From NCBI GenBank assembly GCA_907163375.1, contig CAJQUW010005334.1:1-64000 (forward strand): a stretch of DNA of 64,000 nucleotides, written 5' to 3'. Position 1 is the stretch's first letter. Each line of letters starts with the position of its first letter. Below the pieces are notes generated by a model. The model was not told the DNA's origin and did not search any database. It worked only from the letters and a program-made list of their open reading frames with translations. The position numbers were made by a program, and so were the translations under genes. The DNA comes from Prostheceraeus crozeri (lineage: Eukaryota; Platyhelminthes; Polycladida; Euryleptidae). Positions 1 through 64,000 of this stretch are shown here, in pieces.

Positions 1-300
1 AAACAAACACTGTTTAAGTACCGAAATAGATGTTCGCATTCCTATCTAATTCACTCATTCTCTAATTCAATTTCGGAACAGCCGTCCGAATCAATTGCGT
101 AGATCTCAATTTCTATCAATTCGGAACGGGCGGGTTCCTATTTACATGTTCCTATCCTTGTTGCTCAATTCTGCAATTCGGAACATGTTTTCATTATCCA
201 TGTTCGCATTCGCAATTCGGAACATGTTCGCATTGGCAATTCGGAACACATGTTCCAATCCATGTTCGCATCCACTATCAGTGCGTCCGCAATTCTAACT
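1..300. repeat. Degenerate minisatellite, unit about 23 bp
   Basis: Words such as caattcggaacatgttcgca recur imperfectly at irregular spacing, notably around 117, 174, 211 and 237, mixed with catgttcc and catgttcgcat variants. The array is cut by the window edge, so its full length is unknown. The only open frame across it is a by-product of the repeat. Confidence 0.65.
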
Positions 301-1273
301 ACTATCATGCTCTTTCCTTAGAGAACGGAAAAGCTGTCATGTGTAATTCATTGAGAATGTTGCCGTAGTTTCAATTTGTGGAATAGCGACCAAAAGAGCA
401 ACTCAAATATCCTAGGAGGAATGTATCGGAGCTACGTACAACGGATTCATTTTAGTAATTTAACAACTTTTATACACTTGGGGAAAACGCACAATTGGAT
501 CACAAAAGTTGAGAAGCTTGACTGAAATGGTTGGGCTAACAGCGATCATAATTGCTTCGAGTCATATGCCTGACCAAATTTCTAAGGCTGCGGCTTTGAT
601 TCATTATTGCTCAAAGGAATCAAGCTGTTGTTTATTATCCAATTAGGAATTCAAACTACTTTATAAAATAGAAATTTTTCATAGCTAACTTGTCGGTGAT
701 CTATGTATTGCATGAGATTGTAATTGCAACCATTAGAAAGTCTCTTATTTCAGCTCAATTAAATTTTGCTGTTTTGCATTTTTTGTAGTTTTTGACAATG
801 ATTCATGATCAAAAGGTTCCAAAAAATGCAACAATCATAAATCAAAGATAAAAGACAGTCATTTTTTAAAAAGACTAGACTTAAGATATACTGAAAAATA
901 TAAAGCAAGATGTTTCTGAGAGCACAAACCTAAAGCAAATCGCAAACATTTCGCTTATATATTATTCCAAGCAAGAATCTTTCCAGAAAATCTTAATCTA
1001 CCGCTGCAGTCGCAATGTATTTGACAGATGATCACAGCATTTTAAAGCTAACATAAAAAAGCAAACTGTAAATGTCTTCACCGAAATCTAATCGAAATAA
1101 CGCGCGGAATGTACAAATGCTGATAAAGAATTCTGTCAAATAAACATGGTAGATTTTCAAGTAACTGATAGGTTGCTGACTGTTACAGGCTAAATTATGC
1201 AGTATATTATGTATTTTACTTATTTCTGTGTGGTGGTAAGGGTTTGATCCTGCCAAATGACACAGTCGCATAA
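301..1273. other. Gene-free stretch, probably intronic
   Basis: I see no exon, RNA gene or clear element here. The stretch lies downstream of myosin VI exon 4 on the minus strand, so it is most likely inside that gene's next intron. The next expected myosin segment, following the P-loop exon, was not found. Confidence 0.5.
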
Positions 1274-1371
1274 GTGGCTCGTAGCTCAGTTGGTACAGCA
1301 CAGGTCTAGTTAACCTTGGTCGTAGGTTCGAATCTTGCCAACCGCACATCTTTTGCATGACAATTTGATCC
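1274..1371 (+). mobile_element. tRNA-derived SINE
   Basis: The element has an RNA polymerase III A box (tagctcagttgg, from 1281) and B box (ggttcgaatct, from 1325) at tRNA-like spacing. The anticodon arm reads AGGT-CTAGTTA-ACCT, so the loop would carry AGT (threonine). The acceptor stem does not pair properly, which argues against a working tRNA gene. It is followed by a non-tRNA tail (catcttttgcatgacaattt). The same head and tail recur at 29195-29309 on the other strand, showing a dispersed SINE family. A second, half B-box-like stretch lies just upstream (ggtttgatcctgcc, about 1240), suggesting a dimeric or nested copy. Confidence 0.75.
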
Positions 1372-1741
1372 ATCGTTTATTTCATTTCAATCTGTCGTAA
1401 AAAATACTAAATAAAATTTCATATATATCCATGACTGGCCTGAGAACGAGCCGGATAGGCATAAACCTGCTTCAAGGCAGCATGAAACCTACTTTAAGTC
1501 GGCACCAAACCTGCTTGAAATCAGGCTGATGTCGGTTTGATTGATAGCGGCACACTTAAACCGGCTGTCATATTGAACCGCCCCGAGAATTTCGGCCGGT
1601 TTTCATTTCTGATTACAGCAACACATATTTGCTCTGAAAATCACCGCTTGGATGCCTCCGATTGAGCAGCAAAGATATATACACGCATGCATAGTTTAAA
1701 TCAAATCAAAATTCTTCAGATCCAGCATAATTTGTACTCAC
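1372..1741. other. Intronic sequence, no feature recognised
   Basis: This stretch runs between the SINE and the 5' splice site of myosin VI exon 4. It contains several degenerate words resembling aaacctgcttcaa and accggc between 1440 and 1610 that look repeat-derived. I could not assign a family. Confidence 0.4.
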
Positions 1742-2036
1742 ATTCGACAATCCTCTGTTCGATAGCACCAGCATGTTTGCCATAATTTTCTGTCAGATAC
1801 TTGAGTATATATTTGGTAGTTTCGGTTTTCCCAGCACCAGATTCACCGCTGACAATGATAGACTGACTGGTTTTGAAAACTTTCATATCTCGGTAGCCTT
1901 TGTCAGCGATGGCGAAGACGTGGGGAGGCAAAACACCCAGCGATTTGCCTTGATATTTCGAGATGATTTCTTTACTGTACATATTCTTTATATCAAAATA
2001 GGGATTCACGGCAATTAGGATGTTGGCAACGTAAGT
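1742..2036 (-). CDS. MYO6: Myosin VI heavy chain, exon 4 (P-loop exon)
   Basis: This exon encodes the start of the ATPase motor of an unconventional myosin, an actin motor. Read on the minus strand, it opens [16 protein letters not shown], continues through SYQGKSLG-like and PPHVFAIAD blocks, and contains the nucleotide-binding P-loop GESGAGKT followed by KYLTENYG and RIVE. These blocks match myosin motors, and together with the upstream exons they point to class VI, the class that walks toward actin minus ends in endocytosis and membrane trafficking. The exon is bordered by an acceptor (ttgtag, ending at 2037) and a donor (gtgagtac, starting at 1741). The 295-bp exon joins exon 3 in phase 0. 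The next exon lies outside the window. The plus-strand open frame over the same bases is a shadow. Confidence 0.9.
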
Positions 2037-2661
2037 CTACAAATGAAGGAAGTATGACAGCGTCAATTAAAATATCTGAACAGTGATATTACCAAAAAGC
2101 GAAGAATCAGACCACACAAATTTCAAAATTCATTGCAAGAATTTCTTCCTATAACCAACTTCAAATTACGAAATTGAAAACAGATTAACCGGGCTATTTT
2201 CAACGCTTGCCTTATACTATTTAGCGGTATTATAATCACATAATTAAAACGCACAATTCGTGAATTAAGATCTTCAATATTGTAGATATACTGGAGTAGT
2301 ATTATATTCGTCTCAGGAGTTCTCAAATGAGCCGTTGAATTGATTTCATTCTCGCATCAAATGACCGAATCCTGGCTGACCGATATGTTGTTAATATCAA
2401 ACAACTCAATAATTTTCATTTTGCTCGAGCAATATTGCAAAACGTGGATGATATGAATGCTGTGAAATTTTTACCCGCCCGATGTTTTAAAGTTTCATCC
2501 GTATAATCAGATTTGTGTATGAACAATTACTGAGCAAAATGTGCTGAATTGAATTCGACAATGTATTTCTTTAGCGGTGAATCCCATGAAGACATTGATC
2601 CATCAAAAACTACCAAACTATCATCGAAATTCTTGATAATATTCAATCAAAAAATACTCAC

Positions 2662-2735
2662 ATAAATAGCATTCTTCATGTATCTCAATCGCACGTTATT
2701 CAATAGAGTCGCCTCATTTAAGTACATCAAAGCAC
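2662..2735 (-). CDS. MYO6: Myosin VI heavy chain, exon 3
   Basis: The 74-bp exon encodes ALMYLNEATLLNN followed by VRLRYMKNAIY, the conserved stretch that precedes the [13 protein letters not shown] block of myosin motors. It has an acceptor (ttttacag, at 2736) and a donor (gtgagtat, ending at 2661). A cysteine codon is split across the exon 2/exon 3 junction, giving DVEDNCALMYLNEATLL, very close to vertebrate myosin VI. It is too short to stand out as an open frame; I found it by reading between the recognisable exons. Confidence 0.88.
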
Positions 2736-2736
2736 C

Positions 2737-4538
2737 TGTAAAATGGAAATAGACATGTCAAATAAATATTAATTATCACACTATAAGATTAGATTCTGCA
2801 TAGTATACAAGCCTTGCTGTTATCTTCATGTTTTATTACGAGTACCTGAGCTTTTGCCTATGTTGTTCTTTTAATGTGTGAAATTGATAATGATAATCAA
2901 ATAGCAGCAAAGTTTATTTATTTTGAAAACATCAACTGATGAAATTCCGTTTTGTCAACAGCGAAGAATTCACATCATGTTAATACTAAAGGGATGTTTG
3001 ATAACCTAACAATATACATGTATGCTCAACACAATTTAGTTGACACTTAGCATACCACAAGCTAAATGCTGAAATATTCTGTTGAATATCTTCTCTGTTG
3101 ATCAATTGATGATGTCAAAATATTCATTGGGAAACCTTGTCATTGTTCCAATTCCATCTTCTGTTGCGAACCCGCCATACATCTGGTTACTGGTGATTTG
3201 AGCATTATTTGCAACTCAAGACTCGGGGACTTGAGTCTTTTCTTGGCTGAAGGGGAGCTCAAATATGTGACCGGTCTTCCTGCTGCCAAGAAATGTGGTT
3301 TCCCAAGCTTCTCTCAAACACCACTAGGTATGTCGACGAAATTTGCACTTTCAATTATAAACACTTCGAAAAAATCGTCTCTTGTAAATTATTTGGAAGT
3401 TGAGATCGAGATCCAAGAGAATTTCCTTGCACCACTGAGGCATCATAAGGTTGAAAAGTTGAGTTTTGAAGTGAAGGTACTGCATGCTTTTCGGAAAGTA
3501 ATATGCCACTTAATACTGGCTTATATATCCTTGCTGTACAGCGTATCACGTCTGCTAGATTTCCTCCTGATGATCTGCCTCCGTATGTACAGCTGGCAGC
3601 ATTTTCAATGTATCCAAGAAAATATTGAAAGGTTATTAAGTTAATCCACTCGTGAAATCCATCTCAATGATTAGGTTTCTCACTTACTAGTTAGGTGGCT
3701 TTTCACTTCACCAAATTCCTTCGATCGCAGGAGTGCATGATTGACTTGATGTTATCTTGATGTTGCTCCAAAATTTACTTCGCATTTCATTTTTTTAGCT
3801 ATGCTTCCTCCTAAGGTATGGAGAGGTCATCATAGTCGCTGATTCGCTATGGTCGGTCTGGCCTCGCCATAGGGCACAGGTTGGAGACCAAAACTTTTCT
3901 TTTTGCAGACAAATGGTTCCTTCCTGATGATTCCTTGCAGAGCTATTTATTTTAGTTTCATCAGTTAATTTTGGTTAGCATTATACCTTTAGCTTGGACT
4001 TTCCGTTGGGCATTTGTTTAACTTTGTATTTCTCCCTGTCGCGGATCTTCACGGTTTTTAATGTCGTGTTTTTGAATAATCCCTACTTAGCTTCTCAAGA
4101 ACAAGTCAGCTAGAGTCAAAGAAACGTCAGGACTTTACTATGTCTGAAAACTAGAAAAAATTGAAACTACTTTTTTGTTAGTTTGTGCTAACATAAACGT
4201 TTACTATTTTGACATGAAGTCTATTAAACTCTGCTAAGCATAAACGCTCTAGCTTGGTGTACAATTCAAAGTATGATACATGCCTATAGGGCAGGCCTAC
4301 TACAGGGTTTACTGTTTTCTGATGTCCGTTGAAAGGTAATGAACTAAATTATTCCGAAAGCTGACTTACACTGTAGTTTCATTATCAGTTGCATTTTTAT
4401 TAGAGCTGCATGACTTATGTTCTATGAATTTCATGCCAACATTGTCATTATCAATAGTCGGTATAAACCATCTACACTGTAACCTACTCATGATGTTGAA
4501 TTATTACAAAAAGATTCATTTACATTATGGTTACTTAC
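2737..4538. other. Myosin VI intron 2, with an unassigned open stretch
   Basis: This intron has no recognised gene. A 148-codon plus-strand frame (3198-3644) and a minus-strand frame over the same bases (about 3355-3600) are both open. The minus-strand reading contains coding-like runs such as GKPHFLAAGRPVTYL, which could be a decayed retroelement. I could not match either reading to a family and do not call a gene. Confidence 0.4.
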
Positions 4539-4605
4539 AATTATCCTCCACATCCTTTGAATCGTATTCTTCACAAGGATAAACACGATCATAGGGAGCC
4601 ACAAT
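4539..4605 (-). CDS. MYO6: Myosin VI heavy chain, exon 2
   Basis: The 67-bp exon encodes IVAPYDRVYPCEEYDSKDVEDN, ending one base into a cysteine codon. It corresponds to the myosin VI segment between the N-terminal SH3-like subdomain and the motor (vertebrate form ends EEDSKKDVEDNC). The acceptor (gtttcag) ends at 4606 and the donor (gtaagtaa) starts at 4538. It joins exon 1 in phase 0 and exon 3 in phase 1, so the reading frame is unbroken. Confidence 0.87.
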
Positions 4606-5490
4606 CTGAAACATTATTTCCGTATGATTAGAACATGAACCTTACGGGGATAAAGTGCAGCAATCTAAAGTACAGAAAATGCAAGAAGACAAAAGCAGAA
4701 AATTGTCGTATTTCTCTACATAAGCTGCCATGGCATCTTCTTCGGTTTTCGCCGACTTGAAGCATAGAAATGCTTCAAATAAGCAGCCAGTGTTAATCTT
4801 TTCTTGTAATTTTTTGTCACATTTGATAGATACTGTCTAATTTTGTTATCATAATTGCTTTTAGGGTTAATTCTAGACAATGAAAAAGAATTATTTTCAT
4901 GTAGATTTTCAAACTTTTAGACAGTTGCTGAAATAAGTGATGATTTTACAATATGAAAAGATTGCGTTTAATTACCAGTTATGTTGATGTCAATCGTACC
5001 TATTCTTTCTGGAAGCAAAATGATTTCAATCGATATTGCTAAGTTTAGCATCAACATTGTCCTTCCATAGACAGAAGCAGCTGACAATGTGGAAGATGCA
5101 ATATCGGCAAGAGATAGAAATTGATTACGGCGGAAACGAATAAATGTGACTATCCCGTTCATTCGAAATGTTGCCATTCGCATTGAATTTAGAGTAAATC
5201 AGATGTTCGGCTTTCAAACGTCGAGCGGCACTCAAATGTGCTGCAGCAGCAGCAGCAAGTTGTGGCAAAAACTCCCTTAAGCTTGGTCCAAAAGTAGATC
5301 AAATTGATTCAAAAAGTAAAAATCACAAATGGACATTCTAGCCGTCAATGGCAGCCTCTGTGTATTTCGTCTCGTGTTGAGTCTTGTCATTCCTATCGTG
5401 TCAGTGTTCGTGCTCTTACAATTATACACAATTAACATTAAGCAGCATATTCGCTTTAACCAATGAAAGTGATAATCAAAATAAAGCCTA
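4606..5490. other. Myosin VI intron 1, no gene seen
   Basis: The sequence is AT-rich intron. It holds a short AGC microsatellite near 5241-5260 (gctgcagcagcagcagcaag). No exon or mobile element was recognised. Confidence 0.5.
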
Positions 5491-6810
5491 TGAAGGGGTG
5501 TGATGGGACACACCCCGTTTAAGGGGCTACAGAGACCGCTAATTCCGCTCCATGATCAACTTTTTCGGCCTACCTAATCACTAGCTATGGACACAGACGC
5601 AAGGTTCCATGACATTTTCCCATAATGCCCGTTTCACTTTGTTGTAGAGGAAATTTCCTAAATAGAGGCGAATTTGCCATTTTCAAAAGTTCGGGGGTGT
5701 TATGGGCCACCTGCTGTGGGTGTTATAGACCACCTATTAATATTTGTAAAAATGAGAGATTAATTTAATGTTTCACAACAGTCACATTTAAGACTGCACG
5801 TAAGAGCGATTAACCTATTTGATTGACAGGTGAACCGGTTTAGATTATTGGTTAACCAGTTTAGACAGGTGGTTAACCGGCATAGCTTAGATTTTGACGA
5901 GTAATTAGTCCTTCTCATGCAAAGGCACAATAATGAAACCTATGATTTAGAGTAATCAGAATGAGAGCTGTGAATTAACACTGATAGATTCATTAATTTT
6001 AAATGAAGTCAGAAAACTGCCTGAAATCTAATTATAATCGTTCTAGCCAGTTATCTACTCCAATTTCTGACTATTACCTAGTTTCCAGCACCACTAGATG
6101 TAAATATGCTATAAAAACACTGACATGAAACAATTTATTAATTGACAACATTGCAGCTTGAAATAGCAATCGAAGTAATGACGTGGCTGCACTGACATGC
6201 TGTAGGCGCGACCCTCTGCCAATACGAACTAGGCCTATTACTCCTATCACTCCTTATCACCCGATGGCAAAATGCTAGGCTTCTTACTGCTTAGATCGCT
6301 TTAACTTTCGGTGACCTTTCTCAATAGCGCATTGCAACGCTTTCTCCTGTTGGCTATGTTTGCGATTGAGCAGAATGAAAGAAAATTTTTTTGGCGATGT
6401 TTAAGGTACTACGGTGAATTGCGGGGTGGCCGATAACTCCACGCCATTAGTATGCTTATAAAATCAACTTTCACTAGAAAATGAGTAATATATTTCAGAC
6501 AACCGTTTCTGTTTTCTCGAAGATGATTGACCATGCTATATCTTCACTGCCAAAATCTCTATTGGTGCTCAAGTATGACTTACTCAGGAGAAAAAAAACA
6601 TTTACCAAAAGAGCGTTCAAATTTTCGCAAAAATCTGTTTTCGACAAAAAAATTTTAATAAAAATTATTGTGTGGTCAGAGGCACCAAATGTTCTTATTT
6701 ACAATGTTTTCGTTCACGTATGCTCAGAAATTGGTTTTCAAGTTGGAGAGTATGGCTTACAGGTAGGTGGCCATAACTCCCGTGGATCATAACACCCCGA
6801 TCTCCCCTAC
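5491..6810. mobile_element. TIR DNA element, same family as 37926-39203
   Basis: The right end reads, on the minus strand, GTAGGGGAGATCGGGGTGTT followed by ATGATCCAC. It matches the terminus of the element at 37926 (GTAGGGGAGAACGAGAAGGT). The left end (ggggtgtgatgggacacacc, from 5494) is a weaker inverted counterpart. Inside, copies of a ggtgtTATgGGCCACC-like word occur at 5694-5740 and, inverted, at 6423-6440 and 6764-6780. The second element has the same layout. No transposase is recognisable, so it is non-autonomous or decayed. The left boundary is uncertain. It lies in myosin VI intron 1. Confidence 0.45.
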
Positions 6811-6838
6811 ATCAAGAAATTAGAGGTTTCTACTTCAG

Positions 6839-7090
6839 TTGTCATGTCTTCGAAGAATAGCAGGAGCTAACTTGGTAGACGGTCTCGAAAATGCAGATAT
6901 CCGACAAAAACAAGAAATCTCTGTGCAGGAAGCCATCTGTTGTCCAGCTAATTGTGACGAAATGGGGGAGATGTCACTGAACTGTCAGCAAACTATCCTT
7001 GCTATTTGTCATGAAGAACACGCGCTCCACCAGGCTGGAAATGGCGCAAAGCATGGCCCAAATTTATTCCGCAATATCTTCAACGTCTGA
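6839..7090 (+). pseudogene. Possible LINE C-terminal relic
   Basis: The frame opens SCLRRIAGANLVDGLENADIRQ, which resembles the region after the reverse transcriptase in RTE/jockey-type LINEs, where a CLRRI block is followed by a D..xNxDIRxR block. The downstream residues do not continue the usual pattern, so only the first 35 or so residues are informative. I treat it as a short degraded fragment in myosin VI intron 1. Confidence 0.3.
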
Positions 7091-7497
7091 GAGAAGTTTC
7101 ACAAATGACACCAGGAAATCATATTCAATGCGGGTCCAAGCCAAACAATGTGATTGAGGTGACGAATCAGTGGAAAATGACGAAAGTCATCGTGCTGAGA
7201 CGGTTTAGATGAATCACAAAAAAGTAAGACCATAAAATAATGAGTAAGTCAGTAAGTATTTTTATTAATCAACCGTAAAACGTATAGCATGCCGGCAATG
7301 CATAATAGCAAAACCAGTTAAATAAGTTTGATGTATGCAAGTATACAAGTATGATTTCTACAGGTATTTGCATTGTCCCTTCTCTACTTCGCTCCACAAC
7401 CTACTTATGAAGCCCACAACTCTCATATACTGTTTTTTAGTTTTATTTTCTTACATTATGTCAAACACAGATAAAAATGAGCATTTTGGTAGCTTAC

Positions 7498-7622
7498 CGG
7501 CTTTGAACCATTTAGAGGCTGCACTGTAGCTGATTCTGGTCCGATATCAACAATTTTTCCTAGGACATATCCTTCAGTTGGATCAGGAGCCCAAACATTC
7601 TTGTCATCCATGAGTACTATAT
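7498..7622 (-). CDS. MYO6: Myosin VI heavy chain, exon 1 with start codon
   Basis: The start codon is at 7609-7611 on the minus strand. The exon encodes [20 protein letters not shown] followed by [18 protein letters not shown]. That is the N-terminal SH3-like segment diagnostic of class VI (vertebrate form begins MEDGKPVWAPHPTDG and has NIVDIGPDS). The donor is gtaagcta starting at 7497. Eleven bases upstream of the ATG are preceded by ttttcag, a good acceptor, so the 5' UTR is probably split by an intron and the promoter lies further right. The four exons translate without a stop into about 185 residues through the P-loop, which is the best evidence that the gene is live. Confidence 0.9.
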
Positions 7623-8338
7623 CTGAAAATGAGGGTTTAAAATCAATCTCTTCGGTAGCATAAGCATATAAGTTTATCAGTTGAATAGTTAATACTTGTA
7701 TTCTTGGATTTTGCACTCTTCATTGACATAACCTGGAAGTAACATGGCAAACATAATTTCTTAGAAACATGCTACAGAGAAAGAAAGTTGACAAAATAAG
7801 TAATTTTGTTTGTCATGAAGAGGCACAATGTTTTTCAAAAATGCAGGTGAGAAACCTATGAATCTCAGTGTTGCTGCGTGTTCAGCGTTTGATTGTCTCA
7901 AGAAACAAATGGAATTTAATACTAGTAGGACTGGACATTTTAGGTGTCGAGGAACCGTGATGGGCACATCTGATTTTGATGACCAATGACTCAATCTTCC
8001 AAGAACCTATTGCACTATGCACTTGGTACTTCCTATTTTCTTTTTTCAGTAGTAGTATCGGTCAGAACCAACTCGTTCATTCTGTAAATAAAAGTAGTAT
8101 AAAAAATTCGAATTCCAGAGTTGTCAAAATTTTTTAACAATTTGAATTCTTAAGAAACATCGGACATGCAATAATGAGGTTCTTAAAAATCAACTATGGA
8201 AAGATACTTTTCGGAAGATCATACGCTACTCGGTGTTGCAGAGAAGATTACTGCCAGGCGATGAATTGTGCCTGCCTAGAGACTGCGCGCCCGAAGTAAA
8301 ATTCACTTATTTATTGTCCGTCACATTCGACTACCACC
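7623..8338. other. Region upstream of myosin VI, no gene seen
   Basis: This probably holds a 5' UTR intron and flank of the myosin VI gene. I see no promoter element or exon that I can support. Confidence 0.4.
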
Positions 8339-8529
8339 ATGGTGCAGGGCTGCGTTTTTAATTGCAAGAATAAGAGTGATAATATAATCACACAAATAAT
8401 GCATGCTTCTATAGAATTCCATCGGATAGAAAATGCAAAAATTATGGATTGATAAAATTGGAAGAGTCTATTTTACACCGCCTAAACATTCTCGGGCATG
8501 CTCTACACATTTTGCTGAAAAACGATAAA
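8339..8529 (+). pseudogene. THAP zinc-finger domain relic
   Basis: The ATG at 8339 begins MVQGCVFNCKNKSD and continues through IEFHRI. A stop follows at 8449, but the domain resumes in another frame as KLWIDKIGRVYFTPPKHSRA then CSTHFAEKR, ending near 8529. The order C..C, FHR, W..I, P.HSR.CS.HF is that of THAP domains, the C2CH DNA-binding module of P-element-type transposases and of THAP cellular proteins. The frame break and lack of a downstream domain indicate a dead transposon-derived copy or an old pseudogene. A coding-like run, IALTDDDSPEPLNQQ, follows near 8760-8800. Confidence 0.6.
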
Positions 8530-9808
8530 TTGAACAACCTGCGATATGTACTAGGACCCATTACCTCATTTGTATAACAGGAAGCAACTCTCTTCCCACT
8601 TGAAGACGACAGCGGATCCTACCTTGAAATTGGGAAAACAATCATTGCTTGCGAAATTTAAGAAAGGCAAAGCAAAGTTGTACAGAAATTAAACGCTAGC
8701 CGATCACACCTCGAAGTCTCGATTTTGTCGGATGCTTCATTGCTAGGAGTACAAGCCAAATTGCTTTAACTGATGATGACAGCCCTGAGCCATTGAACCA
8801 GCAGCTGACTTTATTCTGTGATTCAATTACTATGCGAGTGTGGTATATTTGCCGTCATTGTACTCGAAACAAATTTATTTTCATCAGCTTTTTTATTTTC
8901 TACATCATGTCACTCATTCAAGAATCTTTTAATACCGAACATTTCAACATATTTACAGTATTTTCGAACGTTTGCTGTAAGTATGCTTCAATGCTTGAGA
9001 ACGTGATTTGTATAGGCAGACATATTCATGAGTATTTTCATCCCAAAATCCCAATATATTTCATGAAAATGCACAAAAATACACAAACTTACATAAATAC
9101 TTTATCAATACTTCGCTCGAGTTACAGCGTAGCTATTTATGAGCAATATGATTTGCTTAATACACCACAGATCATCACATTTAGTGAATGAGATTCGTCT
9201 CTATAATTCGACATTTCAATTGATGAATGATGCATGCAACTTGCATCCGTCACTTCGGCTGAGAATGTGCAAGCTTTGAGTGGTCAAGGCAGGTCAATTA
9301 AACTTCCCAGTCAACGAAGACTTTGTCCGCACGAACTCTGCATGCATGTTGAACCACTCTCTCTCTCTCACACACATTGGAGAGTTGTCGGAGGTGACGT
9401 CATCACCAAACTTTGCAACTCTCCTGCGCTTCAATGATGATGAATAAGATGAGAACAAGTGCGAAACAGGGATCAGGGATGCGGCTAGCACTGATTGAGC
9501 GGATAAAAACGATATGTAAAATTGGCCGAACTACACCTTTAAGCCAGACCCTAAAATTGACAGTGAGTCATATTGTGAACATGTATGACCACTAGGGTGT
9601 CTACTTTTTTAAGTTCAAAAGCTTATTGGCAGAAAGATGCTCATATTTACACCAAAAAAGGTCTATGTCGGCGTTGCCGGTTCTGAAAAAGTCTCAGCTT
9701 AAACTTCTTCGCATTGCAAATTTTTGATTAGAAAGTCAATGTTCAAAGTTCTTGCACCTCTGCTCGGAGACAGTACAACTGATTGGTCGGACAGTTCATG
9801 GGTAAATA
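8530..9808. other. Gene-free stretch
   Basis: There are open frames up to 132 codons (8793-9191), but they overlap in two frames and have AT-driven composition. A short hairpin (ggagagttg with caactctcc) lies at about 9379-9424. Text near 9593 (agggtgtctacttttttaag) resembles the start of common DNA-element termini, but no partner end was found. Confidence 0.4.
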
Positions 9809-10812
9809 CGAGGGTCGTTAGAAAAGTATCCGTATTTTGAATTTTTAACATTGAGAAATGACGCCGCGACGAAGCTAGCACTTATTATATCTATGGTAGT
9901 GCTCTGTCAATTGGGTATTCAAATTTCAAATCTCTAGCACAAGTGAATTTTTTATAGATGTCTATCGTCTGTCAGATAGATAGCTTTGCTATCCGCCAAT
10001 TTAAGAATCACAAATCTGCAGAAGATTTTCAAATTGTTTTGTGCAATGGAAGACGCTGTCTCGCAACAGAGAGCCATCATCTTTTTCTTGTGGAAGGAAG
10101 GCAATTCATCCTCCAATATTGCTGAACGACTTTCAATTGTCTTTGGTGATAAAGCCTTGAAGACGAAGATGCAGTCAAGAATGTGGTGTGCTTGGGGAGA
10201 TCCTTCACCTTTGAAGGCAAAGACTGCTCCATCCTGTCAAAAGGTGATGATTTCAGTGTTCTGGGACGATTGATCTTGGTGGACTACCTACCGAAGGGCG
10301 CGACCATCAACTCTGAATACTTCTGCAAGCTAGTGAACGAAGATCTGTGGCACCAACTCAAGAATCGAAGACGTGGGAAGCTTTTCATGAAACCAATCCT
10401 CCAAATGGACAACGCCACGCCGCATACCGCTGTGCGAACTAAGGATTTGCTGGAGAAGTTAGGCTGGGATGTGTTGCCACATCCCCCCTATTCGCCCGAC
10501 TTGGCCCCTTCAGACTTCCATCTCTTTCCTCGCTTGAAGGAACCCCTGAGAGGAAGAAGATTCTCCTCTTTGGATGAGATGAAGGAAGCGGTGGAGTCCT
10601 GGAGGCAAACTACTCCCAAGGAATTCTACCTAGGTGGACTCCGTTCCCTGGTAAGTCGGTGGAGGAAGTGTGTATCGAGTGGGGGAGACTATATTGAGAA
10701 ATTGCGTGATGACAGTGAGTAATGTTATATGTTAGTTTGCATGAAATTACACTGTTACTGGAATTGGGAGTTTTCATTTTACTCTGCCCGGTAACTTTTC
10801 TAACGACCCTCG
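9809..10812 (+). mobile_element. Internally deleted mariner transposon
   Basis: The termini are inverted repeats: CGAGGGTCGTTAGAAAAGT at 9809-9827, and its complement acttttctaacgaccctcg at 10794-10812. TA dinucleotides flank both ends (9807-9808 and 10813-10814), as expected for Tc1/mariner target duplication. At 1004 bp it is shorter than the roughly 1.3 kb of complete mariners. It contains a broken DD34D transposase (separate entry), so it could move only if supplied with transposase in trans. Confidence 0.93.
10046..10722 (+). pseudogene. Mariner transposase, deleted and frameshifted
   Basis: The start region from 10046 reads MEDAVSQQRAIIFFLWKEGN and matches the N-terminal helix-turn-helix of mariner transposases. 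The block that normally holds the first catalytic aspartate is gone: the sequence jumps to KVMISVFWDD. A frameshift near 10265 then leads into LILVDYLPKGATINSEYF, QMDNATPHTA and PPYSPDLAPSDFHLFP. The second aspartate (in MDNA) and the third (in APSD) are 34 residues apart, the mariner DD34D signature. With the first aspartate missing and the frame broken, the protein cannot be functional. Confidence 0.9.
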
Positions 10813-11070
10813 TAGATGGTTATGCTGTATGTCTGTGTTTGTCATGTTGCAGGGTTGCTGGGCTTGCGTCTCCACGTTTGGCAAAGACGGGTTAGAGACT
10901 GGGGGAGGCATCGATTCACCAATCTAGACAGAATGCTTTCAATGGCTCTGGACGTCTGTCACACCCAATAAAATGGTTTAACTTTCGAGTTTCCTTCTCC
11001 TAGGCGAAATAGCTTAAAAAGGATTAAGGAGCTTCACCTGCCCCAGCCTTAGATACCTTGATTTTTCTGG

Positions 11071-11490
11071 CTCCCTCCACCTTCACCTACGTCAGCATTA
11101 AATCTGGACTTTGAAAATGACATACCCACCGTCACCGAAAGTAAAATTGACTATGCTCTGAGCAGTGTAAAGAGTGACAACTCCACAGGCCAATTTGCAA
11201 TACCACCTGAAATACCAAAATTTGGAGGAAAACCTGTCAAGCATGCCTTGATGAGACTGTTCTCTTCTTACATACAACAAAAACGAATACCGAACAGTTG
11301 GAAGAATGCAAATATGATACTTATATACAAGAGAGGTCTACTGTCAGTTGTTTACTAGCTCTTTGCTAAGGTCCTAATCAATAGGATACGCAATAGATTG
11401 GATGAGCAACAACCGGCGGAACAAACTGGTTTCCGTTATGCTACATATGAACATGCTGATGTCCAAGCGGTTTTAGATGACTTTCTAAAG
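11071..11490 (+). pseudogene. RTE-type LINE reverse-transcriptase fragment
   Basis: In one frame the sequence reads LNLDFENDIPTVTESKIDYA, LSSVKSDNSTG, then KHALMRLFSSYIQQKRIPNS with WKNANMILIYKRG. This is the start of the reverse-transcriptase domain of RTE-clade elements. A small deletion removes the NYRPIS block. After it comes LLSVVY-stop-LFAKVLINRI and DEQQPAEQTGFR. The in-frame stop, the deletion and the abrupt end before the catalytic YADD region show a dead fragment. It abuts the oppositely oriented LINE that follows. Confidence 0.8.
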
Positions 11491-11589
11491 CCGATCATCC
11501 AAGTCATCCAAGTTCAGAATTGTTTCAGCGAAATTTCACCTGACACTGATTTTTTTACAGGATTTTCACCCCTAGCACAGCTATGAGCC

Positions 11590-13680
11590 ATGAACGAAGA
11601 TAGGGATTACTCAATGAAAAGGCAACAAATTGCACTATTTAAATACATAAAAAGAAAAAACAGATCTTCTAATCTGATTAAGCAGTCTCCATCAGAAACA
11701 TGTTCGCACGACTCTTGAAAGTATCAAGATTGCATTGGTCAGGGAAAATGGTCTGGGGGAAGCTGATTCCAGAGCTGTGCCGTGCGAACAAAAAAGCTTT
11801 TCAAGCGACTCACAGTGCGTGCGCGTTCAAAGCTGACATGATAGCATGTGAGTGCATTAGCTCTGTGTGTGCTTTGGAGAGGATCTCATGCTTGGGTACG
11901 CACTCATTTACTGCAGTGTAATTACTGCAGTGTGTACATCTACCGAAGTAGTATCTGTAGAAGAGACTGAGTGAAGCAACATCTCGTCTGACGGAGAGAG
12001 GCTGCAACTTGCTAGCAAGTTTTTCACCCATAAGATTCTTTACACGTTTCTCAACCCGTTCAAGGATGTTAAGATGCGTTTGTGGGGCAGTTGATCTCTC
12101 ACAGATTCAGTTGAAAATATCCAGGGCAACTGATCCCGTCTCACCACGTCTGTCAAGGACACGACTCAAATGTTCAGTGACATATGAAAGAAGATCTGCA
12201 GTTGATCGAGAGTGCCTGAAGCCATACTTTTCTTCTGATAGAAGGTTCTGAGTTTTAAGGAAGTTAACAATATGTTGGCTAATCACTGCTTCAAAAATCT
12301 TGCCAGCAATTGGAAGCAGGCTGATATGAGGGTAACTAGATGAAGAGATGAGTCAGAACCTTTCTTTGGAACTAGAACCACGGAAGCTACTTTCCAACAA
12401 AAAAATCACTGGTCGATTGACATCTACTGAACGGTTTGGATAAAAGTGGAGGAGGCTCAGGTGGGAGATGCTTGAATATCGAAACCGGAATGCCATCTAT
12501 TCCACTCGTCTTGGAGCTATCGAGACCTGCGATAATCTTTTTGACGTTTCGGACTGTGAGTTAAGGAGGACTAACCGTCTCATCAGTGCGCGTGGAAATT
12601 GGAGCTGGAATTCTACCTCCATCGTCCAATGCTGAATTCTTCGCAAACTTCTTACAAAGAAGCTCGGCTTTGTCTGCTGAGGTTGTCGCCAAAGAAGTAC
12701 TGACTTCGGCATGACAAAGTGCTAGGATGGAGGATTTGTTCCTATTGGTGACACTGTTGTAAATCCTCCAGAAGTCATTAGAGCCAAGCTTTTGATTATC
12801 AATGGATTTCCGTACATACAAAGCGTAGCATAGCGATGTATGGTTTCCTTGCAATTTCTACGTGCGGTTTTGTACAATTCAAGATCGCCAGCGGTACTGT
12901 CACGCTTTAAATACTTATGAAAAAAGTGGTCACGCGGGCAGGTTGCAGCTGCACATTCTGGTGTAAACCAAGGTTGTGAATGGGGCTTCATTTGGAAAGT
13001 ACGGTGAGGAATGTAGGCCAACATCCCTATCTGAAGCCACTCTGTCAGTTCTTGCGCCGACTTGTGGATCATGTTATCGCTCAGAATCAAATTCTCAGCT
13101 TGAACTTGACTAAGAGAACTGTGGAAACAGATCAAGGAGATATCCAGTATCCCCAACTTGGTCAGGATTTTTTACTAAGGTTGTGAGAGACAGCGAAACA
13201 CTGTTGTCTGACCGGAGAGATCAGTGGTGCGTGAGTGCACAAGCCAGTCAACATTGTGTACGTTGAAGTCACCAAAAACGGCAACCTCAGCGCTGGGATA
13301 CTCTTGTACAAGAAGAGATTATCGATCTTATCAGAAAGAACATTGAAAATGTCCGCATTGGTTGATGGAGAGCGGTGTAAGAAAAAAAATATAAGAAGAG
13401 TGGTTTTTGTAGCGGCGGAATAAAGGCAAGATACTCATGCCTTGGATCCTCGGAGCTACAAAACCTTCTCAAGGGAAGGCTAGTCTTGTCATAACCATGA
13501 CAATGTGCTTTATCCATCCGGTGAAATATGTATCCATCAGGAGTAACATCGCTTGATGACACCCTGGAATCTATCCTGGTTTCCGACAGGGCTAGAAGAT
13601 CTGGTGACTTACCTTGGAGGAAGATGTTGATGTCGTCGTAATTGGACCTCAGTCCTCTTTCGTTGCTGAAGCTGATCTTG
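11590..13680 (-). pseudogene. CR1/jockey-like LINE, internally deleted
   Basis: Read on the minus strand from 13680, the endonuclease begins KISFSNERGLRSNYDDIN followed by SPDLLALSETRIDS and, after frameshifts, a GDFNVHN-like block near 13260. The linker between endonuclease and reverse transcriptase is at 12561-13156 (PWFTPEC, then KLGSNDFWRIYNSV). The early RT block DSSKTSGIDGIPV is near 12530, and KYGFRHSRSTADLLSYVTEH is near 12215. The catalytic core is missing: sequence passes directly into the post-RT block KLQPLSVRRDVASLSLFYRY near 12000 and LDTFKSRANMFLME near 11700. The order is right for a full LINE, but frameshifts, stops and loss of the core make it inactive. Confidence 0.82.
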
Positions 13681-13869
13681 AGAAAGGTTTTGAGCTTGAC
13701 AGTTTGACTACGTTTCTCATTTTCATAATTTCTCGTAGAATATCAATCAAATAAAGGAAAATTATGATGTACAACAAAGTGATACAAGAAACTTTGGAAG
13801 GCATCAGAAAAATGTAAATAGTAGCAACAAAACTGTAATTAATAATATGCAAAAAAAGACACTTATAGA

Positions 13870-14395
13870 CACATTTCATGTCGTAAAAGCTTGAAGAAAC
13901 CCTAATGAGAACCCCTTTTCCGTAACAATGGGTACAAGTCAGGTAGGCCACAGAGGAACCACACAGAGCCACAGGTAGGCCACAGAGGATACAGCTACAA
14001 GGGCTAAAAGCTACAAGGCTACCCACACATGTCCGTGGCAGTGGAACTGTACTGCATTTTTCGATCAGTTGACCGGGCCTGCCTCCCAAAACATTAGCAG
14101 CGGGTTCGGGAAACCTCGAACTACCTGACGCCCGTATGCCGTGAATACGTTGGATCTGTCACACCTCTACCTGCAACAAATGGGGAAGTGCAAAACAGAC
14201 CAGTGGAAGAAGTTCGATCACAATTGAACCAAATAAGTACCATGCTCAAAAACCTAATTCAACAACATGAAACATCTGATGAATGTTCATATCTGGGAAG
14301 CCAGGGAGTGGTGATAATTGCGACGGCCGAAGCCAACCATGCATTTAGAACAAACGAGCGTGGAGCATAAGAATGAACAATTAATCAAAATTAAA
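13870..14395. repeat. Dispersed repeat, copy A
   Basis: This sequence shares a collinear series of words with 32415-32945: catttca.gtcg, gggtacaagtcaggta, gctacccacacatg, cccgtatgccgtgaatac, tctgtcacacct and cgtggagcataagaatgaa. The two copies have similar length and the same orientation. No protein is encoded in either. It is most likely a non-autonomous mobile element of unknown class. Confidence 0.7.
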
Positions 14396-15689
14396 TATGT
14401 TCAATGACTAGTAAGATAAAATAATATTTCAGAGCCTGCTAGTTAGCCAGAACACGGTCATTAACAGCCGACAATAAATTTTTCCGACAAGGTAGAACCC
14501 AAAGAAGCGTGAGCTTCAGACGACACAGCCTTATGCGACTCCGTTTTCACCCTTTCACCGCTTTGAGGCCGCAGGTTGAAAAAGAAAGGGTAGATTGATG
14601 CATAATGTGCACGTTGTTTGTAGAATATCAATCAATAGGCCGATAAATGCAAATGAAAACGATAATTCAGTTCATTTTTACGATGTAAAATGCGCAATGT
14701 CTAACTTCTTGAGACAAAAATCCCACATAATGATGTGCAGATATGATAGGCCTATCGCGTTGATATTCATGGTGCTTTGTAACTACAGCCTGTATGCTAT
14801 AACGTATGCCTCAATTTCGTATCCAGTACTTGTAAATCAGGGGCCTATGGCATTCGTACAAAGCCTTGAAGTCACTGAGTGTCATCTATTATACTATACC
14901 TATCTTTCCTGATATTGATGCCTCTCCAAATGCAATTTATAGCTACACACGGGCTAAATAAATAGATAAAACAAAAAATTTGCTGATGACATCAAATACC
15001 GATCCATTTGCTTGTTACAACCGAGCTCTTCATAAATGATGCTGTCATGTTCGCTCCAAACGAGTTCTCGCTACATGCGAGCCTGTTGTAAGTGGATTAT
15101 ACTGTAGGTCTATCTAAATTTTGATCATTTATCAATTGCCATCATGCATTCATATTTTTCTTCTGAAAAGCTTCTGGGAAAATAATTAGCGCCTTCTCTT
15201 AGCAGGGTCGCCTATAGCCTAGTATTCTACACAGAACTACCTAGGTATTCTCTCACTATGGTCACTCTCACTCTGCACTGTGACAATTATGAAGTCATTC
15301 ATTAAATGCAGAACGTAGTCTATGCAACGTCTACGCTACGTCTATGCAAGAACGTAGGGTACACCGGCATCAAATACATGTAGTTAGGCCTAAATTACGC
15401 TACTTACGAATTTCCATGAGACACAGTATTCTTCACACATCAAGACATATTCACAACTTTTTTTAATTATGATAGCTAGTGCTTAGTACCTGGCGCGCAG
15501 ACTAACGCAAACTAATGCGCGAGTTAACATGGCACGCCGACTTATACAGTAGCAGTTAATATTGTTGTGATTCCTTTCCGAACTGCTACTGAATCCGCCC
15601 AGGAGATCCACCACGTTGAAGGGACTACGTGAAACCGATTGGATTCTCGGTATGTCGTAGATGTCGATCAGTAAATGAATGTTCTAGTG
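14396..15689. other. Gene-free stretch
   Basis: No coding exon, RNA gene or element ends were recognised. The longest open frame (14595-14912) has no family resemblance. A short direct duplication of tctacgctacgtctatgcaa-like text lies at 15320-15350. Confidence 0.4.
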
Positions 15690-16674
15690 CAGGGGTGCGC
15701 AACCTGCGGCCTTACGGCCGCATGAGGCCGTAGCAGAGGCAAAGTGCGGCCGTGAGATGAGAATGAGAAGTAATTGAAATAGAATATTGTACATGTACTT
15801 ATATATTGAATTATTTCTAGAGTTCAAGGCAATCGAAAAACAATCGTCACTATAGTAGCATGTTATTCACCTTTATGCCCATGTTGCTTGGAAAAATTCG
15901 CGCCCGCAGGCGCGATGAAGGCTTTCAAGCAGTTCGATAAATCATGAACAGAATATTTTCGGGAAGTTACATTTATGTGCATTCATGGCTAGATTCATCA
16001 GCTAAACGAAACAAAGGGGACAATTGTAGTTTGCGCAAATTGTTCGCGCGCGTTTTTCCAGTCCATGACCTAAATAGAGATGCCTGCGAGATCAGTTTCT
16101 GCAGCGGTAGTGTTGTGTGCTTTATGAAACAACGGACTGAATTGAAAGATGACTGCGCCCTAGAAGAGGAAGCGATTATTGCTCGAAGAAAAACGCCAAT
16201 TCAATAAAAGTTTGGATGTTGATTTTTTGTCACTGTGATGCCAAATGGACTTTTGAAGTGTCTCATTTGCGAAGAAGTAATTAAGGCCGTAAAAAGTGAT
16301 AATGCAAAACACTACCCTCGTCACGAATCTAGAAGGCGTGAGAAAAATCTGCGTAGCAAATCTGATCAAGAAAATACACCAGAAAGCGACAAATGACGGT
16401 TGCCCTTACAAATAAATGCTTTCAACTTTTAAAGTGCTAATGACACCTTAAGCTTAAAATATTTTCGGGTCAAAAATGACCGTCGGTCGCATGTGGGTTA
16501 ACTTGCTAACTCATCCTTAACAAGATAACATTCATCGGGGAAGGCTAATTTGAGTGGTGGAATATATAAAGGATTGGCTATTGACCTGGTTGTTTGCACA
16601 CATATTGAGTGCGGCCGTGATTCTTTCGGCCTTCGAAATGGCGGCCGAAAAATGCAAAAGGTTGCACACCCCTT
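15690..16674 (+). mobile_element. hAT-like element with 8-bp target duplication
   Basis: The left end is CAGGGGTGCGCAACCT (15690-15705). The right end is the near-complement aaggttgcacacccctt (about 16658-16674). An exact 8-bp direct repeat, ttctagtg, flanks it at 15682-15689 and 16675-16682; an 8-bp duplication is the hAT hallmark. The CAGGGGTGCNCAACC terminus is typical of animal hAT families. The 985-bp body keeps only a BED-like zinc finger, so it is a deletion derivative. GGCCG-rich subterminal repeats sit at both ends (15707-15760 and 16612-16650). Confidence 0.87.
16238..16396 (+). pseudogene. BED-type zinc finger remnant of hAT transposase
   Basis: The 52-codon frame contains KCLICEEVIKAVKSDNAKHY then PRHESRR: a C-x2-C ... 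H-x3-H pattern with the N-x-x-x-H spacing seen in BED or GTF2IRD2/ZMYM-type hAT transposases. It lies inside the hAT element at 15690-16674 and has no catalytic core after it. The upstream frame at 15944-16207 may be part of the same coding region with a stop between (LEEEAIIARRKTPIQ-stop). It would bind transposon ends if expressed; I infer it is inactive. Confidence 0.6.
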
Positions 16675-16682
16675 TTCTAGTG

Positions 16683-17194
16683 TGTACAGGGTTAAATGGA
16701 TGACAATCACAACGACGTGGAATCAAATCTGCAGGAGCTCACTCAAGTGTATATAAGCATAACCCATCTTGTCCGTGTTAATGCCTGCGAGACCCTTAAC
16801 GCTGCATTTAGCGACAAGTCTTCATATCCACAAAGGTTTACGACCCTGACAGCACCTCACGCACACACTGCAAGATTATGATAGGCAGTCCAGATTGAAT
16901 TAATTGGTGTGTGATCCCCTCTTTAAAGAGGCGAGCTACTGAAGAATTCATCGCAGATGATTGAAAGAAATAAAAATTTATGTTGCTTTATATGGACTTA
17001 ATTGAGTTGTATGAGATTCCAGGCCCTTTTTCCCTCCTTCAATTAGTATTCTCATGATTGACATTATTTCAATAACACGTTTTGCATGGGCAGCAGAAAA
17101 AGTGCGTGTTGATTGTCGGGCATTAAAACATATCAATGCAGGCCTACAATTAAATAATCGCATAAAATTATCCAAAGAATAGTATGACGTTAAA
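16683..17194. other. Gene-free stretch
   Basis: This is the sequence between the hAT element and the left terminus of the foldback-like structure. Nothing was recognised. Confidence 0.4.
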
Positions 17195-17254
17195 GACGTA
17201 TTCGACTTTGAAAACGCATTTGCAAATGTTTAGAGAAATGTTCTATGATTAGTC
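17195..17254 (+). repeat. Left terminal inverted repeat of foldback-like structure
   Basis: This pairs with 28840-28901 in inverted orientation. The outer 40 bases match almost completely; the inner part has a few substitutions and a two-base length difference. Confidence 0.75.
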
Positions 17255-17620
17255 CATTTTCAGCAAATCAAATCACTCAAAATTAAATTTTTATTTTTTT
17301 TCGAAATATCTTGAACTTCCCAACTATCCCCACTTAAGCGAAATCATGTGTCATTATTCTTTTATGTCTGACATTATGGACTCACAATCCAATCATATTG
17401 CCAGATGCCTGGTAGTAGAGAACGCGGTGGGCAATCCAGCACGCTCATTGCAATGTTAAGGCACGATAAAATTGGTTTGATCTCTACCATGAACCAGACA
17501 AATTCGAAAAAATTCGACCCCAAACCTGGTGAGCCGACTAAGAGAAGTGGTTGTCCAGTCATACGTATACCCTATACTATCAGATGCCTCAACTTCAACA
17601 TTCATTGCTCCCTCAAGCTG

Positions 17621-20008
17621 TTTGCCATGCGCAAACGTCTCGTTCGTGCCAAACATGTGACATTTTCTGAATTCTCCTCTAAACTCTATGCGTTTGTCTT
17701 CCTATGCACCCTTAGATGACGCGTTTGTCAATGCTAAGCATCTTCACAATAGTCACAGGTACCTCCATGTCAAATTTCATTGTTGTATCGTGACATTTGC
17801 CATGCGCAAACGTCTCGTTTGTACCAAAAATGTGACATTTTGTGAATTCTCCTCTAAACTCTATTCGTTTGTCTTCCTATGCACCCTTAGATGACGCGTT
17901 TGTCAATGCTAAGCATCTTCTCAATAGTCACAGGTACCTCCATGTCAAATTTCATTGACGTATCGTGACATTTGCCATGCGCAAACGTCTCGTTTGTACC
18001 AAAAATGTGACATTTTGTGACTTCTCCTCTAAACTCTATTCGTTTGTCCTTCCTATGCCACCCTTAGATGACGCGTTTGTCCAATGCTAAGCATCTTCAC
18101 AATAGTCACAGGTACCTCCATGTCAAATTTCATTGTTGTATCGTGACATTTGCCATGCGCAAACGTCTCGTTTGTACCAAAAATGTGACATTTTGTGAAT
18201 TCTCCTCTAAACTCTATGCGTTTGTCTTTCTATGCACCCTTAGATGATGCGTTTGTCAATGCTAAGCATCTACACAATAGTCACAGGTACCTCCATGTCA
18301 AATTTCATTGACGTATCGTGACATTTGCCATGCGCAAACGTCTCGTTTGTACCAAAAATGTGACATTTTGTGAATTCTCCTCTAAACTCTATTCGTTTGT
18401 CTTTCTATGCACCCTTAGATGATGCGTTTGTCAATGCTAAGCATCTACACAATAGTCACAGGTACCTCCATGTCAAATTTCATTGTTGTATCGTGACATT
18501 TGCCATGCGCAAACGTCTCGTTTTTTAAACCAAAAATGTGACATTATGTGACTTCTCCCCTATAAACACTATGCGTGGGTTCCCTTTCCTAGGCACCTTT
18601 AATGACGCTTTTGTCAAATGCTAGGCATCTTCACAATAGTCACAGGTACCTCCATGTCAAATGTCCATTGTTTACGTGACATTTGCCATGCGCAAAACGT
18701 CTCGTTTGTACAAAAATGTGACATTTTGTGAATTCTCCTCTAAACTCTATGCGTTTGTCTTCCTATGCACCCTTAGATGACGCGTTTGTCAATGCTAAGC
18801 ATCTTCTCAATAGTCACAGGTACCTCCATGTCAAATTTCATTGACGTATCGTGACATTTGCCATGCGCAAACGTCTCGTTTGTACCAAAAATGGTACATT
18901 TTGTGAATTCTATAAACTCTATGCGTTTGTCTTCCTATGCACCCTTAGATGACGCGTTTGTCAATGCTAAGCATCTTCACAATAGTCACAGGTAACTCCA
19001 TGCCAAATTTCATTGTTGTATCGTGACATTTGCCATGCGCAAACGTCTCGTTTGTACCAAAAATGTGACATTTTGTTGAATTCTCCTCTAACCTCCGTGC
19101 GTTTGTCTTCCTATGCACCCTTAATGACGCGTTTGTCCATGCTAAGCATCTTCACAATAGTCACAGGTACCTCCATGTCAAATTTCATTGACGTATCGTG
19201 ACATTTGCCATGCGCAAACGTCTCGTTTGTACCAAAAATGTGACATTTTGTGAATTCTCCTCTAAACTCTATTCGTTTGTCTTTCTATGCACCCTTAGAT
19301 GATGCGTTTGTCAATGCTAAGCATCTACACAATAGTCACAGGTACCTCCATGTCAAATTTCATTGACGTATCGTGACATTTGCCATGCGCAAACGTCTCG
19401 TTTGTACCAAAAATGTGACATTTTGTGAATTCTCCTCTAAACTCTATTCGTTTGTCTTTCTATGCACCCTTAGATGATGCGTTTGTCAATGCTAAGCATC
19501 TACACAATAGTCACAGGTACCTCCATGTCAAATTTCATTGACGTATCGTGACATTTGCCATGCGCAAACGTCTCGTTTGTACCAAAAATGTGACATTTTG
19601 TGACTTCTCCTCTAAACTCTATGCGTTTGTCTTCCTATGCACCCTTAGATGACGCGTTTGTCAATGCTAAGCATCTTCTCAATAGTCACAGGTACCACCA
19701 TGTCAAATTTCATCGTTATATCGTCACATTTGCCATGCGCAAACGTCTCGTTTGTACCAAAAATGTGACATTCTGTGAATTCTCCTATAAACTTTATGCG
19801 TTTGTCTTCCTATTCACCCTTAGATGACGCGTTTGTCAATGCTAAGCATCTTCACAATAGTCACAGCTACCTCCATGTCAAATTTCATTGTTGTATCGTA
19901 ACATTTGCATGCGCAAACGTCTCGTTTGTACCAAAAATGTGACATTTTCTGAATTCTCCTCTAAACTCTATTCGTTTGTCTTCCTATGCACCTTTAGATG
20001 ACGCGTTT
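17621..20008 (+). repeat. 175-bp satellite array, left (plus orientation)
   Basis: There are about 13-14 monomers of 175 bp with landmarks tttgccatgcgcaaacgtct, accaaaaatgtgacatt, cctatgcacccttagatga and caatagtcacaggtacctcc. Some monomers in the middle (about 18500-18720) carry insertions and substitutions, so this array is older or less homogenised than the right one. Each monomer holds an open frame of 60-75 codons, but 175 is not a multiple of three, so these are repeat artefacts. The array starts at the sequence tttgccatgcgc, the same phase as the outer edge of the right array. Confidence 0.95.
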
Positions 20009-23000
20009 TTTCATGACTTCATTCGTGTCAACGATATCTGTTAGGCGATGGCTATGTCATTGACACGTTGACTATAATGCAATCGCTAAATCTTTTCCAA
20101 GTAAGTAATCGGAGTACCTATTAAAGCAGTTCACATTAAAGTCGTGTACATAATTGTGTCGACAATGATTTACACATACAAGCATGAGCTCGCAATCAAT
20201 CGACCGAGGTCGCAAAAAATCGTTGTGAATTTTGTGTTTCTTAAAAGGCTTGCATGCATTTTTGTAACAGACCCGCAACATAGCAATTGTCAAATTATCC
20301 AGCCTGTAAATGCATACAAAAATAAGTCATATATATAATTGTTTACCTTCACGGCATCAACTTCATAAGTTGAAAGATATTTTACAAGTGCACAACTTTG
20401 TAAGCAATAAAATATCTATGGAAGAATCGTTCACTTTAACACTGAAGGTTACTGATACGCCTACATCCGCACTAAGTGGAGGAAGATATCTGTCCAAAAT
20501 CATGCCAACAAAAAAATTCTTCCAGCGCTGCCACTGAAAAAATGGTGCATCAGAGTTTTTGTTGGTATTTCGAATAAAAGCCAGTGGCTAAGCTAAGTGA
20601 TGAGTTCGAAAACTTCACAGTAAATCATAGCAGAAAGGTCACCCAAACCAATGGGGCTAATGTATAGACCAGTGCTTTCAAATGTCGTGTCGCTATCAAG
20701 CAAACCATCTGGGGCTTCCATCAATATGGAACCATCTGGGGCTTCTTCAAGCGGAAAAGATTTTGCTTTCTGTTACGGACCCGATAATACTGGAAACTCT
20801 TAGATTGTGTCAATAAATACCGCTCCAGGTTACTTACCAAGTAAATTTTACCAGCCTATGTCATATACCTATAAAGATAAGACCCAGCTATCCCAAACCT
20901 GGATGCATGTGTTCTACCTGCTGACCGAGACACATAGGGCCTAGTTATTTCTTGACAAAGTGCATTGCTAATCGACGACTGAAGAAAATATTTCAAGAAT
21001 GCGAGATTGACTGGTAGCCTATCAAAAGTGCGATGACATTTATATTACTAGGCCTATTGTTTCTGAACATAATCAGAACCATAGAAAAATAACCTTCATT
21101 AGGCCTGTACGTTTAATCATGCATTTAGTCAGTCAATTATTTTTTTAAGCAACCACAGATGTTCAGGTCTTTGTTGAATGGCTTGTAGCCCGTGAGTTAT
21201 TAATAAGATTTGAATGGTTCAACGATAGAAGGGCTAATTTTTTGTACTTTTAATAATCATAAAATATTTGATTTTCATCAACTAATTCATAAAGTTTTAT
21301 AAATTTTTTCATTCAATTTTTGCTTTTAGTCAATTTTTTCAGACTTCAAGTGTCAAACACGCAAGGCTGAAGTAGCAAATTGCCTTTTTAAGACATGATA
21401 TTTTCAAAAGCTATGTATTCTCAATGAATGGAATTAATATTTTTGAAATTTGTTATCGTCATGTTATGAATGTTATTTCAATAAACACCAATTACAAGAA
21501 ACTGACGGAATTAGCTATGCATTGTGAAGGAGAAGCAATTTGAATAATTGGATGACGAATGCAAAGTCACCTTGAGTCAAATTAAGCCAGATAAAGAAAC
21601 TTCTGCCATGGTTTAGTCCGATGGTATTGTCTTCAATATAGTGGTAGCATTATTGCTTCGCACCGTCATTGCTATCCTTTGAATCAGGAAATATCGAGAC
21701 CTTGATTCTGCAGAATTATACCTGACGTTGTTGGAAACATCAGACACAACTTGGTGACTGACGGTTGCCATGTGCCCATTGTTTCTACGTAAACTGATAC
21801 AAAAAGGATGATAAGATGGAATACTTAAGCCCCTCACGGTCTTCGTCTAGCGTGGCAGTTTTTCCTGTTTCTTCTGTTGTTATTTCTTGATAAATTGGTG
21901 TCATCGTGCTATTGTATTAACGTGTATTTTGATACTATGGTTTTCTATCATGGCATGAATACGCGTCAGTTCAAAATGTCGAAATGCAATTTGTTGCTGC
22001 AAACTTAGCATGTTCGAAAATTGAGGTCTGAAAAATCGGCTAAATAGAACTTGTCAGAATTTCATGAATCAGATAATGATAATGAAGCGGTTTTTCATCT
22101 TTGGAAAATTCAGGAAATAAACTTTTCTATTGATGTGGAATCATTTAGATCCTGTAAGTAGTTCACTGGCTGCAGCTCATTGAGGAAAGGCATATGCTTA
22201 TATAATTATATATTATTATTATATTTTAAATTCATATAAATTTAAGAACCACCGCTCACATAATTAGTAACTTTTAAAAAATTAGTTCGGTAGAGTCAAA
22301 TATCATTCATTATCTAACATAAATTTGGTGGCAAAATTCATTTGGGTTGATCCAATCACTTCTTGATTGTATATATCTTTGTTCATAAAGTGATCTGTAC
22401 AATCAAGGAATCCTTGGTTGATCTGAAGTTATAGTGCTCTCATCTTCGTTTCACTCAAAATCAGATACATTACATACAGTTACTGATGATGGCATTGCAT
22501 TCCAAATGCTATTCCAGTCGGTTTACATCGAGGTGGTACAAAAGGTTTTACAGTCGAATGGATATTTGATATACCTATGGAGCTTTCATTGAAACAATAC
22601 GAGGTCATCATTGGAACTGCACGAGGACTTTCCTTCTATGTGACTATTTCCCATATTTGTGAATTCTATTTTTGGAGGAAGCATGGTTCTTATGAAAGCA
22701 TAGTAAAACTCATCATTGTTTTGAATTTTTAAACATGCACTTTTTGAATTATTGAAATTCGGAAATGTTATTTTCTGATAACTGATTGGAACAATGGCTC
22801 AGTGTAGAATGCAATTTTTACTGATATCTTTAAGGAAAACTGTGCCATATCGGCCTATATTAGTTTGGTATTTGGATGTCTCTTATGAAATCAACAAAAG
22901 AATGATTGTTATAAGTGATTGATTTCCTCAGAGAAGCTCTTCATATCGATTAAAGAGGGTCGATTGGAATGATGAATTAAATTTAGTGAGCAATTACCAA

Positions 23001-25051
23001 TCATTTATTGATTTATGCAATGTTAGAAATGTTTATCCTTGTTTTGAAGAGTTAGAGGTTTTAGGAGTAATTCATCCTAAAATAGCCTTTGAAACAAGGT
23101 GAAATACATAAAATCATCGAAATAACAAAATTCCTCATCTTTTGCATGAATCATGATAGTGTTATTGTTTTAGATACTGTAGTAATAATATCATCCTGGC
23201 TCATAAATCATATGTGATATTCGGCAAGCGCAATACAATTCCACAATAACACATGTTACAAGACAAAGAAGGATGCAGGATACAGTTATTACGGATGGAT
23301 AATGTCGGAAACTTAGAAGAGAACAAATCCCTCAGATAATGTGATTCATCGGCAATCACTATTGTCAATAATGAATTACACATGCTACCGACAGCGTCCG
23401 TAAATTTTGGCTCGATGATCACTTCATTAATTTTGGAGGCCCGTTTCTTGACTTGGAGGATTTTATGTTTTAGATATTCTGGAATATTGGTGAAGTTGAC
23501 AGTCAAACTTGACTGAAGTTGAACTTGAATAGTTAACAGTTAAATTACAAATGTGATTTTACGTGAAATTGAGCCCAGTCCTGTATTAAGGATTTTATTG
23601 GAACAAACATGTGATTTACACATGGGAAGTCCAAACTATCCTAAGTATATATGTAGCTGATTTCCAATTTGATAACATGATTATGGACATCGATGACAGA
23701 GTTTCTCAGTACCATTGTAAATAGAGAGGTTTTTGAGAATATATTAGATACGTTATTTCTAATATTTCTCAAAAAGTTGTAAGGCAAATTTAGTACCCCT
23801 TGAAAAATATTGCTGATATCTGGGAAAGCCCGGGAGAAATACGGGAAAATGAAAATCGAAAGTCTGTCGACACCCTGTAATATCAAAATAGAAAATGCGC
23901 CGCATGACGTGCTTTGTTATGGAAAAGTGTGATGGAAAATCTTGCAATCACCGGATTGGTGGACGGTGGACGAGCTACTGGTAAACAAAAGCTGCCATTT
24001 GTGAATACGATATCAAAAAAAAATCATAAGAAAGAATAAACATGCCAAAAACGCATCTGGGTAGCTATTGACAGATATTTTGATGCCATGGTACTCAGAG
24101 CTAAAGAAGTTGGCGACGACATAGTCGACATGGTCAATGTTATGTTGTCATTTTCACTCAAGCTATTCATGCAAGTACGTTATTGCCAAGTACGTTTTCG
24201 CAAAGTGTGATGCAGAATTCTACTTTAAAAACTGCACTAGCCACTTTGTGACTGAGATACATAATACTGCGCCGAATTTACATCATTTTCTGGATCATCT
24301 TTTTGGATTTGGAATAGTTATCTCTTCAAAGACAGGTAATTTATCACATTTTACTTCATATGAGTATCACTTTAGATTGTTGAAGGAGTCGCTACTTCCA
24401 CAGACTTATTTGGCAACAAATTTACTATGAAAAACGATAACAGTCGACAGCAATATAAGCCGATATAAGCAATTCATTCGAGTGTCTTGACTCCCCAATG
24501 AAATGCTGCTTTCATTAACAGTACAATGTCTTATGTTATAAATTATGCGTTTTATTCTTGTGGCACAGAAATTTCAGATATTTCGTGTTACGGAAGCTCT
24601 AGAGTCTAGAGGATATGCAGCTCTTTCTGTCGACATGCATTATTTGAATTTTTGAAATGTCCTGAATAAGTCAATCAATAGGAGTTACATTTATTGATTA
24701 CAACGCATGCTCAGATCAACAAGTAAATATCATTTTCAAACTAACCTCATACATTCAAACTTCTACATTAAATTTTGTGCATGTATATAAGAGCAATAAT
24801 AATAGTAATACCTTAAAATACCCCTGGCTCTTTCCAACCACAAAGCTGAAAATGACAAGTCAGGGCCTCTTTCAATCAAATTCGAAAGAGGTTTCAGACT
24901 CGCCGTAAATCGGTAGTCAGAACTCTTGTATCGGAGTGTAATGCTTCTCTCCAGTGTTACGGGAGTAAGGATACAAAATCTGTCTACCCGAGCACTCATC
25001 GCTTTGTTTCTGCATAGGAGCACAATCTTTTTGTTTTTTGACTTCTGCCGT
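20009..25051. other. Unique middle of the foldback-like structure
   Basis: This 5 kb AT-rich stretch has no recognised protein. It has an ATT-rich microsatellite near 22200-22235. Short coding-like runs occur at 22932-23098 (separate entry) and at about 24045-24210 (WVAIDRYFDAMVL then RAKEVGDDIVDMVN). Text near 23875-23780 on the minus strand (agggtgtcgacagactttcg, then cccgtatttctcccgggc) resembles termini of small DNA elements. Confidence 0.45.
22932..23098 (+). other. Exon-like open segment, function unknown
   Basis: A 55-codon open segment reads SSYRLKRVDWNDELNL, VSNYQSFIDLC, NVRNVYPCFEELEVLG and ends PKIAFETR. It is bounded by a pyrimidine-rich acceptor (tttcctcag) and a possible donor (aaggtgaaat). 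Composition is more protein-like than its surroundings. I do not recognise the family. It might be a stray exon or a relic of a transposon protein in the middle of the foldback-like structure. Confidence 0.25.
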
Positions 25052-27871
25052 TTTTTTGGGACGAAACGAGATGCCTCTGAATGGAATCGTCAAGATGCAA
25101 CGAAATTTAACATGGAGGTACCTGCGACTATTGTGTAGCATTGAAAACTTATCATCTAAGGGTGCATAGGATGAAAAACGCATAGAGTTTATAGGAGAAT
25201 TCACAAAATGTCACATTTTTGGTACAAACGAGACGTTTGCGCATGGCAAATGTCACGATACAACAATGAAATTTGACATGGAGGTACCTGTGACTATTGT
25301 GAAGATGCTTAGCATTGACAAACGCGTCATCTAAGGGTGCATAGGAAGACAAACGCATAGAGTTTAGAGGAGAATTCACAGAATGTCACATTTTTGGTAC
25401 AAACGAGACGTTTGCGCATGGCAAATGTCACGATACAACAATGAAATTTGACATGGAGGTACCTGTGACTATTGTGAAGATGCTTAGCATTGACAAACGC
25501 GTCATCTAAGGGTGCATAGGAAGACAAACGCATAGAGTTTATAGGAGAATTCAGAAAATGTCACATTTTTGGTACGAACGAGACGTTTGCGCATGGCAAA
25601 TGTCACGATACAACAATGAAATTTGACATGGAAGTACCTGTGACTATTGTGTAGATGCTTAGCATTGACAAACGCGTCATCTAAGGGTGCATAGGAAGAC
25701 AAACGCATAGAGTTTATAGGAGAATTCAGAAAATGTCACATTTTTGGTACGAACGAGACGTTTGCGCATGGCAAATGTCACGATACAACAATGAAATTTG
25801 ACATGGAGGTACCTGTGACTATTGTGAAGCTGCTTAGCATAGACAAACGCGTCATCTAAGGTTGAATAGGAAGACAAACGTATAGAGTTTAGAGGAGAAT
25901 TCACAGAATGTCACATTTTTGGTGCAAACGAGACGTTTGCGCATGGCAAATGTCACGATACAACAATGAAATTTGACATGGAGGTACCTGTGACTATTGT
26001 GAAGATGCTTATCATTGACAAACGCGTCATCTAAGGGTGCATAGGAAGACAAACGCATAGAGTTTATAGGAGAATTCAGAAAATGTCACATTTTTGGTAC
26101 GAACGAGACGTTTGCGCATGGCAAATGTCACGATACAACAATGAAATTTGACATGGAAGTACCTGTGACTATTGTGAAGATGCTTAGCATTGACAAACGC
26201 GTCATCTAAGGGTGCATAGGAAGACAAACGCATAGAGTTTAGAGGAGAATTCACAGAATGTCACATTTTTGGTACAAACGAGACGTTTGCGCATGGCAAA
26301 TGTCACGATACAACAATGAAATTTGACATGGAGGTACCTGTGACTATTGTGAAGATGCTTAGCATTGACAAACGCGTCATCTAAGGGTGCATAGAAAGAC
26401 AAACGTATAGAGTTTAGAGGAGAATTCACAAAATGTCACATTTTTGGTACAAACGAGACGTTTGCGCATGGCAAATGTCACGATACAACAATGAAATTTG
26501 ACATGGAGGTACCTGTGACTATTGTGAAGATGCTTAGCATTGACAAACGCGTCATCTAAGGGTGCATAGGAAGACAAACGCATAGAGTTTATAGGAGAAT
26601 TCAGAAAATGTCACATTTTTGGTACGAACGAGACGTTTGCGCATGGCAAATGTCACGATACAACAATGAAATTTGACATGGAGGTACCTGTGACTATTGT
26701 GAAGATGCTTAGCATAGACAAACGCGTCATCTAAGGGTGCATAGGAAGACAAACGTATAGAGTTTAGAGGAGAATTCACAGAATGTCACATTTTTGGTAC
26801 AAACGAGACGTTTGCGCATGGCAAATGTCACGATACAACAATGAAATTTGACATGGAGGTACCTGTGACTATTGTGAAGATGCTTAGCATAGACAAACGC
26901 GTCATCTAAGGGTGCATAGGAAGACAAACGCATAGAGTTTATAGGAGAATTCAGAAAATGTCACATTTTTGGTACGAACGAGACGTTTGCGCATGGCAAA
27001 TGTCACGATACAACAATGAAATTTGACATGGAAGTACCTGTGACTATTGTGTAGATGCTTAGCATAGACAAACGCGTCATCTAAGGGTGCATAGGAAGAC
27101 AAACGCATAGAGTTTAAAGGAGAATTCACAAAATGTCACATTTTTGGTACGAACGAGACGTTTGCGCATGGCAAATGTCACGATACAACAATGAAATTTG
27201 ACATGGAGGTACCTGTGACTATTGTGAAGATGCTTAGCATAGACAAACGCATCATCTAAGGGTGCATAGGAAGACAAACGCATAGTTTATAGGAGAATTC
27301 AGAAAATGTCACATTTTTGGTACAGACGAGACGTTTGCGCATGGCAAATGTCATGATACAACAATGAAATTTGACATGGAGGTACCTGTGACTATTGTGT
27401 AGATGCTTAGCATTGACAAACGCGTCATCTAAGGGTGCATAGGAAGACAAACGCATAGAGTTTAAAGGAGAATTCACAAAATGTCACATTTTTGGTACGA
27501 ACGAGACGTTTGCGCATGGCAAATGTCAGGATACAACAATGAAATTTGACATGGAGGTACCTGTGACTATTGTGAAGATGCTTAGCATAGACAAACGCAT
27601 CATCTAAGGGTGCATAGGAAGACAAACGCATAGTTTATAGGAGAATTCAGAAAATGTCACATTTTTGGTACAGACGAGACGTTTGCGCATGGCAAATGTC
27701 ATGATACAACAATGAAATTTGACATGGAGGTACCTGTGACTATTGTGAAGATGCTTAGCATTGACAAACGCGTCATCTAAGGGTGCATAGGAAGACAAAC
27801 GCATAGAGTTTAGAGGAGAAGTCACAAAATGTCACATTTTTGGTACAAACGAGACGTTTGCGCATGGCAAA
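25052..27871 (-). repeat. 175-bp satellite array, right (minus orientation)
   Basis: There are about 16 monomers of the same 175-bp repeat as at 17621-20008, inverted. The innermost copy (25052-25175) is diverged; the rest are very uniform. Two monomer types, distinguishable at gaattcaca versus gaattcaga and at agagga versus atagga, alternate through most of 26552-27825. That makes a dimeric higher-order repeat of about 350 bp, with the last two dimers nearly identical. The array stops abruptly at 27871 within ggcaaa. Confidence 0.95.
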
Positions 27872-28839
27872 TTGTAGATCGGATTGTCAAAAAGAATGAA
27901 GAAAAATGCCAACTCGCACGTTCTGCAGTAGAAAATGGTGCTTAGACTATGTACTGTGTATGTTTACTGTAATTGAAAACAATCGATGTAATTCTATTCC
28001 CACGTGCTGCGAAATTACAAACTTGAGACTATAAATACAACAAGAGCGGTTGCTGGGAAATTAGATTATTGACACAGCCAAACAAAGTCCAATAATATCG
28101 TAGGAAAGAGTTAAACGTGTTCTTGTTCCTCAATGCTATGGCTCAGGCATCCGATGGTTACTACAGTTGATCATCATTCATAGTAATTAATTGCTGTTGC
28201 AATTTGACTGAGAGAAATGTAGAGTTTGCACGATATACTTGAGCTTGCCTAATGTAACTGAATATCATCTTAATATTAAATTGCTGTTTATCTCCGATGA
28301 GCGTGACTGTGCTTGCACTGATGCAATTTCTGGTAAAGCCGGTACATCAAGAAAATTCACATCTAAAAAATTGAAATTCTGCAATCAATTTTTTCCTTAC
28401 TATTTAGCTGCTCGCTGATTCTGCTCAGATGTCTGCAATTGACTATAATGAAACTGTTGCAAAATGAATTGGTGATGTTGGTGCATGTTCAGCAATTTCC
28501 ATTCCCTGCCTGTTGTCGAGCCCTTGTCCGGATTTAGCTGTGCTACTGTTAAAAGCTTACAAAAGGCGGGAGCATGGCATAGCTGCTGCAGGCGATTCAT
28601 TGAAGCCAATCAAGAGGATGGATGGTTGATTTTTTCATTTTGGTGCCATCATTTGAGTTTATTGCCTCTCTGAACTCAAATGTTGCAAAAATTAGTGCCT
28701 ATCATGGTAGTATTTTTGTTTGAATAATATAGCAATATTACTTGTATTACGAGGTAGTTGTTTAATTCATCAGATGATTTGAAGTTTTGTAAGCTATAAC
28801 TGCAATTCAGTAAATAAACTATACTACTGATTAAAAAAC
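27872..28839. other. Gene-free stretch between array and right terminus
   Basis: I recognised no coding or element sequence. An open minus-strand frame at 28400-28609 has no family resemblance. Confidence 0.4.
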
Positions 28840-28901
28840 GGACCAATCATGGAACATTTTTTCTAAACATTTGCAAATGCGTTTTCAAAGTCGAATACGT
28901 C
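28840..28901 (-). repeat. Right terminal inverted repeat of foldback-like structure
   Basis: This is the complement of 17195-17254. The bases just outside (ccataaagtaaa here, gtatgacgttaaa on the left) do not form a clear target-site duplication. Confidence 0.75.
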
Positions 28902-29194
28902 CATAAAGTAAAATCATAAAATTCTCGATTGGCATATCAACAGTTTCGTACGAAATCATGTATGTGATTCAATTAATTTACTTCAGAGAAACAGATTTGA
29001 CCTAGAGAATGATCAAACCCATATCAAACCCATCAAACGGATAAATAATTACAACTATGCCAGCCACTACGGGCTTCGTTGAACATGATCAGTGGAGTCT
29101 CCATGATATTACCCGTTAGAAAGAACTTTGCACGCTTTACATCGGCTTTTTGCACTTCGAATTTGATTGACAATATAATTAAATCAAAAAGGAC

Positions 29195-29309
29195 GGATCA
29201 AATTGTCATGCAAAGGATGTGCGGATGGCAGGACTTGGACATACGACCTCCATGCCTACAACCCAGGTTAACTAGACCTCTGCTCGATCATCTGAGCTAT
29301 GAACCGGCT
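29195..29309 (-). mobile_element. tRNA-derived SINE, second copy
   Basis: On the minus strand this begins agccggttcatagctcagat (A box), has the anticodon stem aggt-ctagtta-acct, and ends with the family tail cacatcctttgcatgacaat. It matches 1274-1371 in head and tail, with a roughly 15-bp insertion before the B box. A short protein-like frame (CGWQDLDIRP) across it is the usual SINE by-product. Confidence 0.7.
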
Positions 29310-29847
29310 AAAAAAGACATTGAACAAATGAGTAGTGACCAAATGACAGAACGAATAATAAAAAGGCTGAGTTCAATCATTTTTTGAATGAAGACCTTCA
29401 CTCATCTCCGATTGATTGGCTTTCTAATTTATTGGCTTACAAATTTTCAACGTCCGTCCATTCTAGATGTTTGACAATCAGTCAAGGATTTTTCGAGCAG
29501 CGTGAAATGAAGAAGTGATCTTCTGCTAGATTTGCTGCAGTCTTTATTATGCTTCTAAAGTCTATATCATTCTCAAGGCTTTATTATTTTATTTACACTT
29601 CTGAGGATAATCAAATTTATCTACAGTTTTTTTTTGTTTATTTGCATCACATATTTTTCGATTGTCCTTCTTAAACAATATTGGCTGGTAACTAAGTTTC
29701 ATTTCTTAGAACTTCTGCATGCGCTAGTACGAAGCACAGAAACTTGATACTCCAACCTTCTGTGCAGTTATGGACTATGAGTAAGCATGTACAACAGAAT
29801 TTAATTTCTCGGGGAAAGAAATGGTCATGTTCTCTTCAACAGAATAG

Positions 29848-29952
29848 AAGTGGACTATGCAGTGTTGTTATCAATGTTATGATGGATTGCATGAAGATTG
29901 TTTCTTGTCAGCCCACATACTATATCCTTTCACATGGTGCCCCTGGGTTCAA
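29848..29952 (+). other. Possible zinc-finger exon remnant
   Basis: An open stretch reads KWTMQCCYQCYDGLHEDCFL then SAHILYPFTWCPW. The spacing C-C-x2-C...H-x2-C resembles the second half of a PHD finger (compare the MQCC..C..WFHEAC pattern of PHF1/MTF2-type proteins), but the key aromatic is not conserved. Possible splice borders are tag at 29845-29847 and gtagcg at 29953. Low confidence; it may be chance. Confidence 0.2.
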
Positions 29953-32414
29953 GTAGCGCAAAAATTACATGCTGATGTGCGCAAACTTAGCCTACGGTTG
30001 CCGAATTCCACTTTGGTGTCTCATCGCAGCAGTATTGCCTTAGTGACCGCATGAAGTCTTAATTGAAAATCAAATGCCATTGCTCATGAATCGCGAGACT
30101 GCTGTGAGAAAATTAATTTGGAGGAATAAAAGGGGGTGGGATGGCAGGTGGGTTTATTTTCGCTTTCGACCATTTTTTGTCAAACTCTTCCTACTCACGC
30201 CCGAAAAACGAAACCCAAATGCTCGAAAAAAAGCCCGAAATTTTTCTTTGAATAATATCTGAAAATTTTTTTTTAGAAATACCAGAATGCCGAAACTATT
30301 TCTTCAGGATAATCCCCGAATTCTTTAACTTCATGAAATTGCACAAATCATAAAATAATCACAATTTTGAAGAATTCATCAAGCGTATACTTCGATCACA
30401 ATGTCTCATGCATCCTTTCCCCTCACATAATATATTAGATTAATATCCTTCTTACAAGTAAATCGATGCTGTCGTATTTTGATTATTGCTGGAACAATGT
30501 ATGCGATAGTTATCATGCGAGAATGAGATTGTCGATTTTCGTAGCATGTATCTGCTGCTTGTTGTAAATCTTGAAAGTTGGGTTGAAATTTGGCTTAATT
30601 GTTCAGTGTAATAATGGCATATAGGTAAATTTTGATTAAAGAAAAACATCATTTTTAGTTGGTGAATCAAAAATTGTTGAATGCATGCATGAATTTGACG
30701 GTTTTTTGTATTCCAAACTATGTGTGATGTCGATTTCTCCTGTGTCTTGCCTCATTGCTCATGTCTTCACCTTTTTCCTTATGCCTTATTTCTACAAGAC
30801 ATCTGTTTGCTGGTACTTTCCTCCTTGCCGGTGCTATCAGCCCTTCGAACTTAAGTTGGAACACGTATATTGCTATCGCGATTCCAAATGTTAGCCTATT
30901 TTGCAGTTTGTCCTGTGTGTCCGCTGATGCGATATTCAGAAATTGGAAGTTAATGTAACTGTAGTGCAGAAGGTCGAAGTTTCAAACTTAAACAATCTAA
31001 AAATGCTTTACCTTCGAACGACATCAGAAAAGACAAATGTACTCATAAGAGTGAAGTATGGAAACAAGCAAATTCTGAAGGCTAATGGAGGAGAAATTTT
31101 AGGAATCTAGTGAAGTTGGATGGAGATCATGGACAATGCTCGTGTTTCATTTTATAGATATTCTGCACGAGTCCTGTATGTTTTGATTTTTGCTTCAACT
31201 TTTTGACAATAGGACGATGGAACTACGGGAGCGGAAGATACGTGGTGCTAATAAGTCGTATATAGGCTAAGTAGAATGGTGTGTATGAAAGACTACATCT
31301 ATAAAAATGTGATCGAGAAACAAATGACAATGGCTGTTTAACATCGGTACTTGCTACGATTGACCAAATTGAATATGACCGCAGAGTAAACGAAACTTTA
31401 TAGGAATTTTATCGCTAGTGCTGAGCCTGGTGCTTCTGGGCCGCTCACCCAGTGATTAACTTGATGATTAACATACCGTATACTTGATTAACATTTTTTT
31501 TAAAAATACATTGCGTTCATGGGATGATGGTGGCAGGCATGCATAGTCACAATCATAGTTGTGTCAATTACATTTCAATTAATTAAGATAACTGCCGGTT
31601 CAATTTAGATTTTGACATTAAGTTTCGTAAGTTTCCTTATAAAAGTTGTAAACCTTGTGCACAGCAAAGTATGATGTTTCTCGCATTATTACTGGTAATT
31701 GCAACGTATTAATGACGAGGAGAATACTGCATGTTGAATGAATGTTTCACAGTGCTGACTACAGAGAAATTGCATTTTTTCTCAATTACATAGCTGAAAT
31801 GTAATTGATTACAGTTGCAAATTGCTCATCAGAAAATGTAGTTGATGAGAATTACTAATTACAGGAAATGCAATTTCACGTGCGTAGTTGTAGTTGCACA
31901 CAAGTCTGATCACGAAATCTAAACACGTGATATTTTTGTAATCCTTAATGCAAGTTCAGTGTCACTTATTATTACTTAGTATTTGCTAAAGCAATACTAT
32001 TTATTTCAGCTACTAACGGAACATGATACAAACGCTCTCACAATTCTCAAATTTCATTTACTCTACGTATTACGAATTTCAAAGGGATTTCGTCGGATAT
32101 TGATTAATGTAAATATGTAAATTAATGTAATTAATGTAAATTAACTTCATTGCGAAAGCTGAATTTATTTATTTTACAATATAACTGATAAGCCTACACT
32201 GTCTCGATCAGATGCAAGGACAGTAAAATGCATTTCTTAAAAAAGCATGTCTAAAACATCTTTTTTGAAAAAACATTTTAAGCATGATTTTCATTTAACA
32301 TAGTTTTTATCCACACTGCAATCAAGTGATAATCTAACTTTCAAGTGTCAGAAAAATATAAATATTGTACCGCTAGCAAATCTGAAATAAATGATGAGCA
32401 AAAGTCACAACACA
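29953..32414. other. Gene-free stretch
   Basis: This is AT-rich sequence without recognised genes. A low-complexity block built from aattaatgtaaat lies near 32100-32150, and a run of attaca/tgtaat words at 31780-31900 may be a decayed small element. Confidence 0.4.
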
Positions 32415-32945
32415 TATACATTTCAAGTCGCAATACCTGGAAGAAACCCATGTACTTTTAAGTAAGGACTCCTTTGCCGTGGCGATTGGGTACAAGTCAG
32501 GTAAGCATCACAGGAGCCGGATGCAACAAAAATCACAGACCAAAACCCTGAGCAAAGCTACCCACACATGCTCATAGCAGTGGAGCTGTAGGCCTGCAGA
32601 CTTGTCAAGCATTTCACGGGGACTGCCTTGAATGGTCTCAGGACAGTCTACTCAGCCTCCCCAAGCTTGACCAGAGGGTTCGAAATCCTTGAATGGTCGG
32701 TCTCCCGTATGCCGTGAATACTCCTGAATCTGTCACACCTTTTCCTGTAGCATATTGAGAACTGGGAATTGCAAAGGGGAAAATCAATGAGAAAGTTTCA
32801 TCATGAATGATCCAATCAGTGTCATACCTGAAAAACTGGTTCCTTGGCATCTTGAGGCTAATAATTCCTGAGAAACCAGTAGTTCTAAATAGGATGACGA
32901 AGCCACGAATACCACGTGGAGAATAAGAATGAAGAATCAATGAAG
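32415..32945. repeat. Dispersed repeat, copy B
   Basis: This is collinear with 13870-14395 in the same orientation; shared words include gggtacaagtcaggta, gctacccacacatg, cccgtatgccgtgaatac and tctgtcacacct. Divergence is substantial, so both are old. Just beyond it, a hairpin at 33008-33061 pairs tgttgaagcagat with acctgcttcaaca. Confidence 0.7.
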
Positions 32946-33615
32946 CAAAAGTAACTTCCATGATCAGTTAAGTAATTAGCCTACTATCAGGGTGGCACAT
33001 GACTTAAACATCCTGTTGAAGCAGATGTGGTGGCATAGGTTAAACCCACCTGCTTCAACAAATCATAAATCTGTCTCATTGAATTTTGCGTAATGTTACG
33101 CAAATCTAATTAGCCCGGATCCAAAGTGAAGCAATAAGACTCCTACACTGATACAATGGCGAGGCTGCTTCGAGTCAGTGCTGCAGTCACTAGCCCACCG
33201 CGTCTCACGGTGGTCCAGAATGGGCTGATTATTATAAAGTAGAGCTGACATGATTTCTACGCCATTCTAAAGCTTGTTTATTGTCTTCCCTGCATAATTT
33301 TTCAAAAATCTCAATTGCTTGATGAGTAGTTTCGGAATTTATTAATATTTCGGCTGAATTTTACACTTCGGGTCTAAAGTCATCTATGGTATACCCAGAA
33401 TAATCAATTCCTAGTCCAAACTGTACAAATAGGACTGCCTGCTTTTAAATGTCATACCCATCTCACTTCTTCATTTCCCCTCTTTTCCTTCCATCCTTTC
33501 ATATTTTACTGAAGGACATGTTTGTTGCATATGCTCATCCTCTTCCCCCAAGTTTTGACTTGATGAGAAACCTTCGCTTTTTTCGCAAAATTACATTTCT
33601 TGAATTCTCTTTCAG

Positions 33616-33752
33616 TGACAGAAGAGCTCAGATTCGCGCGCAAATCAACCAGAAATTGATCGACACTGGTGAACGTGAAAGATTGAAGGAATTACTCCGA
33701 CAAAGATTAAATGATTGTGGGTGGAGAGATCAACTCAAGGCTCATTGTAAAG
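33616..33752 (+). CDS. ENY2: ENY2, transcription and export complex 2 subunit, penultimate exon
   Basis: This exon encodes [45 protein letters not shown], nearly identical to animal ENY2 (human: [17 protein letters not shown]...[12 protein letters not shown]). ENY2 is a helical protein of about 100 residues that works in the SAGA histone deubiquitination module and in the TREX-2 mRNA export complex in the nucleus. The acceptor is ttctctttcag, ending at 33615, and the donor is ggtaagctt from 33753. The start codon and first few residues must lie in an unseen upstream exon; the in-frame ATG upstream at 33449 is before the acceptor and not homologous. The exon ends after the first base of a glutamate codon, matching the next exon's phase. 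Confidence 0.95.
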
Positions 33753-36700
33753 GTAAGCTTTATTATTTGGCGTAGTCGGGGATGAGAATTTTCCACGGAT
33801 CCGCGTAATTCCATGAGGGCTAATAAGTCTTGGTAATTATAATGTATTCTTTATTTTTTCTATCTGAGACCTCTTTAAATATGAGTCTCTGACGGCCCCC
33901 GTTCGTTGATATCTTCTTTTCTCCATTTTTTGGTATGAATTTCATCAGAATGAGAGACTCGCTTCGATCGATTATAACAAAGATCGACGTTTTCTTCTTC
34001 CGCTCTTATAAAGGATATTCTCCACTATATTTCATTTGGATTCTGGGCATTATGAGAGACTTGTCTCGATCGTTAAATAGTCGCTGTTCTCTTTTTTCCC
34101 GCTCTTTTTTTTTGTAAATCTTCAGTTTTTCTAACTGGGCAGATTGATATTTGGTTTGACAGAACCATCAGAAATCTGAAAAATGAATCAACAAAAGTAT
34201 AGCCTACATATGTATATCTACAGTGGAAGTCAACAAAGCATGAGCACAGTTATAAAGTTTCTAAGTATCATAAATTCGAAGCCCGAATATTTTACAATCA
34301 ACCCAAGCACGAACAGATTAATTCGCATTTGTATTGTTTGCTCTAATTATTTTCATAGATATAAGTGACAACTCATTTGAGGAAAGAAGAAAGCTGGCAT
34401 CCATGGGACTTTATAAACATATTGAAGGAAATGTATCGCATATTTTACATCACCTGGTTCCTCAAAGGTTATATTTTACAAAGAAGCTTTGTGTTCCTTT
34501 GTCAAGAACGTGTCTTCATTCGCGAACCTTTTTCACTTTCACTACTAAGTTCATGAACGGATGATGTTTTATACTTTAGAGCTGTTACTCTGTTTTAATA
34601 ACTGCAGCATTTCGTGAAATTACTTCGATATTGATGGAAAAATGTACACTTACTTTCTTTCTTTTATTGTTACCTTTTTGCGATTAAGGGATTGCATATC
34701 TTAGGCGTTGATCTCTATAGGATTGTCATTGTACTATCTTTTCTGGCCTGTTTAGATCTATGTCCCTATTAAATCGAGTCTGAAAGGAAGGAATATGACC
34801 ATGTACTATCTCCTGCACCAAAGGATGAAGTCCAACGCCTGTTTGCCTGTCCTCTTAAGACAAACCATACCTGTAGGTTATATCAAATATATGTTTTGGT
34901 AAAGAAATATGCGAAATGGCGGATTTGTTATGGGATTGCCCCCGCTTCAAGTACAACAGAGCAATTTACTTTCTTTGAAAAGTTCTAAATAGTGGTCTCA
35001 AGAAAGTCCTAAAATTGAGTTTCAGATTTTTTGTAGACATCCCGGATACTACCGATGTGACTCCGCATTGCATTTAGATGTAGTCCAGACGTTTGATATG
35101 CATATTTTTTGTACGACGTATGTTACATAAAAACATGTTTAAAACGTTTTTTTGTAAAAGAACAAATTTTACCAACTCTGTCTGTAACATAGCGACTGTG
35201 GAATACAATCCTGATCGTAAGAGCAATCGATGAAAGTTATTATGCATCTATATGTTATTTATCTTGGAGATAAATTTTTCGCGAGCATATAAATAAGTCA
35301 ATGTGTTTTTAACGATACATGCCACACATTCAGACGCATTATCGGTTGCTTATGTCACGAAATGTTCGAAAGTGCAAGAAATAATTTACTAAAATCAAAT
35401 TAGAATGTAAAAAATATAGTATCGACTAGTCGTGAACTAGGAATAACTTATATGCACGCAAATTATGACGATTACATTAATCGGAACTTCCATCCAACGG
35501 GCAATTAAAAGATGCCTATCCAAAATATGAGTGGCAACCTGACGTTGAAAAGCGTGTAGACGTAACACAGAATCAATGTATAGAGCATTGAGGATTCAGT
35601 AATCTCAGTTTTAGCAAATTTTCATTTCAGTTGTCCACTATTCGATGCTCATATGAAATGTTGGTATATATCAGTATCCCACAAGTCTAGGTTCTCACTT
35701 TCTGAGTCAACAGTTGCAGATAACAGGATATTCACTGTGCAAGTTTACAATTACAGAAGCCATGACTCCTACTGCTAGAATTTTGAAACTTCCAAAATTT
35801 AAACATCGGTCGGATTTTCTCGACTAAGTATTTTCAAATCTCTACAACTAAGGAGTGATGAAACACCGCGACAGATAGTATTCGATGATACTTACATGTT
35901 ACTGTTACTCATCGTTGGTAAAGAATGATTCAAATTCAGTTAAATCCATACTTTCAATTGATTTAAACAGTCATAGAACGGCCGTAAAATGCTGCTGTTT
36001 ACACTCACGTCAGTTATTTCTTAATTACATTGAAATTCCTATCAAGAAAATTGATGGTGAAACGTGTATAAATCTGAATCAACTCACCGTCATATGATGT
36101 AGCCATTACATTCCTAATAAGTTGTAGCAAACTCATTAAGTCGCTCCCATCGACATACAGTTTTGATTCTAATCGACGCTCTGATCTGAAGTGTAATTAA
36201 AATGAAATTGGTTCTTTGGACATAGCTTTGAATCTGTTGGTAATTATGTTGTAAATTATCTCATCTGAAGACATCGCAGTCTAGTAATTCCCTTTTTCTT
36301 ACATCGTTCAACTGTTGTTATGTTTTCTGTAATCCAAATATTGATTAGCCTACATTACAAGTAGCTACACTGTAGTTAGTAAATTAACCTGAAGCCTTGA
36401 AATTTTTGTAAAATATCTTTGCATGATGTGGTAGGGAAGAGTGACTAGTCATGAGCTACCGTTCTTTGCAGAAAACAGTTTGACAAGTGATGCAATTTTG
36501 TATGACTGGTATACATTCTTAACATCATTGTAAACTGTAGCCGTTGCTTTTTGTTTGAAGCTAAGCAAATGAATTTCAAAATTTTCAGAAAATCGCCAAT
36601 TTTCTTCACGCATCCAGAGGATTTTCGGAAATCAAATATTCCCAATATTTAGATATTTTGTCATCAAAATGAGCACATAGCTGAAAGATACCGATCTGTT

Positions 36701-37925
36701 CAGTATCGCTCAAAATGGCATAACAGTACTCCTTCAGTATTTTCGAATTCGAGTTTTCAGCTGCCCCATGACAGGTTCCATCTTTATGGTTGCTCATCTT
36801 AGGACACACCGGAAAGAGAGCATCATATGCATATTCATAAAACGAGTGTAAGATAGATTGAATTTTTCACGCAAACATTTCATTCATATCAGACATCCCA
36901 GTATTTTGTAAACAATATTTTTCCATAAAATAAATCAAAATTGATCAATAAATGAGCTGCAACTTATAAGAAATGATGTCAGATTTGTTCTGCTTATGAA
37001 AATTTGCTCCAGACTCGAAATTTAGATCAGATCAGCAGTAGGACCTACTTTATATAATCAATCACTTCTGATCAATAAACTTCAGGTAACTTTTTTTGGA
37101 AAGCTCGATGAATAAAGTTTTGAGCTGCATATTCGTTTTCATCGCAAAAATTTCATAGAAAAGATATGCAGATTTCATGGACAAGTATTTCGAGGTTAGA
37201 GTTAATTCCAACGCATCCTTTGAATGAGCTGATATGATTAATCTGCAACGAAGAATCTGACACGTAAATAAAGTATGGATATTAAATAAAGATGGTTAAA
37301 CTCAAGCTCTTGCGTCAAGTTAATCAAGAGAAATCAGACGAGAGGTTATATTAAAGTAATATTAAACTTTTTGATCCTAAGAAAAACTTGGGTGTCTAAA
37401 CCTAAGTTTTTCTGCCTTGCCCTTGAGGCCTTGGATATTTTACCCAAGTTTGTGGGAAAACTTAGGGTTCAAACCCAACCGAAGTTTCCGTCCAACCTTA
37501 CTAGTTGAATCTTGCGCTTTTACTGAGGTGGAATATTTTTGAGTGTAGTAAGTCAGTTTTTCCCAGTCTTCGTTTGCATTCAATTTTCCGTCTTTAAACC
37601 AGTTGTAGATTAAATTTGAAAGATTCCTCCTCAGCCATTCGGTGCGTATTTGCCAGCCTTATAAGATGACAAAGAGCAGACGGAAAATCGACGACCGCTT
37701 GTATTGCATGGAAGAACAGCTTAACGTATGAGACATTGAGTTCTGGTCGAAAGTTTGCAAAGCGTTTTGGAATTTGTCATCGAAGAATTTTTCCTGTGTT
37801 AGACCCCTAACTCCGCATCAACACAATCTTTCGGACCAACATGATTGGCTGCAACAGCTGTCATCTGCAAATGCGTACTGTAAATACGAAATGCAAAGAA
37901 ATGCCTAATTAAAATCAGACGTATA
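33753..37925. other. ENY2 intron, first part
   Basis: No exon is seen. A loose two-copy repeat around atgagagactcgcttcgatc lies at 33950-34080. A hairpin pairing aaaaacttgggt with acctaagttttt lies at about 37381-37410. A minus-strand frame at 36606-36809 (KDGTCHGAAENSNSKILKEY) is open but unrecognised. Confidence 0.4.
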
Positions 37926-39203
37926 GTAGGGGAGAACGAGAAGGTATGGGCCACCCTGGATTAGGACGATATGACTTTTCCTCAGTTCCATTCATGAGTA
38001 CTTCTATGCCGCTGTATGATGTCTCAAAGACCAAAAGGGTAACACCATATTTACCCATAAAAAATCTTAAATTGAAGTAAATAGTAAATAACCAAAATCT
38101 AGAAAAATCGGACTTTTCTATTTTGGGTGGGAGGTATGGGCCACCTACGAACTCTAATATTAGATCGAATCGAATATGCATTTTCTATTGTGCAATATAA
38201 AATGTTTCTTAACAGATAATTGTGCTAGTTGTGATACCTTGAAGTGCATAAAATCTTTTATTATTGAAGAAGGTGTTGAATTATTGAACTTGATGGTTCG
38301 ATATTAGTTAGATAAATTACAGATTTTATCAACTTGATAACAATCATTGTCTATCATACCCATAATAAATTCGAAAGGCCTTATAATTTTATGAATGAAG
38401 CATATGACCTACGAAGAAAAACAATCGATTTTGAATAGAGCCATCACATTAACTACGTGAAGAAATGCGTTATCGATAATGGCGTCTCACAAAGAATAAG
38501 CAGCTAAATGTATGAAGTCGTGTTATCTTAAGCATAAACCTGAGCTAGGATATGTAACCAATCTAAATGTAATTCTTAGAAAAACGCGGGAAATCCTAGG
38601 GTCTAAAAATAGACCAATATCGAACAGTGTCGATGCCAATGTGATTCTTAGAAAAGCGCGGGAAACTCCTCAGTCTAAAAATAGAGCAATATGAAACGTC
38701 GATTGTGAAACATGACAAGAATACTTTTTTAGTACAGTGTAATAACAAAATAAAGACGAAGATAGTTCATGTTATAAAATTGACATAAATGTAGTATGGA
38801 GTGGCATGGGGCGGCCGATACCACCCCCGATTAGGTGGCCCATACCTCTCCCTATGGGGTACTCAAAACTTATGAGACATAAAAAACATTTAAGAAGCAG
38901 TGATATTTTCTCAATACTGCAGATAAGCTGTTATAAAGCGTTAAACTTGAAAATACGATGACGCATTTTCTTAACAACATTTTTTCCATGAAAAAAAAGA
39001 AAAATTCAAGATTTTTCAAAAAATTCAAAACTATGCCTGAAACCTCTTCACAACTATATCTCGAAAACCAATGCAATTGAAGAGCTGATAATTGCATGTG
39101 TTAACGAGTACTAGACTAGCATGCAAATGATAAATAATGATTTCGCTCATTCAGTTTCGGCTTTCATACAAGGGGTGGCCCATACCTCCTCGCTTTCCCT
39201 TAC
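37926..39203. mobile_element. TIR DNA element with GGTATGGGCCACC repeats
   Basis: The left end is GTAGGGGAGAACGAGAAGGT followed by ATGGGCCACCC. The right end is its near-complement, ggtggcccatacctcctcgc followed by tttcccttac. Two further copies of the GGTATGGGCCACC word occur subterminally, one direct near 38131 and one inverted near 38841, next to a cggccgataccacc block near 38814. The element at 5491-6810 has the same terminal and subterminal design. No transposase was found, so it is a non-autonomous element of about 1.28 kb in the ENY2 intron. Superfamily not assigned. Confidence 0.65.
38570..38692 (+). repeat. 72-bp tandem duplication inside the TIR element
   Basis: Two imperfect copies of attcttagaaaaacgcggga followed by a tctaaaaatagacca-type tail, offset by 72 bp. 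Because 72 is a multiple of three, an open frame repeats the peptide VILRKxRE..xSKNR, but there is no other sign of coding. Confidence 0.7.
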
Positions 39204-40853
39204 ATGCATATCGCAATCAATGAAAATTTTTCTTTTGTCGATAAATGCCTTATGAAAAAAGATCAAAAGTGTCTTCAACTAAATTTCTATGAATCCAGTG
39301 GGACTACATGATAGCAGCCGCAGCCAAAAGTGACACTTTTTAATATTAGTCACAATTACGATTCGGCGAAATGCGATTGTCTGGTTCTTATTTGTGATCG
39401 ATTGCGGGTAGGCATTTGTTAAATGTGCACTGGATTTTTTGTTACAATAGGGAATCCTAAACTTTCCAAAATCTTCATCGAAGCCTAATAAAAATAATCG
39501 AATCTGAAAGAAAAAACGAAGTGCTGTCGATTAGGCTATATGAATTTGTCTTTTGGAACCAATGAATGATTGTTTCATTTTTTGAGTATATCAAGTTCAA
39601 TTAATTTTTAATAAAACGTTTGTATTTCAGTTGAATACATATCCTGTACACTTAGGGCACTCGGTAGACCGTCGCTTATTCGAAACATAGTTTCACTGGA
39701 AGTGGAAGCGATGACACATTTGTGAAACATTAGATCACACCTACATCCCTGTCTCCAAATTTACAGTGTGCGATGCTGGCACATGAAATTTATTTCGCTT
39801 TGTATTCATTAATGAAGCAAGACTTATTTCATATTGAATTCCGTTCTGTTCTGTAGTACCAGACTCGTAAACGGGCCGGTTTCGGGTTTGATATCTTCGA
39901 ATAGAAACGGACCCGTGCCAAGTCTGAATGTTACAGCAATAAGTCATGTTATGAAGGCGAGGAAATATTTTGATGCAAAGAATATGTAATACTATGACTA
40001 CATACTCACATCTCAGCTGGGTTCTACACGAATCATGCGATTCAGAGGTAGTCGCTGTGATTTAAAATATGATAAAAGCAGTGCAAAACCCTTAGACAAA
40101 AGTAATAGAAATTCGATTGCTGTTCTCGTATAGAATATACAAAACGAAAATCAAGAATCCACAATAAGATAATTATTAGCAAAAATTAGCAAAATATATC
40201 CATAGTGTTGCCCGGATGTATTTCAAGTACCCATATCTTGTCATCTAGACCTCATCTATGGTTAAGCCTATATCGATTAACTATTTTTTAAATTGTCGAA
40301 CCGATTTCAGCTTTCACGTTTGCTGTTCTTATCGAATGATATATCTGTAACCAAAAAGTGGCTATATCTTGTGGACTACTCTTAGGTTGTGGTTAAAATC
40401 AAACTCAAATTCGTAAGTTCGACCATTTATACAATAGACCTATTCAAAAAAGCAATCATAAAGGTGTGACTTTACTGTATATTTTATGTATATTGTCTTT
40501 CACAACATTTCTGCTAGAACAGGCCAGAAAATTACCCAACAAGGCCCGCTCCTTTCGAACGAATTTGCCTATAATTATTGAAAAATGATAACAATGATTT
40601 TGTTTGTCGGTTTTCGTAAACAGGCGACAGTGCTCACATTTATGTCATTTACATTAATGAGATAGTAATAGATTTAAGACATATCCTATATCACTTAATT
40701 CATTCTTTAGATGTATTACACCGGTGGCGGAGAAAAAAATGAAATGAACACTGTCAACCATTATTGCTCTTATTTTCATTTCATAATTCAGTGTTTTGTA
40801 TTAGGTTGATGACTATTTGTTTTGCATTAAATATGAAATTTCTTTGTTTTCAG
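39204..40853. other. ENY2 intron, last part
   Basis: AT-rich intronic sequence ending in the acceptor tttgttttcag before the last ENY2 exon. No gene or element was recognised. Confidence 0.5.
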
Positions 40854-41011
40854 AGATCGTTCGGCAAAAGGGCTTGGAACATGTAACAGTTGATGACTTG
40901 GTCGCAGAGATAACTCCGAAGGGTCGTGCCCTCGTTCCTGATACTGTGAAGAAAGAACTCCTACAACGAATCAAAACGTTCCTTGCTCAACAATCAGCTG
41001 ATGAAATGTGA
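40854..41011 (+). CDS. ENY2: ENY2, last coding exon
   Basis: This exon encodes [52 protein letters not shown] and stop (TGA 41009-41011). It matches the C-terminal half of animal ENY2 almost residue for residue (human: [20 protein letters not shown]...FLAQHASL), with a few extra C-terminal residues. The G at the end of the previous exon plus AG here makes the glutamate. A possible poly(A) signal, attaaa, is at 41183-41188. The frame is intact across both visible exons, so I infer a working gene. Confidence 0.95.
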
Positions 41012-41188
41012 TATCTAGAATTCAATTTGATTTTTTGTTTTTTGTCAAGCAGTGAAAGACGGATTGTAAAGACAAATCTTTTTTACATCGAAAATAATAT
41101 CAAAGTGTAAAAATGGTAAATTGGTTCATTGAATGGTTTGTTATTCATTCCATGACTGTACATGATTTTATAATGAAATTATATTAAA

Positions 41189-42203
41189 TGCACATTCTGT
41201 TTACGCCTGAACAAAGATACATTTCTTAGTTAATATTCTGTCATTTTAGATGTTAACTGTGTGTTTTGGCTAGGAAAATGGGAAGCTTTAGAGCATATTC
41301 AACTTAAATGACTTTCTCTTGATAAATTGTGGCAATTTAATATCAGAAGCAGTTCTCCTAGAAAATTTATCTGCTGATTATAATTTTTGCTTTTTACATG
41401 TTCCAATAGTTGGTATTTCAGAAAATAGAGGACTTGTTTAATTGGCAATTAATTTTGGGAGGCTTCATTTGCATGCTTCATTGCTTTTCATAATCTCTGC
41501 CGTGAGTCGGTCGTCGTCACTCGCCTGACATGGCCGTCTATGACGCCCGAAAGGACCTGTTATAGAAATATACTCGCATACATCGACGCCTTGTGGCTTC
41601 CTGAAATGAGCATTATTATAAGGTGAGTGTATGGTTGCGTTCAATGAGCTAGTTTTCTCTACTGAAGCTTTTTAAAAAATAAGCCATTAGCAATAAACAA
41701 TTTAGCAAGTAGGGCTAACTACTTACGAGAAAGTCCTCTCGCTGTATTTAGAATTCAGATGGCATCCGTTTTAATTATCTATCACCGTTAAGATTATTAT
41801 CTATATGCGTGGCTCACTTGCGTAGACGTCTTGTCATATCCCACTACAAAAAGATACGTCGGTCCGACGTCGAAAACGAACTCGTTCCGAGGAACAGAAC
41901 GTCCGCATGGCCGATGGTCGGTACGACGTCGGAAACCGAAGCCTCAATTTAAAAAAGGCACCCTAGGCCTCCTATCTGCTATTTCACAAGTAGGATGTCT
42001 ATGGAATTACATGAATTAATCAGGAATTAAGTGTTATATATTTTCCTGTCCCTTTCTGAAGCTTGTTTAAGAGTAATCAATATCATCACAATCATATCCG
42101 CGCGATATGATTGAGGACTGGTTCAATAATCAAAGACCGAAAACTTCTCTATCATTCCTGCATGTTACCTTTTGAAACCAACTGCACCCTTTCCATGTCT
42201 ATT
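41189..42203. other. Gene-free stretch after ENY2
   Basis: This lies between the ENY2 3' end and the DUF4806 gene on the same strand. I looked for first exons of the DUF4806 gene and could not identify one. Repeated gacgtcgg-type words occur at 41850-41940. Confidence 0.4.
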
Positions 42204-42363
42204 TCAGATCATCCCAAATGAATTTCAGATATTAGATGGATTTCAGATTTCTCTAATTGAAATTCAGATATCTATCAGAAACCCAACTTTGAAAGGATCT
42301 TAAATTCAACTGGAGAATCTCCAATTCATCTGGAAATGTCTGAAATTCATTTGGGTAGATCTG
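42204..42363. mobile_element. MITE-like hairpin
   Basis: The left arm tcagatcatcccaaatgaat (from 42204) and the right arm attcatttgggtagatctga (about 42345-42364) are inverted and nearly identical over about 28 bp. The interior has further short imperfect repeats of atttcagat and aattcatctgga. At about 160 bp and without coding capacity it fits a miniature inverted-repeat element, but no target duplication was defined. Confidence 0.5.
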
Positions 42364-42971
42364 AAATCGATTTGGAACTAGATCTGAACCATGAGGTAGA
42401 AATGGAAGATGTGCATGCAGTTTGTCCTCAACGAAGATCGGACAATATGCCAGAACTTAGAAACTGTCATAGATATTCTTCTACTCATTACAGATATCTT
42501 TCGTTTCCAAATATCTCACGAGTTCGCATTGAAATGAAGTCTGGATCTGTTTGCGGGTCGTTCGAAACTTCTCGTGACGGTAGGCTATTGACTCAATAAA
42601 GGATTTCGTGAAAGTAGACATCTTTTCGTGCAGCCTTGATTGCTAAGTAGTATTCAAAAAGTTTACCTTATAGCTGTTTAAAATTGTAGTCAAACCAGTG
42701 TTGGAAAGATCTCTGTAACAAAAGATTCAGTTATCAAAAAAGAAGTCAAAGCTCATAATCATAGAAATAGAAAATTGGGACATTCGTCTTTGATTTAAGT
42801 AGTGGGACCGATGTTTTTTGTCAGTGTGTTCACGCGTATAGTGACACTGGGCTCTGTACCAGCCAAGTATCATCACAAATGTGTCTTCTATCGAGTTCGG
42901 TGGGAATCATAAAGTATATTTCTATTCCGCAATTCATAATTTGAGCTATCTCCTAATTTTCTCAATTGCAG

Positions 42972-43155
42972 AGCATGTCAAATCATTCTCAAATGAACTA
43001 TGCGACTTAAAAGAAGAGATCAAGCTGATGCGGCAACAGATTGTGGCTTCCTACGTGGATCGGGAGCCGGATTTCCCCATGGAATTGCCTGTAAAAAACG
43101 ACGAACAGTTTGGACAGCTGAATAAGCTTCTGTCGGAGCCCTCACACAGGCGCGA
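42972..43155 (+). CDS. DUF4806-domain protein, exon A
   Basis: The exon encodes HVKSFSNELCDLKEEIKLMR, QQIVASYVDREP, DFPMELPVKNDEQFGQLNKL, LSEPSHRRE. The first part is a likely coiled coil; the second matches the start of the DUF4806 domain (FPL.t.eefe.Le..L). The acceptor is ctcaattgcag ending at 42971. The donor must be at 43156 (gtggtagg): using the apparent gtaggt two bases on would create a stop at the junction with exon B, while this choice gives RRELENWF and an open frame. The 5' exons are not identified. DUF4806 proteins are uncharacterised proteins with variable N-termini. Confidence 0.75.
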
Positions 43156-43844
43156 GTGGTAGGTAGCGTGATACAGGAATGCTGCCTGTTAGCAATTTTG
43201 TCTATACTATGAGATTATCCCACTTAAAATGTTCTTGTATATATAATATCAACAGTTAAAAACCCTAAAAAAATATTCCAAGGTGGACCGTAATTTTTTC
43301 CTCGGTCGATTCTTGAATTTCGTGCACGGTTTTGATCTTCAAGTCTGACTATGCTAGTGTCAGCTAAATAGAAATGTCCATAGCATAAATCACGGATATT
43401 CACTGTTTATTACGTTGTATTTTGTATTATTACAGTTATCCATTGATTAATAAAATTAATAGTTAACTAGAAAATTAACTGCGTTACGATTTTTGCGGAT
43501 TTTCTTGTAGCTAGCTTGCAAATGTGCTTGCGGTTTTCAAGCCTCAGGTGTGGCATAAGTCAAATCTCGAATGTTTTATTGCCGTCTTGTGATTTGTACA
43601 AAAATGAAGCAAGATGAATAGTTATTAACACACATCATTATCACTGATGAGAGGATGACGCTGATGACTAAAATATTGAAAAGATATAATATGTCACTGC
43701 GAAACAATAAAGGCTGGGGTAGGATGGAAGGAGAGATGCAATTCTTTATCAGTATCAAATTTAGGCAGTTCAAAATCATTTTAACAATCGACTTTCAATC
43801 CATTCACACGTGCCGAATACATTTTTTTCTTTTTCGCGATTTAA
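43156..43844 (+). other. DUF4806 gene intron, part before the piggyBac
   Basis: Intronic sequence running to the TTAA target at 43841-43844. I see no other element in it. Confidence 0.5.
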
Positions 43845-43862
43845 CCCTCGGGGGGGTTTTCT

Positions 43863-43878
43863 GGGTCCACGTGGACCC
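43863..43878. repeat. Subterminal palindrome of piggyBac, left
   Basis: A perfect 16-bp palindrome gggtccacgtggaccc, with close relatives at 44041-44056 and 46408-46423. Their position just inside both ends suggests transposase binding sites; that is an inference. Confidence 0.7.
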
Positions 43879-44690
43879 ATTTTTCCAGATCACTTGCTGT
43901 TATTTATTAAGTTTTCATTATTTATTATTGATATCACTGGACTTTATCTGTATCGATATGTCAATTATAACTGCCAAGTGAAAATGTATTAGCTGTTGTT
44001 TAAATAATTGCAATACATCGCAAACCTTTTTTAAATCTATGGGTCCAGCTGGACCCAGTCACACTGATTCGTTTCATCGGTCGTCATAGCGCAGAAATTC
44101 AGTCACTGCTATTCCAAATAACAAAGGCCCGTATTCGTGAAACCAGATAAGGATTTCCCGTATCCTTAGCGACGCTATATCTTAGCCTTATCCTGACCGT
44201 CATATTCGTGAAGGCAGCTATCGTCACGCGCTCACGATGTGTAGCATTTTTTTTTATTTTTAGCCTTAACGCCATGCACTTCAAAGGCTGACAACTGGTC
44301 AGATTTTGGAGACGTTGAAATCACAGGCGCACTTGCAAACGATTCCATCGATTAGTTTGTCGATCTGCCCAGGCCGATTGGGCCGCCTCAACTCGCCTGA
44401 TACAATGCGAAACAGTAGATAATGAAGCATCGGAATAGCGGTAGTGCTTATTGGCTGCACACAGACACACGCACACTCCTTCCCTGCACACAAAGACACA
44501 CGGGATAACGCAGCTGAAACTTCGCTTTGCTTCAAAGCTTTTGCTATCGTCGCTATTGTCGCACGCAGGTGCAACTGTGACGAACTAATGAAATCGATTT
44601 TGATGTGACGCGTGAACAATGCTCCCTGCCTGCGCTTGGCTATGAGACCGCGCAGGCAGCCGTTCTGTCATTACACCGCACTGCTGTTTT

Positions 44691-46388
44691 ATGCTACGAG
44701 CGAAGATGGCGGAACGCTCACAACGGAGCTCAAAAGTTGAAGCTTTGAGATTATTGAGGGGCGCGCAGGAAGACGTTCCCGAAGCTTCTTCATCTGCGAA
44801 TGACACGGAGGACTCCAGTGAATCATCTGGTTCATCTGATATCGATGAAAGTGACAATATTTCACCTTCTGATGACGACGTATCCATTAACCAAGCAATC
44901 GGCAATCAAGTGAATATTTCATCCGCTGATGGAGAGCAATGGACTTCTCTCCTACCTCAAGAACAGAGACGTGGCAGGGAGCGAAGAGAGAATCTGCTTA
45001 GACCTGCACCAGGTCTTACAAGTTACTCTCTGCGGCATATTCGCGCGCCAAATACTATTATAAATAGCTGGGAAATTTTGTTTGATCACGATATGATGGA
45101 GACAATACTAAAAGAGACAAATCGGCGAGGGAGATCTATCAAAGGTGCAGCATGGACGGACGCTTCGATGGAAGAAATGTTAGCCTTCATTGGCCTGTTA
45201 TATCTACGCGGCGTGTATCGTTCTCACATGGAGAGTACTGAAGAGCTGTGGTCGAAAGAACACGGAAGGCCCATCTTCAAAATAACAATGAGCCATTCAA
45301 GATTCAAAGAGTTACGTATCATGCTTCGTTTTGACAATCCTGAAACAAGGGCTGCTCGACAACTGCGAGACAAATTAGCAGCGGTTCGTCTTCTTTTGGA
45401 TGGTTTCACGAACAACTGTCAAAAATCGTATGTGCCTGGTGCATTTCTTACCGTTGATGAGGAACTATATCCTTTCAGAGGTCGCTGTGCATATAAGCAA
45501 TATATGCCAAGCAAACCATCAAGGTATGGACTTAAGTTCTGGCTGTTGTGCGATGCCAACAATTATTTTTGTTACAATCTACAAATGTACACAGGCAAAG
45601 AAGACAATGAAGAACGTGTTGTCATGGATTTGACCAGCTCTCTAGAAAATTCTGGAAGACACATAACAACTGACAATTTCTTTACTTCTTTGAAGCTCGC
45701 ACGCTCTCTCCGCTCAAAAGGCATGACTTTGTTAGGAACTCTGAGGAAAAACAGACGAGAAGTTCCTCCGCAGATGAAGAATCTACAGGGCCGTGCTGTT
45801 TACTCTTCAGATTTCCGATTCAACCTCGAAGATCAAACATGCCTCCTCAGTTACAAATGCAAGAAAAATGATTGTGTCCTTCTTTTGAGCACCTTCCATC
45901 AAGAGCCAGTTGTTGATCAACAGACTGACCGAAAGGTTCCAGAAATGATAAAAGACTACAATGCGACCAAAGGAGGTGTAGATAAAGCTGACCAAATGGT
46001 GGCGACATATACGGTGAAATACATCAGCCGAAGATGGCACACAATCGTGTTTTGCAACCTCTTGGATTTGTGTGGGATAAATGCATATGTGTTGAATTGC
46101 GAAATTGATCCTCATTGGGGAAGAGACAAGCCTCACAAAAGAAGACAATTTCTGCGATGCTTAGGAGAGGAGCTGGTCAAGCCATTTTTGGAGTCAAAAG
46201 ACGTGCCACGGCCAATCATCGAAGCAAAGGTGGATGTTGAGAGAGCAACACGAAAAAAAGACAGATGTCAACTCTGCGGGTGGAAGAAAGATCGGAAAAC
46301 GAGAAAAACCTGTGCTCGGTGTGGGAATCACTGTTGTGATGAACATTCGAACTCTGTGACTCGTACTTTCTGTACTAATTGTGCTTGA
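44691..46388 (+). CDS. piggyBac transposase, intact 565 residues
   Basis: This enzyme cuts and pastes the element at TTAA sites. An acidic, serine-rich N-terminus (about residues 25-65) precedes the DDE domain. The catalytic aspartates are D256 in TVDEELYPFRGR, D328 in TTDNFFTSLKLA and D431 in KGGVDKADQM (with D434), matching the family triad. A C-terminal cysteine-rich zinc-binding domain spans residues 526-564 (CQLC, CARCGNHCC, H552, CTNC). Length and layout are normal for the PGBD/piggyBac family. ATG codons at residues 1 and 6 are both possible starts. The stop at 46386-46388 is followed closely by a poly(A) signal, aataaa, at 46396-46401. It could be an active transposase; domestication seems unlikely because the ends are intact. 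Confidence 0.97.
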   Translation: MLRAKMAERSQRSSKVEALRLLRGAQEDVPEASSSANDTEDSSESSGSSDIDESDNISPSDDDVSINQAIGNQVNISSADGEQWTSLLPQEQRRGRERRENLLRPAPGLTSYSLRHIRAPNTIINSWEILFDHDMMETILKETNRRGRSIKGAAWTDASMEEMLAFIGLLYLRGVYRSHMESTEELWSKEHGRPIFKITMSHSRFKELRIMLRFDNPETRAARQLRDKLAAVRLLLDGFTNNCQKSYVPGAFLTVDEELYPFRGRCAYKQYMPSKPSRYGLKFWLLCDANNYFCYNLQMYTGKEDNEERVVMDLTSSLENSGRHITTDNFFTSLKLARSLRSKGMTLLGTLRKNRREVPPQMKNLQGRAVYSSDFRFNLEDQTCLLSYKCKKNDCVLLLSTFHQEPVVDQQTDRKVPEMIKDYNATKGGVDKADQMVATYTVKYISRRWHTIVFCNLLDLCGINAYVLNCEIDPHWGRDKPHKRRQFLRCLGEELVKPFLESKDVPRPIIEAKVDVERATRKKDRCQLCGWKKDRKTRKTCARCGNHCCDEHSNSVTRTFCTNCA

Positions 46389-46407
46389 TTGTGAAAATAA
46401 ATCTTCT

Positions 46408-46423
46408 GGGTCCACATGGACCC
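46408..46423. repeat. Subterminal palindrome of piggyBac, right
   Basis: gggtccacatggaccc, imperfect by one base pair at the centre. It is the right-hand counterpart of the copies at 43863 and 44041. Confidence 0.7.
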
Positions 46424-46618
46424 AGATTTCACGAAATGGAATAGCGAATTTTAAACCTCCCGAGGGTTAATGACTTGATCGCAGGTTGTGTGCTTGAAAA
46501 TGGCGAAAACTATTTCGACTTCTTCCGTAACGCATCTGAAAACGTTTGGTTGTATGCGCTTGCGATTTGAATAATTGTAGAATTCGCTCCTCAGATCATA
46601 ACATTTTTATTATTTCAG

Positions 46619-46782
46619 ACTCGAGAATTGGTTCTCCGCTGTAGCAGCGACGTGTCCCATTGTGCGGGGCATAATGCGTCGTCTTGTTTGCGACGACATA
46701 TGCATCCTCTACAATATGGATGGAAAAGGATACCTAGGAAAGAAGGGCTTCAGGAACTTTCCTATACTGGCTGTCATAATAG
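46619..46782 (+). CDS. DUF4806-domain protein, exon B
   Basis: This exon encodes LENWFSAVAATCPIVRGIMR, RLVCDDICILYNMDGKGYLG, KKGFRNFPILAVII. This is the core of the DUF4806 domain, with the typical basic RGIMRRL helix, the W/Y-x-G-x-x-G-K-x-F block (GKGYLGKKGF) and the closing hydrophobic strand. The acceptor tatttcag ends at 46618 and the donor gtgagtgc begins at 46783. It joins exon A across the intron that carries the piggyBac. Confidence 0.78.
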
Positions 46783-47128
46783 GTGAGTGCTTGTTCCGAA
46801 CACTACCGTATTTTGTCGCCCACAAGTAAGAAATATAGGCCTACTATACGATGCTAGTTGCAAGCAGTCGCGATTTCTTCATATTTTGATGGAAACGGGG
46901 CTGGTCCCTAGAAGCATTGTTTTATATACTGTCTTATTTCACAAATATAATTGCCCACTTGCAACGCAGAGACCTAGGATCGATCACATACTTAACTCCA
47001 CTTGTATGTAGTAAATCATGGCCATATAATCAAGTAATGCTGAGCTAATTATATGGCAGAATATACATGCATGATACTAATCAAATATGTTAAGATAATA
47101 ATCATGCAGTGCCCGGTTTCTTTTTCAG

Positions 47129-47257
47129 CTGCGATTCACAAGAATAGCGCCACGTCCAGGACCAGTGCTGAGAAGATCGAGGCATGTGTGGCAAGTCACC
47201 TAAAACATGCCAAAGAAAGACTTTCTAAAAAGGATCAAATAGACCAAGAGAATGCCG
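47129..47257 (+). CDS. DUF4806-domain protein, exon C
   Basis: This exon encodes AIHKNSATSRTSAEKIEACV, ASHLKHAKERLSKKDQIDQE, NA, a basic, probably helical tail after the domain. The acceptor is tctttttcag ending at 47128. Either it splices at gtaatatg (47258) to a further exon, or it reads on to a stop at 47266-47268 after NAGNM. The alanine codon split with exon B restores frame (AVIIAAIHKN). I see no clear later exon. Confidence 0.65.
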
Positions 47258-47332
47258 GTAATATGTAAAAATATAAAGATGAGAACGCAAAGATTTGGTT
47301 TTCTTTTTCGTATGGACGGTTTGTCATTTACA

Positions 47333-47425
47333 GGATGTCCCAGTGACGTCAGCAGCGGGACGTCCTGGTGACCTCCTGAAATGAAGGCCGGGTGACGTCG
47401 ACCCGGGACGAACACACCAGATGCT
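47333..47425. repeat. GACGTC-rich block, possible inverted partner of 63719-63806
   Basis: The block has gtgacgtc repeated with spacing and ends gacccgggacgaacacacc, followed by tttgttaaatatttggcaaa. On the complement, 63719-63806 carries gacgtcactg, gacgtcattc and ccccgggacgagcaaacc, and further in, ttttgttaaatatttatgaa. The resemblance is partial. Confidence 0.4.
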
Positions 47426-49200
47426 TTTGTTAAATATTTGGCAAATACTTGACAACATTTTACTAAACTTCTACTAAAATTTTATCAAATATTTATCTAA
47501 CATAGCTGATGATTTGCCAATTTTTAGCAAATAGCAAATTATTTGGAGAATTCTAATAAAATATCTCAAATTTCTCTCTGATATTATCTTACACAACTCT
47601 TACGTGAATTCCCAACAAAAAAAACATTCTAAAACTGCTCAGAAAATGTCGTGAATTTGCTATAAAAACATTCCAAAAAATGTTATATGTTCAAATGACA
47701 ATGCATGAGAATATTATGAAAATGCTATCTTAAAGCATTTTTAGAATGTTTTCTAGACATTGCCCCAATATTTTGCCACAACATATATCGTAGATGAACT
47801 GTAGTTTTATCAATAAAATGTGAGCATCCTGCGAATCCACTTAATGAGTCAAGATGAAACTAAGTTTAACGATGTGTAAATATATTGCATTATAATTATA
47901 ACATGTTTAATTTACACATAATAAAACTTGTGGGTTTGATCTTGACGCATAAAGTGGGTTCGCAGACCGCTCACATTCTATTGATAAAATTACAGTTAAC
48001 CTACGCCGTAGCAAAACATTGATGAAATTTACCGTTGATATTAATTGAATATATTGTTGATCGAAGTCATCCTGCTGCGAAATGCTCCAAGGATTAACAG
48101 CAGAAAAACTCAATGCTGCTAAAGCCAAAACATTCGGAGGCAGTGACAAGAATAGCCCTACATATTTATACATTATAACTGTTGATTGCTGTCATCATGC
48201 TACGAAATGCTCCAAGGATTAACAGCAGAAAAACTCAATGCTGCTAAAGCCAAAACATTCGGAGGCAGTGGCAAAGAATCACATGATTTAAAGACTCACC
48301 TCATCAGCAGATGTCAGCCTACAGAACTGTCGTAATTGCTCCTCTACCATCAATTGTGCTGGTTTGGTCAGTTTCAATCAGTTCCCATTTATGATATCTC
48401 TTTGATAAAAAATTTATGATATTGCGGTCTGAAATGCACAATTAATAGAGTTTTTGATGCAAAAAGTATTGAATGTGTTTGACGCACATAAGAGAAGGAA
48501 TAGGCCATACAGAATATAACATAATTGAAAAATAGTAAGATGACACAGGTTTTGATCGAGCTTCTATTATAAGAATCATATCAGGTGATATTTTAAACTA
48601 TCTTAGTATCTTTTATCATCCCAATAATTTACAACAGCACGAATTAATCCATGACACATTTTCCCCACGGTGGACAACATACGCCGGTTAAGCAGAAAAT
48701 CCGATTTGATATTTGATGTCAAATAATTTCTCCATTAACTGAAATCAGTAACAATAAGGTACCCTCAAATGTCTTGCACAAATCCGAATTATACAGTGAC
48801 GCATTTGACATTTTAAAAAAACCACAAAAATTCGTATTTAAAAAAATATGCCAACCCTGCATGTAGGCCTGACAAACGACGGTTTAGATGTGCACGCAAG
48901 CTACATTATCGACAGTATCAATCAGCGAATTAAAAGAAGATTCAATCTTTTTCCATACGACCAGCTGGTACAGTGATAATAGTGTGGTCCCAAAGAAGCC
49001 CTGTGATCCTGATGTTTAGCACGACCACTTCACTTCATTCATGTATCTTGGACAGTTTCAATGCCACATTGGTGGACTGCTTTTTAGTATCCCTTTCTCT
49101 CTCAAGAATAGATTTTCAGTAGATTCAATGACGCATGGGACGACTGCTGTGCACATTGCTAAGCGGTGCACGCTGTCATGGTGAGGATTGTCCATAGAAT
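47426..49200. other. Gene-free stretch with a tandem duplication
   Basis: The first 400 bases are very AT-rich with tagcaaat- and aacattct-type words. The tandem duplication at 48064-48273 has its own entry. No exon was recognised. Confidence 0.4.
48064..48273. repeat. Two-copy tandem duplication, period 125 bp
   Basis: The block gaaatgctccaaggattaac followed by agcagaaaaactcaatgctg and ctaaagccaaaacattcgga occurs from 48079 and again from 48204. The two copies differ at very few bases, so the duplication is recent. Confidence 0.9.
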
Positions 49201-49479
49201 ATGGATTCTCTCTCTATACTCGATGCTGATGAATTTCAGAGAAAGTTAACTTATGATTTGAGACGATTTGATGAGGGACCACACTATCATCATCGTACCG
49301 ACCAGCTCCCGAATGAAACACCCACTGGAAGGCAGCCGCATACGCTGCGGATTCTATTCGAGAATCCGGAGAACGCTTGCAATTTTTTTAAATGGAGGAA
49401 ATTAATGTTTATTTACCACCCCTATTTTTGGGAAATATGCCTCATCATCAAGGATCGAAGTCTCCATCTCCTATCATGA
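49201..49479 (+). other. Coding-like open frame, unrecognised
   Basis: The 92-codon frame from ATG reads MDSLSILDADEFQRKLTYDL, RRFDEGPHYHHRTD, QLPNETPTGRQPHTLRILFE, then NPENACNFFKW. Its first 65 codons have balanced, protein-like composition compared with the surrounding AT-rich sequence, and then it runs into low-complexity t-runs. No family was recognised. It could be an exon or part of a decayed element. Confidence 0.25.
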
Positions 49480-50104
49480 TGAATCACACGATTAATTCTT
49501 TAACTGAATGCACATTTTATTTGGAAATTGAAGGACATTATAATTTGAATGGTTGGCTTAGAATGTTTTTTCAAGTCATGTTTTTACACCTGATTTACAA
49601 ATACGATTTATTTGCTACTCACATGTCTGAATAATAGTGACGCACCATATACACTCCATCTGGACACTCATATCAACGCTAATGATCTTAAACAAAGGAT
49701 GGCAACATGCATATTATCCTCAATGAATAGTGAAAACTGCGCCGTCAGTTTTCACTTCGACGAACTGAATCACACCCTCACACCACAGGAGGAATCCGTG
49801 AACTGACTGATAGACGTAGCGCGCGGCGAAGAAATGCTTTGCAATGTTCGAAGTCGGGAGGCTCGCCATCTTGAAGACATGATAATCCCTTCTCAGAATA
49901 GGTCAGAAATATAAATTAGATAATTGCAGAGGTTGGGATGCATTAGAATAAAGTAATGCTTTAGAAATAATCATGAAAACTGATTACTCGTGCAACATGC
50001 TCGTGACACACTCGTGAAACATCGGGAAATGATAGCAACTCTGCCTTATACAGACTTCTAAATATAGCACCCAATATAGGATTCTCGTCACGAATCCTAG
50101 TCAT

Positions 50105-50153
50105 TTAGGCCCCAGTAAATTTAGGCCCCACAAGAAATGGTCATTTAGGCCCC
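50105..50153 (+). repeat. Triple TTAGGCCCC motif at the left palindrome edge
   Basis: ttaggcccc occurs at 50105, 50121 and 50145. The complementary set is at 63024, 63048 and 63064 on the right edge. The motif marks the outer ends of the arms. Confidence 0.8.
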
Positions 50154-51607
50154 ATGTTCTTATGTTATTTTAAATACAAGATTACAATCAAAACCAAGAA
50201 AATGTTATGATACATAGGAGCCATACATTACAGAAATATGCTTGGTTTTATCAAAGATGCCGCAGAATTGTCTGGGGAGTGGTATGTGGATTGTTCGAGA
50301 ATGTCGAAAACACCGGTTTATGATGTTATTTTAACCACGGACAGTTGCAGCGTTTATGAGGTATCAAAAGACTGCAAATTTTATGAAACCACCAGAAATG
50401 TCAATGGTTTTACAAGAAATTGTAGTAGTTGTATTTAAATAGCAATAATTCAAAATTGGACATATTTCATTCACGTGATCATGATGTTATTTTTATCCTG
50501 CAAAAACATACAACAAACTTGGTATCATTGGATAGAGAATTGTTCACTCTATCTAGAAATATCAACGCTTTTACAGAAAATGCTGACACAATGTCGGAAA
50601 CTACAGATTGATATATTTTGTGCATGGATGTTTCTGTCACAAATTCCTTCTAAATTTATGTTAGATTTTGTTTAAAACGCTGCAGCACGCATTTCTAAAC
50701 GTACCAGCTGGACGTGAAATTTTGTGGTCTGCCGCTATTAACGAAGCTATCAGCCTATATCTACGCACACGGCATGTTTCAAGGCAGCAGGGAAAGTAAG
50801 TATCTTTTATTTCATTGCAATGAATGTTTAGTCTTATTGCAGGGAGTTAGAAACAACCCTATATAGATAACTAAAGAATAGAAGGGAGTGCTATGTACAG
50901 GGCACTGTGCATATGCAGCAGATGAATAATGAGTAATGAATAAGCAGATGTTGATGGAATGGCTATGGCTACTGCATGGGTTGAGTCGGCAAATATTTGG
51001 TCTCGCATCTATTACACCGGCTATCTGGTGGTAGCAAGCTTCCATTTTTGTTGTCGTGTCTAGTTGCTCAGAAATTTTTGACTCCAAATCCCTCAATGAA
51101 ATAAGTGTGTGTCTTGATTTGTTTGTTTGTCTTGCTTCACCTTTCGTGGTCCTGCTTTGCATCCTACAGGCACGCGTGAACAGGGGACTAGGGAAAGCTC
51201 AGCCCGCCTAATCTTCAACCAGACACATTGATCTCGGACTTTTGATTGCACATGAATGATATTGAACTACATATAGATGAGCTGGCAGTGGATGCCAATG
51301 CAACTATTGCTTGCACTTACCTAAGTCATGAATACCTTTAGAGTGTTCAAATTGTCATGATTCCATCAAACTTTAGGAAATCCAATCCACATGTCAGACT
51401 CTTTTTGCATGTATCAGATACTGTGATCGATTTTTACCACCATGACAACTAGATCATTAGATTCTAAGAACATCTCCACGACAACTTCGCAAGCCGGGTC
51501 GACCAGAGAAATTTGATTTGTGCCTCGGAACAACCCTCAGATACATGGCTACGAAGACAGAGATTCGAACATTCAGGCATGATGATTGCAGCAATCCTCG
51601 AAGCCTA

Positions 51608-52430
51608 GTTAGAATAGAATAGAAATGTTTTATTTCCATAAATGATAATCAAATAATAACATAAGTCATAAGTCAGTTTGTACAATCAAATTACATTAGA
51701 AGTCAATTTGGCGAATCAATGTACCCATTTAAATACAATGACATAAATACAAAAAAGGCGTCACATCTGCGTTTGGTCTTGTATGGATCAAAAATTGTTC
51801 GACCTGATCGTTTGCTGGTTGGCAGTGTTATACCATGCAAGATATAATCCGGAGAAGTACACTTTCTAAAAAATCTAATTGAATGTTCAAGTCGTCTGGA
51901 AGACAAAGATGGCAAGCAGTCACATTCAAAGTCAAATCCACAAATTATCTGATGAGCTCGGCGTTGTAATTTTTCTAGCTTCTTGGATAAATACACAGGG
52001 ATTGAAACAAAAAGTGGGGAACAATATTCAAGGAGGGATCTCAGCAGGGAGTTATAGACACAAATAAGATCTTCAACACAAATATGAAGCACTTCAATAC
52101 TCTGAGACTATGGAGACGCTGTACGAACAATTTCTCAACATACTTAAAATGCTTATGCCATTTTAGATCATCACTCCACACAATCCCGAGGATCTTATGT
52201 TCCGTCACAAAATCAATTCCTTGAACACAGACCGGGTTACAAAGGGTGATTTGCGTATAATGATACATTTTGATTTTGATGTGTTTACAATAGTTCGTCA
52301 ATACAAGAGGCTTCAGTTCTCTTTTGAAATAATATCTCCTAGGATGAATTTCAGCGATGGAGCTGCGATTATATTTAACACTTCTAAAATCATTCTTTAC
52401 ATTTGGAATGTCTAGGAATATCGGTGACAA
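51608..52430 (-). pseudogene. CR1/jockey-like LINE 3' fragment (left arm)
   Basis: Reading the minus strand, the frame at 52430-52041 contains TEHKILGIVWSDDLKWHKHF and KLFVQRLHSLRVLK, the segment just after the RT catalytic region. The overlapping frame 52092-51703 continues VYNSLLRSLLEYCSPLFVSI, KLEKLQRRAHQIICG, the usual LINE C-terminus. The two frames are offset by one frameshift. The 3' end has aataaa and short attct repeats (complement of gttagaatagaatag, from 51608), typical of CR1-like tails. It is 5'-truncated, as most LINE insertions are. Confidence 0.75.
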
Positions 52431-53831
52431 AGTAAAAAGTTATAGCATGATGGTGTGTATAACAGTGATGAAACTGGTTCAAAGGCACCATTCGGTGACC
52501 CACTCAATGACTCGGGTCCTTTTTGTGTTCTTATGCTTTTGTAGTCATAGAGCAAGCTTGTAGCTCAATTGTGGTCGAAGTGAATAATCCGTTAGCCTAT
52601 ACTAAGTCTATCACTGGGCGACTGGAAATGCAATTAGTCATTGTTCAATGGCAAAAGACAAGTAAGGATTCAGTGCAAGTCGCTTGGATTATCACTAGCC
52701 GACACAGCTCTGAAAGAGGCGCCATGAGGCTATGATGTAAATTCACTGATAATTTTACAGGAAATAAGTAGCCATGAGTAACCATAAGGGAATGATTTTC
52801 CAATATTTAGTAGTTTAAAATTGAAATATTACAGATGAAGCTCTTATTTGCTGTATCACAGGAATTCTATGTGCATGTGATCGAGTTTGACGATTCGTGC
52901 TATCAGTATTTAAAATTTTTTCGCGGTTGCGCGGTACGGTATAGAGGCGAAAAATGAAGGTGAGGAACAATTCGAAAGCACTTCCGCAAATTTTGGAAAG
53001 TTGAATTTTGTGTGCAACTTATCACTTAGAGTTTAATTACTTCAGTACGAGTAGAGCAATCTGATTTCATTCAGATGCTGTACATATAAAAATCTGACTG
53101 AGTCTTATTAATATGTTTGCATGTTTTTCAGGAAATTTTTTTAAAAGTATGATCCTAAAGGCCAACTTCGATACAAAGTCACATCATTGGTCGTCTAGCC
53201 TGCTAGCAATTGACGACAATCATTTGAAAAAATCCTCTCGCAAAAGTATGGCAATTTTGATATCAAAAGACTGACTATATGCATGTTCAAAATTGTAATT
53301 CTTGATGTTTAGGTCCATTTTTTGCTTATATAATTTAAATGTATGTAGTCCCATTTTTTCGATGGGGCACTGTCAGAGGATTTTGGCTCAATGTGGCCTG
53401 ATCTGTAATATAGCTTGTGCGGGACATGTTCAAATTAATTTCACTTCCCCTGAACGAACTGCGTTGCTCGTGATAGGCATTGCAAATTGTTACAGCCACA
53501 AAAATAATGAATGACAGCATTAGTAGCTGAGTAGTTAATTGTAAAACGCCTTCAATTTCAGGCAAATGACATGATATACAATGATAATGACCTTAATACT
53601 TGTATATTACAAAATAAATTCCAGAGAAGCATGGCATAATTACATGTAAGTGCAGATGCTTTATGCCAATTGTGATCGTTGCTATAAACTTACATGCGCT
53701 ATTAAAGATTGGACATAAGTGAGCATGTTTGATATGCATATGTCATATTTGAATGCTTGATGCATATGCCCTATGTCAATTTGACGTTTTTTGCATCAAC
53801 TATCTTCAACTTCATCAATAATAATTTTCAT

Positions 53832-53998
53832 TGCAGTTCATCGGTCTCATTTGATAGTGATCTCTTTACATTTTTATAGAGAGCTTTAGTTGCCTCACAC
53901 TTGCTTTGCTGCCATTGCTTGAAACGCAACTTCTTTTCTTTGTCAGCGCTTTCCACTTCCGAATTCCACCATCAGGTCTCTCTTATGCCTGCCCAGCC
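53832..53998 (-). pseudogene. RTE-type LINE linker fragment (left arm)
   Basis: The minus strand reads RET-stop-WWNSEVESADKEKKLRF, then KQWQQSKCEATKALYKNVKR. This matches the WWNEEV..A...KK..F..W segment between endonuclease and reverse transcriptase of RTE elements. A stop interrupts it and neither flanking domain is seen. The mirrored copy is at 59182-59348. Confidence 0.65.
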
Positions 53999-54919
53999 TT
54001 TGCTGCGACCACACTCTTTTTCAGCACCAAGCTGTCTTTATCCTGTTCCACTCCAAGTCAAATGTATTTTGGTCTGCAATATATCCTTCATGGTTCATAA
54101 CCTCCTCGTTGAAGTGTATGGTTAAAGTGCAACTCCACAATGAACTCAGAATGCCGACGCATGTACAATGGGCCATATATTTACATCGTGCTGAAAACGA
54201 AAGATAAAACGTCTAGAAGGCTATTCCTTTTATTATCTAGTTCGATCACTGCATGATGACGATTGACGCTGTTGGAGATTCGTGTGCAACATTTTTTGCT
54301 TCATCTCTGAAATATAAAAGATTAATTGGATTGAATGATAAATTGATTATAATATTTATTTATTTCGTGTTTCCATGATTGCATGTATTCATTGACTAAG
54401 GAGACATCGAAACCTTGCTCTTTAATTCATCCAGGGTAGTTTGATTGATTTGTTTGAGTATCTGTATGTGCATTATAAATGGCTGCTGGGATGATTTTCA
54501 TCATCGTATGAGAATGTATAAATTCTTGTAAAAAAATAAAATCAAATATCAGCATACCGATGGTGAGAAACGAAGGAAATCGTTATTCGCACGCATAAAT
54601 TCTTGCGAATTTTTGCGTCGGAATAACAGTGGCCTGGTAAGGAGCAGGAATCTGAGACAAAACTATTTACAACCCATGAATGTGTCAATGGATCAGGAAC
54701 GTGATCATTTTCATTTTCTATGTAAGACACAGTCAACAATGACCCAATTTCATTTTGCAGAAAATACGTGATCTAGCTAGACGTGTTTACTTGCTTCTGC
54801 TCGTGAATATCAATGTCGATCGTGATTTGTGGATCTGACTGTGACAGTCAGTCCTTAGTTCTACTGTTACAAGTAAACAGTTAACATCTTGTAAATATTA
54901 TTCCTTTTTTCTTCAACAG

Positions 54920-55015
54920 GTCGTCTACGCTAACCCAAAGGATTTTCAGAAACCGTCAACGATGTGTCTTAGTGTTGGTCAGTGCAATGAATCAAATTTC
55001 AAAGCTGTTCAATGA
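54920..55015 (+). other. Possible terminal exon in the left arm
   Basis: After a strong acceptor (tttttcttcaacag), an open stretch reads VVYANPKDFQKPSTMCLSVG, QCNESNFKAVQ, then stop at 55013-55015. The sequence looks protein-like, but I recognise no family and no upstream exon. It is mirrored at 58165-58260. Confidence 0.25.
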
Positions 55016-56267
55016 GCAGAAGATTGTGGATTGATGAGCTGGAAAATGAAGTGCACTTCTCTTCTGTTTCACTTCAGTGTCCTGAAATCTTCAATATAGT
55101 GGAAATTAGTGTAACTCGTTGCGAAGAACGAGTTTCAGCATGATGTGGCATTTTTGGGGAATTGTGATATTCCTGTGTATGATAGTGGTATGTAGACTGG
55201 GACAGTGTCACGACTTTGTTGACATACTATGGTTTGGTAAAGTTGGACAAATTGTATCTTTCATGTGAAAATCAGTCTGTTTTTGAAACTTGTCAGTGTT
55301 GTGAATTCCTATATGAATAAAATGTGAAGTTAATGACTTGCTCTTATAATGTACTAAGTGTATGGAAGGTAGTAGGCGAATGGGCAAGGCAAGGGAAGCG
55401 CAAATCCAATAACAGTTAAATTTGTGTTTGAATATGCAATCGGCTAGTGTTAGGGTAAGGTTTGGCGAACGGGCTAGTTTCCAGGGATGAGGGCTTCGAA
55501 TCTGGATTGTAGGTGAATAGAGGATCAATACGAGTATAAGTTTGCCTAGGTTTCGGTGTTGGGTCGTATCTTAAGAAGGAGTTGAAGTTTCGCAAAGATG
55601 ACTTGTATATTTCATGCGCATAGGCCTACATGTCATAGTGGTGGTAGTTGGCATGTGTCAGGAAGGTTTGCATAGGTGATAGAGCATGCTCATATTACCC
55701 ACAGGCATTGCTAGGAATGTTTGACAACATATTAGGACAGTAGAAATATGCTACGAAGGAGGCATGGTTATGGTTATAGGCCGTAATTGCAGTTGAACAT
55801 AAATTTTAGTAATGAGTTGTATTGTAAGTGATGGATAAGCGCTAGGACTTCATGGAGGGAAGACACTGAAGAGGTCTAAATATTTCCTTAAAAACTGTGA
55901 CAGTCACGGAACTAAGTTATGCAAATTACATGTACATGCAATTGTTATGCAGGCCTATACCCACATGTAGCTACATGTGCCAATAGCAGCAGGTAAGAGG
56001 GGGCGCGTGAATTCAGCAGGAATGGATTTAGGAAGGAATTCTAGTTGGCATATGCACGAAAAGATCCCGAGAGGAAAATTGAAATGCAGTTGGACATTCC
56101 GTGAATTGCTGAACATTCCGTTGTGTTCCAATTCATTACCCACAAGTTGATGATCACTCAGACGCCATGCGAACATAGTCAAGTCAATTTTACGCCAGGT
56201 GTCTTGGAATTTATTGATCAACATCTAAAAATCTCAAATAGTGTCCAGCCTTCAGTTCATTTAATAA

Positions 56268-56912
56268 GGCCAAGGTTTATGGCTCAATTGATTATATTCT
56301 TTCTGGCTCCGCCTGAGTTGTGAAAGAATGCTTATAATTATTGCATTTTTAAGTATAATAATCATTATTTGACATAATTTCAAAATAAAACTGTTAATAC
56401 ATTAGTTAAACATATTATTTTTGTGCATTTGATATACGAGACATGTAAATGTATTTAAACTTAGCTTGTTGGGGTGTGCACACAGCGTGCTCATTTTTTA
56501 AAGAATTCGTATTGTTCAACACCTAAATGAGTTCAAGTCACCTGCAAGCGATCACATTTCGATATATTGCTCATTTGGAACAAGCTGTTTATGAATACGC
56601 GCGGGCGAGCGTTTATAGTTTGCGCGTCGTGCACGGTTGTCTGCGCTGCCGCTTGAACCACGGATGAACCGCTAAGCATGTTCTGTCTTCCTTGAGCATG
56701 AAATTGAGGTCCTATCACATTGTTTAGCCTCTGATACATGCAGACACATGAGACGCAAAGTCTATGTAACAGGACTGCCAACTATACTAACTTATATTGC
56801 AGCAATATCCCGCATGGCCACGGATGTTTGGGGTCATAATTACGCGTGGTTCACACGTGAATTACGCGTGATTGAGTGTGGCATTTCACCTATTGTACTA
56901 AGCTCCAACGGT
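56268..56912. other. Unique spacer at the palindrome centre
   Basis: These 645 bases are not self-complementary. They include an AT-rich half (56330-56460) and a more GC-rich part (56595-56680). Near 56840-56875, aattacgcgtg is directly repeated. No gene was recognised. Confidence 0.8.
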
Positions 56913-58164
56913 TTATCAAATGAACTGAAGGCTGGACACTATTTGAGATTTTTAGATGTTGATCAATAAATTCCAAGACAGCTGGCGTAAAATTGACTTG
57001 ACTATGTTTGCATGGCGTCTGAGTGATCATCAACTTGTGGGTAATGAATTGGAACACAACGGAATGTTCAGCAATTCACGGAATGTCCAACTGCATTTCA
57101 ATTTTCCTCTCGGGATCTTTTCGTGCATATGCCAACTAGAATTCCTTCCTAAATCCATTCCTGCTGAATTCACGCGCCCCCTCTTACCTGCTGCTATTGG
57201 CACATGTAGCTACATGTGGGTATAGGCCTGCATAACAATTGCATGTACATGTAATTTGCATAACTTAGTTCCGTGACTGTCACAGTTTTTAAGGAAATAT
57301 TTAGACCTCTTCAGTGTCTTCCCTCCATGAAGTCCTAGCGCTTATCCATCACTTACAATACAACTCATTACTAAAATTTATGTTCAACTGCAATTACGGC
57401 CTATAACCATAACCATGCCTCCTTCGTAGCATATTTCTACTGTCCTAATATGTTGTCAAACATTCCTAGCAATGCCTGTGGGTAATATGAGCATGCTCTA
57501 TCACCTATGCAAACCTTCCTGACACATGCCAACTACCACCACTATGACATGTAGGCCTATGCGCATGAAATATACAAGTCATCTTTGCGAAACTTCAACT
57601 CCTTCTTAAGATACGACCCAACACCGAAACCTAGGCAAACTTATACTCGTATTGATCCTCTATTCACCTACAATCCAGATTCGAAGCCCTCATCCCTGGA
57701 AACTAGCCCGTTCGCCAAACCTTACCCTAACACTAGCCGATTGCATATTCAAACACAAATTTAACTGTTATTGGATTTGCGCTTCCCTTGCCTTGCCCAT
57801 TCGCCTACTACCTTCCATACACTTAGTACATTATAAGAGCAAGTCATTAACTTCACATTTTATTCATATAGGAATTCACAACACTGACAAGTTTCAAAAA
57901 CAGACTGATTTTCACATGAAAGATACAATTTGTCCAACTTTACCAAACCATAGTATGTCAACAAAGTCGTGACACTGTCCCAGTCTACATACCACTATCA
58001 TACACAGGAATATCACAATTCACCAAAAATGCCACATCATGCTGAAACTCGTTCTTCGCAACGAGTTACACTAATTTCCACTATATTGAAGATTTCAGGA
58101 CACTGAAGTGAAACAGAAGAGAAGTGCACTTCATTTTCCAGCTCATCAATCCACAATCTTCTGC

Positions 58165-58260
58165 TCATTGAACAGCTTTGAAATTTGATTCATTGCACTG
58201 ACCAACACTAAGACACATCGTTGACGGTTTCTGAAAATCCTTTGGGTTAGCGTAGACGAC
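58165..58260 (-). other. Possible terminal exon in the right arm
   Basis: This is the mirror copy of 54920-55015, with the same acceptor and the same 31-residue open stretch on the minus strand. I recognise no family. Confidence 0.25.
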
Positions 58261-59181
58261 CTGTTGAAGAAAAAAGGAATAATATTTACAAGATGTTAAC
58301 TGTTTACTTGTAACAGTAGAACTAAGGACTGACTGTCACAGTCAGATCCACAAATCACGATCGACATTGATATTCACGAGCAGAAGCAAGTAAACACGTC
58401 TAGCTAGATCACGTATTTTCTGCAAAATGAAATTGGGTCATTGTTGACTGTGTCTTACATAGAAAATGAAAATGATCACGTTCCTGATCCATTGACACAT
58501 TCATGGGTTGTAAATAGTTTTGTCTCAGATTCCTGCTCCTTACCAGGCCACTGTTATTCCGACGCAAAAATTCGCAAGAATTTATGCGTGCGAATAACGA
58601 TTTCCTTCGTTTCTCACCATCGGTATGCTGATATTTGATTTTATTTTTTTACAAGAATTTATACATTCTCATACGATGATGAAAATCATCCCAGCAGCCA
58701 TTTATAATGCACATACAGATACTCAAACAAATCAATCAAACTACCCTGGATGAATTAAAGAGCAAGGTTTCGATGTCTCCTTAGTCAATGAATACATGCA
58801 ATCATGGAAACACGAAATAAATAAATATTATAATCAATTTATCATTCAATCCAATTAATCTTTTATATTTCAGAGATGAAGCAAAAAATGTTGCACACGA
58901 ATCTCCAACAGCGTCAATCGTCATCATGCAGTGATCGAACTAGATAATAAAAGGAATAGCCTTCTAGACGTTTTATCTTTCGTTTTCAGCACGATGTAAA
59001 TATATGGCCCATTGTACATGCGTCGGCATTCTGAGTTCATTGTGGAGTTGCACTTTAACCATACACTTCAACGAGGAGGTTATGAACCATGAAGGATATA
59101 TTGCAGACCAAAATACATTTGACTTGGAGTGGAACAGGATAAAGACAGCTTGGTGCTGAAAAAGAGTGTGGTCGCAGCAAA

Positions 59182-59348
59182 GGCTGGGCAGGCATAAGAG
59201 AGACCTGATGGTGGAATTCGGAAGTGGAAAGCGCTGACAAAGAAAAGAAGTTGCGTTTCAAGCAATGGCAGCAAAGCAAGTGTGAGGCAACTAAAGCTCT
59301 CTATAAAAATGTAAAGAGATCACTATCAAATGAGACCGATGAACTGCA
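59182..59348 (+). pseudogene. RTE-type LINE linker fragment (right arm)
   Basis: This is the mirror copy of 53832-53998, with the same in-frame TGA before WWNSEVESADKEKK. Confidence 0.65.
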
Positions 59349-60749
59349 ATGAAAATTATTATTGATGAAGTTGAAGATAGTTGATGCAAAAAACGTCAAA
59401 TTGACATAGGGCATATGCATCAAGCATTCAAATATGACATATGCATATCAAACATGCTCACTTATGTCCAATCTTTAATAGCGCATGTAAGTTTATAGCA
59501 ACGATCACAATTGGCATAAAGCATCTGCACTTACATGTAATTATGCCATGCTTCTCTGGAATTTATTTTGTAATATACAAGTATTAAGGTCATTATCATT
59601 GTATATCATGTCATTTGCCTGAAATTGAAGGCGTTTTACAATTAACTACTCAGCTACTAATGCTGTCATTCATTATTTTTGTGGCTGTAACAATTTGCAA
59701 TGCCTATCACGAGCAACGCAGTTCGTTCAGGGGAAGTGAAATTAATTTGAACATGTCCCGCACAAGCTATATTACAGATCAGGCCACATTGAGCCAAAAT
59801 CCTCTGACAGTGCCCCATCGAAAAAATGGGACTACATACATTTAAATTATATAAGCAAAAAATGGACCTAAACATCAAGAATTACAATTTTGAACATGCA
59901 TATAGTCAGTCTTTTGATATCAAAATTGCCATACTTTTGCGAGAGGATTTTTTCAAATGATTGTCGTCAATTGCTAGCAGGCTAGACGACCAATGATGTG
60001 ACTTTGTATCGAAGTTGGCCTTTAGGATCATACTTTTAAAAAAATTTCCTGAAAAACATGCAAACATATTAATAAGACTCAGTCAGATTTTTATATGTAC
60101 AGCATCTGAATGAAATCAGATTGCTCTACTCGTACTGAAGTAATTAAACTCTAAGTGATAAGTTGCACACAAAATTCAACTTTCCAAAATTTGCGGAAGT
60201 GCTTTCGAATTGTTCCTCACCTTCATTTTTCGCCTCTATACCGTACCGCGCAACCGCGAAAAAATTTTAAATACTGATAGCACGAATCGTCAAACTCGAT
60301 CACATGCACATAGAATTCCTGTGATACAGCAAATAAGAGCTTCATCTGTAATATTTCAATTTTAAACTACTAAATATTGGAAAATCATTCCCTTATGGTT
60401 ACTCATGGCTACTTATTTCCTGTAAAATTATCAGTGAATTTACATCATAGCCTCATGGCGCCTCTTTCAGAGCTGTGTCGGCTAGTGATAATCCAAGCGA
60501 CTTGCACTGAATCCTTACTTGTCTTTTGCCATTGAACAATGACTAATTGCATTTCCAGTCGCCCAGTGATAGACTTAGTATAGGCTAACGGATTATTCAC
60601 TTCGACCACAATTGAGCTACAAGCTTGCTCTATGACTACAAAAGCATAAGAACACAAAAAGGACCCGAGTCATTGAGTGGGTCACCGAATGGTGCCTTTG
60701 AACCAGTTTCATCACTGTTATACACACCATCATGCTATAACTTTTTACT

Positions 60750-61572
60750 TTGTCACCGATATTCCTAGACATTCCAAATGTAAAGAATGATTTTAGAAGT
60801 GTTAAATATAATCGCAGCTCCATCGCTGAAATTCATCCTAGGAGATATTATTTCAAAAGAGAACTGAAGCCTCTTGTATTGACGAACTATTGTAAACACA
60901 TCAAAATCAAAATGTATCATTATACGCAAATCACCCCTTTGTAACCCGGTCTGTGTTCAAGGAATTGATTTTGTGACGGAACATAAGATCCTCGGGATTG
61001 TGTGGAGTGATGATCTAAAATGGCATAAGCATTTTAAGTATGTTGAGAAATTGTTCGTACAGCGTCTCCATAGTCTCAGAGTATTGAAGTGCTTCATATT
61101 TGTGTTGAAGATCTTATTTGTGTCTATAACTCCCTGCTGAGATCCCTCCTTGAATATTGTTCCCCACTTTTTGTTTCAATCCCTGTGTATTTATCCAAGA
61201 AGCTAGAAAAATTACAACGCCGAGCTCATCAGATAATTTGTGGATTTGACTTTGAATGTGACTGCTTGCCATCTTTGTCTTCCAGACGACTTGAACATTC
61301 AATTAGATTTTTTAGAAAGTGTACTTCTCCGGATTATATCTTGCATGGTATAACACTGCCAACCAGCAAACGATCAGGTCGAACAATTTTTGATCCATAC
61401 AAGACCAAACGCAGATGTGACGCCTTTTTTGTATTTATGTCATTGTATTTAAATGGGTACATTGATTCGCCAAATTGACTTCTAATGTAATTTGATTGTA
61501 CAAACTGACTTATGACTTATGTTATTATTTGATTATCATTTATGGAAATAAAACATTTCTATTCTATTCTAA
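60750..61572 (+). pseudogene. CR1/jockey-like LINE 3' fragment (right arm)
   Basis: This is the mirror copy of 51608-52430. Here an extra C near 60936 adds a second frameshift, shortening the first frame to 64 codons. The second frame (61089-61478) is identical in translation to the left arm. The aataaa signal near 61547 and the attctattctaac tail end the element. Confidence 0.75.
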
Positions 61573-63105
61573 CTAGGCTTCGAGGATTGCTGCAATCATC
61601 ATGCCTGAATGTTCGAATCTCTGTCTTCGTAGCCATGTATCTGAGGGTTGTTCCGAGGCACAAATCAAATTTCTCTGGTCGACCCGGCTTGCGAAGTTGT
61701 CGTGGAGATGTTCTTAGAATCTAATGATCTAGTTGTCATGGTGGTAAAAATCGATCACAGTATCTGATACATGCAAAAAGAGTCTGACATGTGGATTGGA
61801 TTTCCTAAAGTTTGATGGAATCATGACAATTTGAACACTCTAAAGGTATTCATGACTTAGGTAAGTGCAAGCAATAGTTGCATTGGCATCCACTGCCAGC
61901 TCATCTATATGTAGTTCAATATCATTCATGTGCAATCAAAAGTCCGAGATCAATGTGTCTGGTTGAAGATTAGGCGGGCTGAGCTTTCCCTAGTCCCCTG
62001 TTCACGCGTGCCTGTAGGATGCAAAGCAGGACCACGAAAGGTGAAGCAAGACAAACAAACAAATCAAGACACACACTTATTTCATTGAGGGATTTGGAGT
62101 CAAAAATTTCTGAGCAACTAGACACGACAACAAAAATGGAAGCTTGCTACCACCAGATAGCCGGTGTAATAGATGCGAGACCAAATATTTGCCGACTCAA
62201 CCCATGCAGTAGCCATAGCCATTCCATCAACATCTGCTTATTCATTACTCATTATTCATCTGCTGCATATGCACAGTGCCCTGTACATAGCACTCCCTTC
62301 TATTCTTTAGTTATCTATATAGGGTTGTTTCTAACTCCCTGCAATAAGACTAAACATTCATTGCAATGAAATAAAAGATACTTACTTTCCCTGCTGCCTT
62401 GAAACATGCCGTGTGCGTAGATATAGGCTGATAGCTTCGTTAATAGCGGCAGACCACAAAATTTCACGTCCAGCTGGTACGTTTAGAAATGCGTGCAGCG
62501 TTTAAACAAAATCTAACATAAATTTAGAAGGAATTTGTGACAGAAACATCCATGCACAAAATATATCAATCTGTAGTTTCCGACATTGTGTCAGCATTTT
62601 CTGTAAAAGCGTTGATATTTCTAGATAGAGTGAACAATTCTCTATCCAATGATACCAAGTTTGTTGTATGTTTTTGCAGGATAAAAATAACATCATGATC
62701 ACGTGAATGAAATATGTCCAATTTTGAATTATTGCTATTTAAATACAACTACTACAATTTCTTGTAAAACCATTGACATTTCTGGTGGTTTCATAAAATT
62801 TGCAGTCTTTTGATACCTCATAAACGCTGCAACTGTCCGTGGTTAAAATAACATCATAAACCGGTGTTTTCGACATTCTCGAACAATCCACATACCACTC
62901 CCCAGACAATTCTGCGGCATCTTTGATAAAACCAAGCATATTTCTGTAATGTATGGCTCCTATGTATCATAACATTTTCTTGGTTTTGATTGTAATCTTG
63001 TATTTAAAATAACATAAGAACATGGGGCCTAAATGACCATTTCTTGTGGGGCCTAAATGTACTGGGGCCTAATTGACTGGACACCCTCGTCACGGGAATT
63101 CCTAT

Positions 63106-63718
63106 CGTTTCCTGAGAACGATTAGAGCAAGTTCGAAGCGATTACTACAGTTCGATAGGATCTCAGAGTCGGTGAAATTTCACACGACTTAAGCTGTTTC
63201 TTCGATTTAAGGCTCATATCATGACGTATCGAGTAGTTTTCACAAAGATAATACACAAGATTCATACAAGCAATATGGAAGTAAAACATACAATTTCGAA
63301 CACAATATCTGATTGCTACATTCGTGCTGAAACTTATTTTCAAGCTCATTTGACCAAGCATCGAATCACAGGTCTTCAATGAGAGATATTAGTGAATCAA
63401 TGCCTTTTGTGACAATTTCTCATCGATTCTTGTCAATCAAAAGTTTAATGCTCCTGACAACACACTGCGTTTTGGATGGCATATCAGATCTTATCTGAAA
63501 ACATGTATTTAATTAATGTTTTGTTCTGACATTTAGGATAATTTGACTAATATTTCATAAATATTTAACAAAATTAAAAAGTTTTTTATAATTTTATTAT
63601 TTTGCTTGGAAACTGGTAGGCCTCTAACAAAATTAGCAAACATAGTAGGAATTTATCAAATTTTCTATTTTTCACAAAATTAGCAAACAGCTAGCAAGTT
63701 TCTAGCAAAATTATTCGG
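63106..63718. other. Gene-free, AT-rich flank
   Basis: From 63500 the sequence carries many aaaattagcaaa- and ctagcaag-type words. No gene was recognised. Confidence 0.4.
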
Positions 63719-63806
63719 TTTGCTCGTCCCGGGGACTCGTACTCCAGGAATGACGTCGTGGGGATGTCATACAGTGACGTCGTGGGGATGTCCCCGATCG
63801 GTCTTG
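63719..63806. repeat. GACGTC-rich block with tandem 27-bp units
   Basis: tgacgtcgtggggatgtc occurs twice (63751 and 63775), next to ctcgtcccggggac. On the complement it resembles 47333-47425. It may be one terminus of a large inverted unit. Confidence 0.45.
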
Positions 63807-63818
63807 TGTTCACTGGGT

Positions 63819-63851
63819 ATCTTTTGTTTCCAAATATCTCACGAGTTTGCA
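63819..63851 (+). repeat. Short dispersed repeat shared with 42494-42527
   Basis: tttccaaatatctcacgagt, with matching flanks, occurs at both places in the same orientation over about 33 bp with few differences. The parent element is not identified. Confidence 0.6.
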
Positions 63852-64000
63852 GTCTTCCAACATGGTCGCTCATGTATAATGCTGCGTGGACTGTGTGTTT
63901 ATTCTTCACATATTCACCAACATATGGAGAATTTGTATCACTATGATCAAGGCTGTACAATAAAGCTTAACTTTCAAGCTAACAAGCAAACTCCAAAATT

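Follow-up and report, generated by a model that had tools for sequence, protein, structure and literature searches.

A stretch of 11,705 bp in the genome of the polyclad flatworm Prostheceraeus crozeri, which contains two opposing arrays of one 175-bp satellite monomer, is best understood as a DNA transposon of the cut-and-paste kind that is non-autonomous and has a foldback-like body, and we assign this reading a probability of roughly 0.87. The element occupies positions 17196-28900 of the window, by which we mean the whole 64,000-nucleotide stretch that was analysed (contig CAJQUW010005334.1, here C4431). It belongs to a family in which the 66-bp termini and both arrays, along with the middle in 14 of 16 whole elements, have been transmitted and mobilised jointly. 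On insertion, 9 bp of the target are duplicated, and the copy number of the arrays varies widely with their outer edges fixed. The initial annotation had suggested a large satellite-bearing transposon, on condition that its ends move as a unit. Such an element, with ends and arrays mobilised in common, is supported by the paired termini, the target duplications, the empty sites and the shared boundaries.

Architecture and family of the element

The element begins and ends with a terminal inverted repeat of about 66 bp (62 of 67 alignment positions identical between left and right end in BLAST, E 9e-24). The left repeat (17196..17260, plus strand) starts with ACGTATTCGACTTTGAAAACGC, and its first 27 bases served as the motif query for the genome, while the right repeat lies at 28835..28900 on the minus strand. 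Unique, non-inverted sequence separates the repeats from the arrays, about 360 bp on the left (17261..17620, plus) and about 960 bp on the right (27872..28834, plus). Both subterminal stretches are found family-wide in the comparison of whole elements, the left end matching those of 15 other whole elements at 91.6-97.2%. The left array (17621..20008, minus relative to the monomer query) comprises 13.6 units with 92% matches and a TRF score of 4065. The right array is inverted relative to it (25098..27871, plus; 25136-27872 in TRF) and comprises about 15.7 units with 95% matches and a score of 5019, and the best arms formed between the two arrays measure 785 nt with 96% complementarity. The arrangement initially described, with opposing arrays of one 175-bp repeat around a middle of about 5 kb, is thus confirmed by TRF and arm pairing, and the arrays are indeed enclosed by short terminal inverted repeats, though unique sequence intervenes. 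The foldback-like build proposed at the same time is borne out as well, as all 16 whole elements have inverted arms in which the number of tandem repeats varies. A continuous long terminal inverted repeat that includes the repeats is absent, the ends being inverted over about 66 bp.

The middle of the window element (20009..25097, plus) spans about 5.1 kb without recognised genes. Its longest stop-to-stop frame lying wholly inside has 112 codons, and no transposase was found, all 31 frames of at least 50 codons that overlap the middle being without a Pfam family in a scan that could miss spliced or badly decayed genes. A scan of five window frames likewise gave no Pfam family. A derivation of the monomer from the terminus was also considered and is unsupported, as the two show no significant likeness (212 of 1000 shuffles were equally good). 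The family boundary lies one base inward of the limits first proposed at both ends, since other copies start at ACGTATTC and the extra G/C outside 17196-28900 is part of their target duplication. At the expected 9-bp duplication sites, the left flank ACGTTAAAG (17187..17195, plus) does not match the right flank CCATAAAGT (28901..28909, plus), so that the window copy has no clean target duplication; the initial annotation had not claimed one.

The 27-base terminal motif, with at most two mismatches, was located at 108 places (48+60) in the genome of 2.05 Gb, and the reversed motif used as a control at none. Pairing was counted among 100 of these places, which lie on 70 contigs and form 26 inward-facing pairs with a spacing of 3.0-28.8 kb (median 9.9 kb). 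The other 48 of the 100 termini are unpaired, and 18 of these are on the minus strand less than 14 kb from the start of their contig. The comparison of whole elements covers 16 of the 26 pairs, including the window copy, and five further pairs are covered by their ends. Outside these 21 tested elements are C7058, C2488, C3158, C6000, whose 28.8-kb pair is defined by motif places alone, and the second copy on C7045, a contig that carries two inverted copies of the element; three of these five are represented by end loci of 3.2 kb. The DNA similarity searches scored the best 40 or so candidates each, and their counts are therefore lower bounds. End queries of 206, 212 and 66 bp gave at least 41 matches each (best 40 of 124, 119 and 112 candidates scored), and a 1-kb piece of the middle matched on at least 39 contigs (best 40 or so of 1288 candidates). 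Of these 39 contigs, 37 carry a terminus found with the 27-base motif or with the 206- and 212-bp queries, and two, C12347 and C13227, do not.

Target sites, candidate enzyme and alternative origins

A perfect 9-bp target duplication flanks 15 of the 21 elements. The 15 duplications comprise 14 different sequences without a strong consensus, and among 420 mismatched flank pairings only two agree, both between C10596 and C2604 at one site. No perfect duplication is present at the remaining six elements, namely the window copy, C2610, C14069, C4266, C4019 and C6985; the flanks of C2610 agree over 8 bp at a one-base shift.

The transposase is likely supplied in trans and of the Mutator (MULE) type. 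A source of this kind is plausible because the genome contains many open frames with the MULE domain PF10551, with at least 150 matches (best 150 of 559 candidates), many of them in frames of 450-500 codons. The type is suggested by the 9-bp duplication, which fits the range of 8-11 bp given for MULEs in the available part of the respective paper (PMC6446971). However, none of the 150 scored PF10551 matches lies near a listed terminus, the only one on a contig with such a terminus being 218 kb away, no transposase was found inside the element, and it is for these reasons that we infer rather than observe the mobilisation by Mutator. The terminal 15-mer is absent from two MULE copies examined, and an autonomous MULE with ACGTATTCGACTTTG termini was not found among the 150 of 559 MULE places scored, of which two copies were read. 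Across the first 14 whole elements, frames of at least 120 codons were inspected by eye and three of them were scanned. These interior frames in C2604 (RVT_1 plus endonuclease), C4411 (RVT_1, Penelope-like by eye) and C1077 (integrase zinc binding) were rejected as transposase candidates, their domains pointing to nested retroelements. It is possible that the arrays supply extra binding sites to the enzyme, an idea that finds no support here.

A different enzyme, such as a Merlin transposase or one of the P type as for Galileo, is a possible but doubtful alternative. Merlin target duplications are 8-9 bp long, and the genome contains 62 matches to PF12762 (106 of 106 candidates scored), which we take to be of Merlin type, some of them in frames of more than 300 codons. 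None of these 62 matches lies on a contig of the listed termini, though, and MULE frames outnumber them in the genome. That no MULE with the termini of the element was found also favours another enzyme, as does the placement of Galileo, a foldback build, within the P superfamily in the accessible part of its description, but Galileo duplicates 7 bp according to the same source (PMC3573991), compared with 8-11 bp for MULEs.

To search for empty sites, the two flanks of an element were joined with the 9-bp target kept once. For C11717, the host repeat is uninterrupted at 40 of 40 scored places (best 40 of 354 candidates), and the same holds for C10596 (40 of 40; best 40 of 260 candidates). The 41st match in the C10596 search consists of an extra piece of 69 bp. 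The initial annotation had asked for a locus without the insertion, and this could be answered for these two elements by host repeats without it, but not for the window copy, for which no empty site is present in the assembly. Its flanks are single-copy and matched only their own two halves, and for want of an empty allele in the assembly its own insertion is not directly demonstrable.

Seven of the 21 elements sit in two host repeats. In one of these, C10596, C2604 and C4266 have one common insertion point and similar flanks. In the other, the insertion points of C11717, C2021, C7045 and C14069 differ by no more than 3 bp, and C7045 has the opposite orientation. The site of C14069 is ambiguous, as its left neighbour is the end of another element. 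The three copies with similar flanks and one insertion point, as well as the two inverted copies on C7045, could point to segmental duplication, by which an ancestral composite would have spread with its flanking DNA and without transposition. As an account of the family this is improbable. It is refuted for most tested copies by differing flanks and by their own 9-bp duplications, since 14 of the 15 perfect duplications differ in sequence and 14 of the 21 elements have no flank in common beyond short stretches. Even at the shared insertion point, unoccupied host-repeat copies agree with the joined flanks of C10596 by up to 99% and are thus closer to them than the flanks of the occupied C2604 (95.6-95.8%), so that C10596 and C2604 look like separate insertions at one point. 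For the C7045 pair, segmental duplication may hold.

The shared layout decides about the possibility that the structure arose from unrelated nested insertions, with short-TIR elements placed by chance around two satellite arrays. In all 16 whole elements, the monomers are oriented minus on the left and plus on the right, with 2-41 monomer matches in the left array and 1-16 in the right, the right array of C10596 being a single 58-bp fragment. All but one of the 16 have the outer edge of the left array 414-441 bp from the left end; in the exception, C8565, a 490-bp insertion displaces the array. On the other side, 13 of the 16 have the outer array edge 1018-1057 bp from the right end, and the remaining three, C10596, C8550 and C1077, have insertions or divergent, unmatched stretches there. 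In 14 elements (without the right fragment of C10596), the outer edge of both arrays falls on one point of the monomer, within a base. The middle is common to 14 of the 16, at about 94-99% over most of the aligned length with a divergent part of about 80% in C10596, and it is missing from C8550 and C1077.

Among 38 end loci, which partly belong to the same elements, monomers are found within 1.7 kb at all 8 left loci and at 24 of the 30 right ones. At 22 of the 24 positive right loci, they lie at 956-1074 bp or adjoin the full right end. The six right loci without a monomer in the stretch examined (L014, L019, L033, L034, L036, L037) are in favour of nested insertions; L019 belongs to C1077, and in the other five the right end is cut off after 203-849 bp, where some inner frames resemble retroelement pieces by eye. 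In the opposite direction, the monomer search covered 30 contigs among the matches listed, and 27 of these also carry a listed terminus. The co-occurrence of termini and arrays, about which the initial annotation had asked, was thus found at these loci. Three array contigs without a listed terminus could again be taken as a sign of independent insertions, but two of them, C1926 and C7285, hold arrays attached to cut-off element ends. As regards the seeding of satellite DNA that the initial annotation had envisaged, no free satellite array was seen among the 30, the third contig, C10296, not being among those read. This survey is no proof of absence, as it scored the best 39 of 115 candidates and lists about 150 of 485 matches. 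Since the ends and array edges are common to all 16 whole elements and the middle to 14 of them in spite of different target duplications, nested insertions are refuted for the family and have a negligible probability as an explanation of the window element.

Helitrons are not known to have target duplications or terminal inverted repeats, and the perfect 9-bp duplications, the 66-bp terminal inverted repeats and the two opposing array blocks found here make it equally implausible that the element is a satellite-carrying Helitron or Helentron of the kind found in oysters. The thought is suggested by such elements often holding central satellite-like arrays, according to the available parts of two reports (PMC12628747; PMC7492417).

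Changing array length and probable exchange between the arms

C2604 and C1116 form a pair of sister copies with 99.34% identity over 9,738 aligned bp and 99.8-99.9% at their ends, and they have in common a nested 2.28-kb retroelement piece, whereas their flanks and target duplications differ. Their left arrays hold 4.6 and 12.6 units in this near-identical context and their right arrays 3.8 units each, which argues for a change of about eight units in one left array with the rest nearly constant, and either copy could represent the older state. A much longer array is indicated elsewhere. In C1926, in which the left element end is cut off, the left array extends from about 9851 to 19681 and would hold about 56 units if unbroken, as judged from its two ends. 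No higher-order period is common to the arrays, but there are hints of multi-unit blocks in the left arrays of C8514 (lag 4) and C4431 (lag 8), and TRF reports a two-unit period in C8514, C13137, C2610 and C4266.

The opposing arms appear to exchange sequence, as indicated by two lines of evidence. First, arms are closer within an element than after re-pairing between elements. The distance set consists of 218 full-length monomers from 14 elements, with partial monomers, C6985 and C7045 left out, and the arm test further omits C10596, which has no full-length right monomers. In the 13 elements tested, the distance between left and right monomers is 6.31% within their own element vs 7.27% when re-paired, and 0 of 5000 shuffles were as low as observed. 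The result is stable when any one element is left out (0 of 2000 each) and holds in the subset of eight elements whose left and right arrays each have three or more full monomers (0 of 5000). Distances were also computed with gaps counted. The residuals are negative in 13 of 13 elements, some of them near zero. Age alone does not explain this likeness, because re-pairing preserves the divergence of each array.

The second line of evidence comes from C6985, in which the left array gives way to a 125-bp stretch corresponding to middle positions 4966-5090 in inverted orientation (96.8%). The source of this piece is the edge of the middle that adjoins the right array, and the middle resumes from position 2244 afterwards. 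An inverted piece of this type is absent from the other elements of the 16; a few show one or two inverted matches of 63-66 bp at about 78%, which are far weaker. On the simplest reading, copying of the right arm together with a short part of the middle re-created the left arm of C6985, which was then rejoined, part of the middle being lost. Copying is likelier than reciprocal crossover, as the main part of the middle has a single orientation in all 14 elements that have it.

In the mechanism that we propose, a transposase encoded elsewhere, most likely a MULE enzyme, would act in trans and cut at the termini, and unequal exchange or repair synthesis within the arrays would expand and shrink them. 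Copying between the opposing arms would keep these alike, and the long arrays would be cargo that the transposon disperses. A further-reaching and at present rather speculative view is that of a mobile satellite factory, in which repair after each move would reset the array length, one arm would be copied from the other within the element, a step of which C6985 would be a snapshot, and the transposon would thereby maintain its satellite by concerted evolution and, by a strong preference, bring it to set positions within particular host repeats. The origin and dispersal of satellite DNA is an old question. The record of this family, with tens of bounded copies, duplications, empty sites and a near-identical sister pair, is unusually clear. 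It makes the rate of array growth inside a mobile element measurable and allows asking if one arm is copied from the other and if satellites ever leave the element as free arrays.

Comparison with known systems

The initial annotation had held that the repeat units of known foldback elements are much shorter, which is incorrect, since the available parts of the descriptions give about 220 bp for Tetris, a foldback transposon of Drosophila virilis (PMC4079207), and about 210 bp for Galileo-F of Drosophila mojavensis (PMC3573991). A literature search of partial coverage yielded no 175-bp foldback family of the present build, which may still be published. Compared by description, and within the accessible portions of the papers cited, the nearest known case is Tetris, followed by Galileo-F and Tm1.

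Like the flatworm family, Tetris is non-coding and foldback-like with tandem units in both arms, and the number of units differs between near-identical copies. It makes duplications of 8-10 bp, compared with 9 bp here, and no transposase has been found for either, as far as the available part of its description goes. Its satellite-like arrays reach up to 66 units. Besides the longer unit, it differs in that a flanking domain next to its arrays, which can reach 866 bp, is inverted, whereas outside the arrays the flatworm elements are inverted over about 66 bp and have unique sequence in between. The units of Tetris also have a 37-bp stretch in common with that domain, in contrast to the terminus and monomer studied here, and the account describes three structurally complete copies, as against 26 paired copies among the termini listed here (PMC4079207).

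Galileo-F likewise has tandem units inside its terminal repeats, their number changes independently on each side, and some of its copies have non-matching target sequences, as in the flatworm family. It differs by a P-superfamily transposase, by the 7-bp duplications and by having none to three units, according to the portion available (PMC3573991). Tm1, a Mutator/Foldback element of root-knot nematodes, has duplications of 8-10 bp, mostly 9 bp, in 45 of 53 elements. Tandem-repeat arms of variable number and non-coding members are features that it shares with the flatworm family, but its units are 13-15 bp long and some members encode a Phantom-type MULE transposase, as stated in the part of the paper at hand (PMC3169594). 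Rehavkus resembles the flatworm elements in its 9-bp duplications, its terminal repeats of 26-400 bp and a repeat block near one end. In the accessible text, this block is a minisatellite before the 3' terminal repeat, in place of two opposing arrays, and the transposase has a PHD finger, a family not found in the 31 frames of the flatworm middle (PMC6446971). The flatworm family stands apart from these systems by the unique sequence that lies between arrays and terminal repeat, by its large conserved middle and by its copy number.

Target sites of the element

In each of two host repeat families, the same point has been struck repeatedly by insertions of the foldback-like element, which suggests a strong target preference. 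The first family is occupied by the copies on contigs C11717, C2021, C7045 and C14069, and the second by those on C10596, C2604 and C4266.

Inverted and paired copies

At element positions 1175-1298, adjoining the left array, the element copy on C6985 (stretch L069) carries an inverted 125-bp copy of the right edge of the middle; this piece appears to be a trace of copying from arm to arm. At C14069:93000-102893 (L048), two elements are arranged end to end, with 8 bases separating their matched ends. C7045 also contains the element twice, at 5790-12796 and 35512-42520, as inverted copies of nearly equal length. This pair is perhaps an inverted duplication comparable to the palindrome at 50099-63078 of the window, which has arms of about 6.2 kb around a spacer of 645 bases. 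Three segments of each arm are 100% identical, and the palindrome is either a very recent inverted duplication or an artefact of assembly.

Transposase sequences

Two copies of Mutator-like elements (L075 and L076), whose open frames span 471 and 449 codons, have short repeats within their ends. The window itself contains, on the forward strand, a 580-codon open frame (44646-46388) with the transposase domain PF13843 (E 1.1e-82), which we take to be of the piggyBac type, and a transposase fragment (10153-10722) matching PF13358 (E 2.1e-7), which by eye seems mariner-like.
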